Of a stretch of 47,923 nt of DNA, positions 1 through 47,923 are shown one piece after another; the first letter of the stretch is position 1, and every line of letters starts with the position of its first letter. The stretch spans positions 1 through 47,923 of IMG/VR virus record IMGVR_UViG_3300012000_000030; one strand, written 5' to 3'. The position numbers and the translations under genes are program-made. Below the pieces are notes generated by a model. The model ran no database searches, was not told the DNA's origin, and saw nothing but the letters and a program-made list of their open reading frames with translations. The stretch is from a virus.

Positions 1-1
1 G

Positions 2-2395
2 GTGACGTTCATCGGCACGCGCGGCTTGTCGGTTCGTTTCACCACGACGGGCAACGACAACTTCGTCGTTGGTCAGAAGTGGAAATTCGACATCCACCAG
101 ACCTACGAAAAGGTCAAGGCGGTGTCGGAAGCGGACGGCCCCTATCAGACCGAAGAGTCGGTGAACGGTGTCAACGGCGCTGTTGACATTCTCGCCAAGT
201 ACGTCGGCGCGAAGAACGACACCTACGTCGTCGAGTGCACCAAGGGTGGTACATGGGACCAGCTCCCTGAGATCACTGTGCGCACGGTGAAGGGTCTCGA
301 CTTCTCTGGCCCGACAGAAGTTACTGGCGACGGCGTTGGTCTGAACGCTGTTGGCGTGGCTATCGGCACCAACGGCGTGAAGGTTCGCTTTGTCGGCACG
401 TCCGGCGACAACCCTGACGCTGTTGTCGGTCTGCGCAAAGGCGACAAGTGGTACATCACTGTGAATTCAAGCAAGGCTGGTCCGGTGCGCAAGCTCATCC
501 TGCGCGACGACCTCCCGACCTCGCTGCTCACACAAGACGGCGCCCCGGTCGACAAGGTCGGTCCGGTTAGCATCACCAACGCGGGCGCTGGCTACAGCGC
601 GCCGCCGACTGTGACGTTCTCGGCCCCGACTGGCAACCTCGTGCAGGCCACGACAGCGACCGGTGTTGCTGTTCTCGGTACTGGCGAAAACGCCGACAAG
701 GTTGTGGCCATCACTGTGACCAACCGCGGCGCTGGTTATACATCGGCTCCGACGGTCACAATCGCGGGCCCGGGCGGTGAAGTTGGCACACAGGCAACTG
801 CCACGTGCCAACTGATCAGCGGCGAGGACATGGACCTCAAGCTGTTCATTAAGGACGACATCCAGATCTCGAAGAATCGGATCGGTTTCGCCCCGATGAC
901 CAACTTCTGGTACGAAGACACGCAGCTCTGCGTCCAAGAAGGCATCGTCGCTTACCACCCCGAGTGGACAAGCGCCGGCGCTGAGCAGCCGCTGCCCGTC
1001 ATGTCCGGCAAGGTGTACGTCGAGTATCGCGAGTGGCTGTCTGAGCTGGCCGATGAGGTTAACTCGATCAGCGACGTTGCCGACCTCGACAACATCAAGG
1101 GCCAGCTTGACCCCGATAATCCGCTGAAGTGGGGCGTCTACAAGGCGCTTAGCAACAGCAACGGTACAGTCGTTAAGTACACAGCCGTCGCCGACCCCGA
1201 AAAGTATGACGAGGAAGGCCGCCCGCTGGGCCCGGACCTCGACAAGTGGGTTCAGGTTCTTGAGCGCATCAAGGGCCGCGACGACATGTACAACCTCGTC
1301 CCGATGACGTTTGACCGCAGGATTCAAAACCTGTGGGCTGCGCATGTCGGCGCCGAGTCGAACGAGTACGCCAACAACTGGAAGGCCGCGTTCTTCGCCC
1401 TCAAAGCGCAGCCGCGAGCCAAGGTTGTCGGCGAAGGCGTGCCCGTGCAGGGTGTGCTTGGTGAAGAAGTCACTGAGCCCGTGCTGGCCACCCTTGCGGA
1501 CGACCCGAACGCGACAAACACGCAGTACACGAAGCTCACGGTCACGTCGGGCAACGGATACTTTATCACCAACGATGTGCGCCCCGGCGACATCGTGCGT
1601 TACAACTACTCGGTCGACGGCTTCGGCGAGGAGCAGTACGAAGAGTACGTTGTGGATCAGGTTGTCTCTGAGTCAACGCTGTTGCTCTACTCGGGCGGCG
1701 ATTACGCTGTCACAGTTCCGCAGCGCGTTGAGATCTGGCACAACCGCGATCGTAACGAGGTTGTCGAAGACGTCGCTCAACAGGCCGGTTCGCTCTCGAA
1801 CCGTCGTGTGTGCGCCGTGTGGCCCGATCAGGTCGGCGAAGCTGGCACCGTGCAGCCGGGTTACTACCTTGCTGCGGCGCTGGCTGGTCTGGTGAGCGGC
1901 GTTGTGCCCCACCAGCCGCTGACGAACGTCGAGGTCGCGGGTTTCGACGACTTTACACGTTCTTACAAGTACCTCAACGAGACACAGCTGAACCGACTTG
2001 CGGAAGCTGGTGTGTGGGTTGTGACAGAAGATCGTGATGGCACACCGCACACGCGGCACGCCCTCACGACCGATAACCTCGATCTGAACCGTCGCGAGGA
2101 AATGATCCGTCGTAACGTCGACAGCATGTCGTACCTGTTCTATCGCCGTCTGAAGCCGTTCATCGGCCGCACGAACGCGCAACCGGGCATGGTACGTCGG
2201 CTGGAGTACGAAGTCCGCACGATCATCGACTTCCTCAAGGCTAACGGTAACACAGAGGAACTGGGTTCGCAGCTCATCGACGGAACGATCCGTACGCTGC
2301 AGATCCACCCCCTGTTAAAGGATCGGATCGAAATCGTGCTCGATCTTACTGTCCCGGCGCCGCTCAATAACATTGAGCTGCACTTAGTGGTCTAA
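2..2395 (+). CDS. Tail sheath protein (5' end outside window)
   Basis: Contractile sheath subunit that polymerises around the tail tube and shortens to drive the tube through the host envelope. The frame is open to the left edge, so the N-terminus is missing and the GTG at base 2 is not a credible start. The last ~220 residues carry the family pattern: SLSNRRVCAVWP, then GYYLAAALAGL, PLTNVEVAGFDDF, and an end reading KDRIEIVLDLTVPAPL. Two copies of a G-A-G-Y beta-repeat (ITNAGAGYSAPPTVTFS and VTNRGAGYTSAPTVTIA, about bases 560-820) lie in the middle and look like an inserted surface domain. At more than 797 residues it is longer than many sheaths, consistent with insertions. The tube gene follows directly, as usual. 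The sheath call is secure; the role of the insert is inference. Confidence 0.9.
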   Translation: MTFIGTRGLSVRFTTTGNDNFVVGQKWKFDIHQTYEKVKAVSEADGPYQTEESVNGVNGAVDILAKYVGAKNDTYVVECTKGGTWDQLPEITVRTVKGLDFSGPTEVTGDGVGLNAVGVAIGTNGVKVRFVGTSGDNPDAVVGLRKGDKWYITVNSSKAGPVRKLILRDDLPTSLLTQDGAPVDKVGPVSITNAGAGYSAPPTVTFSAPTGNLVQATTATGVAVLGTGENADKVVAITVTNRGAGYTSAPTVTIAGPGGEVGTQATATCQLISGEDMDLKLFIKDDIQISKNRIGFAPMTNFWYEDTQLCVQEGIVAYHPEWTSAGAEQPLPVMSGKVYVEYREWLSELADEVNSISDVADLDNIKGQLDPDNPLKWGVYKALSNSNGTVVKYTAVADPEKYDEEGRPLGPDLDKWVQVLERIKGRDDMYNLVPMTFDRRIQNLWAAHVGAESNEYANNWKAAFFALKAQPRAKVVGEGVPVQGVLGEEVTEPVLATLADDPNATNTQYTKLTVTSGNGYFITNDVRPGDIVRYNYSVDGFGEEQYEEYVVDQVVSESTLLLYSGGDYAVTVPQRVEIWHNRDRNEVVEDVAQQAGSLSNRRVCAVWPDQVGEAGTVQPGYYLAAALAGLVSGVVPHQPLTNVEVAGFDDFTRSYKYLNETQLNRLAEAGVWVVTEDRDGTPHTRHALTTDNLDLNRREEMIRRNVDSMSYLFYRRLKPFIGRTNAQPGMVRRLEYEVRTIIDFLKANGNTEELGSQLIDGTIRTLQIHPLLKDRIEIVLDLTVPAPLNNIELHLVV

Positions 2396-2443
2396 TTGTG
2401 GTTAACAACGGTAAGAACACACACAACAAAGGTTAGGTGATCT

Positions 2444-2887
2444 ATGGCATTTAATTTCGGAACTGAGCAGCAGCACAAGGGTTCTTTCCGCGCGGAAGAC
2501 CTCAAGTTTACCCTAGGCGGTAAGGACGCTGTGCTGGTGCAGCAGGTTCAATTCACGTTGAACCGGACAGTAAATATGTTGTACGAGGTCGGCTCGAACA
2601 ACGTGTACTACGTTGGTAACCGTCGTCAGGGCCAGTGCCAGATGAGCCGCGTCGTCGGTGGTAACTCGCAGATGGTTCAGCTTGTTAAGGACTACGGGGA
2701 CATGTGTAACCCGAAGGAATTAACACTCGACGCCACCGGTAACGGCGGCGGCAAGTGCGCGCAGGCCAAGCGTAAGTACATCCTGAAGAACGCGACCCTC
2801 ACGTCGATTGGCGCGAGCGTCACGGCTCAGGACATCGTTCTGACCGAGAATCTTTCGTTTATCTTCGCCGATCTTGACGATCAGTGA
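2444..2887 (+). CDS. Tail tube protein
   Basis: Likely inner tube subunit of 147 residues, forming the channel inside the sheath. It lies 48 bases after the sheath gene, the standard sheath-tube order of contractile tails. The sequence starts MAFNFGTEQQHKGSFRAED and has the short alternating beta strands expected of tube proteins (VQQVQFTLNRTVN, NNVYYVGNRRQGQ, VTAQDIVLTENLSFIFADL). AGGTGA lies about 8 bases before the ATG. No membrane segment is seen. The assignment rests on gene order, size and strand pattern rather than a catalytic motif, so another small tail protein is possible but less likely. Confidence 0.75.
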   Translation: MAFNFGTEQQHKGSFRAEDLKFTLGGKDAVLVQQVQFTLNRTVNMLYEVGSNNVYYVGNRRQGQCQMSRVVGGNSQMVQLVKDYGDMCNPKELTLDATGNGGGKCAQAKRKYILKNATLTSIGASVTAQDIVLTENLSFIFADLDDQ

Positions 2888-2910
2888 TCTTAAACGTGTC
2901 GGCAATTAAG

Positions 2911-3000
2911 TAAGCGGCGGTTGCGCAAAACGCAGCCGCCGCTTATGGTATTAGGCTGTAAAGCCTTGGGCATTTTGCCCGTAACCTCACCAATTTGGTG
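2911..3000 (+). promoter_or_regulatory. Four-hairpin leader between tube and spike genes
   Basis: A 15-bp hairpin (arms 2911-2925 and 2931-2945, loop CAAAA, one G-U pair) is followed by AGGCT-GTAA-AGCCT (2953-2966, a GNRA-type loop), GGGC-ATTTT-GCCC (2968-2980) and CACC-AATTT-GGTG (2988-3000). No U-run follows the large hairpin, so it is not a classical intrinsic terminator. The last hairpin's 3' arm holds the GGTG that is the best SD candidate for the spike gene at 3011. Structures are read by eye; their role as attenuator, processing site or translational gate is inference. Confidence 0.55.
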
Positions 3001-3010
3001 GCAAAATAAA

Positions 3011-5893
3011 ATGGGCGTTACCCCGCCGGGTAAACCGGTCACTAATAGTCCGCAAACAGGTCAGCAGCACTCGTTCGATCAAGCTCAGGCCGCCAGATTA
3101 GTTGCGAGACAACAGCAAGCTAGTCGTTACGGGAACGCCGCTTACGGCTCCCAAGTTCAAGCTGTTTCGGACCCTGCTGTAAAACTGCCCGGCTATAAAG
3201 TCGGCTTTCAGGATACCGGGCGCCTCTGCACCGGTACGATCGTAGACGGCACGGCGATCGCCAACTGCTACAAGGTGTTCGTCGAGAAGTCCCGCGCGCC
3301 GATCATCGCCTCTGCGCTGTCTACCACCAGTCAGGTGTGCTTTGGGGCGTCTGCGCTCAATACGTACGCCCCGGGCACTCCCGTCGTGGTTATGGTGCAC
3401 GACAAGATCGGGCAAGCGTACATCATCGGTTCTGTGCCCAGCGTTTTAGATATCGGAAAGCGGGCGTACCACGACTACATATCGCAGGCCAGCCGCAAGC
3501 GTGTTGACGACTGCCACAAGAAATACATCAAAGAAAAGCTAAACGGCCAGATGATCGACTGGTCGTGTTGGCGCCCGTGGGACGCGACACTTGCGAGCGA
3601 GTGGGGCGCGGTGTCGACCACGGGTATCGGCGTCTCCGTCGATGACTTTATGCTCCGCGCCTCTGTAAACGAGTTCTGCGGGCTGTACGGCTTCTACCAC
3701 GACCAGCTGCTGCGCGTGGCCGGCTGGAACATGCAGGTGTGGACGGCCGGCAGCGAGCGCGACGCCTACATGGATCAGGCCGAGTGCAACGACACGACTG
3801 GTTACTCGCCGTATCCGTGGGAAGCCGCCGGTAACATCGAAATCGGCATGCCCATGATCAAGGAGTTCAAGCCGAAGGACTATCAGTGTCCGCTGGGCGT
3901 GCCGTATTACTCGCATTGGGAAAACGATAACGAGTTCCAGCAGCCGTATCACCGCACACAGAAGTTCTTCGGCTATCTGGGCCAAGGCTCGCGCACCGTC
4001 ATTCACGCGCCGCCAAAAGGTGTGCTGCGCTGGACGTATAAGCCGGGTAGCGCTGGCTCCGCAACACCACCCTACGAATCCAGCATCCGCGGTAAAGACG
4101 GCTTCTCCCCGGATTGCGGTGGCGGCAGCAAAGAACGCGACCACGAAGAAAAACCAGTATACGGCCTGCAGGAAGACAACACCGGGCTAGACGGTCGCCG
4201 GTTCATCACATCGTCCAAGGGGATTGTGTTATCTAAACGCATCCTTCTGCCTATTCCGCAAAGGCTGCGCCGCCCCGAGTCTGGCGAAGGCGACGACACT
4301 GAGCGTGACTACAAAGCCGCCAGCATGTTCGGCTCTGGGCCGGACCACAAGATCACGGGCGATATCAAAACGACGGATAGCAAGTGGCCAAACATGCAGC
4401 GCGCCACGGCTGTCCTCGACCTGCACGGCTACTTGTTTAATTACGCCGGCCTACACCCCTTCTACTGGCACGCTAAAGACTATAAGACGTGGGAAGAGCA
4501 AGAACTGCGGCAAGAAGGCTACGCTGACGTCAACCAGAAGATCCCCGAGTTCAGTCAGCTCAAGGGCTCGATGTATCTCAAGGAGCCGACGCCAAAAGAG
4601 TGGAAGATCGACCACCGCTACAACCAGCAAAAGTTCTACGAGCAGGAGTCGTACATCTCGCTGCTGGAGGATGGCGGCGTAGTGATTGGCGACGGGTATG
4701 GTGGCGAGATCCGAATGGTAGCTGGCTGCGTGATCATCTCGGCCCCGGGCGACGTGTGGCTCAAAGGCGGCCGCGACGTGCAAGCGTGGGGCGGTAACGA
4801 CGTCATTCTGCGGGCGAACAAGAGCATCGACATCTCGGCTACGGAAAAGAACGTCCGCATCAAAGCCGAGCGAAACGTGCTGGTGCTTGCCGGCAATGAT
4901 TCTACAGATCGTGAAGGCGGCATTCTGCTGGAATCGCGCGGCAAGACGATCGAGTACGACTTTGAAACCTGCGGCGACGAGATCAAGTTTGCCGGTGTCG
5001 TTGCGCGCGCACCGCACTCGAACGTGGTGGGACTGGCAAAGCAGATCTACATGCGCACGGGTGGCGGCGAGGTAGAGCCCGGCGATATTGTGCTTGACGC
5101 CGCTCAAGGCTCAAACGACGTCATTACAAAGTCCAATAACCTGTACAACTACCTCAAAGAATCTGGTTCTGTTTACCACTTCTTTGGCGGACAGAAAGTC
5201 GGCGGCACCAACAAGGCCAATCTGTTCCAGCAAAGTGTTACGTGCCTTTGTGGTCCGATCGGCACAGACGGCGACATCTTCTGCGACGGCAATGTGCTAT
5301 GCGACGGCAGCGTACTTGTGGCAAAAGGGCACATCCTCACCGAAGCTGCAGCGAAGGGCGCAATTTTCGTGGGGCCGTGCGACGGTGACTGCCAAGGACA
5401 GGTGCGCGCAGCCGTCGAGCGATTTAAGAACCTTATCGACGTCGAGATTCCAAACGTAGGCAACCAGATCGACACGCAAAAACTGCAAGAGATGTGGTAC
5501 ACGGAAAAACGCGCCGGCAACGAAAAAGTTATGACGATCATGGAGTTCTCGTTCCGGCGCGACGAGGATTACAACATCCCGGACTTCATGTTGTACGAAG
5601 ACCGGTGGCAGCAGATGGCGCGGCTGGGTGGAAAGAGCCCAGAGAAGTGGACGGAGCGGCCTGTGACGGCTAAATCATGTGGCAAGACCTTCCCGTTCCC
5701 CGGCGACAAGTGGCTGAATTCAGAACCAGCGTACGTCGAACAAGACTTCAAGATCGTGCAAATCGAGGACGGGTATATCGACCAGTCCCGCGGCACGGCT
5801 CCGGGTCTTTCGTCTGAATACGCAGAACCAGAGTTTAAGCCGAATCAGCCGAAGATCATCAACGGTAACTATCCAATCATTCCGCGCACTTAA
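3011..5893 (+). CDS. Baseplate spike / tail-puncturing protein (OB-fold plus beta-helix)
   Basis: Large central spike-like protein of 960 residues. Residues ~60-147 look like the OB-fold of gp5/VgrG/gp45-type proteins (GTIVDGT, then APGTPVVVMVHDKIGQAYIIGS). Residues ~553-645 are a run of short beta turns (GGEIRMVAGCVIISAPGDVW, DVQAWGGNDVILRANKSIDI) typical of the triple-stranded beta-helix of puncturing devices. Another repeat-like stretch follows (GDIFCDGNVLCDGSVLVAKG), then a C-terminal domain of unknown role. The frame is open upstream to a TTG at 2921, but that stretch is the hairpin leader, so the ATG at 3011 is preferred. No lysozyme motif was recognised. It stands before the tape measure gene rather than with the later baseplate genes. 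Confidence 0.7.
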   Translation: MGVTPPGKPVTNSPQTGQQHSFDQAQAARLVARQQQASRYGNAAYGSQVQAVSDPAVKLPGYKVGFQDTGRLCTGTIVDGTAIANCYKVFVEKSRAPIIASALSTTSQVCFGASALNTYAPGTPVVVMVHDKIGQAYIIGSVPSVLDIGKRAYHDYISQASRKRVDDCHKKYIKEKLNGQMIDWSCWRPWDATLASEWGAVSTTGIGVSVDDFMLRASVNEFCGLYGFYHDQLLRVAGWNMQVWTAGSERDAYMDQAECNDTTGYSPYPWEAAGNIEIGMPMIKEFKPKDYQCPLGVPYYSHWENDNEFQQPYHRTQKFFGYLGQGSRTVIHAPPKGVLRWTYKPGSAGSATPPYESSIRGKDGFSPDCGGGSKERDHEEKPVYGLQEDNTGLDGRRFITSSKGIVLSKRILLPIPQRLRRPESGEGDDTERDYKAASMFGSGPDHKITGDIKTTDSKWPNMQRATAVLDLHGYLFNYAGLHPFYWHAKDYKTWEEQELRQEGYADVNQKIPEFSQLKGSMYLKEPTPKEWKIDHRYNQQKFYEQESYISLLEDGGVVIGDGYGGEIRMVAGCVIISAPGDVWLKGGRDVQAWGGNDVILRANKSIDISATEKNVRIKAERNVLVLAGNDSTDREGGILLESRGKTIEYDFETCGDEIKFAGVVARAPHSNVVGLAKQIYMRTGGGEVEPGDIVLDAAQGSNDVITKSNNLYNYLKESGSVYHFFGGQKVGGTNKANLFQQSVTCLCGPIGTDGDIFCDGNVLCDGSVLVAKGHILTEAAAKGAIFVGPCDGDCQGQVRAAVERFKNLIDVEIPNVGNQIDTQKLQEMWYTEKRAGNEKVMTIMEFSFRRDEDYNIPDFMLYEDRWQQMARLGGKSPEKWTERPVTAKSCGKTFPFPGDKWLNSEPAYVEQDFKIVQIEDGYIDQSRGTAPGLSSEYAEPEFKPNQPKIINGNYPIIPRT

Positions 5894-5907
5894 TGAAGGA
5901 GCCTGCC

Positions 5908-6897
5908 ATGGAGCTGGTAGAAAACCCCTACGTGTCCGATTTCACGAAGAAGACGCTGGAGCAGTTTGGCTGGCGCAACAACGACCCTATCCCCGCGGAT
6001 CTGGGCCCGTTCATGTTGCAGGTCAAAGACACGCTGCCGCCGTCGAAACGCGTCGACGTGTTAATCGACAAAGAGATCATGAAAGAAGAGGACATCGAAA
6101 AAATTAAAGAAATGCTGAAGGCGGCAAAAGGCGTGGCCAAATCAGAAGCCGACAAGGCGCAGCTCGAAAAAGAAACAGAGAACATGTCGGAGTCGGTGCG
6201 CGAGATGTACGAAAAGCTCAAGGGCGGCACTGAGATTATTGACGATCGCGAAGAGGCGACCGCGGGCGAAACACCCGCTGCGGTACCAGAGCAACCTGCA
6301 GAAGAGCCGGCGACAGAAGAAACGCTACCGGAACCGAGCCTCGTACCGCCGATGGTAATCCTACCGTTTTGCCCGCGATGCGGCTGGGACATGCAGCAGA
6401 AGTATGACGTCGACGTGACCGATAAAGATAAAGAAGACTTTTTGGCTACCCTGCTTGGCGGCTCGCGTTTCAAGCGCGACTACGCACTGGCCGGCGGTAA
6501 GTTTACGCTGCGGTTGCGAAGCATGCTGGCCGACGAGAACTTCGCCGTACAGCGCCAACTGCTGCTTGACCAAAACGACGGGTTGATCCTGTCGGAAGCT
6601 GAGTGGTTCTTGCGGATGACCGAGTATCGCATGGCGTGCTCGCTCGAAGCGATCTACGACGGCGACAAAAAGCCTGTCGTGCTCGTGCCGGAGCTGCACG
6701 AATATAAAGTTGAGCCAAACCCGGACAAGCCGAATCAAACGGCGCTCCCGGCTGCGCGCGAATTTATACACAGCAAAGCGCTCGCGCACGAAGTCACTCG
6801 CCGGCTGGCCGCGACGCACCTGCGTAAATTCCAGCGTCTTGTTGAGGCGATGGAAGCCATGGCACTTGAACCAAGTTTTTGGAACGGGATCGGGTAG
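5908..6897 (+). CDS. Putative tail assembly chaperone (0-frame product)
   Basis: A 329-residue protein of unrecognised family. AAGGAG (5896-5901) six bases before the ATG at 5908 decides the start; an ATG at 5893 overlaps the spike stop but has no SD. Residues ~30-115 are charged and helical, followed by a Glu/Ala/Pro-rich linker. One CPRCGWD zinc-knuckle-like motif follows, then a helical C-terminal half. Position just before the tape measure and overlap with the next frame at a T5 run match gpG/gpGT-type chaperones of lambda and their myovirus equivalents. It is longer than typical gpG, and the function is inferred from context. Confidence 0.5.
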   Translation: MELVENPYVSDFTKKTLEQFGWRNNDPIPADLGPFMLQVKDTLPPSKRVDVLIDKEIMKEEDIEKIKEMLKAAKGVAKSEADKAQLEKETENMSESVREMYEKLKGGTEIIDDREEATAGETPAAVPEQPAEEPATEETLPEPSLVPPMVILPFCPRCGWDMQQKYDVDVTDKDKEDFLATLLGGSRFKRDYALAGGKFTLRLRSMLADENFAVQRQLLLDQNDGLILSEAEWFLRMTEYRMACSLEAIYDGDKKPVVLVPELHEYKVEPNPDKPNQTALPAAREFIHSKALAHEVTRRLAATHLRKFQRLVEAMEAMALEPSFWNGIG

Positions 6898-6956
6898 CGG
6901 CACTTATGGTGCGGGCCGCCGTCTCCGGTGCCATCAACTACACCGGGGCCGATCCC
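6876..6956 (+). promoter_or_regulatory. Predicted -1 ribosomal frameshift signal
   Basis: The T5 run at 6876-6880 lets Phe-tRNA on TTT (6877-6879) re-pair with TTT at 6876-6878, moving ribosomes into the 6879-7274 frame. Five bases downstream a perfect 8-bp stem begins: GGGATCGG (6886-6893) with CCGATCCC (6949-6956). It encloses CCGGTG/CACCGG (6925-6930 with 6941-6946) and GCAC/GTGC (6900-6903 with 6909-6912). Spacing and stem resemble known -1 stimulators. The site is not a canonical X-XXY-YYZ heptamer, because the preceding codon is AGT, so efficiency is uncertain. Confidence 0.5.
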
Positions 6957-7274
6957 CAAAACAGGCAATGGAGAATCAGGCACCTACTGCTACTCACTGA
7001 AATGGAACGGCGCGAGGATTACGCCCTCCTTTCTGTAGCGCACAAACACTGGCTGGCGTTGCTGTCCCACGGCAATTTAACGGAAGACAGTTTTAAGGAC
7101 GTAAAAACACGGTCTGGCGAGCTTTTACGGCATTTACAGCGGGTTGTATTTCCGTGGCTCTCCCCCGACGACGTGTCAAAAACAGACGAACAAACAGATA
7201 CAATACTGGATAGTTCCGCGCAGGCGCTTATTAAACGATACAGAGAACTTCACGGAAATAACGGTGGCACATGA
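6879..7274 (+). CDS. Putative frameshift extension of tail chaperone (or separate 122-aa protein)
   Basis: This frame lies -1 to the upstream gene, overlaps its end and runs to a stop that overlaps the tape measure ATG (ATGA at 7271). As a frameshift product it would add 131 residues, giving a fusion of about 455. As a separate protein it would start at TTG 6879 or ATG 6906 (MVRAAVSGAINYTG), neither with a clear SD. The sequence is mostly helical (RQWRIRHLLLLTEMERRED, ALLSVAHKHWLALLSHG), as expected for a tape-measure-binding chaperone. Family not recognised; lambda gpT analogy is by context. Confidence 0.5.
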   Translation: MERDRVAALMVRAAVSGAINYTGADPQNRQWRIRHLLLLTEMERREDYALLSVAHKHWLALLSHGNLTEDSFKDVKTRSGELLRHLQRVVFPWLSPDDVSKTDEQTDTILDSSAQALIKRYRELHGNNGGT

Positions 7275-10200
7275 AAGCAAGCCAAGCTGGCGCCGCCGGT
7301 TACGTCCAGAATCCGACGAATAATCCGTACGCGCCGCCGGTCTACTCGCCATTCCAGAATGCCTCCCATGTAGATGACGCATTTGGCTATTTAGCCAATA
7401 TGTACGGCCCTATGCTGGTTCAGGGCATGTTTGGGCAGGATGCGTTCTTAGCCCACCAGATGCCCGGACAGGCCCTGCTGGACCAGTACACCGCCTCCCG
7501 CTACCAGCGCCACGGTGCGGCCGCTATACAGGCCGCTAACATGGCTGGAAACGAACAGGTAGCCCAGAAGCTACTTGGCTTCCAGCGTGGCGTAAACGGC
7601 GGCAAGCCCATCACAGCGCTAGACCGCGAACACGCTAACGTCGGCGCGTCGGTGCTTAATAACCCGATATTTAAACAATTTGCTGCGTCTCAGATCGGGG
7701 CCGAAAATCTTGAGGCCATTATGTTCGGCCGCAGGGGTGACCCGACCGCTATTGCCGCGGCTACGAATCGTATTGGTTTTTTCCGCCAAGACGCTGCGGG
7801 CAATGGGCCGCGCATGTCGGCGGAGTCGCTGCAGCAATTTTCGCAGAACGTCTACCAGAACTTATACGGCCCCGACGCCAACCTCGACGACATGCACGGT
7901 TTCGGCGCCGTGGCCAGCTCCGAGATGATGGAGACGCTGTTCCAGCAAGGTCGGCTGCCGCAGAGCATCGGCGCCCTGAGCCCGGCTGATCGTGTGAAGG
8001 CGTTGAGCAAGTCAAAGCGCGACGACAAGACATTAACACGGCTGGCCGAACAGATGGGCCACTCCGAGTTAATGGATCGCGACTACGACTACGCCAACGC
8101 CACGGAAGAAGAACGCAAGATCATGCTGAAGGACAAGCTGCCTGAATACAAGAAACGTATGCAGGCCACGTTCGGCGAGATCGACAAGTACACGGCTGGC
8201 GATAAGCGCGCCAAGTCGGCCGAAGAAATTCAACAGCTTGACGGCTTTGGTCTGGCGGCCAACGCGCTCGACGCGCGACAGGTTTCGAAGACCGTCAAAG
8301 AGTACAACGGGGCCGTAGCCGCGATCCGCGAGATCTTTGGCGACAACGGCAACCCGAACGCTCCGATTCAAGAACTGCTCGCCAACCTGCAGCATTTAAC
8401 AAACGGCGCGCAGACCAGTATGGGCGCCGGCAAGGTCGAATCGCTCGTGCGCGAGATCCGTATGGCCGCGCGAGACTCAAACACAGACTTGCAAAATCTG
8501 AACGCCATCGCATACGAAAAGAAGGCGCAAGCCCGCCAGCTGGGGCTGTCTGAAGTTACAGCCGAGAAGGGCCTTGCAGGCGACCTGTTAATGGGTCAGG
8601 CCATGGCTGACGCCGGCGTGTTTGAAAAGTCTGGTTTCGGCAAACTCAACCGCGCGGAAGCCGAGGCGCGGATGTCTGCACTGTCAACACGCGGCGATGC
8701 GTCGTCGGTTGGGCGCAGCATGGCGGCTTTAAACCGCATGACGATGGAAAACCCGGATAAGTACAAGGACACGCAGTTGGCAGCGGCAATGGAAGCCTAC
8801 CGCCGCGGCGAAGACACATACGAGTTCAAGGGCAAGTCGTTCAACCTGACCGAAATGGCCGGACGGCAGGGTGTACAGGGGTTATACAACATGGCCCGCG
8901 AGAGCGGCGCCGATGACCGCCTATACCGCGCTTACATGTCTGACCAGATCGGCACAGAAGAATATCTAAATGCCGGCTACGCGTATAAGTCGCAGCGATT
9001 TGAGATGCAGCGCGAACTGTCTCGACCGCACGAAGGCGTTATTCGCGATCGTATGACCAGTGACGCGATAAAACGCCTCAAGCCGGCTGGGATGTCGGAC
9101 GCTGACTTTAAAAAGAAGAACCGCGCACTGGCTAGCGGCTTTGCCTACAAGATGACCGGCGTCATGCTCGACGAGACGGCTGACATGTCCGTTGACGAGC
9201 GCGTGGCGACACTTGAGAAACGCGGCAAGGAAGAACTGGCGCGATATTTCCAAAGCAGCGAAGGCGGCAAAATGAATCAGCGCGAGGCTGACCGCGCCGC
9301 TGAACAATACTTTAACGCAATCTACGGCGACACGGCGTCTAAGCGGCGTGACAGTCTGCTGGCCACATATTCTGAAGCCAGCACGGCGTCGCAAAACAGA
9401 ACCGGCGTATCGATTGAGGCGTTGAAGCAACAATACGATAAAGAAGCTATTTCGGACCGTGACACTAAGTTACAAGTAAATAAGCAACGTGCCGCTCGGT
9501 TTGCGCAGGCCAGCCGCGGCACAGAGTCAACAACCTTGCAGCGTGTAGGCGAAGAGTTAGAAAACCTTGCCGCAGATAACACGCGCACGCGGTCTGACGC
9601 CCTGAAGGCAATCTTCAACGTGACGTCCGAAGACCGATTGCTGCAGACCTACGCGCCCGATATGCAGGAAGGGCTCGTGGCCGCAGCCAAAATGTATACG
9701 TCGGCAACGATGACCGGCGGGCAGATTGAAAAACTGGCGGAAGCCGCGCAGAAAAATCCAAACGGTGCCGAGGCTAAGCAGCTGAAGCAACTGGCCGGGT
9801 TAAAACCAGATGAAAAGCTGACCGATGAAAATATCGCCATGGTGCGAGACCGCGCCATTCGCAAGTCCGGCGATACGGCTGCCGGCACCACAGACGCGGA
9901 AAAGAAACAAAACGAGCAAACGCGCAAGCAGTCTGAGCTGATCATGCGCGGCTTTAACTCCGGTAAGACCGAGGACGTCAAAGCGGCTGCGACGGCGATG
10001 GCGCAGCAAGTACTCGGACCCAAAGCAACCAAAGAGCAAATCGAGAAGTTTGCTACTGCGGCGCTGTCCACGGACACGGCCGCATTTGAAAAGCAAATGC
10101 AAGGCGGCACGTTTGGTTTCGGCAAGCTGTCTGCCGAGAAGCAACAGCAGGCGCGCGGTATCGCCAAAGCGCTGCGGGTAGCGCAGGATATCGGTGGTTT

Positions 10201-11938
10201 GGGCAGTGCTGGGTTGGAGCAGAGCGCCAGCGACGTCGCGGCCGCCCAAGACCGCCCCACGGCAAAAACAAACGAGATCGTATCTGACGTAAGCAAAGCT
10301 GTTTACGACCAGATGGAAAGCAAGCACGATCGCGCCGAGTACGAAAAACTTCGCCCCAAGGGCATGAGTGACGTGCAGTTCGACAGGCAGCGGCGCGAGC
10401 GGCTGAAGATGATCAGCGACGCGGCCGCAACCGTCGCCGTCGAGAAGGGCGGCGCGTTAGCCGGCGAGACCGCCGAAAAGCGCGCTGAAGTCATGGGCAA
10501 AAATATCACGCAGCAACTAACCAAACAGTTTGTGCTGCAAGGCAAGAGCCCAGAAGAAGCGGAAATGCTGGCGCGAAAAGAACTGCGCGCCGTATTAGGT
10601 ACCGACCCCAAGAAGGTCACTGAACGTTTAAATAACATTATGGCCGCCGCCACGAAGGCAAAGCGGGACCGCGGAATTGGTGTCGCGGAAGTCGCGGAAA
10701 AGGCGTCGGCGGAACAGCAGAAGTTGCTCGACGAAGTCGGAGCCGATCCGTCTGGCGCCGCGATGAAAGAAGCGATGCAGGATGACAAGAAGCGACAGCT
10801 GCTGCTCACCATCCCGAACGCTGACGCCGTATCGCTGTTTAATAAGTTTACGCCGGAAGCGCAGCGCGAAGGTTTAGCCGCGCTGGAGAGCGCCGAGAAT
10901 GGTTTGTATTCGTGGGGCCTCACCGAAGACGAACGGAAAAACGTTGGGCGTATCCGTGGCGCGATTTCTGAAAACCAGAAGAAAACTACTTCTGGCGCAG
11001 TGTCGTCACAAAATATTTCGCCAGAACGAGTGCAGCAGTTAAATCGACAAGGGCACGCCCCTGCCTCGGCTGATCGCGGCCAGACACATACGCTGTCGCG
11101 CGACGAAGCGCTGGGCGAAGTGCGGCAAGAGCTTGCTCAAATCGAAGGCCGTAAACAGGACGGCTGGTTGTGGGACTCGCTGTCGCCCGAGGATCAGAAA
11201 CGTAAAGACGAGCTTACGGCGCGTTTAAACACCATGCAATATGGTACGGGCGACGGTTACTCGTCCGGCACGATTGAAAAATTTAAAGTACACGATCCGT
11301 ATAACGCGCGCGGTGTGCTGCCCGGTCAGTCGTTCTCTATGCGCGACATCGCCGGCGAATCTGAGTGGCACTTGTTTGGCGGATATCAAAACGTGTCGGA
11401 GCGCGTGTTCATTCCGCACAACCCGAACTACACCGAAGAGCAAGCTGCCCTCGACGTTGAACGGTACGGCACCGACGAAGAAAAAGCCGAGTTCCGCAAA
11501 AACGGCGCCAAAAAGATTAACGTCACAAACCCCGACGGCTCAACGTCGCAGGTCGTGGAAAAGCCGCACATTAAACTGCTGGCTGAGCAAGCCATGCACG
11601 ACGCCGTAGCGGAAGACCCACTCACGGCGGCACGGCAGCGATTGGGCGAGCTTGAAAAGAAAAAGAAGCGCGGCTGGTTTAGCGATTACTTTGACGACGA
11701 CAAGGATCAGGCGCGGTACAACCTGCTCACAGACGTGGTAGCGCAGCAAGAACGCCGTGGCGCCTCGATGGCGGGCGGTCCGGGCGCTGGCGGCGAAATG
11801 AACATCAACGGCACGCTGATTCTGCAGGGCCTGTCCGAAGCCGTACTGCAGGCCAGTGGTGTGCGAATGGAAGAGACGCCCGAAAACGGTCCATCGGTGG
11901 ACATGGCGAACGGCACCGGCTCGCGATTCGGGAGATGA
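7271..11938 (+). CDS. Tape measure protein
   Basis: At 1555 residues this is the longest tail gene before the fibres; it sits between the chaperone pair and the baseplate genes, as tape measure proteins do. It is almost entirely predicted helix rich in Ala, Lys, Glu and Gln. By the usual ~1.5 angstrom per residue it would set a tail of roughly 230 nm. Two internal duplications are visible. RLKPAGMSDADFKKKNRAL near residue 601 recurs as KLRPKGMSDVQFDRQRRERL near 1025. EVRQELAQIEGRKQDGW recurs as AARQRLGELEKKKKRGW near the C-terminus. No peptidase or transmembrane segment was recognised. The ATG overlaps the previous stop. Confidence 0.8.
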   Translation: MKASQAGAAGYVQNPTNNPYAPPVYSPFQNASHVDDAFGYLANMYGPMLVQGMFGQDAFLAHQMPGQALLDQYTASRYQRHGAAAIQAANMAGNEQVAQKLLGFQRGVNGGKPITALDREHANVGASVLNNPIFKQFAASQIGAENLEAIMFGRRGDPTAIAAATNRIGFFRQDAAGNGPRMSAESLQQFSQNVYQNLYGPDANLDDMHGFGAVASSEMMETLFQQGRLPQSIGALSPADRVKALSKSKRDDKTLTRLAEQMGHSELMDRDYDYANATEEERKIMLKDKLPEYKKRMQATFGEIDKYTAGDKRAKSAEEIQQLDGFGLAANALDARQVSKTVKEYNGAVAAIREIFGDNGNPNAPIQELLANLQHLTNGAQTSMGAGKVESLVREIRMAARDSNTDLQNLNAIAYEKKAQARQLGLSEVTAEKGLAGDLLMGQAMADAGVFEKSGFGKLNRAEAEARMSALSTRGDASSVGRSMAALNRMTMENPDKYKDTQLAAAMEAYRRGEDTYEFKGKSFNLTEMAGRQGVQGLYNMARESGADDRLYRAYMSDQIGTEEYLNAGYAYKSQRFEMQRELSRPHEGVIRDRMTSDAIKRLKPAGMSDADFKKKNRALASGFAYKMTGVMLDETADMSVDERVATLEKRGKEELARYFQSSEGGKMNQREADRAAEQYFNAIYGDTASKRRDSLLATYSEASTASQNRTGVSIEALKQQYDKEAISDRDTKLQVNKQRAARFAQASRGTESTTLQRVGEELENLAADNTRTRSDALKAIFNVTSEDRLLQTYAPDMQEGLVAAAKMYTSATMTGGQIEKLAEAAQKNPNGAEAKQLKQLAGLKPDEKLTDENIAMVRDRAIRKSGDTAAGTTDAEKKQNEQTRKQSELIMRGFNSGKTEDVKAAATAMAQQVLGPKATKEQIEKFATAALSTDTAAFEKQMQGGTFGFGKLSAEKQQQARGIAKALRVAQDIGGLGSAGLEQSASDVAAAQDRPTAKTNEIVSDVSKAVYDQMESKHDRAEYEKLRPKGMSDVQFDRQRRERLKMISDAAATVAVEKGGALAGETAEKRAEVMGKNITQQLTKQFVLQGKSPEEAEMLARKELRAVLGTDPKKVTERLNNIMAAATKAKRDRGIGVAEVAEKASAEQQKLLDEVGADPSGAAMKEAMQDDKKRQLLLTIPNADAVSLFNKFTPEAQREGLAALESAENGLYSWGLTEDERKNVGRIRGAISENQKKTTSGAVSSQNISPERVQQLNRQGHAPASADRGQTHTLSRDEALGEVRQELAQIEGRKQDGWLWDSLSPEDQKRKDELTARLNTMQYGTGDGYSSGTIEKFKVHDPYNARGVLPGQSFSMRDIAGESEWHLFGGYQNVSERVFIPHNPNYTEEQAALDVERYGTDEEKAEFRKNGAKKINVTNPDGSTSQVVEKPHIKLLAEQAMHDAVAEDPLTAARQRLGELEKKKKRGWFSDYFDDDKDQARYNLLTDVVAQQERRGASMAGGPGAGGEMNINGTLILQGLSEAVLQASGVRMEETPENGPSVDMANGTGSRFGR

Positions 11939-11941
11939 TAT

Positions 11942-12400
11942 ATGCCCACAGTATTTAGCCCGTGCGTAGGCGCGGTTGCAAAAATTCAAGCGTGCACGGA
12001 AGAGTCCGTGTTCTCAATTAACTTCAGTGGTGCCGCGGGTAAGCTCACGGCGCCGATCGGGGGTTTTGCGCTTGAACTGAACGGCAACTATCAGTTTCTG
12101 CACACGGTCAACGACTTCATTTACGTGTATGCGTTCGGCGACCGGGTAGGCGAGTTGACGGTATCTGGCTTCGGCTTCGTGAAAACCTGTTCCGGGGCAG
12201 AAGACGCAAAGCTCTGCAATGTGTTCGAGTTCTATCAGAAAAACCGCATCAAAGAAAAAGGTGACTTGTCAGTGCAAATCGGCGACTGTGCTGACGCAAA
12301 CTTTTGGGCGTTTCTCACGGGAATGCGCCTAGAGCTGCAAGATCCGCAAACGCTCGTCGGGCAGTGGTCGCTGCGCTTCAACATCGTACCGAAGAAATAA
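11942..12400 (+). CDS. Small tail-tube-like or tube-initiator protein
   Basis: A 152-residue protein starting three bases after the tape measure stop, with GGAG about 7 bases before the ATG. It has tube-like alternating strands (VGELTVSGFGFVKTC, GDLSVQIGD) and an end reading QWSLRFNIVPKK. Position between tape measure and hub is where contractile phages place tube-initiator or hub-adaptor proteins (T4 gp48/gp54 role). That role is inferred; I do not recognise the family from residues alone. Four cysteines are present, with no obvious metal site. Confidence 0.4.
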   Translation: MPTVFSPCVGAVAKIQACTEESVFSINFSGAAGKLTAPIGGFALELNGNYQFLHTVNDFIYVYAFGDRVGELTVSGFGFVKTCSGAEDAKLCNVFEFYQKNRIKEKGDLSVQIGDCADANFWAFLTGMRLELQDPQTLVGQWSLRFNIVPKK

Positions 12401-12401
12401 C

Positions 12402-13295
12402 ATGATCAATCACGGCCGCACACTCCTGTTAAACATCTGGGCGCAAAGCGCGCAGAAGCAGCAAGCCGGGTACGAATACATACCCGGCGAGTTTCGTCCG
12501 CTCGTACTCCCGACGGCACTGAAAACCGTGCGCCGCGTGCTGTTTGGTAGCAACCCTGATCAACGCTTTTTGAATCTGCGCGCGCGCGAGCTGCTGAGCT
12601 ACGTGCACCAAACACCAGTAGCCGACTATCTGTATAAACTCGACAGTCGCGTCACGTATTGGCCAGAAGCAACTGACAGCAGTTTTAAATATCTACCAGC
12701 GCTGCGACTTACGCAGATTTCTGGTCCGTCCCGGTCGGTTGCGTTTGGCGGCGAATTTACGGCAAATAACAGCACTGGCCGGGCCAATCGGCAGTACACA
12801 ATGAGCCTGCAGCCCACCAACTACGAACAGCTGCTGTCGGAAGAAAACGAAGTGCTGTTAGTCGAAGATAATTTTGGCGTGCTTATCAAAGAGATAAACA
12901 TCGACTCGGATATTTCTTTAACTACGCAAACGCTGTACGAGCCGAAGCCACGCGGCACCTTAGACCCGGCAAATATTCTCCCCACGATTACGCTGCCCGA
13001 AACAGGGATCAAACTGCGCCTAGAACGGTTAAGCACGGATCCCGTCACGTTCAGCGGTCGTTGGTATATCGCGCTCGAAGCAAATCCGGCGCCGGCAATC
13101 ACCACGTTGTTTCCGTCGCTTGAAATGCTTGGAGAGCCGTTATTTCTGGAATTATTCGGATTGACAGATGAGGAGCCGTACGCGACGTTTAAAAATCTGT
13201 GGTTTGACCATCCGCTGCCGGCGTATCGGCTGGCCGGGCTGGTGATGGCGTACATCTATCGCGTTGAAGGAATCAGGGCGCACAGTAATGGCTGA
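12402..13295 (+). CDS. Baseplate-region protein, unknown
   Basis: A 297-residue protein not recognised. It begins MINHGRTLLLNIWAQSAQ, with weak SD, right after the preceding stop, and its end overlaps the hub gene start by 8 bases, indicating translational coupling. A central region rich in beta strands (SVAFGGEFTANN, YTMSLQPTNYEQLLS) is followed by a domain with Pro-rich turns. The C-terminal segment is hydrophobic and aromatic (LFLELFGLTDEEPYATF). The neighbourhood argues for a structural baseplate or hub-adaptor role. No enzyme motif is visible. Confidence 0.45.
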   Translation: MINHGRTLLLNIWAQSAQKQQAGYEYIPGEFRPLVLPTALKTVRRVLFGSNPDQRFLNLRARELLSYVHQTPVADYLYKLDSRVTYWPEATDSSFKYLPALRLTQISGPSRSVAFGGEFTANNSTGRANRQYTMSLQPTNYEQLLSEENEVLLVEDNFGVLIKEINIDSDISLTTQTLYEPKPRGTLDPANILPTITLPETGIKLRLERLSTDPVTFSGRWYIALEANPAPAITTLFPSLEMLGEPLFLELFGLTDEEPYATFKNLWFDHPLPAYRLAGLVMAYIYRVEGIRAHSNG

Positions 13296-14931
13296 AATTC
13301 CGTACGTCTACTCGAAGTTTAAAATAGAAGCCGAAATCGCCGGGCAGAAGTTCGACGATATCGTCGCTATTTCGGCTACGTTTGGGCTAAACAGTATTCC
13401 GACGGCTTCTCTGACGGTCGCAGTGGGCCATGATGCGCGCTCGGGGCGTACGCGCGAGGCAACCATTCATAAGCTGCGTAAAACACTTAAGCCCCGCGAC
13501 AAAGCCAAAGTCTGGCTCACGATTAGCCCAACCGCCGGCAAGACGACCAAAATGGAAGACGGCCGGTTTTTGATATTTGAAGGGATGCTTGCCGGCATTG
13601 GATACCAGCGCTCGCACAACAGTGCTAACTATGTCATCCAGTTAATCCACTGGCTCGACGACCTGAACAACTCGTCGGCGCTGAACGGCAAGTGGTTTCA
13701 AAATGCGCCGTTTTTAATGGCGGCCAACGCAGCGTTTCGTGCGCTGCAAAAAGAAGGCACCGCGCACTCCAGTGTGCCAATCATCGACGCAAACAGCGAG
13801 TTTATTAACAAGAGCAATATCCAAAGCGACCTGTGGGCCGAGGTCATCAAACCGATCTTCAAAAAGATCGCGGAGTGGGAAGTGCCATCGTCTGGCGACG
13901 CAAACAACGACGCGGCGCTTGAAGCGCTGAAACGCATACCTGCCGGCGATCCGTCGGGCCCGCAAGCGGCTAATGTTAAAACAACGCCGCTGAGTTTAGA
14001 CCTGACGGATCTGCCCGGGCACAACGTCGAGCAGTCCGTACGCACAGCTCTGACAAAAGACGCGCTGGAGTCGTTTGCGTACACGTCGTTCTGGGGCAAG
14101 CTGGTCGGCGAGTACGCGCCACAGTTTTTCTTTGCCGTATCGCCGGCAATTGAACACGCCTGCGTGATTCCGTTTTTTGGCGGCTTGAAGCACGACGGCA
14201 ACCAGACATACGTGATCAAAGGCGACGAATATAGCTACGCAAACTTTAACGCGTCGCTCGGCCAGCTTATTGACCGTGTTGTGGTTTTCTGGCCAAGCCA
14301 GCTTGATCCGATGCTTGCAACTGGCGGCCAAGCCAACATGTCAGACGTGTATACGCAGCCAGCCGGACAGTACCCCGACGCCCCCGAAGACGAACGAAAA
14401 GGTTTGAAGCTGTTCAAAGATCTACCGTCGTGGCTAACGAACATGTCGCCGTGGCCGATATTTACTGGCGCCACAACCGGCATCAAAGGCAAACAACCCG
14501 GCGACTGTCTTGCGCCAGCCGAGGGCGAAGAGGCACCCCCGCCAGAATGGCTACTCCCGTCCGACATCGCCGAAGCTATGGCCGGCGGTGTTTGTAACAG
14601 ATTTGCCGAACACTTCTACAAAACAGAGTTTTTAAGTCAGCGCTACGGCGAGCTTTCCGGCAAGCTGCGTTTTGATATCGCGCCGGGCAGTATTGTTAAA
14701 ATTGAGATGCCGCAGTCTGAAATTCAGTCTGATGGCTTTATGGTGGCGGCCGTAACGCAGGTGTCATACGCAATTAACGCAGAGCGCGCGTTGGCTGGAA
14801 CATCGTTCGCGCTTTCGTACATCCGCACCGAAGAAGAAGACAAAGACACAAACCTTGTTTCCAAAGAATACGCGCCGCTGTACACCGAAGGCACCAAGTG
14901 GCCCGGCGGCCCGCTCAGAAAGCCAGAATAA
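13288..14931 (+). CDS. Baseplate hub protein (gp27 / gpD-like)
   Basis: A 547-residue protein resembling the hub ring subunits that join tube and spike. The N-terminal part has the barrel-type pattern of late-control gpD/gp27/VgrG proteins (SKFKIEAEIAGQKFDDIVAI, then RFLIFEGMLAGIGYQRS and YVIQLIHWLDDL). The C-terminal part returns to beta structure (GKLRFDIAPGSIVKIEMP, FMVAAVTQVSYAIN). The ATG at 13288 is preferred over an in-frame TTG at 13264; it overlaps the previous stop. Neighbours are the tape measure and wedge genes, which supports the hub call. The OB-fold and needle are on the separate spike gene at 3011. Confidence 0.65.
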   Translation: MAEIPYVYSKFKIEAEIAGQKFDDIVAISATFGLNSIPTASLTVAVGHDARSGRTREATIHKLRKTLKPRDKAKVWLTISPTAGKTTKMEDGRFLIFEGMLAGIGYQRSHNSANYVIQLIHWLDDLNNSSALNGKWFQNAPFLMAANAAFRALQKEGTAHSSVPIIDANSEFINKSNIQSDLWAEVIKPIFKKIAEWEVPSSGDANNDAALEALKRIPAGDPSGPQAANVKTTPLSLDLTDLPGHNVEQSVRTALTKDALESFAYTSFWGKLVGEYAPQFFFAVSPAIEHACVIPFFGGLKHDGNQTYVIKGDEYSYANFNASLGQLIDRVVVFWPSQLDPMLATGGQANMSDVYTQPAGQYPDAPEDERKGLKLFKDLPSWLTNMSPWPIFTGATTGIKGKQPGDCLAPAEGEEAPPPEWLLPSDIAEAMAGGVCNRFAEHFYKTEFLSQRYGELSGKLRFDIAPGSIVKIEMPQSEIQSDGFMVAAVTQVSYAINAERALAGTSFALSYIRTEEEDKDTNLVSKEYAPLYTEGTKWPGGPLRKPE

Positions 14932-15752
14932 TGCCCACTGACCCGACAAATAAATCGAAAGGTATGCCGTCGATTCTGGGCGACGTACCAGCCCCGTTCT
15001 CCGGCACAAAACCGACCGGTGTCGGCTCTGATTTTGACAGTGCGTACGCGCAGTGGCAGACCACAAAAACGCCGGAAACAAATACCGCGCTGCTCGGCAC
15101 AATTCAGCCTGTAATCGACACGGCAGTGATGAGCTACGCCGGACAGAATGCGAGCCCGACAATTCGATCGCGAGCACGCCTGATGGCCCTTAAAGCGCTC
15201 GACACGTACGACCCCAAACGCGGAAACGTTCGGACGCACCTTTTGTCGCAGCTGCAAAGTCTTCGTCGGCTTACGGCGCAGTCACAAAACATCATCTCGA
15301 TCCCAGAACAGGTGGGGCTCGACTACTCGCGCCTGAATGAAAGCGAAGCGGAATTGCGCGACCAGCTCGGCCGCGACCCGACAGATGACGAGTTGGCCGA
15401 CCACACTGGTTTGTCTACGCGGCGTATTCAAAAAATTCGCGCGTTCAATCAGCCGGTGTCGGAGGGTATGACAACCCGCGAGGTCAGCGACGAAGAAAGC
15501 TACGGCGGCGACGTTGCCAGTAACATCCCGGGCAGCACACGTTCCGCAGACGCGTGGTTTAACTTTGTGTATGAAGACTTGAGCCCGGTAGACAAGCTTA
15601 TTGCTGATATGACGCTGGGGCGCAACGGTCGCCGCAAAACGAGCACGCAAGAAATTGCGCGCCGTTTAAATATCACGCCCGGCGCTGTCAGCCAGCGTGC
15701 CGCCAAGATTCAAGCAATGCTCGACAAACAATATACCCAGAGCGGGTTCTAA
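14931..15752 (+). CDS. Sigma-70-like protein within the baseplate operon
   Basis: A 273-residue protein with three segments in sigma-factor order. Residues 58-113 resemble region 2 (RARLMALKALDTYDPKRGNV, compare the AhxxYDPxRG pattern). Residues 133-172 resemble region 3 (ELRDQLGRDPTDDELADHTG, then LSTRRIQKI). Residues 217-264 resemble the region 4 helix-turn-helix (SPVDKLIADMTLG, then TQEIARRLNITPGAVSQRAA). The aromatic -10 melting residues of typical region 2 are weak or absent, so it may be a divergent sigma factor or a DNA-binding structural protein built on sigma domains. TAATG overlap with the hub stop indicates coupled translation. A sigma-like gene here is unexpected; it may direct late transcription or be carried in the virion. 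Confidence 0.65.
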   Translation: MPTDPTNKSKGMPSILGDVPAPFSGTKPTGVGSDFDSAYAQWQTTKTPETNTALLGTIQPVIDTAVMSYAGQNASPTIRSRARLMALKALDTYDPKRGNVRTHLLSQLQSLRRLTAQSQNIISIPEQVGLDYSRLNESEAELRDQLGRDPTDDELADHTGLSTRRIQKIRAFNQPVSEGMTTREVSDEESYGGDVASNIPGSTRSADAWFNFVYEDLSPVDKLIADMTLGRNGRRKTSTQEIARRLNITPGAVSQRAAKIQAMLDKQYTQSGF

Positions 15753-15761
15753 GGAGTAACC

Positions 15762-16238
15762 ATGGCGACACCCGGCACAGGCACTACTAAAGGCCAAGTC
15801 GACGGCAAATTTGAAGCCCGCATCAACCAGCTTGAAGAACGCGCCAAGAAAATGGCCGAAGTCTTCGAGACGTACATGACGGACTGGCGGCCGTGGCACA
15901 CACCCGACGAAATCAAAACAAAAGAACTGCTCGATGTACCGGGTATGAGCTTTCCAAGTTGGGATCGCAACAACATCAACCAGATCTATTCTGAGTCGGT
16001 GCTAGCAGGCCCCGAAAAGGAAGGCGGTACCACGGGCGACCTGATTGCGATGAAGTGGCAAGCCGACTTCATGGCGGTCGAGGAGCGTGCGTGGCGGACT
16101 CGGCACGCCAGCTATGCGCGCTGCATGTCGTTCATGCACGGACGACTGCACGGGCACGGCCTGCAAAAGAAGAGCGTGTTTTCGTTCTTCAAAGACAACG
16201 TACAGACGCACATCGACGCCGGCGGGGCAGGAGGTTGA
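15762..16238 (+). CDS. Small baseplate-operon protein, unknown
   Basis: A 158-residue protein with a strong AAGGAG six bases before its ATG. It starts Thr/Gly-rich, then has a helical coiled segment (FEARINQLEERAKKMAEVFE), followed by a Trp-rich stretch (DWRPWHTPDE, FPSWDRNN) and a second helical segment ending in a His-rich HGRLHGHGLQKK. No family recognised. Position between the sigma-like and gp25-like genes suggests a baseplate or assembly role. Confidence 0.45.
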   Translation: MATPGTGTTKGQVDGKFEARINQLEERAKKMAEVFETYMTDWRPWHTPDEIKTKELLDVPGMSFPSWDRNNINQIYSESVLAGPEKEGGTTGDLIAMKWQADFMAVEERAWRTRHASYARCMSFMHGRLHGHGLQKKSVFSFFKDNVQTHIDAGGAGG

Positions 16239-16240
16239 TT

Positions 16241-16708
16241 ATGAGTCTTGCCGACTTTGCCGACCGCAAATACGACTTTCTGGCGCTGCAAAACGTTAAC
16301 ACAGCCCGCGAATCAAAACTCGGGCTCGTGCTGTACGACGAAGACAATAGCGGGCGTATCTGCACAGGCATCCAAAAGCTGTCTCAGCGCTGGCTGTTGG
16401 AGTTTATGACAGAGAAAGGGTCGATGCCCGGGCTCCCGTCCCGCGGCAGCGATTTCATGACGCTTATCCGTCAAGGGCGTTTGCGGACGCAGCTTGACGT
16501 ACGCCAGAGTTTCAATGCAGCAAATTTGCGTATTCGCGTCACACTGCAAAACGAAGAATACGAAGGAATGCCAGCCGACGAGCGTTTTGACGACGCCGAG
16601 TTATTGTCCGTGGCAATTCTGCCCGGATATTTAAACATGCGTGTTATGATTACAAGTCAAGCCGGCGACGAGCGAGTCGTTATTTTACCAGTCGCTACGC
16701 TGCCATAG
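16241..16708 (+). CDS. Baseplate wedge protein, gp25/W-like (tentative)
   Basis: A 155-residue protein whose start at 16241 is fixed by GGAGG a few bases upstream; the frame is open further left but without support. The segment IQKLSQRWLLEFMTEKGSMP, then GLPSRGSDFMTLIRQG, recalls the conserved core of gp25/W wedge proteins (short helix, then PxxGxxL). It is followed by beta strands (LRIRVTLQNEEYEG, LNMRVMITSQ). It directly precedes the J/gp6-like gene, the P2 W-J order. The assignment depends on this order and a partial motif. Confidence 0.5.
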   Translation: MSLADFADRKYDFLALQNVNTARESKLGLVLYDEDNSGRICTGIQKLSQRWLLEFMTEKGSMPGLPSRGSDFMTLIRQGRLRTQLDVRQSFNAANLRIRVTLQNEEYEGMPADERFDDAELLSVAILPGYLNMRVMITSQAGDERVVILPVATLP

Positions 16709-16715
16709 GTGCTAC

Positions 16716-18431
16716 ATGTCAATTGAAATTACAAGCCTCAGCCAATTGAGCCCGGACAAAGTGCAAAGCATGGTCGCGACGCTGTCGCAACTTATGGCGG
16801 AGCGCCACCCGGAGGTCGAGCTGACCCGCGGCGTATTCCACGATTTGGTGCTGTACTTTGACGGCTTGCTGAATGCTGCGATCCAAGAAAACATCGACCG
16901 CGTGCAGCAGAGCAACAGCCTGCTCAAAATTACAGAAAACCCGTCGCTGGCCGATCCGGCAATTGTCGATCAAGTGCTGTCAAATTTTAACCTGACGCGC
17001 GATAACGGCACGCCAGCCACAGGCACTGTCACTATCATTTTTAACGGCGACGTACGCACTGAGATCCAGCAAGGCGTACGGTTTACGGCCGAAGACAACA
17101 ACCTCGTGTTTGTTCCGACAAATTCGTTTGTTGCTTTACCGACCACGACAACAGAAGCACTGACTGAAGCCAATCAACGCAAAATGATTCCGGTCGGTGA
17201 CGGCACATTTGCCGCGACAATCAACGTCGTCGCGACGCAGGTGGGAGCGGCCGGTAATTTAAAACGCGGCACAACGCTGACCCCCGATAGCGTATTAAAC
17301 AACACCGCCGCGGCCTACGCGGCCGCCGACTTCATCAACGGTAAAAACCCAGCGACAAACGAAGAGTATCTTGCGCGCCTGTCTACGGGTTTAGCCGCGA
17401 AAACGATCGGCAGCCGCGCCAGCTATGTTGCAGCTGTTATGGCGCAACCAGCGTTCAGCAACACAAAGCATTTATCTATTCTGGGTTGCGGCGACGCTGA
17501 ACAGCAGCGCGATCAACATTCGTTGTTTCCCGTGTCTGGCGGCGGTAAGGTTGACATTTACGCGCAGACAAACAACTACTCGCAAGAGAAAGATCACCTG
17601 CTGGAAGCGACGTATGTCGGCCCGTACACGGACGACGCTAACACCAGCGGCAACTGCGAAGAGCGCAGATTGGCCGGCAACACACCCACCGGCACAATCT
17701 GGCAAGTAACGATCAGCCGCGATTTGGCTCCCGGCTTTTACGAAGTGACACAGATCATTGATCCCGCCGTTGTCCAGCCAGTGAATTACTCTGTACTGGA
17801 AGACAACCGCGGCGTCGACTTCTCCGACCTCGATTTTGTGCCCGATGTGCTGTACTTATATGAAAGCGCGTATACGCGTTATCAAACTGCCGTAATACGA
17901 TTTGTAAACACCGACATTCAACCCGGCGCAGCGTTGGTGGCGGGTCAAACAAAAAAATGGTATCGCGTCACAACGACAGGTATGCCCCTGATTGGCGAAA
18001 TGCAGGACTACTTTACCGGCCGGGAAACGCGTCCGCGTGCAACGGACATTCTGGTCAAAGCGCCTGTGCCGTGCTTTACCAAAATTGCGTTTGAGGTACG
18101 CAAGGCGCCTGCCGACGCCGCGCCCGATATCGCAGCGATTCAGCGCAGCGTAAGCGACGCGGTAGCCAGTATCGGCTTTGCCGGCCAGCTGCACGCTTCT
18201 GTTATCAGCACGGCTGCGCATAAATATCTAAACAGTCGGCAGGCCGTGGGCGGCATTGACATGTTCGGCCGCATTCGCCGCCCCGACGGCACGACAACGT
18301 TTGTTCGCGACAACACCATCGTCAAGCTGCCTAATGACGTCGCGCGTCTGGTTACGGGCCGCACGACGGTGTTTTTAACGCGGCCGCAAGACGTATCAGT
18401 TTCTGTTGTATCTGCCGGCTGGGCGACCTAA
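16716..18431 (+). CDS. Baseplate wedge protein, gp6/J-like
   Basis: A 571-residue wedge protein that would form the ring around the hub. The N-terminus (SQLMAERHPEVELTRGVFHD, LYFDGLLNAAIQENIDRVQQ) is followed by a beta domain with GTVTIIFNGDVRTEIQQGVRF. The linker NVVATQVGAAGNLKRG and NEEYLARLSTGLAAKTIGSR is the characteristic J-family segment (VGxxGN then xxExLxxRL). The C-terminal part includes a helical IAAIQRSVSDAVASIGFAG and a substrate-loop-like YLNSRQAVGGIDMFGR. AGGTG precedes the ATG. I consider the family call good; the detailed wedge position is inferred. Confidence 0.7.
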   Translation: MSIEITSLSQLSPDKVQSMVATLSQLMAERHPEVELTRGVFHDLVLYFDGLLNAAIQENIDRVQQSNSLLKITENPSLADPAIVDQVLSNFNLTRDNGTPATGTVTIIFNGDVRTEIQQGVRFTAEDNNLVFVPTNSFVALPTTTTEALTEANQRKMIPVGDGTFAATINVVATQVGAAGNLKRGTTLTPDSVLNNTAAAYAAADFINGKNPATNEEYLARLSTGLAAKTIGSRASYVAAVMAQPAFSNTKHLSILGCGDAEQQRDQHSLFPVSGGGKVDIYAQTNNYSQEKDHLLEATYVGPYTDDANTSGNCEERRLAGNTPTGTIWQVTISRDLAPGFYEVTQIIDPAVVQPVNYSVLEDNRGVDFSDLDFVPDVLYLYESAYTRYQTAVIRFVNTDIQPGAALVAGQTKKWYRVTTTGMPLIGEMQDYFTGRETRPRATDILVKAPVPCFTKIAFEVRKAPADAAPDIAAIQRSVSDAVASIGFAGQLHASVISTAAHKYLNSRQAVGGIDMFGRIRRPDGTTTFVRDNTIVKLPNDVARLVTGRTTVFLTRPQDVSVSVVSAGWAT

Positions 18432-18433
18432 CC

Positions 18434-20158
18434 ATGAAGAAACCAGAATTTGTCTACCCCGGGTCTGATTTGGACCGCAGTCGTAATCTGATTGCGGCGC
18501 TGGGTAGCTTTTGGTCGAAGATCTATACAGGCGTAGATCAGGTGCATTCGTACGTGACGGCCACCGCGCAGGTCGTGAATCAGACATATCAAAACCTCGT
18601 CGAAACGGTGGAGGCGTTGAGCCGCTTCGACGTGCCGCTGTACCACAAAGAACTGCTGACGCCGATCGTGCTGAAAAAGTCTGAACGTAACTCGGCGCGC
18701 ACGACCGCCGCGCGTTTTGATCGCACAACCGCAGTATTCAACGGCGAGCTGATATTTGACGTCGCGCCTACTGCGCAGTTTTTTTCGTTCCCCCTGCCCA
18801 CCGCCCTAGCCGACGTCGCGCAGCTGTTTAATCGCATTACGTTCCCGACCGGCGTACTGGTCAAAAACACCGATTTCGTTATTGACCGCGACAACAACGC
18901 AATTATCTTTGCGCAAGATCCGTTCGAGAACGCAAGCTTTATCAAACGCCCAACACCGGACGACCCGGGCGACGAAGAGCTGACGCTGTGGGGATTTTGT
19001 GGCAACTTCGATTACAACACGGTATTTAACCAGTTTGCGTACGCCGTCGGAATAAAGCTGCGAACAAGTCAGGGCTACAAAGACCTGACAAACGCGGTCA
19101 TTTCCGGTTTGGTTTCGGGCGGTGCTACGGCGGCTATTCTCGATTCGGCACTCGCTGCTATCTGCGGCATACCCGTGAGTATCGGCCCGCAAGAAACCGT
19201 TGAGTTTATTGACAACGACGCCGCTGGGCTGCTCATTATCACCGACAAGGCAGTGTACCGTTTTACAGAGAACGCTGTGCCGCGTGTCGAAGTTGAGCAA
19301 GTGATTCCAGCCGGAACGCAGCTCGTATACGGTATCGACGTGCACGAGTTTTTTGTCGGCAACACATACGCCCGGCAAGACGCGGCGCAGGGTGTAATTT
19401 GCTGCCCGCCACCGAATAACCTGCTCTCCAGCAATGACTGGGAACTACTCACCACAGAAACCGAAGACGAGCTGCTGATCGATCCTAATAACGAGCAGTG
19501 CCAACCCGTGCGTAAAACAATCGCGGCGCTGGCGCTCGACAAGGGGTTTCTCTCGTCATGCTTTTACGGCGACCTCGTGTTCGAGAATCGTGCCGTCCCG
19601 CTCGAAGTTAACACCGCGCACCACAGCGGCTATACGTACGTTAAATTCCGACTTGGCGGTTACCCGGCCGACGTTGAACGCTTCTTTGACGAAATCCACG
19701 ACCGCGGAAAAGCCGCCGCCGAGTTCCGGGCGTCGCAACCCGACTGCGCCCCGAAACAGAAAATCGGCACGCTGGCGCACCTGTTAGATAAACGCGTAAA
19801 CCCCGCGTCAGAACCACTCGCCAGCCACTTGCCAAAAACAATAAACCCGCTGCGCTTCTTAGTCGAAAACGTGCTGCGTAACAACGTTTTTGTTGTCAGA
19901 ATTTCAATCAGCGCGCTAGGGCTAAATCATCTCGGACTGTACAATATACGACATCTGCGCCAATTGTTGCCGCCGCAAACGGCAATGATCGTCATTTTCG
20001 AGCTGACGGCCGATAAAGATAAGATAACCCCAGAAAACGCCATTTTTGAGGCTGTCGCGAATTTCACAGGAATGGAGCCCCAAAAAGACGAAGTGCCGGT
20101 ATCTTTAGTCAGCGATCTGGGTGCGACCGCGCGGCTTGTTTCTGGCACCTGTCAATAA
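18434..20158 (+). CDS. Baseplate/tail structural protein, unknown
   Basis: A 574-residue protein following the J-like gene by two bases, the position of gpI/gp7/gp53-type wedge or fibre-attachment proteins. The N-terminus (DLDRSRNLIAALGSFWSKIY, then HSYVTATAQVVNQTYQNLVE) is helical. A beta-rich middle follows (FFSFPLPTALADVAQLF, GVLVKNTDFVIDRDN). The C-terminal third ends with LGLNHLGLYNIRHLRQLLPP and MIVIFELTADKDK. A CCPPPNN loop and scattered cysteines occur. Family not recognised; the structural role comes from context. Confidence 0.5.
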   Translation: MKKPEFVYPGSDLDRSRNLIAALGSFWSKIYTGVDQVHSYVTATAQVVNQTYQNLVETVEALSRFDVPLYHKELLTPIVLKKSERNSARTTAARFDRTTAVFNGELIFDVAPTAQFFSFPLPTALADVAQLFNRITFPTGVLVKNTDFVIDRDNNAIIFAQDPFENASFIKRPTPDDPGDEELTLWGFCGNFDYNTVFNQFAYAVGIKLRTSQGYKDLTNAVISGLVSGGATAAILDSALAAICGIPVSIGPQETVEFIDNDAAGLLIITDKAVYRFTENAVPRVEVEQVIPAGTQLVYGIDVHEFFVGNTYARQDAAQGVICCPPPNNLLSSNDWELLTTETEDELLIDPNNEQCQPVRKTIAALALDKGFLSSCFYGDLVFENRAVPLEVNTAHHSGYTYVKFRLGGYPADVERFFDEIHDRGKAAAEFRASQPDCAPKQKIGTLAHLLDKRVNPASEPLASHLPKTINPLRFLVENVLRNNVFVVRISISALGLNHLGLYNIRHLRQLLPPQTAMIVIFELTADKDKITPENAIFEAVANFTGMEPQKDEVPVSLVSDLGATARLVSGTCQ

Positions 20159-20167
20159 GGAAGACCA

Positions 20168-20800
20168 ATGGCTGCTGATAACATTGATCCTGTATTTGGC
20201 GTTCGCGGTCACGTGTCGTTATGGAGCGTAGACGAAAAAACCGGTCTAAAGCTACCGCTGTTCTCGCAGTCGAACCAGATTCAATACGGCTGGGGTTTCA
20301 TTGCGGCCAAGCAACTCGGTTACCGCCGCCAACCCGACCGGCTGGATTACCACATTTCGGCCATGTATATCGAGTACGAAAACATTGACCCCGAGATCGA
20401 AATCTCCGCCCCGTCGTTTGGACGTAATGTCGATATCACGTACTACAACTCGTTGATCGACTCCACAACGCGAAACTTTATTCGCGTGCCGCTGAGCATT
20501 GAACCAGCACTGAGCGTGTCCACCGGCTACGAGGCCAACCTGCCGGTGAATCAGGCAGGAAACCAACTCACATTTTTCGCGCAGACGTCGGAAGCGCGCG
20601 TCGTCTACGAAGGCGAAGAACGACAATTCAGCAGCAGCAACAATAGCCGCGTGTATGCTGCTGCGCTCGTTGCCGCGCCCGTACTGAACGACCGCTCAAA
20701 AGACGTGGTGTTTGCGCGCACAGTATTTGACAGTAATCATCAGGTGACCAAGGAAGCGTCATCGCAGATCGGCATCACATGGGATGTCGCATTCCTGTAA
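20168..20800 (+). CDS. Tail structural protein, unknown (fibre/collar region)
   Basis: A 210-residue beta-rich protein with AAGGA about 7 bases before the ATG. It starts MAADNIDPVFGVRGHVSLWS and ends SSQIGITWDVAFL, an ending of the type seen in small virion proteins next to tail fibres. The gene opens the fibre block after the wedge genes. Many aromatic residues alternate with polar ones (FGRNVDITYYNSLIDS). No enzyme motif or membrane segment. Likely a fibre-base or connector protein; that is inference from position. Confidence 0.45.
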   Translation: MAADNIDPVFGVRGHVSLWSVDEKTGLKLPLFSQSNQIQYGWGFIAAKQLGYRRQPDRLDYHISAMYIEYENIDPEIEISAPSFGRNVDITYYNSLIDSTTRNFIRVPLSIEPALSVSTGYEANLPVNQAGNQLTFFAQTSEARVVYEGEERQFSSSNNSRVYAAALVAAPVLNDRSKDVVFARTVFDSNHQVTKEASSQIGITWDVAFL

Positions 20801-20824
20801 TCAACTAACTGCCGGAGGACAAGG

Positions 20825-22759
20825 ATGTCCGGTAACTGGCTGCACAACATTAAGCACGTAAACCCCGGCGAGCCGGTGCAGGCGGGAATTGTTTCCCGCC
20901 CCGACCGCACGCTGGAGGAACGCACCGACTACCTCAAAGACCGGCTCGACGCGGCCGCAATTGGCCGTGTGCTGGTAGACAGCAACGCTACCATCGCGCC
21001 TGATGTGTTGCCCGGTCAGCCGGTGTTCTGGAACTGGGTTGAACACCGATACGAAAAAGCGCTAGCCGCGGCCGCGCCCGACCCGGAAACACAGACGCTG
21101 GTCGTACAGCCGTCGTCAGATTGCGTCGGCATCTGCGTCACTAAAAAGTCTGAAACGCTCGGCGATATCGTGCTGCGCGGAATTGTCGATATTGCTGACT
21201 TACAAAACGCGATCGACGGGCCGATCACGCCCGGCCGCTATTACTTGTCGTCGGCAGTACCGGGCAAACTCGTAAAGCAGCGTCCCGCTGTTACGGTAAG
21301 CGTTTGTCACGTACAAGGCCCGAAAGATAGCTGCACGACTGTGCCGCGCGTCGTCGTCATGCCGAACGTGCGTGACTTTATTGACGAGCATATTCACTAT
21401 CGGTTTGATCTAGCGACGGCGCCGGTCGGCACGGCCGCGACACAAACAATCAACGACGTTGAGCGCGTAGTCATTACGCCGCCGCAGAATGCCGCCGTCG
21501 CTGCGGCAACGCCCGGTTGGTTGCCGGCCGGCCATTCTGTGTTTAACGGCAAAGCACCTAACGGTGCGCTGTTCGGTTACAACATCGCGGCGCATTCGGC
21601 ACTGTCGAACGTGTGGCCGCCGCTGCCGATCCAATCGGTTGCGATGTTGTGGGATAAGGGCGACGGGCACGTCGGCTCAACAGAAATTCCGCTGGGTCGC
21701 AACGGATTGGCGATCTGCGACACAAACGGCATTTGGTGGATGAGCGACTGTGTCGGTGATGTGCCGTGGCCGGAAACACCGACCACCGATCCGAATCCGC
21801 CGCCGGTTGGCGAGTGCCCGCGCACAGAGAACATGCGCCTTGCCGTTGTGTATCTCCGCATGCTAGTCGGAAACGACAGGAACAGTGTGACGAGTCTCGT
21901 TAAAGACGTTGACGCCGACACCGGCACGTTAACAGAAAGCACGCCGGATGCGACCACTGTTACAAGTCCGATCTCGATCACCAACTGCGCAGACAACCCG
22001 GCGACTACTGGCGACTTGCAACTGAACTTAGATCTGCAGATCGCGGAGGGGGACGCGCGTGGCGGGCAAGCGCTGAAGGGCGTCGTAAACCGACACCAGT
22101 TGACTCGCGGCTGGATTGCCGAGGGCGCATTTACGCTGTCGAACCAGATTGCGATTACCGGTTCGCGCAGCAATCCGCGGACGCTGACAACAGAAGAAAA
22201 GCAGCAGTTCAATTTAACCACAACCAACCCGATCACATTACACCAAGGCATTCTCCGCATCGACTACACGGATCAGTTGGTTGAGCGCGAAATCTCTCCA
22301 CAAATCATCCGGTTGAGCGATACGGTTGAGCGTCTGTACATGGATATCCCGTATCTCGGCTTTCCCGGAAATCAAGCGTCCCTGCTGCGACTTCGGTTTA
22401 ACGTTCCGGGCAGCAATCTCGGCGACAATCTGAAAATGCGTATCCGCGTGCAACTGTTCGGTCGCGACGGCACACAGACGCAACGCAAGGTAATGCCCTC
22501 GCTGTACATGACTCGCCGAATCCTCGCGCTCCCGGTGAGTGCCGGGGCAGACGGGCTGGCGCTTGAAACAGCGGACACTAATTTGATCTTTGACTCTAGC
22601 GCCAACTTATACATAGATCGTGTCATCCAGCGCGATAGCGACGAGTTTGCCGTCAGCGAAGGTGATACCGTGCTGGTCACAATCGGTCGCACGGAAGACA
22701 ACGTCTACGGAGAAATCGGCGTATTACGCGTCACAGGCATCGTCTATAGCGCGACATAA
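20825..22759 (+). CDS. Putative tail fibre or virion protein
   Basis: A 644-residue protein with GGAGG upstream of its ATG. It begins MSGNWLHNIKHVNPGEPVQA, with a helical stretch ERTDYLKDRLDAAAIGRVLV, then beta-rich domains. A Pro-rich linker near the middle (TTDPNPPPVGECPRTEN) separates an N-terminal part containing GNGLAICDTNGIWW-like small-domain sequence from a C-terminal jelly-roll-like part (LLRLRFNVPGSNLGDNLKMR). The N-terminus lacks the R-x-Y-P module of the next fibre genes, so this may be the platform they attach to. Function inferred from neighbours. Confidence 0.45.
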   Translation: MSGNWLHNIKHVNPGEPVQAGIVSRPDRTLEERTDYLKDRLDAAAIGRVLVDSNATIAPDVLPGQPVFWNWVEHRYEKALAAAAPDPETQTLVVQPSSDCVGICVTKKSETLGDIVLRGIVDIADLQNAIDGPITPGRYYLSSAVPGKLVKQRPAVTVSVCHVQGPKDSCTTVPRVVVMPNVRDFIDEHIHYRFDLATAPVGTAATQTINDVERVVITPPQNAAVAAATPGWLPAGHSVFNGKAPNGALFGYNIAAHSALSNVWPPLPIQSVAMLWDKGDGHVGSTEIPLGRNGLAICDTNGIWWMSDCVGDVPWPETPTTDPNPPPVGECPRTENMRLAVVYLRMLVGNDRNSVTSLVKDVDADTGTLTESTPDATTVTSPISITNCADNPATTGDLQLNLDLQIAEGDARGGQALKGVVNRHQLTRGWIAEGAFTLSNQIAITGSRSNPRTLTTEEKQQFNLTTTNPITLHQGILRIDYTDQLVEREISPQIIRLSDTVERLYMDIPYLGFPGNQASLLRLRFNVPGSNLGDNLKMRIRVQLFGRDGTQTQRKVMPSLYMTRRILALPVSAGADGLALETADTNLIFDSSANLYIDRVIQRDSDEFAVSEGDTVLVTIGRTEDNVYGEIGVLRVTGIVYSAT

Positions 22760-22772
22760 TAGGTGAGCCGCC

Positions 22773-23714
22773 ATGCCGATCGGAAACTGGAACCTACAGT
22801 GGCTCAACCACAATTCGCAGCGCTCGTACCCGCTGACGGAGCGCGCCACCAAAACATCTGTTGACGGAACAATTCGGCTGCCGGACAGCTTCATTGTTGC
22901 GTTATACCTACCAATCCACTCGGGGTTAGATTTTGCGCCCAACAACTTTCATATCAAAAGCGTATTAATTGCCCCGACCGGTTTTAACATCACCGTTGGC
23001 TACACAGCCAACGGGCAGTCTGTAGACGTTGCTGCGGCTAACATCATCCGCAGCAATTACCAGCCAAACCGCTCATACGCGCTCGGCGGCGTGGGCGACT
23101 TCGACGACTGCGTCGGCCGTGTCGTGCTCGGCAACCTCGATGAGATAGACCAGTTGCCGCCCGGACTCTACGAGTTCGATAAGGCCGGCGGTGAGCTTGA
23201 AACCGACGCGATTCGGCCGATGATCCGCGCCGTCACCCGGCTGCGTGTTTCAAACAACGGCGAACTGAGCGAACCGATTTACGGCGACGTGACTCTGGTA
23301 GCCGGTAACAACGTGCGAATCACGGCCGCCAACTTTGGGGCCGAGACTGAGATCATTTTTGACGCCATCGCAAACACGAACCTGAACGAAGAGTGTTACT
23401 GCGAGGTGCCAGAGATCGGGTCGTGTATCCGCTGCATCAACGGCGTATGCAGCACTGACGGCAACTTTATCTTGGCGCCGGACGACTGCATTCAGATCAC
23501 GCCGATGAGTAACGGCCTGAAGTTCTCGGATACCTGCGCGCAGCCGTGCTGTGGCTGCACTGAGCTGGACGCCATCATCGACCAGATCAACCGCTTCGGC
23601 GACGGCGTCACCACGCTGCAAAACTTTATTACGCGGCTCGGGTCTGAGGTGACCCAGATGAGTCTTGTCGTGCTTGGAAGCCAACTCGGCGATTCTGGCT
23701 GCTCAACGGGGTGA
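22773..23714 (+). CDS. Tail fibre protein with R-x-Y-P-[LF] N-terminal module (1)
   Basis: A 313-residue protein, first of a set of consecutive fibre paralogues. The N-terminal module reads NWNLQWLNHNSQRSYPLTER, followed ~15 residues on by IRLPDSFIVALYLP. Other members have the same pattern, suggesting a common docking domain. An internal module reads CINGVCSTDGNFILAPDDC at about base 23427. A Cys cluster (CAQPCCGCTELD) follows, then a C-terminal helix IIDQINRFGDGVTTLQNFI that could trimerise. AGGTGAG precedes the ATG. The cysteines may cross-link chains after assembly or bind metal. Receptor unknown. Confidence 0.6.
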   Translation: MPIGNWNLQWLNHNSQRSYPLTERATKTSVDGTIRLPDSFIVALYLPIHSGLDFAPNNFHIKSVLIAPTGFNITVGYTANGQSVDVAAANIIRSNYQPNRSYALGGVGDFDDCVGRVVLGNLDEIDQLPPGLYEFDKAGGELETDAIRPMIRAVTRLRVSNNGELSEPIYGDVTLVAGNNVRITAANFGAETEIIFDAIANTNLNEECYCEVPEIGSCIRCINGVCSTDGNFILAPDDCIQITPMSNGLKFSDTCAQPCCGCTELDAIIDQINRFGDGVTTLQNFITRLGSEVTQMSLVVLGSQLGDSGCSTG

Positions 23715-23717
23715 TCC

Positions 23718-25328
23718 ATGACGTGCCCCGACTTTCAAACCGCCCCTCGTGGTCGCGCTGGACTTGGCGTAGTTCAGCCGCAAAGCGGCTTGGATTATCC
23801 GCTTGTTGCGCCGTCGGCAGATATTAAATACCTGCTGGCAGACCTGCATCTTGCCTACGACGACGCAGGCGAATACGACCCGCAAGTCACACCGGCAGCA
23901 CACCCACTGCGAATTAAATATCTTTACGGCGCGGGCTGCATTGAAAACACGCCGCCCGCCGGTTTTCCGACAACGGCACATGCTGCCGACATTGTAATTG
24001 TCGACGCAAACGAACGTGTCATTCTTGATACCACGGCCGGCGCCGTGACGTTCAACGCGCAGGACTGGAGCGCTGATTACAGAATCTACGAGTGGAAGAC
24101 GCCCCGTGCCGTGTGCCGCCTCGTCGCTTACACCACGTGGCCAGACGACGACAGCGGTCTGACCGACGACGACACACGACGAAACTACAACAAGTATTTA
24201 GCGCCAGCGAATGCTCGGCTGGATGAGCGGGCTGTGTACAAGATGCCAAAACGCCTGCTGACGCTCCGCGCCCGCAGCGGCCAGACCACAAGCCCGCGCT
24301 ACACCGGCAGTTTCAAATTCGTTAACGGCTACAACACAGAAATCGCCGTCACTGAGCGCGCCACGAAGAATTTCCGCAACAATACCAAGGTTAACTTTAG
24401 CGCTGTCGCCGGCAGCGGTCTCGGGCGTTACGGAAACTGCCCCGGCGGCGCGACTGTACCAATTACAAAGATCAACGGCGTATCCGCGCTCGATGGCGAC
24501 TTCCGCCTGTCGGCGACAGACTGCCTGTGGATTCGCCGGCCTGTGACAGTAGGTGTTTCGCCGCCGTATCCGGTGAACCCGTCGACAACAGCGCAGCAGC
24601 AAATTGGCGCCGACTGCGACCCGTGCTGTGGCTGCAAAGACTACTCAGACACGGCGAAGTACATGAACGATACGAGCTACCGGTATAAGCTCATCGGGCA
24701 ACGCGCTGAAAAAGTTCGTACGGAGCACGAAAACAACATCGCGCGCTGGCTCGATCAGCGCGCATGCAGCGTTCAGCGGCCGTTGCGATTGTTTATGGTG
24801 CCACAGCGTTGCCCGTACGTCGACGTCGTCATGATGTTATGCAATCCCTGCGAAACATGCGTCGACCCGACACGCCTTACTGTGACCTTCAATGTAGCCG
24901 GCGATCTAGTGCCGTCTGACCCGGAGAATCAAACGTCAGTAGCCGTACGGCCAAGCTTGGAGTGCGGCTACACGACGATGCACGCGCCGGGAATCCGCGG
25001 CGGAGCTGTTGGCATCACCGTCAGTGGTGATGGGTTGCAGTATTCAGCAGCGTTTCCGCAACTGAAACCCGGTGACTCAGCGTACGTGCAATTCCGTTTG
25101 AAGTTCAGCCAGTTTGACCCAAACAACCCGGCGGTCGAGGAAACGCGCGCCCGCGGGCCGTATGTGATCACAGGCGTACTCACCGGCACGTACCTCAACA
25201 CTGGCGCGCCTGTACTAACAAATTGCGGCAAAGATTTAACCGACGGATTGCCGCCTCCCGCCGCGATGGCTGAAACAGTGCAAACCCTGCACTGCAACTC
25301 AGAAGGCAAAACAGAGGCGCCCTGCTAA
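23718..25328 (+). CDS. Tail fibre-related protein with shared ING module and Cys cluster
   Basis: A 536-residue protein starting three bases after the previous stop, with GGGGTGA as SD. The N-terminus contains QPQSGLDYPLVAP, a loose version of the Y-P-L module. The middle has KINGVSALDGDFRLSATDC and, after a short spacer, CDPCCGCKDYSD, matching the arrangement in the preceding gene (INGV…DGNF…DC, then PCCGC). The C-terminal ~170 residues form a beta domain (LTVTFNVAGDLVPSD, GDSAYVQFRLKFSQF) reminiscent of an Ig-like or DUF11-type fold. The pairing with the previous gene suggests partner subunits. No catalytic motif. Confidence 0.55.
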   Translation: MTCPDFQTAPRGRAGLGVVQPQSGLDYPLVAPSADIKYLLADLHLAYDDAGEYDPQVTPAAHPLRIKYLYGAGCIENTPPAGFPTTAHAADIVIVDANERVILDTTAGAVTFNAQDWSADYRIYEWKTPRAVCRLVAYTTWPDDDSGLTDDDTRRNYNKYLAPANARLDERAVYKMPKRLLTLRARSGQTTSPRYTGSFKFVNGYNTEIAVTERATKNFRNNTKVNFSAVAGSGLGRYGNCPGGATVPITKINGVSALDGDFRLSATDCLWIRRPVTVGVSPPYPVNPSTTAQQQIGADCDPCCGCKDYSDTAKYMNDTSYRYKLIGQRAEKVRTEHENNIARWLDQRACSVQRPLRLFMVPQRCPYVDVVMMLCNPCETCVDPTRLTVTFNVAGDLVPSDPENQTSVAVRPSLECGYTTMHAPGIRGGAVGITVSGDGLQYSAAFPQLKPGDSAYVQFRLKFSQFDPNNPAVEETRARGPYVITGVLTGTYLNTGAPVLTNCGKDLTDGLPPPAAMAETVQTLHCNSEGKTEAPC

Positions 25329-25331
25329 GCC

Positions 25332-27065
25332 ATGTCTATACGTAATCAGAACTGGTACAACCTGCAGTCTACACGGCGCTACCCGCTCGACGATTTATCG
25401 AGCGGGTTGGACGATGCTGGTGTGTTCATCCGCGACGACATTCTTGTCGATTGCCATATTCGGTTTCCAAACACGCTTGGCAAATATCTTTACGTGCAAG
25501 GCTTGACGGTCTCCGCCGGTATCGTGACTGCCGTCTTTGGCGTTGTTGACGATCTTGAGGCGACAGCAGGGCAAACGATTTGCGCGGTCTCTGTGCCGCA
25601 GCCAATCACACCCTACGTGAATTACAGCGTGACTGCCTTGGTGCCCGGCGTATCTGGGTGGGTGGCGTTCGGCCCCGGAACAGATACGGCGTTTACAGGT
25701 CGCTACAGCACGCCAAAACAAACAGTCATTCAGCCACGAAATGCGCGCCCATATCGCCCGCTGCCGATTCCCACGCTGGGCAAAATCCACCTTGGCACAG
25801 CGCTGCAAGGCGTTGTGAATCTTGTCGGCAGTTCACCAGTTACCGCGCAATACGAAACAATCGAATACGAAAACAAGACCTACCCCGCCATCGTCTTTCG
25901 GCTTGATGCAGCGCTGGTAACGGGCGATTACAACCCGCTCGCCCTCTTCTTAGGCCCCTGCGGCCAGCGCCCAGAAAGCGGGACGTGCCCGAAGACGCCT
26001 ATTGAAACTATTAATGGTGTGGCGCCGGACTGCAACGGAAACATCAATATCGTGTTCGACGGCTTTAATGATATCAATTTCGCCAACTGCGGCGGCGCCG
26101 ACATTGTTACCGACACCAGCTTAAAAGCCGTCTGCGACGCAAACAAACCCAAGCGCCCGCAAGAGTTCAAAGATCTTTGCTGCACGCTTACTGGCGAAAA
26201 CATTTATACGTTCAGCAGCCTCAACGCGTTTCCACCGGCCGGCGAAACAAATCAGCTGTACCTTGCGTTTGATACGAACAAGGTGTATCGCTGGTCGGGC
26301 ACAAACTACGTGGAGACAGACATTGTTATCGACGAGTACTGCTGGCCTGACCCGACGACGGCAATCGACCTGATCGTCGACGAAACGCTGGATACGCCAG
26401 CGTACGCGTGCATGCCGTTGCCGCTGTGCATTGATTTCAGCTCGTGCCAGCCCAACGCCTACTTTGTCACGCAGACAGGCGTATTCGCAGGTCAAGAAAC
26501 GACTGCGCCGCCCGTGTGTGGAAACTGCGACCCCGGCGAGTTTGACGCCAACATCGGAACCGGGCTGACAAATCACGGCACATACGTATCGGCAGGCATC
26601 GGCGGCACAAACGTCGCGATTCTGAAAAACTGCGCGACAGACTGGGCGCTAAACCACTCCATCATGACCGAGTTTAAAATCGGCACAAACGGCGTGGCGC
26701 GAAACGGCGGGCTCGTGCTGAATTACACGCAAACGCTCGAACTAGGGCAAGTCGTGACGCGCTATATCGTTGTAATGGTCGACGCCACCCGCGGGAAGGT
26801 GCGCGTCATGCGCTACAACGACGGCACATTTACCGACGAGCTGGCCGTCAACTACAACGCAAAAGTAAATACGTGGTATCGGATGTACGCGAGCCTGAAC
26901 CTCAACGGCAGCAACCTCAGTGTCACGTTTTCCCTGTCCGAGTTAGATGGCGCACATCCAGTTAACGGCTTTACCGACATCATTAACCCCGGCGACGTCA
27001 CTGGCGCGGTCGGCTTGTTTGCAAACCAGTCGTCAACGTTCTTCAACAAATTTGTGGTGCAGTGA
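25332..27065 (+). CDS. Tail fibre protein with R-x-Y-P-[LF] module (2) and C-terminal lectin-like domain
   Basis: A 577-residue fibre. N-terminal module NQNWYNLQSTRRYPLDDL, then IRDDILVDCHIRFP. An ING module (TINGVAPDCNGNINIVFDG) lies near base 26002. Around residue 293 is FSSLNAFPPAGETNQLYLAF, then NKVYRWSGTNYVE, a small fibre domain common in phages (P-x-x-G-E…LY…Y-R-W-S-G). The C-terminal ~185 residues look like a concanavalin/LamG-type jelly roll (VNTWYRMYASLNLNGSNLSV, then TGAVGLFANQSSTFFNKFVV), suggesting glycan binding. Order: docking, ING, linker domain, lectin-like tip. Sugar specificity cannot be read from the sequence. Confidence 0.6.
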   Translation: MSIRNQNWYNLQSTRRYPLDDLSSGLDDAGVFIRDDILVDCHIRFPNTLGKYLYVQGLTVSAGIVTAVFGVVDDLEATAGQTICAVSVPQPITPYVNYSVTALVPGVSGWVAFGPGTDTAFTGRYSTPKQTVIQPRNARPYRPLPIPTLGKIHLGTALQGVVNLVGSSPVTAQYETIEYENKTYPAIVFRLDAALVTGDYNPLALFLGPCGQRPESGTCPKTPIETINGVAPDCNGNINIVFDGFNDINFANCGGADIVTDTSLKAVCDANKPKRPQEFKDLCCTLTGENIYTFSSLNAFPPAGETNQLYLAFDTNKVYRWSGTNYVETDIVIDEYCWPDPTTAIDLIVDETLDTPAYACMPLPLCIDFSSCQPNAYFVTQTGVFAGQETTAPPVCGNCDPGEFDANIGTGLTNHGTYVSAGIGGTNVAILKNCATDWALNHSIMTEFKIGTNGVARNGGLVLNYTQTLELGQVVTRYIVVMVDATRGKVRVMRYNDGTFTDELAVNYNAKVNTWYRMYASLNLNGSNLSVTFSLSELDGAHPVNGFTDIINPGDVTGAVGLFANQSSTFFNKFVVQ

Positions 27066-27841
27066 TGGCTGGCGCACGCATTCTATTTCCAGAGTTCCGC
27101 GACGAGCAATCAACGTCTCGGTATCCGTTTGCTGACACGGCAACGCTGCAAAGCTCAACAGACGCGAGTATTCAGATTGCGGCAGACACGTTCATCGACG
27201 CGTCTTTTTTCGCGATCGGCGGCAGCACCCGGGCGTTCATTTCGTCGATCTCGGTAGCCGCCCAAAAAATAACAATAACCGTCGGCGACTCAGATCTCGC
27301 TGCCCGGATCTCCGCCAGCTACGACCCGCTGAGCCCGCCAGCTGACGGCATAATCACGTTCAACGACACGTACGGCCGTCCCGCCGGAATGCTGCTTTCA
27401 ACGCCGGTCGCACTCGCTCGATTTTCGGCGTGGGCTATCGGGACATACACGTTCACACAGGCCGAGACCGAATTTGTTTCGAGCGTGGTCATCCCCGCCA
27501 ACGAGCCGGGAGTGCGTGCCCTGCGGCCAGAAACAAAGCAGTTTTTAACCGGCGACGTTTGGCTCGTCGGCGATCAGGGCGTTGTTTTACGGCAAGACGG
27601 CCCGGGCGTCATCCGGGTGGACATTGTTGGCGTGCCGCTGTTCAAACGTTTCCTGTGCGAACCGCAGAGCGAAGACTTTCCGACTAAGCGCTACATCAAG
27701 ACAATCAACGGCTGCGGCCCGGACGAATTCGGGAATTTCACCTTCACGGCAACAAATCAACTTGCGCCCGACGCTGTGTTGCGCATCTATGTCGACGGCG
27801 ACACAATTGTTATCGACACCGTCGGCAGGAGCGTTGTGTAA
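27065..27841 (+). CDS. Tail fibre protein with R-x-Y-P-[LF] module (3)
   Basis: A 258-residue protein whose ATG overlaps the previous stop (TGATG); an in-frame GTG at 27062 is an alternative. The N-terminus reads FPEFRDEQSTSRYPFADTAT, then IQIAADTFIDASFF, the docking pattern shared with genes at 22773, 25332 and 27841. Beta strands follow (AQKITITVGDSDLAARI). The ING module TINGCGPDEFGNFTFTATNQ is near base 27693, followed by a short C-terminal strand pair (AVLRIYVDGDTIVIDTV). It lacks a distal receptor domain, so it may be a structural member or adaptor of the fibre bundle. Confidence 0.6.
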   Translation: MAGARILFPEFRDEQSTSRYPFADTATLQSSTDASIQIAADTFIDASFFAIGGSTRAFISSISVAAQKITITVGDSDLAARISASYDPLSPPADGIITFNDTYGRPAGMLLSTPVALARFSAWAIGTYTFTQAETEFVSSVVIPANEPGVRALRPETKQFLTGDVWLVGDQGVVLRQDGPGVIRVDIVGVPLFKRFLCEPQSEDFPTKRYIKTINGCGPDEFGNFTFTATNQLAPDAVLRIYVDGDTIVIDTVGRSVV

Positions 27842-28755
27842 TGCCTCGTCCCGGATTTTACAACGATAACGAATATCGCGCGTATCCGTTTGTATACAAC
27901 AAACCGGACACGCTTCCGGCGCTGCCCACCCACGTGATTTTAGACGCCGGGTTCATCATGGGCCTCGACGCCAAGTTTGACGACACCATACACACTGTAT
28001 GGTTAAAACAGATCAACAAAGTGGGTTACACCTTCGAGTTTGTATTTGCCACAAACGCCAGTCCGGCGACTGTTTCGTTCTTTCGCTCGACGGCCGCCGG
28101 TGAGTGGGAAAACGAGTACGCCGAGTCGGTGGTCGATACCGCTAACCCGTGCGCCGACGAGCCGATCTGGTCTGGGTTTATCGTGACGGGCTCGATGGCG
28201 GAACTGGCCGCGCGATTTGTAATAGCAGCGGTTGGCGGCACATGGGCGTTTCAGGAAAATGACTATCAAATCGAACCGGGCCTGCTGCAAAACCTGAACA
28301 AAGCGTATCTGCGCTCGATCAGTGTCGGCAACTATGATCGCGTGCGCGTACCGCCGTGCGACGTAACAGGAATCAACGACAATCGCCCGGTTGTCTTAAA
28401 CGCGCGTTGCATGAAGGGCGACATCCGATTGAAGGAAGGTTATAACTGTCTGATTACGCAAACAGAGCGCGCCAACGAAATCAGCGTTACGGCGTCGAAA
28501 GGCGCGGGCGCGGGAGCAACAAGCGCGGAGCTGTGCGCGAACGGCAGCGAAGTTCCGCTCTACCCCGGCGAGCAGCTTCCGCCCGACAGCAAGTTCTACA
28601 GCGGCGGCCCAGCATGCAACGAAATCATTTCCACGATCAATGGCGTCGGCGGGTCGAATGTGAATTTAATTGGCGGGGCTGGCATTAACATCTTGATCGA
28701 CAACGGGACGATCACGGTGCAAAAGAAACCAAACGCACAAGTTAACTGCACGTAA
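27841..28755 (+). CDS. Tail fibre protein with R-x-Y-P-[LF] module (4)
   Basis: A 304-residue protein starting on the A of the previous TAA (TAATG). N-terminal pattern [17 protein letters not shown], then [14 protein letters not shown], as in its paralogues. A helical stretch near 28280 ([20 protein letters not shown]) is followed by [20 protein letters not shown], the C-x-x-G-D-I-x-L variant of the ING/DGNF module. A C-terminal [17 protein letters not shown] gives a second copy. It immediately precedes the giant Cys-repeat/collagen fibre and may link it to the baseplate; this is inference from order. Confidence 0.6.
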
Positions 28756-28756
28756 C

Positions 28757-31700
28757 ATGGCTGAAAATCTGTTTAAAGACTCGCAGTGCCCAATCGAGCC
28801 CGTACCAAAAGCGGACTTCGATTTTATTTCGTCGGTGTGCGATATCGCACCACTGCCGCCGCCGATCTACGGATGCGCCGCGCCGATCATTCCGATAGAA
28901 CCGCCCACTGAAGTAGGGTTAAAGTGTCCTGATTTTTCGACGCTAACAGCAATCGGCGTCAACTTCATCGACGACGGCGGCTCCTGCCCGCCAGCGAAAA
29001 ACGAACTGAAAATCGAACGGCGCGACATCGACCCGTGCCAGTACGACGTCACGCTTGATCTAAATATCCCGATCCCGCGCATTCCGTGCCCGGTTATTTC
29101 TGCCGGCGAGTTCGGATTAGAGGTCGGCTACCAAGACTGCGTCGTTCCAACCAGCGAGATCAAAATTACGCCGATCATCACACCCGGTGACTGCAACACC
29201 CCGGATCAGTGTGAGTTCGTCATCGACTTGGATTTAAAAATCCCGGTGCCGAAGCCAGCCTGCCCACAAATCGTCATTACAGACTTTGCCGTCCGGTCTG
29301 GGTACTCCGACTCGGCGTGCATGGTGGGGGCGCAAAATAAATTCTCAATCACGCCGATAGTTACAGCCGGTGATTGCGACACAGCCGATCAGTGTCGTTT
29401 TGAAGTCGAGCTTGAGATTGCCGTGCCGATTCCGCGCCCCCCGTGCCCCGTTATTAACCTGACGAATTTTTCGGTCGACAGTGGGTACTCCGACGCTAAC
29501 TGCCTGCTGAACAAACAAAATTATTTTAATATCACTGCGCGCGAGGTTCCCGGCGACTGCAACACGCCGACCCGCTGCGAGTTCGACGTTGACCTGCAAA
29601 TCGCGATCCCAATCCCGCGGCCGTCGTGCCCGACGTTAAATCCGCCAACATTTAAAGTCACGTCCGGTTACGACGACTCTGGGTGCCTTGTCGGCGAAAA
29701 CAGGTTTGAAATTACGTCCCGCGTCATACCGGGCGATTGCAACACACCCGATCAGTGTGAATTCGATTTTGATCTGGAAATCGTCATTCCAATCCCACGG
29801 CCGCCGTGCCCGATCATCAACCAACCGACGCTTACCGTAAACACAGCTTTCAACGATCAAAGCTGCATCACGCCGTACTCAAAATTTGATATCACAACGC
29901 GGCACACCGCGGGCAATTGCAACACACCCGATCAGTGTGAGTTCGATGTCGACCTAGAGATTAACATCCCGATTCCGCGGCCGCCGTGCCCAATCATTAA
30001 CACGCCGACGTTTACGGTTAAAACAGCGTACAACGATCAAAGCTGCGGACTCGGTGGTTCTAAGTTTGAAATCACGCCGCGACATACACCGGGCGATTGC
30101 AATACACCCGATCAGTGCGAGTTTGACGTTACGCTGGAGATCAGTGTTCCGATCCCCAGACCGCCGTGCCCAATCATCAACCGACGCACGTTTGAAGTCA
30201 AAACTGGCTTCTCGGATTCGGCGTGCGTGCAAGGCGGCTCAAAATTTGAAATCAGCACAGAGCACGTCCCGGGAGACTGCAATAACCCGGGGCAGTGCAA
30301 ATTTAACGTCGATCTCGAAGTCGTTGTTCCAATTCCGCGCATTCCGTGCCCGGTAATCAATCAGCCGCAGCTTGAGGTCAACGTCAAATACGACGACCCG
30401 ACGTGCGGCTCGGGTGGCGGGTCTACGTTCACAATCACTCCGCGTCATACCAAAGGCGATTGCAACACGCCGGATCAGTGTGAATTTGATATCGAGCTGA
30501 CGATCGATATCCCGATTCCAAAGCCGCCCTGCCCAAACATTAACGTTAACACGTTTGAGGTCACCACCGGCTTCGCCGACTCGTCGTGCGTGCAGGGTAA
30601 ATCAAACCGCTTTGAAATCACGCCGCGCATCACGCCGGGCGACTGCAACACACCCGACCAATGCGATTTTGACGTTGATCTGGAAATCGTTATTCCGATC
30701 CCGGCGCCACCGTGCATTTCGCTCAACGCAAAATCGTTCACAGTAAAAAGCGGATATGCCGGTACAAGCTGCGGTAGCGGAACGTCGAAGTTTGAAATCA
30801 TCACGACTGTTACGCCGGCGCAAGGTTGCGATCAGCCAGAACGGTGCGACTTCGACATCGTTCTTGACATCGTAGTGCCGATCCCGCGCCCAAAGTGCCC
30901 GACGATCACGAAGTTCATGACCGTCAACAGCCATTATCAAGATGGTCCGGGCGGACGGCTCAGCAACACGCCCAGCTTTTTTAATCTGATTGCGACGTCT
31001 ACGCCGGCGACATGCAACGACCCCGGCTCGTGCACATTCTTTTTCGATTTGCACATTGACATCCCCACACCACGACCGCCGTGCACAAACGTGCGCATCA
31101 AAAACCTTGAACACGAGGTTGGCTATGACGTAGCGCCAAAGTTCAAGTTTGAGATTCAAAAATGCGCCGAGTACGACGAGAAGCGCGGCACAAACAATCC
31201 GCCCGTCTGCTGCTTTGAAGTCGATTTTGAACTGTACATTCAAATTCCAAAACCGCCGTGCACAACCGTCTCGATGGTTGTGGACATGCGCGTTTTGCCG
31301 CCACAAGCAGACCCGTACGCGTTTGCCAGCGGCCCGATGTTTAACTTTGATCCGGGTTATTACTGCGACGTTGTATTGCCGCTGTATATCGGGATACCAA
31401 AACCGTGTATTCCGAAGATCGAAGGCGGTGAAGGTATTGCGCTGACGGGATGCGGCATCGAACCGCGCGCCGAGATTCTGGTTGAGCAACTTGATCTTTG
31501 CGCGTTCAAGCTGACGCCGTACATCTGGATTCCAAAATGCCCGCCGCAACCGTGCCCGCAAATTTCATTAGACGTGAATGTGACGGAATCGGAGTACCTG
31601 TACGGCTACGGCACCGTGGTTCCGACACAGGTCGGCGGCACATCCGGTGACGAACCCGGCGTCTGCCTGTTTGATATCAAGATTGAGCTTGGCATTCCGG

Positions 31701-33277
31701 CGCCATGTTTCCCCGAATTTACCGGCGGCAATCTTGATATGCGGCCGTACGGCGGCGGCACACCAGAAATTTTTGTCGAGATAACAGAGACCGCACGCTG
31801 TAAGTATCAAGTCGGTGGCTACGCATACATTCCGAAAGGCGTCAGCGGCGGCACAGTAAATATCACTCCGTCTGGTGTCGGTAGCGGCAGCCTTGATTAC
31901 GACGCCGAGAGCGGCCAGTTAACAATCAACATTGACCTGAACACAACCGAATGCCCAACTAGCTCTAGTGGTGGTGGTTCGGGCGGCGGTGGTGGTTCGT
32001 GCGAGCAGGGCGCCACCGGTCCACAAGGCGAACCGGGGCCGCAAGGTGACCCCGGGCCAAAAGGCGACCCCGGTCCAAAAGGCAATAAGGGCGACAAGGG
32101 CGAAAAAGGCGAAAAAGGCGATAAGGGCGAAAGAGGCGAAAAAGGTAATCAAGGTGTTCCCGGCCCACGCGGCCCGCAAGGGTTTATGGGTATGGAGGGT
32201 ATGCAGGGGCCGCAAGGACTTAAAGGCGACAAGGGAGAAAAAGGCGACAAGGGCGACAAGGGCGACATCGGCGCGCAGGGCGTGCCGGGTCTAAGCATTA
32301 TCGGGCCGCAAGGCGAAATGGGACCGACGGGTTGCACGGGCGATGCAGGCGCAAAAGGTGACGCCGGACCGCAAGGCGATAAAGGCGATAAAGGCGATAA
32401 AGGCGCCACCGGTCCAAAAGGCGACAAAGGCGACAAAGGCGACAAAGGCGCCACAGGTCCACAAGGCGTCATGGGCCCAACCGGTCCGCGTGGCGCTACA
32501 GGCCCTATGGGTCCGACGGGCGCGGCGGGCACACAAGGTATTACCGGCGCGACTGGTCCTGTGGGCGCAACGGGCGCTATTGGCGCAACCGGCGCGACCG
32601 GACCTGTCGGCCCGCAAGGTACGACCGGGACGCGTGGCGCGACCGGCGCTACGGGCCCGATTGGTTTACAAGGCCCGCAAGGTGCCACCGGACCGCAGGG
32701 CGCTGACGGCGCTGTTGGCGCTCGTGGGGCAACGGGCGCGAAGGGCCCGACAGGTGTAACCGGCCCGCAGGGCGCTACTGGCCCGCGTGGCGCGACTGGT
32801 CCCGCAGGACAGAGCGGGCAGAACGGCCAAACGGGTGCCACAGGCATTCAGGGCGCGACTGGTCCGCAAGGTTTACAAGGAACAATTGGCCCACGAGGTT
32901 CGACCGGACCTGTTGGTCCCGCGGGTGCGGCGGGTGTTTCTGGCGCACGTGGCGCCACCGGCCCGCAGGGTGTTACAGGCGCAACTGGTCCCAGCGGCAT
33001 TGCTGGCGCGACAGGTCCGTGCGGCAATTCGGGCGCAACCGGGGCGACAGGGCCGCAGGGTGCAACCGGAGTTATACCAACCGGCGGTATAATTACATTT
33101 ACGCCGGCAGCCGTTGGTAGCGGCACGATTACTGCAAACGCGTCTGCGATTAACGGCAGCGTTACGCTCAATCTTACTGAACTGGTGCGATCTGGCGCGT
33201 TCCTTAACGAGCTTATTGCCCAAATTAATACAAACACCAACCTGCGTAACGCATTGCGCTCGGTATTAAATAACTAA
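28757..33277 (+). CDS. Giant Cys-rich repeat / collagen-like tail fibre
   Basis: A 1506-residue fibre, the most distinctive gene here. Residues 1-~85 are a Pro/Cys-rich head. From residue ~80 to ~1030 there are tandem beta repeats, nine close copies of ~60 residues starting at residue 146, each reading [12 protein letters not shown][10 protein letters not shown], S-x-C and F-E-I-T-P-R, then weaker copies. A Gly/Ser linker leads to residue 1085, where 116 Gly-X-Y triplets run with one five-residue break (GLSII). The first triplets are charged (GDK, GEK), the later ones GAT and GPQ. A GG-x-[IV]-x-[IF]-TP-x-x-VGSG module occurs just before and just after the collagen. The C-terminus [20 protein letters not shown] is a helix shared with the next protein. 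Likely a long trimeric fibre; receptor unknown. Confidence 0.75.
29192..31009 (+). repeat. Tandem ~181-bp coding repeats (Cys-rich beta module)
   Basis: Nine units from 29192 to 30826 average 181.7 bp (60.6 codons); a tenth, weaker unit follows and degenerate copies continue to ~31900. Each close unit opens TGCAACACxCCxGATCAGTG, coding CNTPDQC. Copies differ at many synonymous positions, so the array is old or under selection at protein level rather than recently expanded. Confidence 0.85.
32009..33070 (+). repeat. Collagen-like Gly-X-Y coding tract (116 triplets)
   Basis: Glycine occurs every third codon across 354 codons with a single break at GLSII. The 5' third is rich in GDK/GEK/GPK triplets and includes nearly identical 9-bp units (GGCGAYAAA/G). 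The 3' two thirds are GAT, GPQ and GPT triplets. A cysteine lies just before the tract (GSCEQG) and near its end (GPCGNS). Confidence 0.9.
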
Positions 33278-34177
33278 ATGACGACAGAACCCAACAATAA
33301 CGATATCGAGTTCGTCCCGTACGACGGACCTGTGCTGGCCGAATCCGGCGGCGGCTGTGGTGTTTGCCCGGCTGGTCCGCAGGGACCGCAGGGTAATCCC
33401 GGCCCCGCCGGGCCCGCGGGTCCGGCTGGCGCGCGAGGGCCCGTAGGCCCGCAAGGCGCTGTCGGCATGACCGGCCCAAAAGGCGCTACAGGCGCTACGG
33501 GGCCGCAGGGTCGTGTTGGCGCGACTGGTACCAAAGGCATAACAGGCGCTACTGGGCCGACAGGGGTTTCAGGTATACAGGGCGCCACGGGGGCTACAGG
33601 GGCCACAGGCGCGACAGGCCCGGCAGGTCTCAACGGGGTCACAGGAGCCACAGGACCAACCGGAGTGGCCGGTATAAGCGGCGTTAAGGGCTCGACGGGT
33701 CCGACAGGCCCAACGGGTGCTAAGGGCGCTACAGGGGCTACAGGAGCCACAGGCGCTACGGGTCCGCGCGGGCAGACGGGCCCGAAAGGCGACCGTGGGG
33801 CGCAAGGGGCGCAGGGGCCGCAAGGTTTAATCGGGCCGCAGGGCTTAATGGGCCCGCAAGGCGCGGCCGGACCGCAGGGGGCGCAAGGTCCACAGGGTCC
33901 GTCCGGCCCGGCAGGGGCTCGTGGCCAACGCGGCGACACGGGTTCGACAGGTCCGCAGGGCGCCACAGGTCCACGCGGCGTTACAGGCCCGACCGGTCCC
34001 AAGGGCGCTACCGGAGCGCAGGGTGCCGGATTTACTGGCGCGACTGGCCCGTGCGGTAACCCGGGCGCTACCGGCGCCACAGGTCCGCAAGGCGAACTTA
34101 CACTTACGCAACTCATTACTGAATTGCAAACAAACAGCGCGTTACGCGCCGCGGTAAAATCTGCAGCGCAATCGTAG
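33278..34177 (+). CDS. Collagen-like fibre protein 2
   Basis: A 299-residue protein whose ATG follows the previous TAA directly and has no clear SD, so it is probably translated by coupling. Residues 1-32 form a short head ([20 protein letters not shown]). Residues 33-271 are 78 Gly-X-Y triplets with one five-residue break (GAGFT). The collagen ends [19 protein letters not shown], almost identical to the end of the preceding giant fibre. The C-terminus [20 protein letters not shown] parallels [20 protein letters not shown] there. It is most simply a short collagen homotrimer or a partner chain of the giant fibre. Phage collagens lack proline hydroxylation, and GAT/charged triplets may replace that stabilisation. 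Confidence 0.75.
33374..34090 (+). repeat. Collagen-like Gly-X-Y coding tract (78 triplets)
   Basis: 239 codons with glycine every third position, one break at [11 protein letters not shown] and GPT triplets dominate, including two runs of four GAT in a row. The antisense strand gives long Pro/Ala-rich open frames that are artefacts of this composition. Confidence 0.9.
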
Positions 34178-34226
34178 CGTGTAATTCGCCGGCTAGTTAG
34201 AATGCGACGCATCACGCGAGGGCTAT

Positions 34227-34595
34227 ATGACACAGCGTATTACGCGCATGATTTCTATTGGGCGCGACAATATCATGCAGCTGATGCAGCAAGATAATTT
34301 TTTCGCGGCCGTTCCGGGCCTAATGCCGCTTAAAGCCCAATTTGAAGCCTGCCGCGCCGCATATGACCAATCGGCAAAGGATCGCGGTTGTCGGTGTCGC
34401 GCGGATCTAAACACGCTAAACCCGTGCCTTGCCGCGTTTCTCGACACGCTTGAGGCGGCAAAAGAAAACAACCGCGAACTGATGAATCAATTTATTCAGT
34501 TCGTGGCTAAGACGCCGAATATCGAAACCACCGGCGTTACAATATATTACGCGCCGCCCAACGGAAGCGCACCGCAAAGGTACACGTATCCATGA
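34227..34595 (+). CDS. Small Cys-containing protein, unknown
   Basis: A 122-residue protein with GAGGG about 6 bases before its ATG, after a 49-base gap from the collagen gene. It is mainly helical (DNIMQLMQQDNFFAAVPG, AFLDTLEAAKENNRELMNQF) with a Cys-rich middle (FEACRAAYDQ, RGCRCRADLNTLNPC). The C-terminus turns beta (TTGVTIYYAPPNG). Its stop overlaps the next ATG (ATGA). Likely a fibre accessory or virion protein because it continues the fibre operon; family not recognised. Confidence 0.45.
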   Translation: MTQRITRMISIGRDNIMQLMQQDNFFAAVPGLMPLKAQFEACRAAYDQSAKDRGCRCRADLNTLNPCLAAFLDTLEAAKENNRELMNQFIQFVAKTPNIETTGVTIYYAPPNGSAPQRYTYP

Positions 34596-34879
34596 GTTAC
34601 GTCAGCCCGGAAAACTCCAAAATCCTGTACGGGTCAAAACCGCAGGTTCTGGCTGACGGCACTCACGCCGCTGTTATCAAAATCCGGCTGCGCGACCACT
34701 GGAACCGCCCGGTCTCCGGCCGCCAAACTGAAATCATCGCAGACGTCCCAACCGCTCAAATCACTCAACCCGGCCCGACAGATAACGAAGGCTTGGCGCT
34801 GGCCTATGTGCGCTCAACCGTTCCGGGCCCTGTTAACGTCACAGCCCGGGTGCTCCCTATCGGGCAAGTAATCGCTTAA
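34592..34879 (+). CDS. Single bacterial Ig-like (Big_1/invasin-type) domain protein
   Basis: A 95-residue protein that is essentially one invasin-type Ig-like domain. The pattern is PQVLADGTHAAVIKIRLRDH, then NRPVSGRQTEI, TDNEGLALAYVRS and GPVNVTARVL (ADGT…V…DxxxxPVxGxxxxI…TDxxGxAxxxxxS…GxxxVxA). Such domains decorate phage virions and are thought to aid weak binding to surface carbohydrates. Usually they are fused to capsid or tail proteins; here it is free-standing. ATGA overlap with the previous gene suggests joint expression with the fibres. Confidence 0.65.
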   Translation: MSYVSPENSKILYGSKPQVLADGTHAAVIKIRLRDHWNRPVSGRQTEIIADVPTAQITQPGPTDNEGLALAYVRSTVPGPVNVTARVLPIGQVIA

Positions 34880-34894
34880 CATAGAAAGCCAGTC

Positions 34895-35419
34895 ATGCCG
34901 AACAATTGCGAACCAGATCCGATTGAAGGCGTTATCGAGCTGCCTGATTCGCTCGGTCTGAATTTCTACACCCCCGATATTGACCCGCCGCCCCCTGCAC
35001 CCAATAACGGTCGCCGCGTCAAACTTTCGTGGCAAATCAGCCGGTACAACTTCGACACGACCGACGGCATCCGCGTCCGCATTACGGCGTCAAACGCGGC
35101 GAACATGTCGGACAAGATCTTTGCGTACCAAATGTTGCCGCTAAAGCCGGGCGCCTCTGAGAAAGTGGGCGCATTTGATCACGTATGCTCGCCGACGGAT
35201 CTGGAAGAATATCCCGAAGACGATCCGATTATGAACGCCCGGCCTGCGTGGTTCCGGCTGAATTATGTCGACGTCCTGCTCAGATCGCGCGCAGAAGTAA
35301 AGTCATTCATTGAGAGCGTGATCGACGACGTTCAGCGGCTCAAGACAACCCTCGACCTGACCGACACGCTGCTTCCGGGCGGCGAGACATGGGTTGGCCC
35401 GCCGCTTACAAATCCGTGA
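34895..35419 (+). CDS. Unknown protein at end of fibre block
   Basis: A 174-residue protein with a Pro-rich N-terminal part (DIDPPPPAPNNGRRV), a beta domain (VKLSWQISRYNFDTTDGIRV, IRITASNAANMS-like strands) and a helical C-terminus (AEVKSFIESVIDDVQRLKTT) ending GETWVGPPL. The mix of Ig-like strands and a helical tail fits a small virion or fibre-associated protein. SD is weak (GAAAG). No family recognised. Confidence 0.45.
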   Translation: MPNNCEPDPIEGVIELPDSLGLNFYTPDIDPPPPAPNNGRRVKLSWQISRYNFDTTDGIRVRITASNAANMSDKIFAYQMLPLKPGASEKVGAFDHVCSPTDLEEYPEDDPIMNARPAWFRLNYVDVLLRSRAEVKSFIESVIDDVQRLKTTLDLTDTLLPGGETWVGPPLTNP

Positions 35420-35426
35420 GGTCTGT

Positions 35427-35729
35427 ATGCGCGACATGGTAGTGCTTGAAGACAGCACAATTATTTCCATGCTCAACGACCCGACCTACTCGGAGTCGAT
35501 TCCGTGCTTCTATAACAAAAAAGAGTTGTTTCGAAACACGGGCGGGAGCTGCGGCGCTTGCGCACAGAAGCGGCAGGAGAAACGGCGCAGCGCTATGGCG
35601 CAAATTAAATCCTGTCTGGCCGGCATGAGCGTTGAAAAGAAGGCCCAATTAAAAGCGATGCTCGACGCCAACAAGGTCAGGGTCGTCTATATCAATTCAG
35701 GTGGTCAGGCTGTACAGCTGACCTTCTAG
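35427..35729 (+). CDS. Small protein with C-x2-C motif, unknown
   Basis: A 100-residue protein; GAGG 8 bases before the ATG at 35427 decides the start. A Cys group (IPCFYNKKELF, then GGSCGACAQKRQEKRR) followed by basic residues could bind zinc and nucleic acid. The rest is helix (MSVEKKAQLKAMLDANK) and a C-terminal strand (VRVVYINSGGQAVQLTF). Last gene before the structured non-coding stretch. Function unknown. Confidence 0.45.
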   Translation: MRDMVVLEDSTIISMLNDPTYSESIPCFYNKKELFRNTGGSCGACAQKRQEKRRSAMAQIKSCLAGMSVEKKAQLKAMLDANKVRVVYINSGGQAVQLTF

Positions 35730-35759
35730 CCGCACCTGCCACGTGTAGGCTGCGATCTT

Positions 35760-35839
35760 CCGCCGCCCTTCGGTCTGCTGAAAGGTTACGTGCCACGTAA
35801 CCTCCGGGCTTCATGCTCTTAGGCAGCGAGGGGCGGCGG
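35760..35839 (+). ncRNA. Structured RNA element A (nested stem-loop)
   Basis: Outer stem: CCGCCGCCC (35760-35768) with GGGCGGCGG (35831-35839), extended inward to 35772/35827 with one U-G pair and continued, after a two-base bulge, by CTGC/GCAG (35775-35778 with 35823-35826). Inside is GGTTACGTG-C-CACGTAACC (35784-35802), a near-perfect 19-bp palindrome. It follows the last gene of the fibre operon by 30 bases. It could be a terminator or processing hairpin, a small RNA, or, for the inner part, a DNA operator. No U-run follows. The 290-base gap 35730-36019 holds no convincing gene. Confidence 0.5.
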
Positions 35840-35965
35840 TTGCATTTTCCATTTTCCAGAACACGACCAATTGCGTCGTAAGTCCTGTAATCACAGGCAC
35901 TTTCGCTTTTCGCGAACTCCGAACGGCAGCTAAATTTCTGCAAAAATCGCGGCATATTTAATGTC

Positions 35966-36012
35966 GCTGCTGTATCGTATCAGCAGCTCCGTTTCACCGC
36001 GTTACAACGGAG
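35966..36012 (+). promoter_or_regulatory. Two hairpins in the leader of the 36020 gene, second covering its SD
   Basis: GCTGCTG (35966-35972) pairs with CAGCAGC (35981-35987) around an 8-base loop. TCCGTT (35988-35993) pairs with AACGGA (36006-36011), whose GGA is part of the GGAG SD for the ATG at 36020. An SD in a stem suggests regulated translation. An upstream CCTGT-AATC-ACAGG (35884-35897) adds to the leader's structure. Confidence 0.45.
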
Positions 36013-36019
36013 TTAACGC

Positions 36020-36394
36020 ATGTCTCTTTCGGCTACCGCGGAGAAAATCCGCCTCGCAGTCACGACTCGTTGCAGTAAACGGGCGCCAGAGTTTCAGATC
36101 GTACCTGAAAAGGCGTACCTGCTGTTCGATCGGACTGCAGAGAAGTTCGCAGATGAATTGGCAAAAATAGCGAACTTCTGGGAGCGAGCAGCATTTCTGC
36201 AACAATGCGTGCTCAAGCGCACCACGCGAAAATTACGTGGTCATATGTCCCGGCTGTACAACGAGTACACCGCGGCAATGCTGCGTGGTGAACTGGCTAC
36301 GATGGACGACGAGCCAGTGTTTAAAGAGATCGATCCTAACATCGAGGAAATTGCGCGCTATCATGCGTACCTTACTTGTACCGCTGGTGACTAA
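36020..36394 (+). CDS. Unknown 124-aa protein between two RNA structures
   Basis: A 124-residue, mostly helical, basic protein (SATAEKIRLAVTTRCSKRAP, FWERAAFLQQCVLKRTTRKL) with an acidic C-terminal part (ATMDDEPVFKEIDPNIEEIA). GGAG lies 7 bases before the ATG but inside a hairpin. No family recognised. Long structured RNA precedes and follows it, so it may be expressed as its own unit. The stop codon lies inside the first downstream hairpin. Confidence 0.5.
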   Translation: MSLSATAEKIRLAVTTRCSKRAPEFQIVPEKAYLLFDRTAEKFADELAKIANFWERAAFLQQCVLKRTTRKLRGHMSRLYNEYTAAMLRGELATMDDEPVFKEIDPNIEEIARYHAYLTCTAGD

Positions 36395-36478
36395 TCACCG
36401 GCGTGTTCTGGCTGTGTAGCCGGGACACATCTATCGTCTTTATGGCGCTGATGTGACTCCCGGCTACGCAGTCAGAAC
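36382..36478 (+). ncRNA. Structured RNA element B (27-bp hairpin plus small hairpin)
   Basis: First CGCTGGTGA/TCACCGGCG (36382-36390 with 36395-36403, loop CTAA, one U-G pair). Then a 21-bp stem, 36405-36425 with 36458-36478, in which both non-Watson-Crick positions are G-U or U-G pairs that only RNA tolerates. It continues past a two-base bulge as CACATC/GATGTG (36426-36431 with 36450-36455), closing an 18-base loop. The wobble pairs point to selection for RNA structure. No U-tract follows directly. Terminator, processing substrate or small RNA are all possible. Confidence 0.6.
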
Positions 36479-36514
36479 GAAACTGTTCCAATTTTCCTTA
36501 GCTATTGGTTGCAC

Positions 36515-36988
36515 ATGGCGAAAAAGAGCAAAGCAAAATTAGATAAGAAGCCCGCTGCCCCAAAGCCGGCTTTCGTCATGGCCGAACCGAATGACGACGC
36601 CGCAGCCTTTGGGTGGACGCTGGGAAAACTGCGCTACATGGCAGAAGAAGAGGTCAACGGCGAACGCTGGCCGGGCAAAGGCGTATTTGACGTTCCGTAT
36701 CCGTATGACGTGCGGCAAACGTACGGCCACATCATCGAGTTTGTGAATCCTGCATTTCTGCAGATCCAGCTTGATAGCAGCCCCGAAATTCGTAAAGCCG
36801 CAGAGAAGGCGCGTGAGGCGCGCTACACGAAAGAAGCACGAGTTGAGTTCAGCAAAGTAATTACGCGGGTATTCAAAGAGCAGATCCTGCCCGACATTGA
36901 GAAAAAGTTTCAAGCCGTGGCGGGAATGGTGGCAGATTTCTACTGCGCCCGCCTCGCCCACATCGATAAGTTTGGAGCAGAAGAGTGA
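36515..36988 (+). CDS. Unknown 157-aa protein with basic N-terminus
   Basis: A 157-residue protein starting MAKKSKAKLDKKPAAPKPAF (Lys/Pro/Ala-rich tail), then a Trp-containing region (FGWTLGKLRYMAEEEVNGER) and an extended VFDVPYPYDVRQTYGH. The C-terminal half is a long helix (SPEIRKAAEKAREARYTKEA to GMVADFYCARLAHI). ATG at 36515 is preferred over TTG 36509. SD is poor; the gene follows the large hairpin. Function unknown. Its stop overlaps the next GTG start. Confidence 0.45.
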   Translation: MAKKSKAKLDKKPAAPKPAFVMAEPNDDAAAFGWTLGKLRYMAEEEVNGERWPGKGVFDVPYPYDVRQTYGHIIEFVNPAFLQIQLDSSPEIRKAAEKAREARYTKEARVEFSKVITRVFKEQILPDIEKKFQAVAGMVADFYCARLAHIDKFGAEE

Positions 36989-37341
36989 CCACAAAAATAT
37001 CAAAAACGCAAAAGAAGAGGCGCGCTACGCGCGCCTCAGTGGGTGAAAAGAAAACCAAGCAGGCGCCGTGGAGCTATACGCGAGCCACGATCGGCAACTG
37101 GAGCGCGCTCGACGGGTACCTTGTCGTCTGGCGTCACACGATGGACGACGTCCCGGTCGGCTTATTTAAGCACAAAAAAGACGCCATCGACGCGGCGAAA
37201 AACATGAGCTTCCGCACAGGCTACGCCTGCGCAAAGCGCGTAGACATAGACTGTCGCACACCGGTGTGCTTTGCCGTAGTTCCGTTCACCGCGGGCCGCC
37301 CGGGCAAAATGATTTTTGTCGACCGCGAAGACGACGTGTGA
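36985..37341 (+). CDS. Unknown small basic protein
   Basis: A 118-residue protein starting at a GTG that overlaps the previous TGA (GTGA), with GGAG about 9 bases upstream. The N-terminus is strongly basic (KISKTQKKRRATRASVGEKK). The rest is a compact alpha-beta domain (LDGYLVVWRHTMDDVPVG, then FKHKKDAIDAAKNMSF) with Cys at RTGYACAKRVDIDCRTPVC. The stop TGA is followed directly by the TCA that is the stop of the minus-strand neighbour (TGATCA). No family recognised. Confidence 0.5.
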   Translation: MTTKISKTQKKRRATRASVGEKKTKQAPWSYTRATIGNWSALDGYLVVWRHTMDDVPVGLFKHKKDAIDAAKNMSFRTGYACAKRVDIDCRTPVCFAVVPFTAGRPGKMIFVDREDDV

Positions 37342-37620
37342 TCAGAGCGAGGCCAGAATCACAAAGTCGCGTCGGTAGCCGGCGACCGGGCCCCGCTTGC
37401 CCATCATAAGCTCGTCGTCGGTCTTGCCCTCGCCGTCCACCGGATACGGCCCGCTCGCGCTAGACACGCCGGGGCGGTTCAATCCAGCTTCCGCCGCCTT
37501 CTGCAGCACCATGTTCGCAGTTGCAGCCGACAGAAGCTCTTCGATACCATCGGCGCTGACGACAATCTCAGCCCGACCCTGCGTGATGTTAGAAAGGTTA
37601 TCAACGATGGAAACGGACAT
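37342..37620 (-). CDS. Unknown 92-aa protein on the minus strand
   Basis: A 92-residue protein (MSVSIVDNLSNITQGRAEIV, then helical IEELLSAATANMVLQKAAEA, ending GKRGPVAGYRRDFVILASL). A perfect GGAGG six bases before the ATG at 37620 argues it is real despite its strand. The frame is open upstream to 37701 but without support. Its first codons overlap the first codons of the plus-strand gene at 37607, and its stop abuts the convergent neighbour, so its promoter must lie inside plus-strand coding sequence. Function unknown; the C-terminal part looks like a flexible loop plus strand. Confidence 0.6.
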   Translation of the reverse strand: MSVSIVDNLSNITQGRAEIVVSADGIEELLSAATANMVLQKAAEAGLNRPGVSSASGPYPVDGEGKTDDELMMGKRGPVAGYRRDFVILASL

Positions 37621-38161
37621 AGTTACCTCCGAAAAGAAGAACGACCTGACGCTCGATATGGTAATGCGGGTTGTGAAACTAAGCAAGTTGCAAATCCGCA
37701 ATGTTTTCGTATCTGTGCTGCAGGCGCAGCCCCCCGCGGCGGACGCCGTGTTAACAGAAGAGGCCGTGTTTTATTTGCTCGTCGCTGACATGCTGGAAAA
37801 CCTCACCTTCCTGTCAGGGGAGCAGCGGCTGCTGCTCAGCCAGCTCCTGCGGGAGACGCGGCAGACCCTAGAGCTGCCAGCTGTCCCGGAAGGCTGCGGC
37901 ACGCATCTCGCCTTCGGTGACGGCCGGTACGCCACGTGGACCGGCGCAATGGGCTGGACAGAGCTAGAATCAGGCGAAAAGATCGACTTCCTCCCGCGCC
38001 GCCCACTGGAGACAATCGCGTATAATCTAGATGAGCTGTACCGCCGGGGCGTACACATCATCGAAACTAGGGCCGGTCTCAATGTCAAAAACGATAATGC
38101 AGGAAGCGTGGAAAAGCCGGGAGACGTTTGCGAGCGTCCTGCTGACGCTGTATCTGGATAG
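37607..38161 (+). CDS. Unknown 184-aa protein
   Basis: The frame is open upstream across the minus-strand gene, but that stretch is low-complexity shadow. The ATG at 37607 (METDIVTSEKKNDLTLDM) has GAAAGG about 10 bases before it; ATG 37658 or 37664 are alternatives. A helical middle (AVFYLLVADMLENLTFLSGE, LLLSQLLRETRQTLELP) is followed by FGDGRYATWTGAMGWTELES and a helical LETIAYNLDELYRRGVHII. Not recognised. The 3' end overlaps the next gene by 80 bases. Confidence 0.5.
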   Translation: METDIVTSEKKNDLTLDMVMRVVKLSKLQIRNVFVSVLQAQPPAADAVLTEEAVFYLLVADMLENLTFLSGEQRLLLSQLLRETRQTLELPAVPEGCGTHLAFGDGRYATWTGAMGWTELESGEKIDFLPRRPLETIAYNLDELYRRGVHIIETRAGLNVKNDNAGSVEKPGDVCERPADAVSG

Positions 38162-38756
38162 GTTCGGCGTCGAGGCGCTGGACTGGGATCCGGCCACGAT
38201 CACGCTCGAAGTCGAAGAAGAGTTTGACGTCGAGCTGCCACAGCTGTCGCTCGACAAGCTGTTGGTCGCTATTCAGATTTTGACGTCTGACCGGTTTTTC
38301 AAAAACCTGCCTGACTTCATTTCGTTTTGCAACGTGTTAGGCGGCGACACGTATCGCCCGGACATGTGGGACCCGGCCGACGCGGAAGAAGTTGCGTGGG
38401 GCATCACAGAAGCGCTACTCATCAGCCCGCCCGACGACAGCGACCCGGAACCGTTTACTGACGAGATCCGCGCATACATCGGCGCCGTGCTCGACAGCGA
38501 GGGGATTATCAACGCGCCGGATATTTTACGGATTGCATTGCGGGCGGCCCGTGTTAGTCCGAACATAGCCGACTTCTCGGACGACCCGACGATGTTCAAC
38601 GCCGTGTATGATTTGGAGGCAGGAAAGACCGAAGATATTAATCAATCAATTCGCCTGAAGACGGATTTGCTTGTTAAACAGTTAACCGCGCTGGATCTGC
38701 AGAACGGGAACACGAAATACGTCGTAGAGCTGCTGCAGAATTCAGCCTCATCATGA
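38082..38756 (+). CDS. Unknown acidic 224-aa protein
   Basis: A protein starting MSKTIMQEAWKSRETFASVL at ATG 38082 (ATG 38097 is an alternative giving 219 residues). The frame is open further upstream without an SD. It is acidic and helical: LDWDPATITLEVEEEFDVEL, LDKLLVAIQILTSDRFFKNL, DEIRAYIGAVLDSEGIINAP, and a C-terminal helix LLVKQLTALDLQNGN. No family recognised. Ten bases separate it from csrA. The 80-base overlap with the upstream gene is large for this phage, so the start may be later. Confidence 0.5.
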   Translation: MSKTIMQEAWKSRETFASVLLTLYLDRFGVEALDWDPATITLEVEEEFDVELPQLSLDKLLVAIQILTSDRFFKNLPDFISFCNVLGGDTYRPDMWDPADAEEVAWGITEALLISPPDDSDPEPFTDEIRAYIGAVLDSEGIINAPDILRIALRAARVSPNIADFSDDPTMFNAVYDLEAGKTEDINQSIRLKTDLLVKQLTALDLQNGNTKYVVELLQNSASS

Positions 38757-38766
38757 TGGAGCTACC

Positions 38767-38964
38767 GTGCTTGTACTTTCAAGGAAAACAGAACAGGAAG
38801 TTGTGATTGGCGACGGCATTGTCGTCAAGGTGTTAGGGATTACCGGCGACCGCGTAAAAATTGGACTTACCGCGCCGCAAGCACTGTCAATTGTTCGGGG
38901 TGAACTGCTCGCCAAAGAAAAGGACAAAGAGAAGACCAATGGGCTGGAACGACAGAGTACCTGA
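38767..38964 (+). CDS. csrA: CsrA-family RNA-binding translational regulator
   Basis: A 65-residue CsrA/RsmA homologue. Host CsrA is a dimer that binds AnGGA motifs near ribosome sites and blocks or stabilises mRNAs. The N-terminus MLVLSRKTEQEVVIGDGIVV, then KVLGITGDRVKIGLTAPQ and SIVRGELL, matches the family throughout. The RNA-binding residues L4, R6 and R44 are kept. The C-terminal tail is Lys/Glu-rich. Start is GTG at 38767 with GGAG about 6 bases upstream; that SD sits in an ATGGA (AnGGA) context, so autoregulation is possible. It overlaps the next gene by 26 bases. A phage copy could redirect host or phage mRNA translation during infection; that role is inferred. Confidence 0.92.
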   Translation: MLVLSRKTEQEVVIGDGIVVKVLGITGDRVKIGLTAPQALSIVRGELLAKEKDKEKTNGLERQST

Positions 38965-39184
38965 CGCGCCACCTTATATTCCGTACGAAAACCCAGCCGA
39001 CCGAGACGAATACGAAAACTGGCAGATGTATCTCGAATACTGCCGGCAGCACCCAGAAGAATTCGGCGGCATATCTTCGCAGAACGTTGACCCGGCAGCT
39101 CTTCCGCGGCCGACAACGCCGCGCCCGGTCAGGACGGCCGTGCGCGAACTGCTCCGCAAACTGAAGGACTTGATATCAAAATGA
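38939..39184 (+). CDS. Unknown 81-aa protein
   Basis: Starts at ATG 38939 inside the end of csrA (MGWNDRVPDAPPYIPYENPA) and has a Tyr/Glu-rich middle (DEYENWQMYLEYCRQHPEEF) and a basic helical end (RTAVRELLRKLKDLISK). The SD is a weak GAGAAG. Its stop overlaps the next ATG (ATGA). Overlap at both ends suggests coupled translation with csrA. Function unknown; small phage proteins with Y-x-x-W-x-x-Y stretches are often host-interaction factors, but nothing here proves that. Confidence 0.5.
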   Translation: MGWNDRVPDAPPYIPYENPADRDEYENWQMYLEYCRQHPEEFGGISSQNVDPAALPRPTTPRPVRTAVRELLRKLKDLISK

Positions 39185-39675
39185 AATTCGACCAATGCGG
39201 CGCTATGCGTATTAACAGATTTTTCAATGCCTGCCAGTTTCGCATAAGCGATAGCGATAAGTTTTGTTGGGGTTGTTACGGCAACAACGCGCAAATACTT
39301 GACGCTACCGTACCGCTGAAAAATAAACCAAGGCAGTTTAAAGCCGGCGCGCAAATAATCATCGACACTGCGACGCACACGGTCTTTGAAATATCCGTGG
39401 CGGACTACACGTGGAACAAAGGTAAGGGTCGCGCGTTTAAGTGGTACAACCCAGAATACAGCCTCATTCACGACGTCGAGGCGGCGCGACGCGGCGTTGA
39501 GCACGCCGACCAAGCGTGGGACAACGTGAACTACAAACGTACGAACGAAGCGACCGTACTCCGACATATTAAGTCGTTGTTCGGTCCGGCTCCGCGTAAG
39601 AAAAAGAAGAAAGCCTCAGCTCCGCGCAAGCTCGCGAAGGCGTTCAAGCGAAAGAAGGCTGTCGGCCGACGCTGA
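39181..39675 (+). CDS. Unknown protein with very basic C-terminal tail
   Basis: A 164-residue protein with N-terminal cysteines (FDQCGAM, FFNACQFRI, DKFCWGCYGNN), which may form a small metal site, and a beta domain (AQIIIDTATHTVFEISVADY). The last ~30 residues are nearly all Lys, Arg and Ala (PRKKKKKASAPRKLAKAFKR), suggesting nucleic-acid binding. The 3' 60 bases overlap the end of the minus-strand gene, so the basic tail is encoded opposite that gene's C-terminus. Family not recognised. Confidence 0.5.
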   Translation: MKFDQCGAMRINRFFNACQFRISDSDKFCWGCYGNNAQILDATVPLKNKPRQFKAGAQIIIDTATHTVFEISVADYTWNKGKGRAFKWYNPEYSLIHDVEAARRGVEHADQAWDNVNYKRTNEATVLRHIKSLFGPAPRKKKKKASAPRKLAKAFKRKKAVGRR

Positions 39676-40791
39676 CTTCACGACCGCGCCAGCGCTCTTC
39701 TCCGACATGAGACGATCCAGCATGGCTGCCATACCGCGATCGAGCGTTGGTACGATTGCGGCCAGCTTGCTGCGATCCATATACACGCCGCCGGCGCTTA
39801 CCGCGTCAGCAAAGTCGTCACCCAGCCACTCGCGCACGTCTTCAACGGCCAGCTTCTCAAGATCTTCGAGAGCATAGACGTTGCCCGTGGTGGTCTCGAC
39901 GTTCTGCGTCATGAAGTCCCGCGCCACCTTTTCGGTGATGGCGAACAGAACTTCTTCGGGGCGCGGAAGCCCGCCGGCGTCGTAGAGTCGATGGAGATTT
40001 GTGCTCCGATCGAAATTATCGACCGCGCTCGCCAACTTCAGTCGAGTCTCAACCGTACGGGCCCGTTCCGGGTTCCGGTCAATAGCCTCGGCTAACTTGG
40101 ACAACTCTCCCGCCAGCTCCGTGTGCTGACGCTGGGTGAGCCGTACGCGGTCTTTGATCATCTGGCTGGCAACTTTGGCGGCACACGCGCCAAACCCAGC
40201 CGCAAGCTCCAGTGTGCCCTCAGCCTCCGAAACGTCAGCGCCGTACTGCGCAGCCTTTTCGAGGATCTTAGTTGCGATCACGTGCCGGTCTTCAAACACG
40301 AAGTTGTCACGGAATTTCTTAAAGTGCGCTGACGCAAATTTGACTTCTTCGGCGTTGCGCAGCGGCCAGTGGCGCTCTTTGGCGCCGTTGTCGCCGACCC
40401 ATACCACGGCGAACTCGGAGTCCGGCAGACTGTTAATGTCGACCTGCCCGGCGGCAGCAGCCTTCTCTTCCATCTCGGCCACGGCGCCAGCGATGCCGAA
40501 ATATTCGGCCGCTTGGTGTATCCTAGATTTAATGCTCTCCGCAACAGCCGGGGTGAACGACGCCTGCTTGTCCGCGAAAAAAAGCGCGGACATCCATGTT
40601 GCGGCGGCTGTATGGCACGGATAAAGTTTATTGCGCTGATCGGCGTATAAATGCCGGGGCAGGGTCTCGTTGCCGACGAGCTTGTCTTGCGCCGCGCTTT
40701 TAACGAAGTCGGGCTGCGGGTACAGGGTGGTGAGCCGGTGCGTTTCGCGACCACTGACGTCGTGTGCCTGATCGAGCGGAATATTTGTCAT
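39616..40791 (-). CDS. Unknown 391-aa minus-strand protein
   Basis: A 391-residue, mostly helical protein (SIKSRIHQAAEYFGIAGAVA, HTELAGELSKLAEAIDRNPE). A short N-terminal segment NKLYPCHTAAATWMSALFF and the middle DSEFAVVWVGDNGAKERHWP recall phage virion or core proteins, but I cannot name a family. AGGA lies about 7 bases before the ATG, whose complement is part of CATG shared with the start of the divergent plus-strand gene at 40790. The 3' end overlaps the convergent gene by 60 bases. Its strand matches the terminase, so it may belong with head/packaging genes; that is inference. Confidence 0.6.
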   Translation of the reverse strand: MTNIPLDQAHDVSGRETHRLTTLYPQPDFVKSAAQDKLVGNETLPRHLYADQRNKLYPCHTAAATWMSALFFADKQASFTPAVAESIKSRIHQAAEYFGIAGAVAEMEEKAAAAGQVDINSLPDSEFAVVWVGDNGAKERHWPLRNAEEVKFASAHFKKFRDNFVFEDRHVIATKILEKAAQYGADVSEAEGTLELAAGFGACAAKVASQMIKDRVRLTQRQHTELAGELSKLAEAIDRNPERARTVETRLKLASAVDNFDRSTNLHRLYDAGGLPRPEEVLFAITEKVARDFMTQNVETTTGNVYALEDLEKLAVEDVREWLGDDFADAVSAGGVYMDRSKLAAIVPTLDRGMAAMLDRLMSEKSAGAVVKSASADSLLSLERLRELARS

Positions 40792-43420
40792 GGGATTTCC
40801 TACCTGTTTAATCGGTCGGCAGCACCATTTGAGTGCGCTGGCGACATTAGGTGTTGCGCCGGAACACGGAACTTTCCCGGCGGTCGTGGACTGTCCACTA
40901 TGTCAACAAAATACGTTGCACCTGTTTGACGATCCGACGACTGCTGGCGTTTGGCTGCACTGTAATTCGTGCTTGGCCCATGGAGATATCATAACGTTTG
41001 CGGCCTCGGTGTGGAATACAAGCCTCCCCGCCGCGATAAACAAATTTGTCGACCAGCAGCTCATTACGCCCGCCGAAAAAGACAATATGGCGGAGGATTT
41101 TATAGCTGGCTACGAGCGGCATCAAAAAGCCGAAAATTTCTGGCTAGACGCCGAAGCCCAAATCTGGAACCACTCAGACGACGTGATTGCCCTGCGCGTC
41201 CGGGAACTGGGCGTACAGCATGAAATTAACGCCGCCGGTTTAATTGGCGTGGCGTATCAGGAGCAGGTTGAAGAGCTTTGCCAGACCATGCGCCGTATAC
41301 CGCCCAAGTCTATCCGGGCAAAGGGCGCCAGTATCGTATTTCCGTATTACGATCTTCCCGGGCGCTTGTCCGGCGTGCTGCTTATCCAGTATGGCGAAGA
41401 TTTTACCGACAAGCGGCATTTTGTTCCTATAACCGGGTACAAGCGTGTGACACCAGAAGCCGGTTACTTTTTGCTGCGCACGGCGTTAAACAAACCGACT
41501 GAGACCTTAAAAAACACGCAGTTCATCGTAGACGATCCGTTGTGGGCGTTAACGATGCAGTGCGAGATGTTGCGCCGCGGGCTATCGTTACTTCCGCTTA
41601 TGGCCAGTTATACGGGCCGCGCCGCAAACAGCAGCGGGCGCAGTTGGTCGGCGTTTCTGCCTTCGCCGCGCATATTCCACGGACAGTCAGCCACGCCGGA
41701 CCTGATCAGCCGTACCTGCATTGCCCGCGGCTACCTCGCCGTCATGCCGCGCGACCACAAACCAAAACGGCGGCTCGACACACTTGCCATGAGCCAGTTG
41801 GCTGCGTTGCGTAGCCGGGCTGAAACGTGGCAGACATGTTTACAACGCTTGTTTGGCGGCATGAACGAGATCGCAGCGCTGTCGTTCGCTTCTCGGCTAA
41901 CGATCCCGCCCGACAAGCTTGTGCCGTTTTTGCAGCGGGTCGATGACCGCTTTGCGCCCGGCTTCACTGATCGCGTGATGGCGAATATCAAAATCACGCC
42001 GGTTAGCCGAACAGCACGCGCTGGTTGGCGCTGGTTGGTAAAACCGCGCCGCGACGGCTGGTGGACTACGAACGATCAACGAGTCTGCTCGGCAAACATC
42101 GTTATCAATAAAATCATCCAGTCAGACAACGGCGAACGCACATACAGCGGAATCATTTATCTAAACGACGATGAAATTCCGTTCACAGAAAGCGCGCACA
42201 GAATCGAGTCGATGGGATTGTTTGAGTTCGCGGCCGCGCACGCAGCTCCGCACAAAAAGCTGATCACGTTCGACAAGCGCTGGAACAAGCGCGCGCATCT
42301 CATCTCAATTGAGTTGAATCAGCCAGAATTTGTTGGCGTCTCTAGCCACGTCGGCTGGGACGAGCGCGCCAGCGTATTTCGATTCGCGAACTACGAAATT
42401 CGCGCAAACGGCACAATCGCGCCAACACCGCAACAAACAACTAAAAACAAATCGGCTGTGTTTCCTGAACCTGTTGCTGTCGCCCCGCCGGCAATCAGGC
42501 AGTTTCTCACACCTAGCCCTGAAAACGCATTCACTTGGAGTGTAGTCGCGGCAATCACAGCAAACCTTGTAGACGTCATTCTGCGTCGCGAAACAACCGC
42601 CACGGCCATCACCGGCCCGGCATACGCGGCGGCTTTACAGATCGGTGCCGCGCTAGGTTGTGACGAGCTACGGTCGACGTATCTACGGCGGTCGGAGTCT
42701 ACTCAACAGGTTTATCTCAAAACAAAAGAACTCGAATGGCCGCTGTTCGTTTCCAACGTGTTCGATGACATGAGCCTCGGCCCGATCGTGCCAAAGTGCC
42801 ATAACCGGGCAATCATCACTCGGCTCAGCCCAGTCGCTGCCGCCGCAGCGCCCAGCTACAGCTGGCAGGTGATCACCGGTCGTTTTGACGCCAACGCCGA
42901 TTACGCGCCGCTGCGTTACGTGCTGCCGGCGTATATTCAGCGCGCGCTAAAAAATAGAATGCGCCTAGCGCTCGCGGGTGCACAAACTACTGCCGCAGTG
43001 CTAGCCGACATGCACAGCTGGCTCCACGAAACCTACAATGCAACATTCCAGCTTGCTTATGCCGAGAATCGATTAATCACGGCGGATAAGGCAGATATTG
43101 CGCTTTTTCAGGAACTGCGTACAGCGGTTCAAGACGGCAAGTTAGACGTCCTACCCCAAGCAAGAAAAGCAGATCAACCGACCAATTATCTGTTGCGTAA
43201 AAAAGACCATTGGTGGTTGAATCAAAAGGCTATAGATCGTTATTTTTATAACGGTAAAGCATTGCCGCCAAACTGGTTACACATCGTCGACCTGTTAACG
43301 GCAAACAACGTATTTGTTGGCGACGAAGCCGTAAGAAACTTACCCGGCATACTTGTCAGCAGTGCGTGGTGTGATCAATACTTGTTGCCCAACCTAGATC
43401 TTGCTCGGGAAATTGGATAA
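40790..43420 (+). CDS. Primase-like zinc-ribbon protein, possibly degenerate primase-helicase
   Basis: An 876-residue protein. Residues 35-64 form a four-Cys zinc ribbon (C35-x2-C38, C58-x2-C61, then H64-G-D) followed by IITFAASVWN, closely following the CHC2 primase zinc domain (C…C-x-x-C-x-x-x-G-D-x-x-x-F). The next ~250 residues, where a TOPRIM or primase core would sit, are not clearly recognisable. Near residue 605, AITGPAYAAALQIGAALG lies where a helicase P-loop might be expected but lacks the GK[ST]; WPLFVSNVFDDM follows ~45 residues on, like a Walker B. So it may be a primase-helicase relative that lost ATPase activity. SD is a weak AGCGGA; the ATG lies in CATG shared with the minus-strand gene. 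Confidence 0.5.
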   Translation: MGFPTCLIGRQHHLSALATLGVAPEHGTFPAVVDCPLCQQNTLHLFDDPTTAGVWLHCNSCLAHGDIITFAASVWNTSLPAAINKFVDQQLITPAEKDNMAEDFIAGYERHQKAENFWLDAEAQIWNHSDDVIALRVRELGVQHEINAAGLIGVAYQEQVEELCQTMRRIPPKSIRAKGASIVFPYYDLPGRLSGVLLIQYGEDFTDKRHFVPITGYKRVTPEAGYFLLRTALNKPTETLKNTQFIVDDPLWALTMQCEMLRRGLSLLPLMASYTGRAANSSGRSWSAFLPSPRIFHGQSATPDLISRTCIARGYLAVMPRDHKPKRRLDTLAMSQLAALRSRAETWQTCLQRLFGGMNEIAALSFASRLTIPPDKLVPFLQRVDDRFAPGFTDRVMANIKITPVSRTARAGWRWLVKPRRDGWWTTNDQRVCSANIVINKIIQSDNGERTYSGIIYLNDDEIPFTESAHRIESMGLFEFAAAHAAPHKKLITFDKRWNKRAHLISIELNQPEFVGVSSHVGWDERASVFRFANYEIRANGTIAPTPQQTTKNKSAVFPEPVAVAPPAIRQFLTPSPENAFTWSVVAAITANLVDVILRRETTATAITGPAYAAALQIGAALGCDELRSTYLRRSESTQQVYLKTKELEWPLFVSNVFDDMSLGPIVPKCHNRAIITRLSPVAAAAAPSYSWQVITGRFDANADYAPLRYVLPAYIQRALKNRMRLALAGAQTTAAVLADMHSWLHETYNATFQLAYAENRLITADKADIALFQELRTAVQDGKLDVLPQARKADQPTNYLLRKKDHWWLNQKAIDRYFYNGKALPPNWLHIVDLLTANNVFVGDEAVRNLPGILVSSAWCDQYLLPNLDLAREIG

Positions 43421-43422
43421 CT

Positions 43423-43758
43423 ATGCGTTACTTTGAACCCGCATCTTTTCGTCGTGACCATAAAGATACGATCGCGCGCAACGACGACGGCCTCGACGAC
43501 GATTTCATCGAGGAGGAGTGGCAGTTTGTGCACGACAATGACGATGACGATGACGACAGCGACTTAGACGTCGGCCACAAACCCAACTACGTTTTCAGCG
43601 ACGACGACGAAGATGATGACGATGACGATGAAGACTGGGAAGACGACGAAGACGAAGATTACGAAGACGATGACGATGACGACTGGGAAGACGACGAAGA
43701 CGAAGACTCAGCCTACGAAGAAGATTTTGACGTCGAAAACGAGGAGTTTGACGACTGA
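43423..43758 (+). CDS. Extremely acidic low-complexity protein
   Basis: A 111-residue protein. The first ~35 residues are mixed (MRYFEPASFRRDHKDTIARN); the rest is overwhelmingly Asp and Glu with regularly placed Trp, Tyr and Phe (DWEDDEDEDYEDDDDDDWED). A 16-residue unit is repeated in tandem. It starts two bases after the primase-like gene. Highly acidic phage proteins can mimic DNA or act as chaperones of basic proteins; either would suit a neighbour of a nucleic-acid enzyme. No family call is possible from such composition. Confidence 0.55.
   Translation: MRYFEPASFRRDHKDTIARNDDGLDDDFIEEEWQFVHDNDDDDDDSDLDVGHKPNYVFSDDDEDDDDDDEDWEDDEDEDYEDDDDDDWEDDEDEDSAYEEDFDVENEEFDD
43633..43706 (+). repeat. 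48-bp tandem duplication in the acidic gene
   Basis: The same 26 bases, beginning GACTGGGAAGACGACGAAG, occur at 43633-43658 and at 43681-43706, 48 bp apart. This encodes the repeated DWEDDEDED unit. The surrounding GAC/GAT/GAA codons make the region prone to slippage and likely variable in length between relatives. Confidence 0.8.
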
Positions 43759-43764
43759 GGTTAA

Positions 43765-44232
43765 ATGCAAACATTTTTACCTTTGCCGCGGTTTAACGCC
43801 TCGGCCGCCTGCTTGGACAATAAACGTCTCGGCAAGCAAAGGGTTGAATGCAAGCAGATACTACTCTGCTTAGGTGTACCAGTCGGCAAGCACGAGCCCG
43901 GCACATCCAGCTGGCGCAACCATCCAGCCGTTCGTATGTGGGCTGGTTTTGAAACCGCGCTTGCCGTCTACGCCATAGTAATTTGCCGCGAGTGGATTCG
44001 CCGCGGCTTCAACGATACGCTGTGCCCGCAATTCATGGACAGCTATGTTCAGCTGCGCGCGCAAATAATAGCAAACCGATATCCGCCGTGGGTCGGCGAT
44101 CGTACTTTTCATGCCAGTCACCGGAGCAATCTGCTGCGCAAAGACTACAAACACTACTCCAAGTTTGGTTGGCGCGAACCAGTCGATCTGCCATACTACT
44201 GGCCAACAGGCTCAATAGCCGAAACTGTTTAA
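43765..44232 (+). CDS. Pyrimidine dimer DNA glycosylase-family protein (MSMEG_6728-like)
   Basis: A 155-residue protein matching the small family annotated as pyrimidine dimer DNA glycosylase/MSMEG_6728-like. Motifs are ACLDNKRLGKQRVECKQIL near the N-terminus, WRNHPAVRMWAGFETALAVY, ICREWIRRGF, FHASHRSNLLRKDYKHYSKF and the C-terminal PVDLPYYWP. Members of the glycosylase family (T4 DenV) remove UV-induced pyrimidine dimers. Whether this branch has that activity is not proven and the residues do not settle it. GAGG lies about 5 bases before the ATG. Five bases after the stop, tRNA-Thr begins. Confidence 0.75.
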   Translation: MQTFLPLPRFNASAACLDNKRLGKQRVECKQILLCLGVPVGKHEPGTSSWRNHPAVRMWAGFETALAVYAIVICREWIRRGFNDTLCPQFMDSYVQLRAQIIANRYPPWVGDRTFHASHRSNLLRKDYKHYSKFGWREPVDLPYYWPTGSIAETV

Positions 44233-44237
44233 TTTAT

Positions 44238-44310
44238 GCCGGTGTAGCTCAGTTGGTAGAGCCACTGATTTGTAATCAGTAGGTCGTCGGTTCGAGTCCG
44301 ACCGCCGGCT
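44238..44310 (+). tRNA. tRNA-Thr (anticodon TGT)
   Basis: A complete 73-base cloverleaf. The acceptor stem GCCGGTG pairs with CGCCGGC (one U-G), the D stem is GCTC/GAGC, the anticodon stem ACTGA/TCAGT closes the loop TTTGTAA (anticodon TGT, reads ACA), the variable loop is AGGTC and the T stem GTCGG/CCGAC closes TTCGAGT. The discriminator base is T. CCA is not encoded, so the host must add it. ACA would be a less-used Thr codon in a GC-rich host, which would explain carriage. Confidence 0.95.
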
Positions 44311-44313
44311 TTG

Positions 44314-44319
44314 TATAAT
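44314..44319 (+). promoter_or_regulatory. Possible -10 promoter element TATAAT after tRNA
   Basis: A perfect TATAAT lies four bases after the tRNA end and 27 bases before the acetyltransferase ATG at 44346. The 17-bp-spaced -35 position falls in the tRNA T-loop (TTCGAG) and matches TTGACA poorly. It may be a promoter relying on its -10, or an accidental AT-rich spacer. Confidence 0.3.
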
Positions 44320-44345
44320 TTATGGTTGGTCACGGAGGACCTACC

Positions 44346-44786
44346 ATGGAATTTGTTATCAAAATCAAAGACATCAACAAGCTTGGGTTAATTGATGTCA
44401 CCGCGATTATGTCGCGGCTTTCGTGGCCCGATTCTGGCAGCAGCAGCTCGATTCAAAAAGAGTTGCACAAGCGGTACGTCGAGCCGACGCCCGGACCGCA
44501 CCCGGAAATGGCAATTGCGCTGATCTGGCTGGACGACACGCTCGTCGGTTGGGTTGGAACAAGACTGTGGCCAGAAAAATTTAAAGGCCGCGACGTCACC
44601 GCGCAAACCGTTGAGTGTTTCACTGACCCGGAATACCGGCGCCGCGGAATTGCGCGGCTCGGCTTGCAGGCGCTCATGTCTGCCGGCAAATTAAACGCGT
44701 CAGATATCGTGTCTGTATACGCACCAGAAGTTATAAACATTGCCAAAAATTGTGGCTGCCGCATTGTCCTGCTGTGTGAATCATGA
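44346..44786 (+). CDS. GNAT-family N-acetyltransferase
   Basis: A 146-residue acetyl-CoA-dependent acyltransferase of the GNAT fold. The central strands MAIALIWLDDTLVGWVGTRL precede the CoA-binding motif A, VECFTDPEYRRRGIARLGLQ (R-R-x-G-[IV]-A), then the helix ALMSAGKLNASDIVSV. The start at 44346 is fixed by GGAGG 7 bases upstream; an in-frame ATG at 44322 has none. Substrate cannot be read from sequence. Phage GNAT proteins may modify host proteins or small molecules. ATGA overlap with the next gene. Confidence 0.75.
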   Translation: MEFVIKIKDINKLGLIDVTAIMSRLSWPDSGSSSSIQKELHKRYVEPTPGPHPEMAIALIWLDDTLVGWVGTRLWPEKFKGRDVTAQTVECFTDPEYRRRGIARLGLQALMSAGKLNASDIVSVYAPEVINIAKNCGCRIVLLCES

Positions 44787-45031
44787 AACGCTATCACGAA
44801 GAAAAACACATCATCGAAAATCGAGTGAAGCGCCACCGACAAATCAACAGCGTGTGGCTCGAATTTGGTAGCGCGGCGAACACGGCATTTAGCCGAGATC
44901 CCGGGCGTTACCGTAAAACCTTGCGTTGCTCCGGTTGTACGCGGGCACGTTGTCAAGTCTGCCACCCCGAGAAATATCCAAAACGGATTCCAACGCGACA
45001 GGAAAAGCAAAACTGGAAAAAGGATGAATAA
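44783..45031 (+). CDS. Small C-x2-C / C-x2-C protein
   Basis: An 82-residue basic protein starting MKRYHEEKHIIENRVKRHRQ and containing LRCSGCTRARCQVCHPEKYP, two C-x2-C pairs four residues apart, then RIPTRQEKQNWKKDE. This arrangement recurs in small phage and bacterial proteins of unknown function and is probably a zinc ribbon or knuckle. Its ATG overlaps the acetyltransferase stop. Nucleic-acid binding is plausible but unproven. Confidence 0.55.
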   Translation: MKRYHEEKHIIENRVKRHRQINSVWLEFGSAANTAFSRDPGRYRKTLRCSGCTRARCQVCHPEKYPKRIPTRQEKQNWKKDE

Positions 45032-45308
45032 TCCGGTTACACCGAAAGAAGTTTACGATTCATATCCCGGGGCCGACTTTCTTAATGTTGACCCACCGCA
45101 CCTAGGCGAATCTTTTCACGACTACGTAAACCGACAAGGCAAACAGCGGCTGCGCACATGTGGTGACACGCTGTTTGCTTTTTTGTTATTTGAACTTGCC
45201 GACGCCGGCAGCCGCGCAGACGCGGTACGTATGTTGAATACCGCAATCAACGACATTGTTGCGGTAAAATCCCGCATCGAAAACGAAGGAGGCCGACATG
45301 GCCAGTGA
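45024..45308 (+). CDS. Unknown 94-aa protein
   Basis: Starts at ATG 45024, overlapping the previous stop (start context GGAAAAAGG). MNNPVTPKEVYDSYPGADFL is followed by a mainly helical region (RLRTCGDTLFAFLLFELADA, then AVRMLNTAINDIVAVKSRIE). Its stop overlaps the next gene by 11 bases. No family recognised. Confidence 0.5.
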   Translation: MNNPVTPKEVYDSYPGADFLNVDPPHLGESFHDYVNRQGKQRLRTCGDTLFAFLLFELADAGSRADAVRMLNTAINDIVAVKSRIENEGGRHGQ

Positions 45309-45612
45309 TTACGTGAAGAACATCGAGCAGGCTGCTACTCGGCTTGCCGACGCCGTCAAGGCGACGATGACGCTTGAAGACAACCGACACGCCGTAAAGA
45401 TGGCGGCGATTAATCGCATTATGAAGTCTGGCGATAACCCGCTGACTAACAAACCGCATAGCTTCTCCAGCGCTGAAGCGCTTGTGCACAGCGACGCGCA
45501 GTACGCCGACTATCTCGAACAGATTCGAGAGGCGGAGTATTCTCGTATTCTGGCCCGCGGTGCGTACGACGCCGCGCTGGCCGCGGCCCGACTCCAGTCC
45601 GAAGTTGCTTGA
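45298..45612 (+). CDS. Unknown 104-aa helical protein
   Basis: A 104-residue protein with a strong SD (GGAGG about 5 bases before the ATG). It is almost all helix and Ala-rich (VKNIEQAATRLADAVKATMT, QYADYLEQIREAEYSRILAR, AAARLQSEVA), which suggests a coiled coil or helical bundle. Function unknown. Confidence 0.5.
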   Translation: MASDYVKNIEQAATRLADAVKATMTLEDNRHAVKMAAINRIMKSGDNPLTNKPHSFSSAEALVHSDAQYADYLEQIREAEYSRILARGAYDAALAAARLQSEVA

Positions 45613-45619
45613 GGTGAAC

Positions 45620-46102
45620 ATGTTTGGCGAAGAAGAATATGAAAACGAAGACGACGTTACGCATCACGTGTGCGGCTCTATCGAGGGTCTGCGCGACCAT
45701 ATCTTGATGATGTTTGGCGGATTTATCGCGCACGTCAGCGGCGAGAAACCCGCTGAGAACCAGCTTGAACATCAGCGGCAGTTTTTAGAGGTCTGGGAAG
45801 TTGAAAACATCGTCAAAGAATTGTCGGACGTGCAGGGCGACGGCGTGTACGGCATCGGCGCAAATTCTTTTGAAGAATACCGCGAAAAGATGCTGCAGCT
45901 GTTCCGCGCCCTCGCTAGCCGAATCATGTCTAACGTCATGCACGCTGGAGTTAAACAAGGGCTGCTCGACGCCGAATACGACGTCGAACAGGACCGATTT
46001 GAATTCTCGATAACCGAAAAGGGTAAAGAACTTGTCGGAACGCTCGCCGCCGGCCAAAACGCTGAAAACAACGGAACTGACAACAGCCATCCAGACGTTT
46101 GA
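45620..46102 (+). CDS. Unknown acidic 160-aa protein
   Basis: Starts at ATG 45620 with GAGG upstream; the longer upstream frame lacks support. MFGEEEYENEDDVTHHVCGS is followed by helical DHILMMFGGFIAHVSGEKPA and LEVWEVENIVKELSDVQG, then a C-terminal helix-strand unit (HAGVKQGLLDAEYDVEQDRF, EFSITEKGKELVGTLAAG) resembling a winged-helix end (xFxITEKGxEL). It may therefore be a small transcription-factor-like protein; that is tentative. Confidence 0.45.
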   Translation: MFGEEEYENEDDVTHHVCGSIEGLRDHILMMFGGFIAHVSGEKPAENQLEHQRQFLEVWEVENIVKELSDVQGDGVYGIGANSFEEYREKMLQLFRALASRIMSNVMHAGVKQGLLDAEYDVEQDRFEFSITEKGKELVGTLAAGQNAENNGTDNSHPDV

Positions 46103-46382
46103 AGCAGCGCAGCAAAAATACAAGCAGTACGGCGCCTACGACACGGAACCAGACTCTGTTTTTCAACGATTGCTGCTCGAAGCTTTCGAGGGAAAGGAGC
46201 CGGCTGTTCCGCGCTCCGGGGCCGGCTGGGAACTGTATGCCTCGTCTATGGACTGTAGCGAGGCTGCGCGCGCGCTCCACGACGCGGCTACCGAAGCCGT
46301 GCGGGTAATCGAATCGACACCGATCCGCGACCTGCGCGCCGTCGAAGAGTTTCTTAACAAGTACTGCTGGCGGTACCGCTAA
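46032..46382 (+). CDS. Unknown 116-aa protein (start uncertain)
   Basis: This frame begins best at TTG 46032, with AAGGG about 10 bases upstream, inside the previous gene; no ATG lies in the N-terminal part. Residues include LTTAIQTFEAAQQKYKQYGA, then SVFQRLLLEAFEGKEP and ARALHDAATEAVRVIESTPI. The TAA (46380-46382) overlaps the TAG of the convergent terminase. A 6-bp inverted repeat (TGGCGG/CCGCCA, 46368-46391) spans the stops. Product not recognised. Confidence 0.4.
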   Translation: MSERSPPAKTLKTTELTTAIQTFEAAQQKYKQYGAYDTEPDSVFQRLLLEAFEGKEPAVPRSGAGWELYASSMDCSEAARALHDAATEAVRVIESTPIRDLRAVEEFLNKYCWRYR

Positions 46383-47923
46383 TATCCGCCAAAGTAATTA
46401 CTACCGATGGCGTCATCCGCCCAGTCATCATCCATCGGCATCTCGGCCTTGATAACACGCTCCGTCAACCGCGCTACGCCAGCAATCTCCGCGAAATTTG
46501 GCCACGCGTTATTCACGTGCCAAAGAGCGGCGCAGCCTAGGTTGACAGCTTGCGCGAAGTCGTCAGTCAGCAACGTGTTTCTGGTAATGGTATAAATATC
46601 GCCGCCAAGTCTAGACTCGGCTTTATTTTCTACCAGCGCCAAGAAATCGGAGACGAGCCCGGGCGAATCCTGAGATGACCAGTCATACTGGAAGAATCGG
46701 ATTTGCTTCAGCTTGATCGCCTGACACGTGTACAGCAACGACCGCGTTTTATCGAGGCTATAGTGTGCGCGATGATTGATTTCAGTGGGTGGTTTGTACA
46801 CCATCAAATCTTGCGACGCGGACCGAACAAGCCGCATCGCCATGACGCGCTCTAGATTAAACCCTGCCTGCACCATGACCGTTTCGCGGACCGTGCCAGC
46901 GCCGGTGTAATCGTGCGCGACAAAATCGCAATTAAACAAGTTGGACCAGCGCATACATTCAACGGCTTCGGCCAAGTGGTCGCCACCAATGAGCAACCGC
47001 TTCGCCCACAGCACATCAATTGTTCCGTCGGGCCGGAATCCCAGCACAGACAGCACGGTGAAACTAATACCTGCTTCTCCGCCGCCGCCCCAGTCGATCG
47101 CCAAGATGCGATGTTTGTAATGCGATAGATTTGCGAAGCATTTGGGATCTGGTTCTTTCTTGTTTTCCCAGTCTAGCACGCACGCAGCCTTCAAGTCAGT
47201 TTCGCTGATGAGCTTCTGACCGGTATCAACGCTTTCTCCCATTACCTCGTTGTAGAACTGGGCTTGGGTCATATTCCCAAAGCCCTCTCTCTTCAACAAC
47301 AGAGTTGACCACTTTTCCGGGTCGGAGAAATGAAGCGGTAGTATCATCTGTGGTACGTGATACCCGGCAAACTGCCAGCGGCGTTCGGGATATCTGTGCA
47401 CCCACCGGCCATGTCTTGGACTGACCGGCTTTTGACATTTAGCGCAAACGGTGCCCGGATACTTCTCGCTGATATGAATGCTGTACGGGCCAATCATCTT
47501 ATCGAGGTCATATTCAAGCGCGGGTATATTCCAGTGCTTGCAAGAATGACACGGGATGAACCACTCGGCCTGTGATGATCGTTTATACAAGCCGTAAATT
47601 AAGTTATCTAAAGTTTTCGGCGTGCCCGTGTAATAACTAGTCGCCCATCGTGAATACGACATGGTCTCTTGAATAATCGGAACGTGATCAGGATCCATAT
47701 CCTGTACCTCGTCGATGCACACTCGATCTGCGGACACACCACGAACTCTATCCGCATCTAACAGCGCAAAGCTGAACAACATCATCGAGTTGTTCTTAAA
47801 TGATCTTTGCAGCACCGAGTTCTCAGTCGATGTGCCGGACCACTGTGACTTTACTGGCGACTGGTCGATAAACGGACGCACATAGTTGTTCGAAAACCGC
47901 CGTATTTGTTCGTACAGCGGTGG
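46379..47923 (-). CDS. Terminase large subunit (N-terminus outside window)
   Basis: DNA-packaging motor of the phage head; ATPase and nuclease in one chain. Visible C-terminal ~514 residues. The Walker B/catalytic segment VCIDEVQDMD and the coupling motif YYTGTPKT are present, then a zinc finger CHSC…CAKC near GTVCAKCQKPVS. The RNase H-like nuclease follows with its acidic residues in ILAIDWGGGGEAGIS, FVAHDYTGAGTVRETV and DDFAQAVNLGCAALWH. The Walker A lies beyond the right edge. The frame is open to the edge, so GTG 47881 is not the start. It is on the minus strand, opposite the tail genes, and its stop overlaps the plus-strand gene at 46380. Confidence 0.9.
   Translation of the reverse strand, partial: PPLYEQIRRFSNNYVRPFIDQSPVKSQWSGTSTENSVLQRSFKNNSMMLFSFALLDADRVRGVSADRVCIDEVQDMDPDHVPIIQETMSYSRWATSYYTGTPKTLDNLIYGLYKRSSQAEWFIPCHSCKHWNIPALEYDLDKMIGPYSIHISEKYPGTVCAKCQKPVSPRHGRWVHRYPERRWQFAGYHVPQMILPLHFSDPEKWSTLLLKREGFGNMTQAQFYNEVMGESVDTGQKLISETDLKAACVLDWENKKEPDPKCFANLSHYKHRILAIDWGGGGEAGISFTVLSVLGFRPDGTIDVLWAKRLLIGGDHLAEAVECMRWSNLFNCDFVAHDYTGAGTVRETVMVQAGFNLERVMAMRLVRSASQDLMVYKPPTEINHRAHYSLDKTRSLLYTCQAIKLKQIRFFQYDWSSQDSPGLVSDFLALVENKAESRLGGDIYTITRNTLLTDDFAQAVNLGCAALWHVNNAWPNFAEIAGVARLTERVIKAEMPMDDDWADDAIGSNYFGGY

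Follow-up and report, generated by a model that had tools for sequence, protein, structure and literature searches.

Several described systems resemble parts of the locus analysed here. In the collagen-like phage tail fibres EPclA and EPclB of E. coli O157 prophages, a collagen stalk has other domains on both sides, and the proteins carry PfN, coiled-coil, and PfC domains (PMC3368898). The Agrobacterium phages Milano and 7-7-1 have a disulfide-linked tail and capsid; the two reports describe structural proteins that are rich in Cys, from a phage whose tail is contractile, and place disulfides in its baseplate, sheath, spikes, and tail fibres (PMC10811340, PMC12796354). Cnidarian minicollagens, which are small eukaryotic capsule proteins, are reported to join collagen to Cys-rich domains that cross-link through disulfides, and are an analogy only (PMC4863159).

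Here, we describe a gene that joins a collagen-like segment to a long tandem repeat with four conserved cysteines. Taken as a whole, we consider it fairly probable that the gene encodes a long, disulfide-stapled trimeric fibre of the tail or baseplate of an uncultured contractile-tail phage.

The fibre gene, its repeat array, and its relatives

The window, the whole stretch of DNA analysed, is an entire virus record of 47,923 bases; the terminase large subunit, sheath-like protein, and Baseplate_J protein encoded in it indicate that it is part of a contractile-tail phage. A tRNA-Thr gene with anticodon TGT lies at 44238-44310. The features of the fibre gene and its neighbours are the following:

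22773-28755, + strand: the five genes upstream in this operon, whose products are candidates for baseplate or fibre-attachment proteins; Cys content 2.8% (synteny, composition)
28757-33277, + strand: whole fibre gene, 1,506 aa (ORF; homologues of like architecture)
28757-28924, + strand: N-terminal anchor-like segment, residues 1-56, with conserved C11, C28, and C40 and the motif NLFKxSxC (12 aligned homologues)
28925-29065, + strand: unit 0, residues 57-103; C57, C77, and C94 are the equivalents of C8, C27, and C51; no C45 (homologue alignment)
29066-30874, + strand: units 1-10 in tandem (residues 104-706), each 58-61 residues long and with all four Cys
30875-31060, + strand: unit 11, residues 707-768, with C8, C45, and C51; no C27
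31061-31237, + strand: unit 12, residues 769-827, with C8, C51, and an extra pair of C803 with one of C818/C819
31238-31846, + strand: degenerate C8/C51 units, residues 828-1030, with the co-varying extra pair C899/C928
32009-33076, + strand: collagen-like segment of 118 G-x-y triplets (residues 1085-1440) that contains cysteines 1193 and 1422 (Pfam Collagen PF01391, E 1.9e-50)
33077-33274, + strand: C-terminal domain, residues 1441-1506, with partial similarity to the end of the gene that follows
33278-34177, + strand: second collagen-like protein, its C-terminal end similar to that of the fibre (Pfam search, synteny)

The fibre protein contains 67 cysteines. Its self-matches number 199 at lag 60 and 172 at lag 61, far beyond the maximum of 86 reached in 1,000 shuffles, and the array lies in frame within one ORF (28757-33277, + strand), which confirms the tandem repeat of about 60 residues that had been read from the letters of the sequence. 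The sequence-only reading counted nine close repeats starting at 29192; instead, ten units (residues 104-706) carry all four cysteines, with a mean length of 60.3 residues, and 29192 falls inside unit 1, the actual start of the array being at 28925-29066. A three-Cys unit (residues 57-103) precedes the ten full units. The weaker copies that the same reading placed toward the collagen are indeed present, as a three-Cys unit (residues 707-768) followed by several degenerate units that extend to around residue 1030. The motif CNTPDQC is exact in six units. On average the units share 53% amino-acid and 58% nucleotide identity, and identical residues use the same codon in only 51% of cases; because the units have diverged in DNA, with differing codons, the protein pattern is old and kept by selection rather than the product of recent duplication.

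Relatives of the fibre were found on 13 IMG/VR contigs of up to 205 kb, plus the identical L005; within this set, L006 and L010 are the same, L016 and L021 nearly so, and two (L013 and L014) are incomplete. Over the best segment, the relatives are 42 to 79% identical. Gene order is kept from 20825 to 28755 upstream and for most genes downstream to about 36400, and the repeat occupies a single place in each of seven relative genomes. Most homologues have 10 four-Cys units; L008 has 11, L016 and L021 have 12, and L017 has 13, with the register kept throughout. None of the isolate terminases among the matches listed exceeds 30% identity to the one encoded here, and two tail genes had no match in 50,697 phage records, so the lineage has no close cultured member in those records.

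The genes around the fibre have cysteines of their own. Cys content averages 2.8% in the region 22773-28755 vs 0.8% before it. The adjacent products of 22773-23714 and 23718-25328, which have 12 and 18 Cys, resemble each other along a segment of 160 aa (29%, E 4e-9) in which INGV and CCGC motifs occur; INGV is present as well in the 25332-27065 protein, which has 16 Cys. Judged by their sequences, these upstream proteins look like paralogous baseplate or fibre-attachment subunits. Several proteins of the fibre operon have an N-terminal R-x-YPL/F motif. Within the collagen triplets, cysteines at 32333 and 33020 (residues 1193 and 1422) lie in PTGCTGD and GPCGNxGATG; both recur in most or all full-length homologues, the second is found too in the neighbouring collagen gene, and they are possible inter-chain cross-links of the collagen helix. 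In the L012 homologue (8001-13361), the collagen segment is broken by a non-collagen domain.

Searches of Pfam and NCBIfam gave no match to the part before the collagen, including Ig-like, BIG, and known fibre repeat families, and the repeat had no sequence match in the PDB. The best PHROG match to the repeat part (15 residues, E 0.005) was no more than noise. A tblastn search of phage and plasmid records returned nothing even at E 10, where chance matches are expected, so that this result may partly reflect filtering; tblastn against phage records did recover distant terminases. An origin from a bacterial surface protein finds no support, as scans of bacterial genome contigs gave no copy, whether the query was the entire N-terminus or eight repeats. 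The open-access literature searched yielded no Cys-rich phage fibre repeat of this kind. The earlier statement that the repeat belongs to no named family is therefore borne out, with no known fibre or Ig-type family emerging, and on these searches the repeat is an undescribed one. A profile scan with the C-terminal domain gave matches confined to the same clade.

Proposed cysteine pairing in the repeat

Among 136 aligned units, C8 and C51 are present in 100%, C45 in 92%, and C27 in 83%, the shortfall of C27 and C45 lying mostly in end units and in small alignment shifts. Thus, the four cysteines that had been noted as conserved in this one protein hold across units and homologues. A total of 27 pairing schemes were enumerated, with one rule applied to every unit, for the 582 cysteines of 11 homologues. 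Only the scheme C8(i)-C51(i) plus C27(i)-C45(i+1) leaves 0 orphans; the informative cases are the array ends (unit 0 without C45 and the unit after the last complete one without C27), which are orthologous among the homologues and so amount to about four informative unit positions rather than 11 times four, and unit 0, unit 13, and the exclusion of the extra pairs of unit 12 are by-eye calls from the alignment. Later units have C8 and C51 alone, apart from supernumerary cysteines. This pattern of co-occurrence suggests that C8 and C51 pair within a unit and that C27 pairs with C45 of the following unit, as putative bonds within or between chains.

AlphaFold monomer runs reached a pLDDT of 56 for three units (69 rows) and of 48 for residues 1-1064; such poor monomer values may be expected for an obligate oligomer. 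Both runs gave three strands per unit, A (about 9-22), B (33-41), and C (50-63), at low confidence and with provisional positions. The predicted A-B-C meander has C27 at one end and C8, C45, and C51 at the other; with C27 and C45 at opposite unit ends, a C27(i)-C45(i+1) bond would link the adjoining ends of neighbours. The modelled ends agree with the co-occurrence pairing, which was obtained without structure. In strand C, F53, V55, L57, and I59 alternate with acidic residues at 54, 56, and 58, and these hydrophobic and acidic faces would suit a sheet that is buried on one side. In a Foldseek comparison with solved structures, including trimeric beta-shaft folds, the best PDB match was at E 0.054 (TM 0.13), and a weak viral match, A0A6J7WTV6, was at E 7e-4 (TM 0.22); given the low confidence of the query model, these matches do not serve as evidence.

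If the disulfides were all within the unit (C8-C51 and C27-C45), the units would be independent beads on a string, with nothing stapling one to the next. This architecture is simple and leaves only 22 of the 582 cysteines as orphans, two per protein, at the array ends. Nevertheless, the two orphans fall in the same places in 11 of 11 homologues and vanish when the pairing is offset by one unit, and the predicted positions of C27 and C45 at opposite ends of the unit (low confidence) also speak against it; we regard this arrangement as unlikely.

A second alternative concerns the role of the units, which might be receptor-binding or decoration modules of the baseplate or head, their cysteines merely stabilising small domains and not a load-bearing shaft. 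The loops around C27 are variable, the copy number varies, and the L017 homologue (8001-13574) carries an additional domain, about 110 residues long, inserted in the A-B loop of one repeat immediately ahead of C27. This insert is apparently internally duplicated (DRLAISNAQQSVGMIV... / ARRAIPQISRFVGMRV...), and its place suggests that the loop faces outward. However, a tandem array beside collagen favours a stalk, and a shaft could carry a side domain as an insert in one of its loops, leaving the modular role quite unlikely in our judgement.

The extra cysteines bear on the chemistry of the bonds. C899 and C928 occur together in seven homologues and are both absent in five, and C803/C818 and NIC/YDC (in L016 and L021) co-vary in twos as well. 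An SC/IPQC pair is present in L007, L009, and L015 and not in L012; as L009 groups with L012 in a tree of four neighbouring genes, its two cysteines must have changed together more than once, unless recombination accounts for the pattern. The anchor cysteines C11, C28, and C40 are odd in number and have no partner scheme. The gain and loss of cysteines in pairs favours disulfides over a Cys4 metal site, so that, of the disulfide- or metal-stabilised shaft first proposed, the disulfide half gains and the metal half is disfavoured. Metal-binding trimeric phage fibres exist, an example being T4 gp37 with its HxH iron sites. The predicted topology would bring four cysteines to one junction, where C27 and the next unit's C8, C45, and C51 might bind Zn or an Fe-S cluster, with metal instead of disulfide holding the shaft, but this is quite unlikely, given that C27/C45 are lost as a pair in degenerate units while C8/C51 persist, that extra cysteines are gained and lost in twos, unlike a four-ligand site, and that only 7 His occur in 724 residues, with at most a third of units having His at any one repeat position and no conserved HxH-type ligands found in the repeat.

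A proposed architecture for the fibre

In the disulfide-stapled architecture that we infer, the fibre would be very long and probably homotrimeric, belonging to the tail or baseplate of a phage with relatives of about 200 kb. Residues 1-56 would anchor its N-terminus to the particle, and about 17 units would make up the shaft. Each 60-residue unit would form a three-stranded antiparallel sheet (A, B, and C) whose last strand is amphipathic. A clamp would join C8, which precedes strand A, to C51 at the start of strand C, and a staple would join C27, in the A-B loop at the far end, to the C45 that lies in the following unit's B-C loop, giving one continuous rod. The collagen helix would lengthen the shaft by about 354 residues; with the 2.9 Angstrom per residue used in PMC3368898, this comes to about 100 nm. 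The small C-terminal domain, probably a trimerisation or tip helix, would register the three chains. That the locus holds both a new repeat and a new principle of fibre building, in which staggered disulfide staples bond each beta unit to its neighbour and the rod leads into a collagen helix, is in our view a serious possibility, if somewhat short of probable.

Phage fibres are usually assembled in the reducing cytoplasm, and for that reason disulfides are unusual in them. In this fibre the bonds would form after its release from that compartment, and, once outside the cell, the staple would probably protect against mechanical pull, proteolysis, and unfolding. A search of seven relative genomes for oxidoreductases gave no DsbA; glutaredoxin matches came from four of the seven (two over the cut-off) and, glutaredoxin being common in large phages, are not diagnostic.

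Comparison with described systems

The closest architecture is that of the collagen-like phage tail fibres. As in those fibres, a long G-x-y segment (PF01391, E 1.9e-50, 118 triplets) has other domains on both sides, and the gene lies in a tail module, with Baseplate_J, a sheath-like gene, and a conserved operon. However, the PfN, coiled-coil, and PfC domains of EPclA and EPclB (PMC3368898) were not found here, and the N-terminal Cys-repeat has no family match.

The closest working analogue is the disulfide-linked Milano tail; Milano and 7-7-1 set a precedent for a phage tail with disulfides throughout. Structural proteins of Milano average 2.1% Cys vs 6.5% in the repeat region here, and the available portions of the reports describe no tandem Cys repeat (PMC10811340, PMC12796354). 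No PDB chain or phage record matched when a relation to this tail was sought, with the PDB searched as a whole. The minicollagens, in turn, gave no Pfam match to the fibre protein.

Overall, the locus adds an unnamed repeat family, from which a sturdy modular protein rod could come, and its conserved four-Cys repeat, with bonding deduced from co-occurrence, is a testable case of extracellular covalent fibre locking. Phage fibres with collagen are known as such, and what would be new as a principle of construction is the staple, provided that it can be demonstrated.
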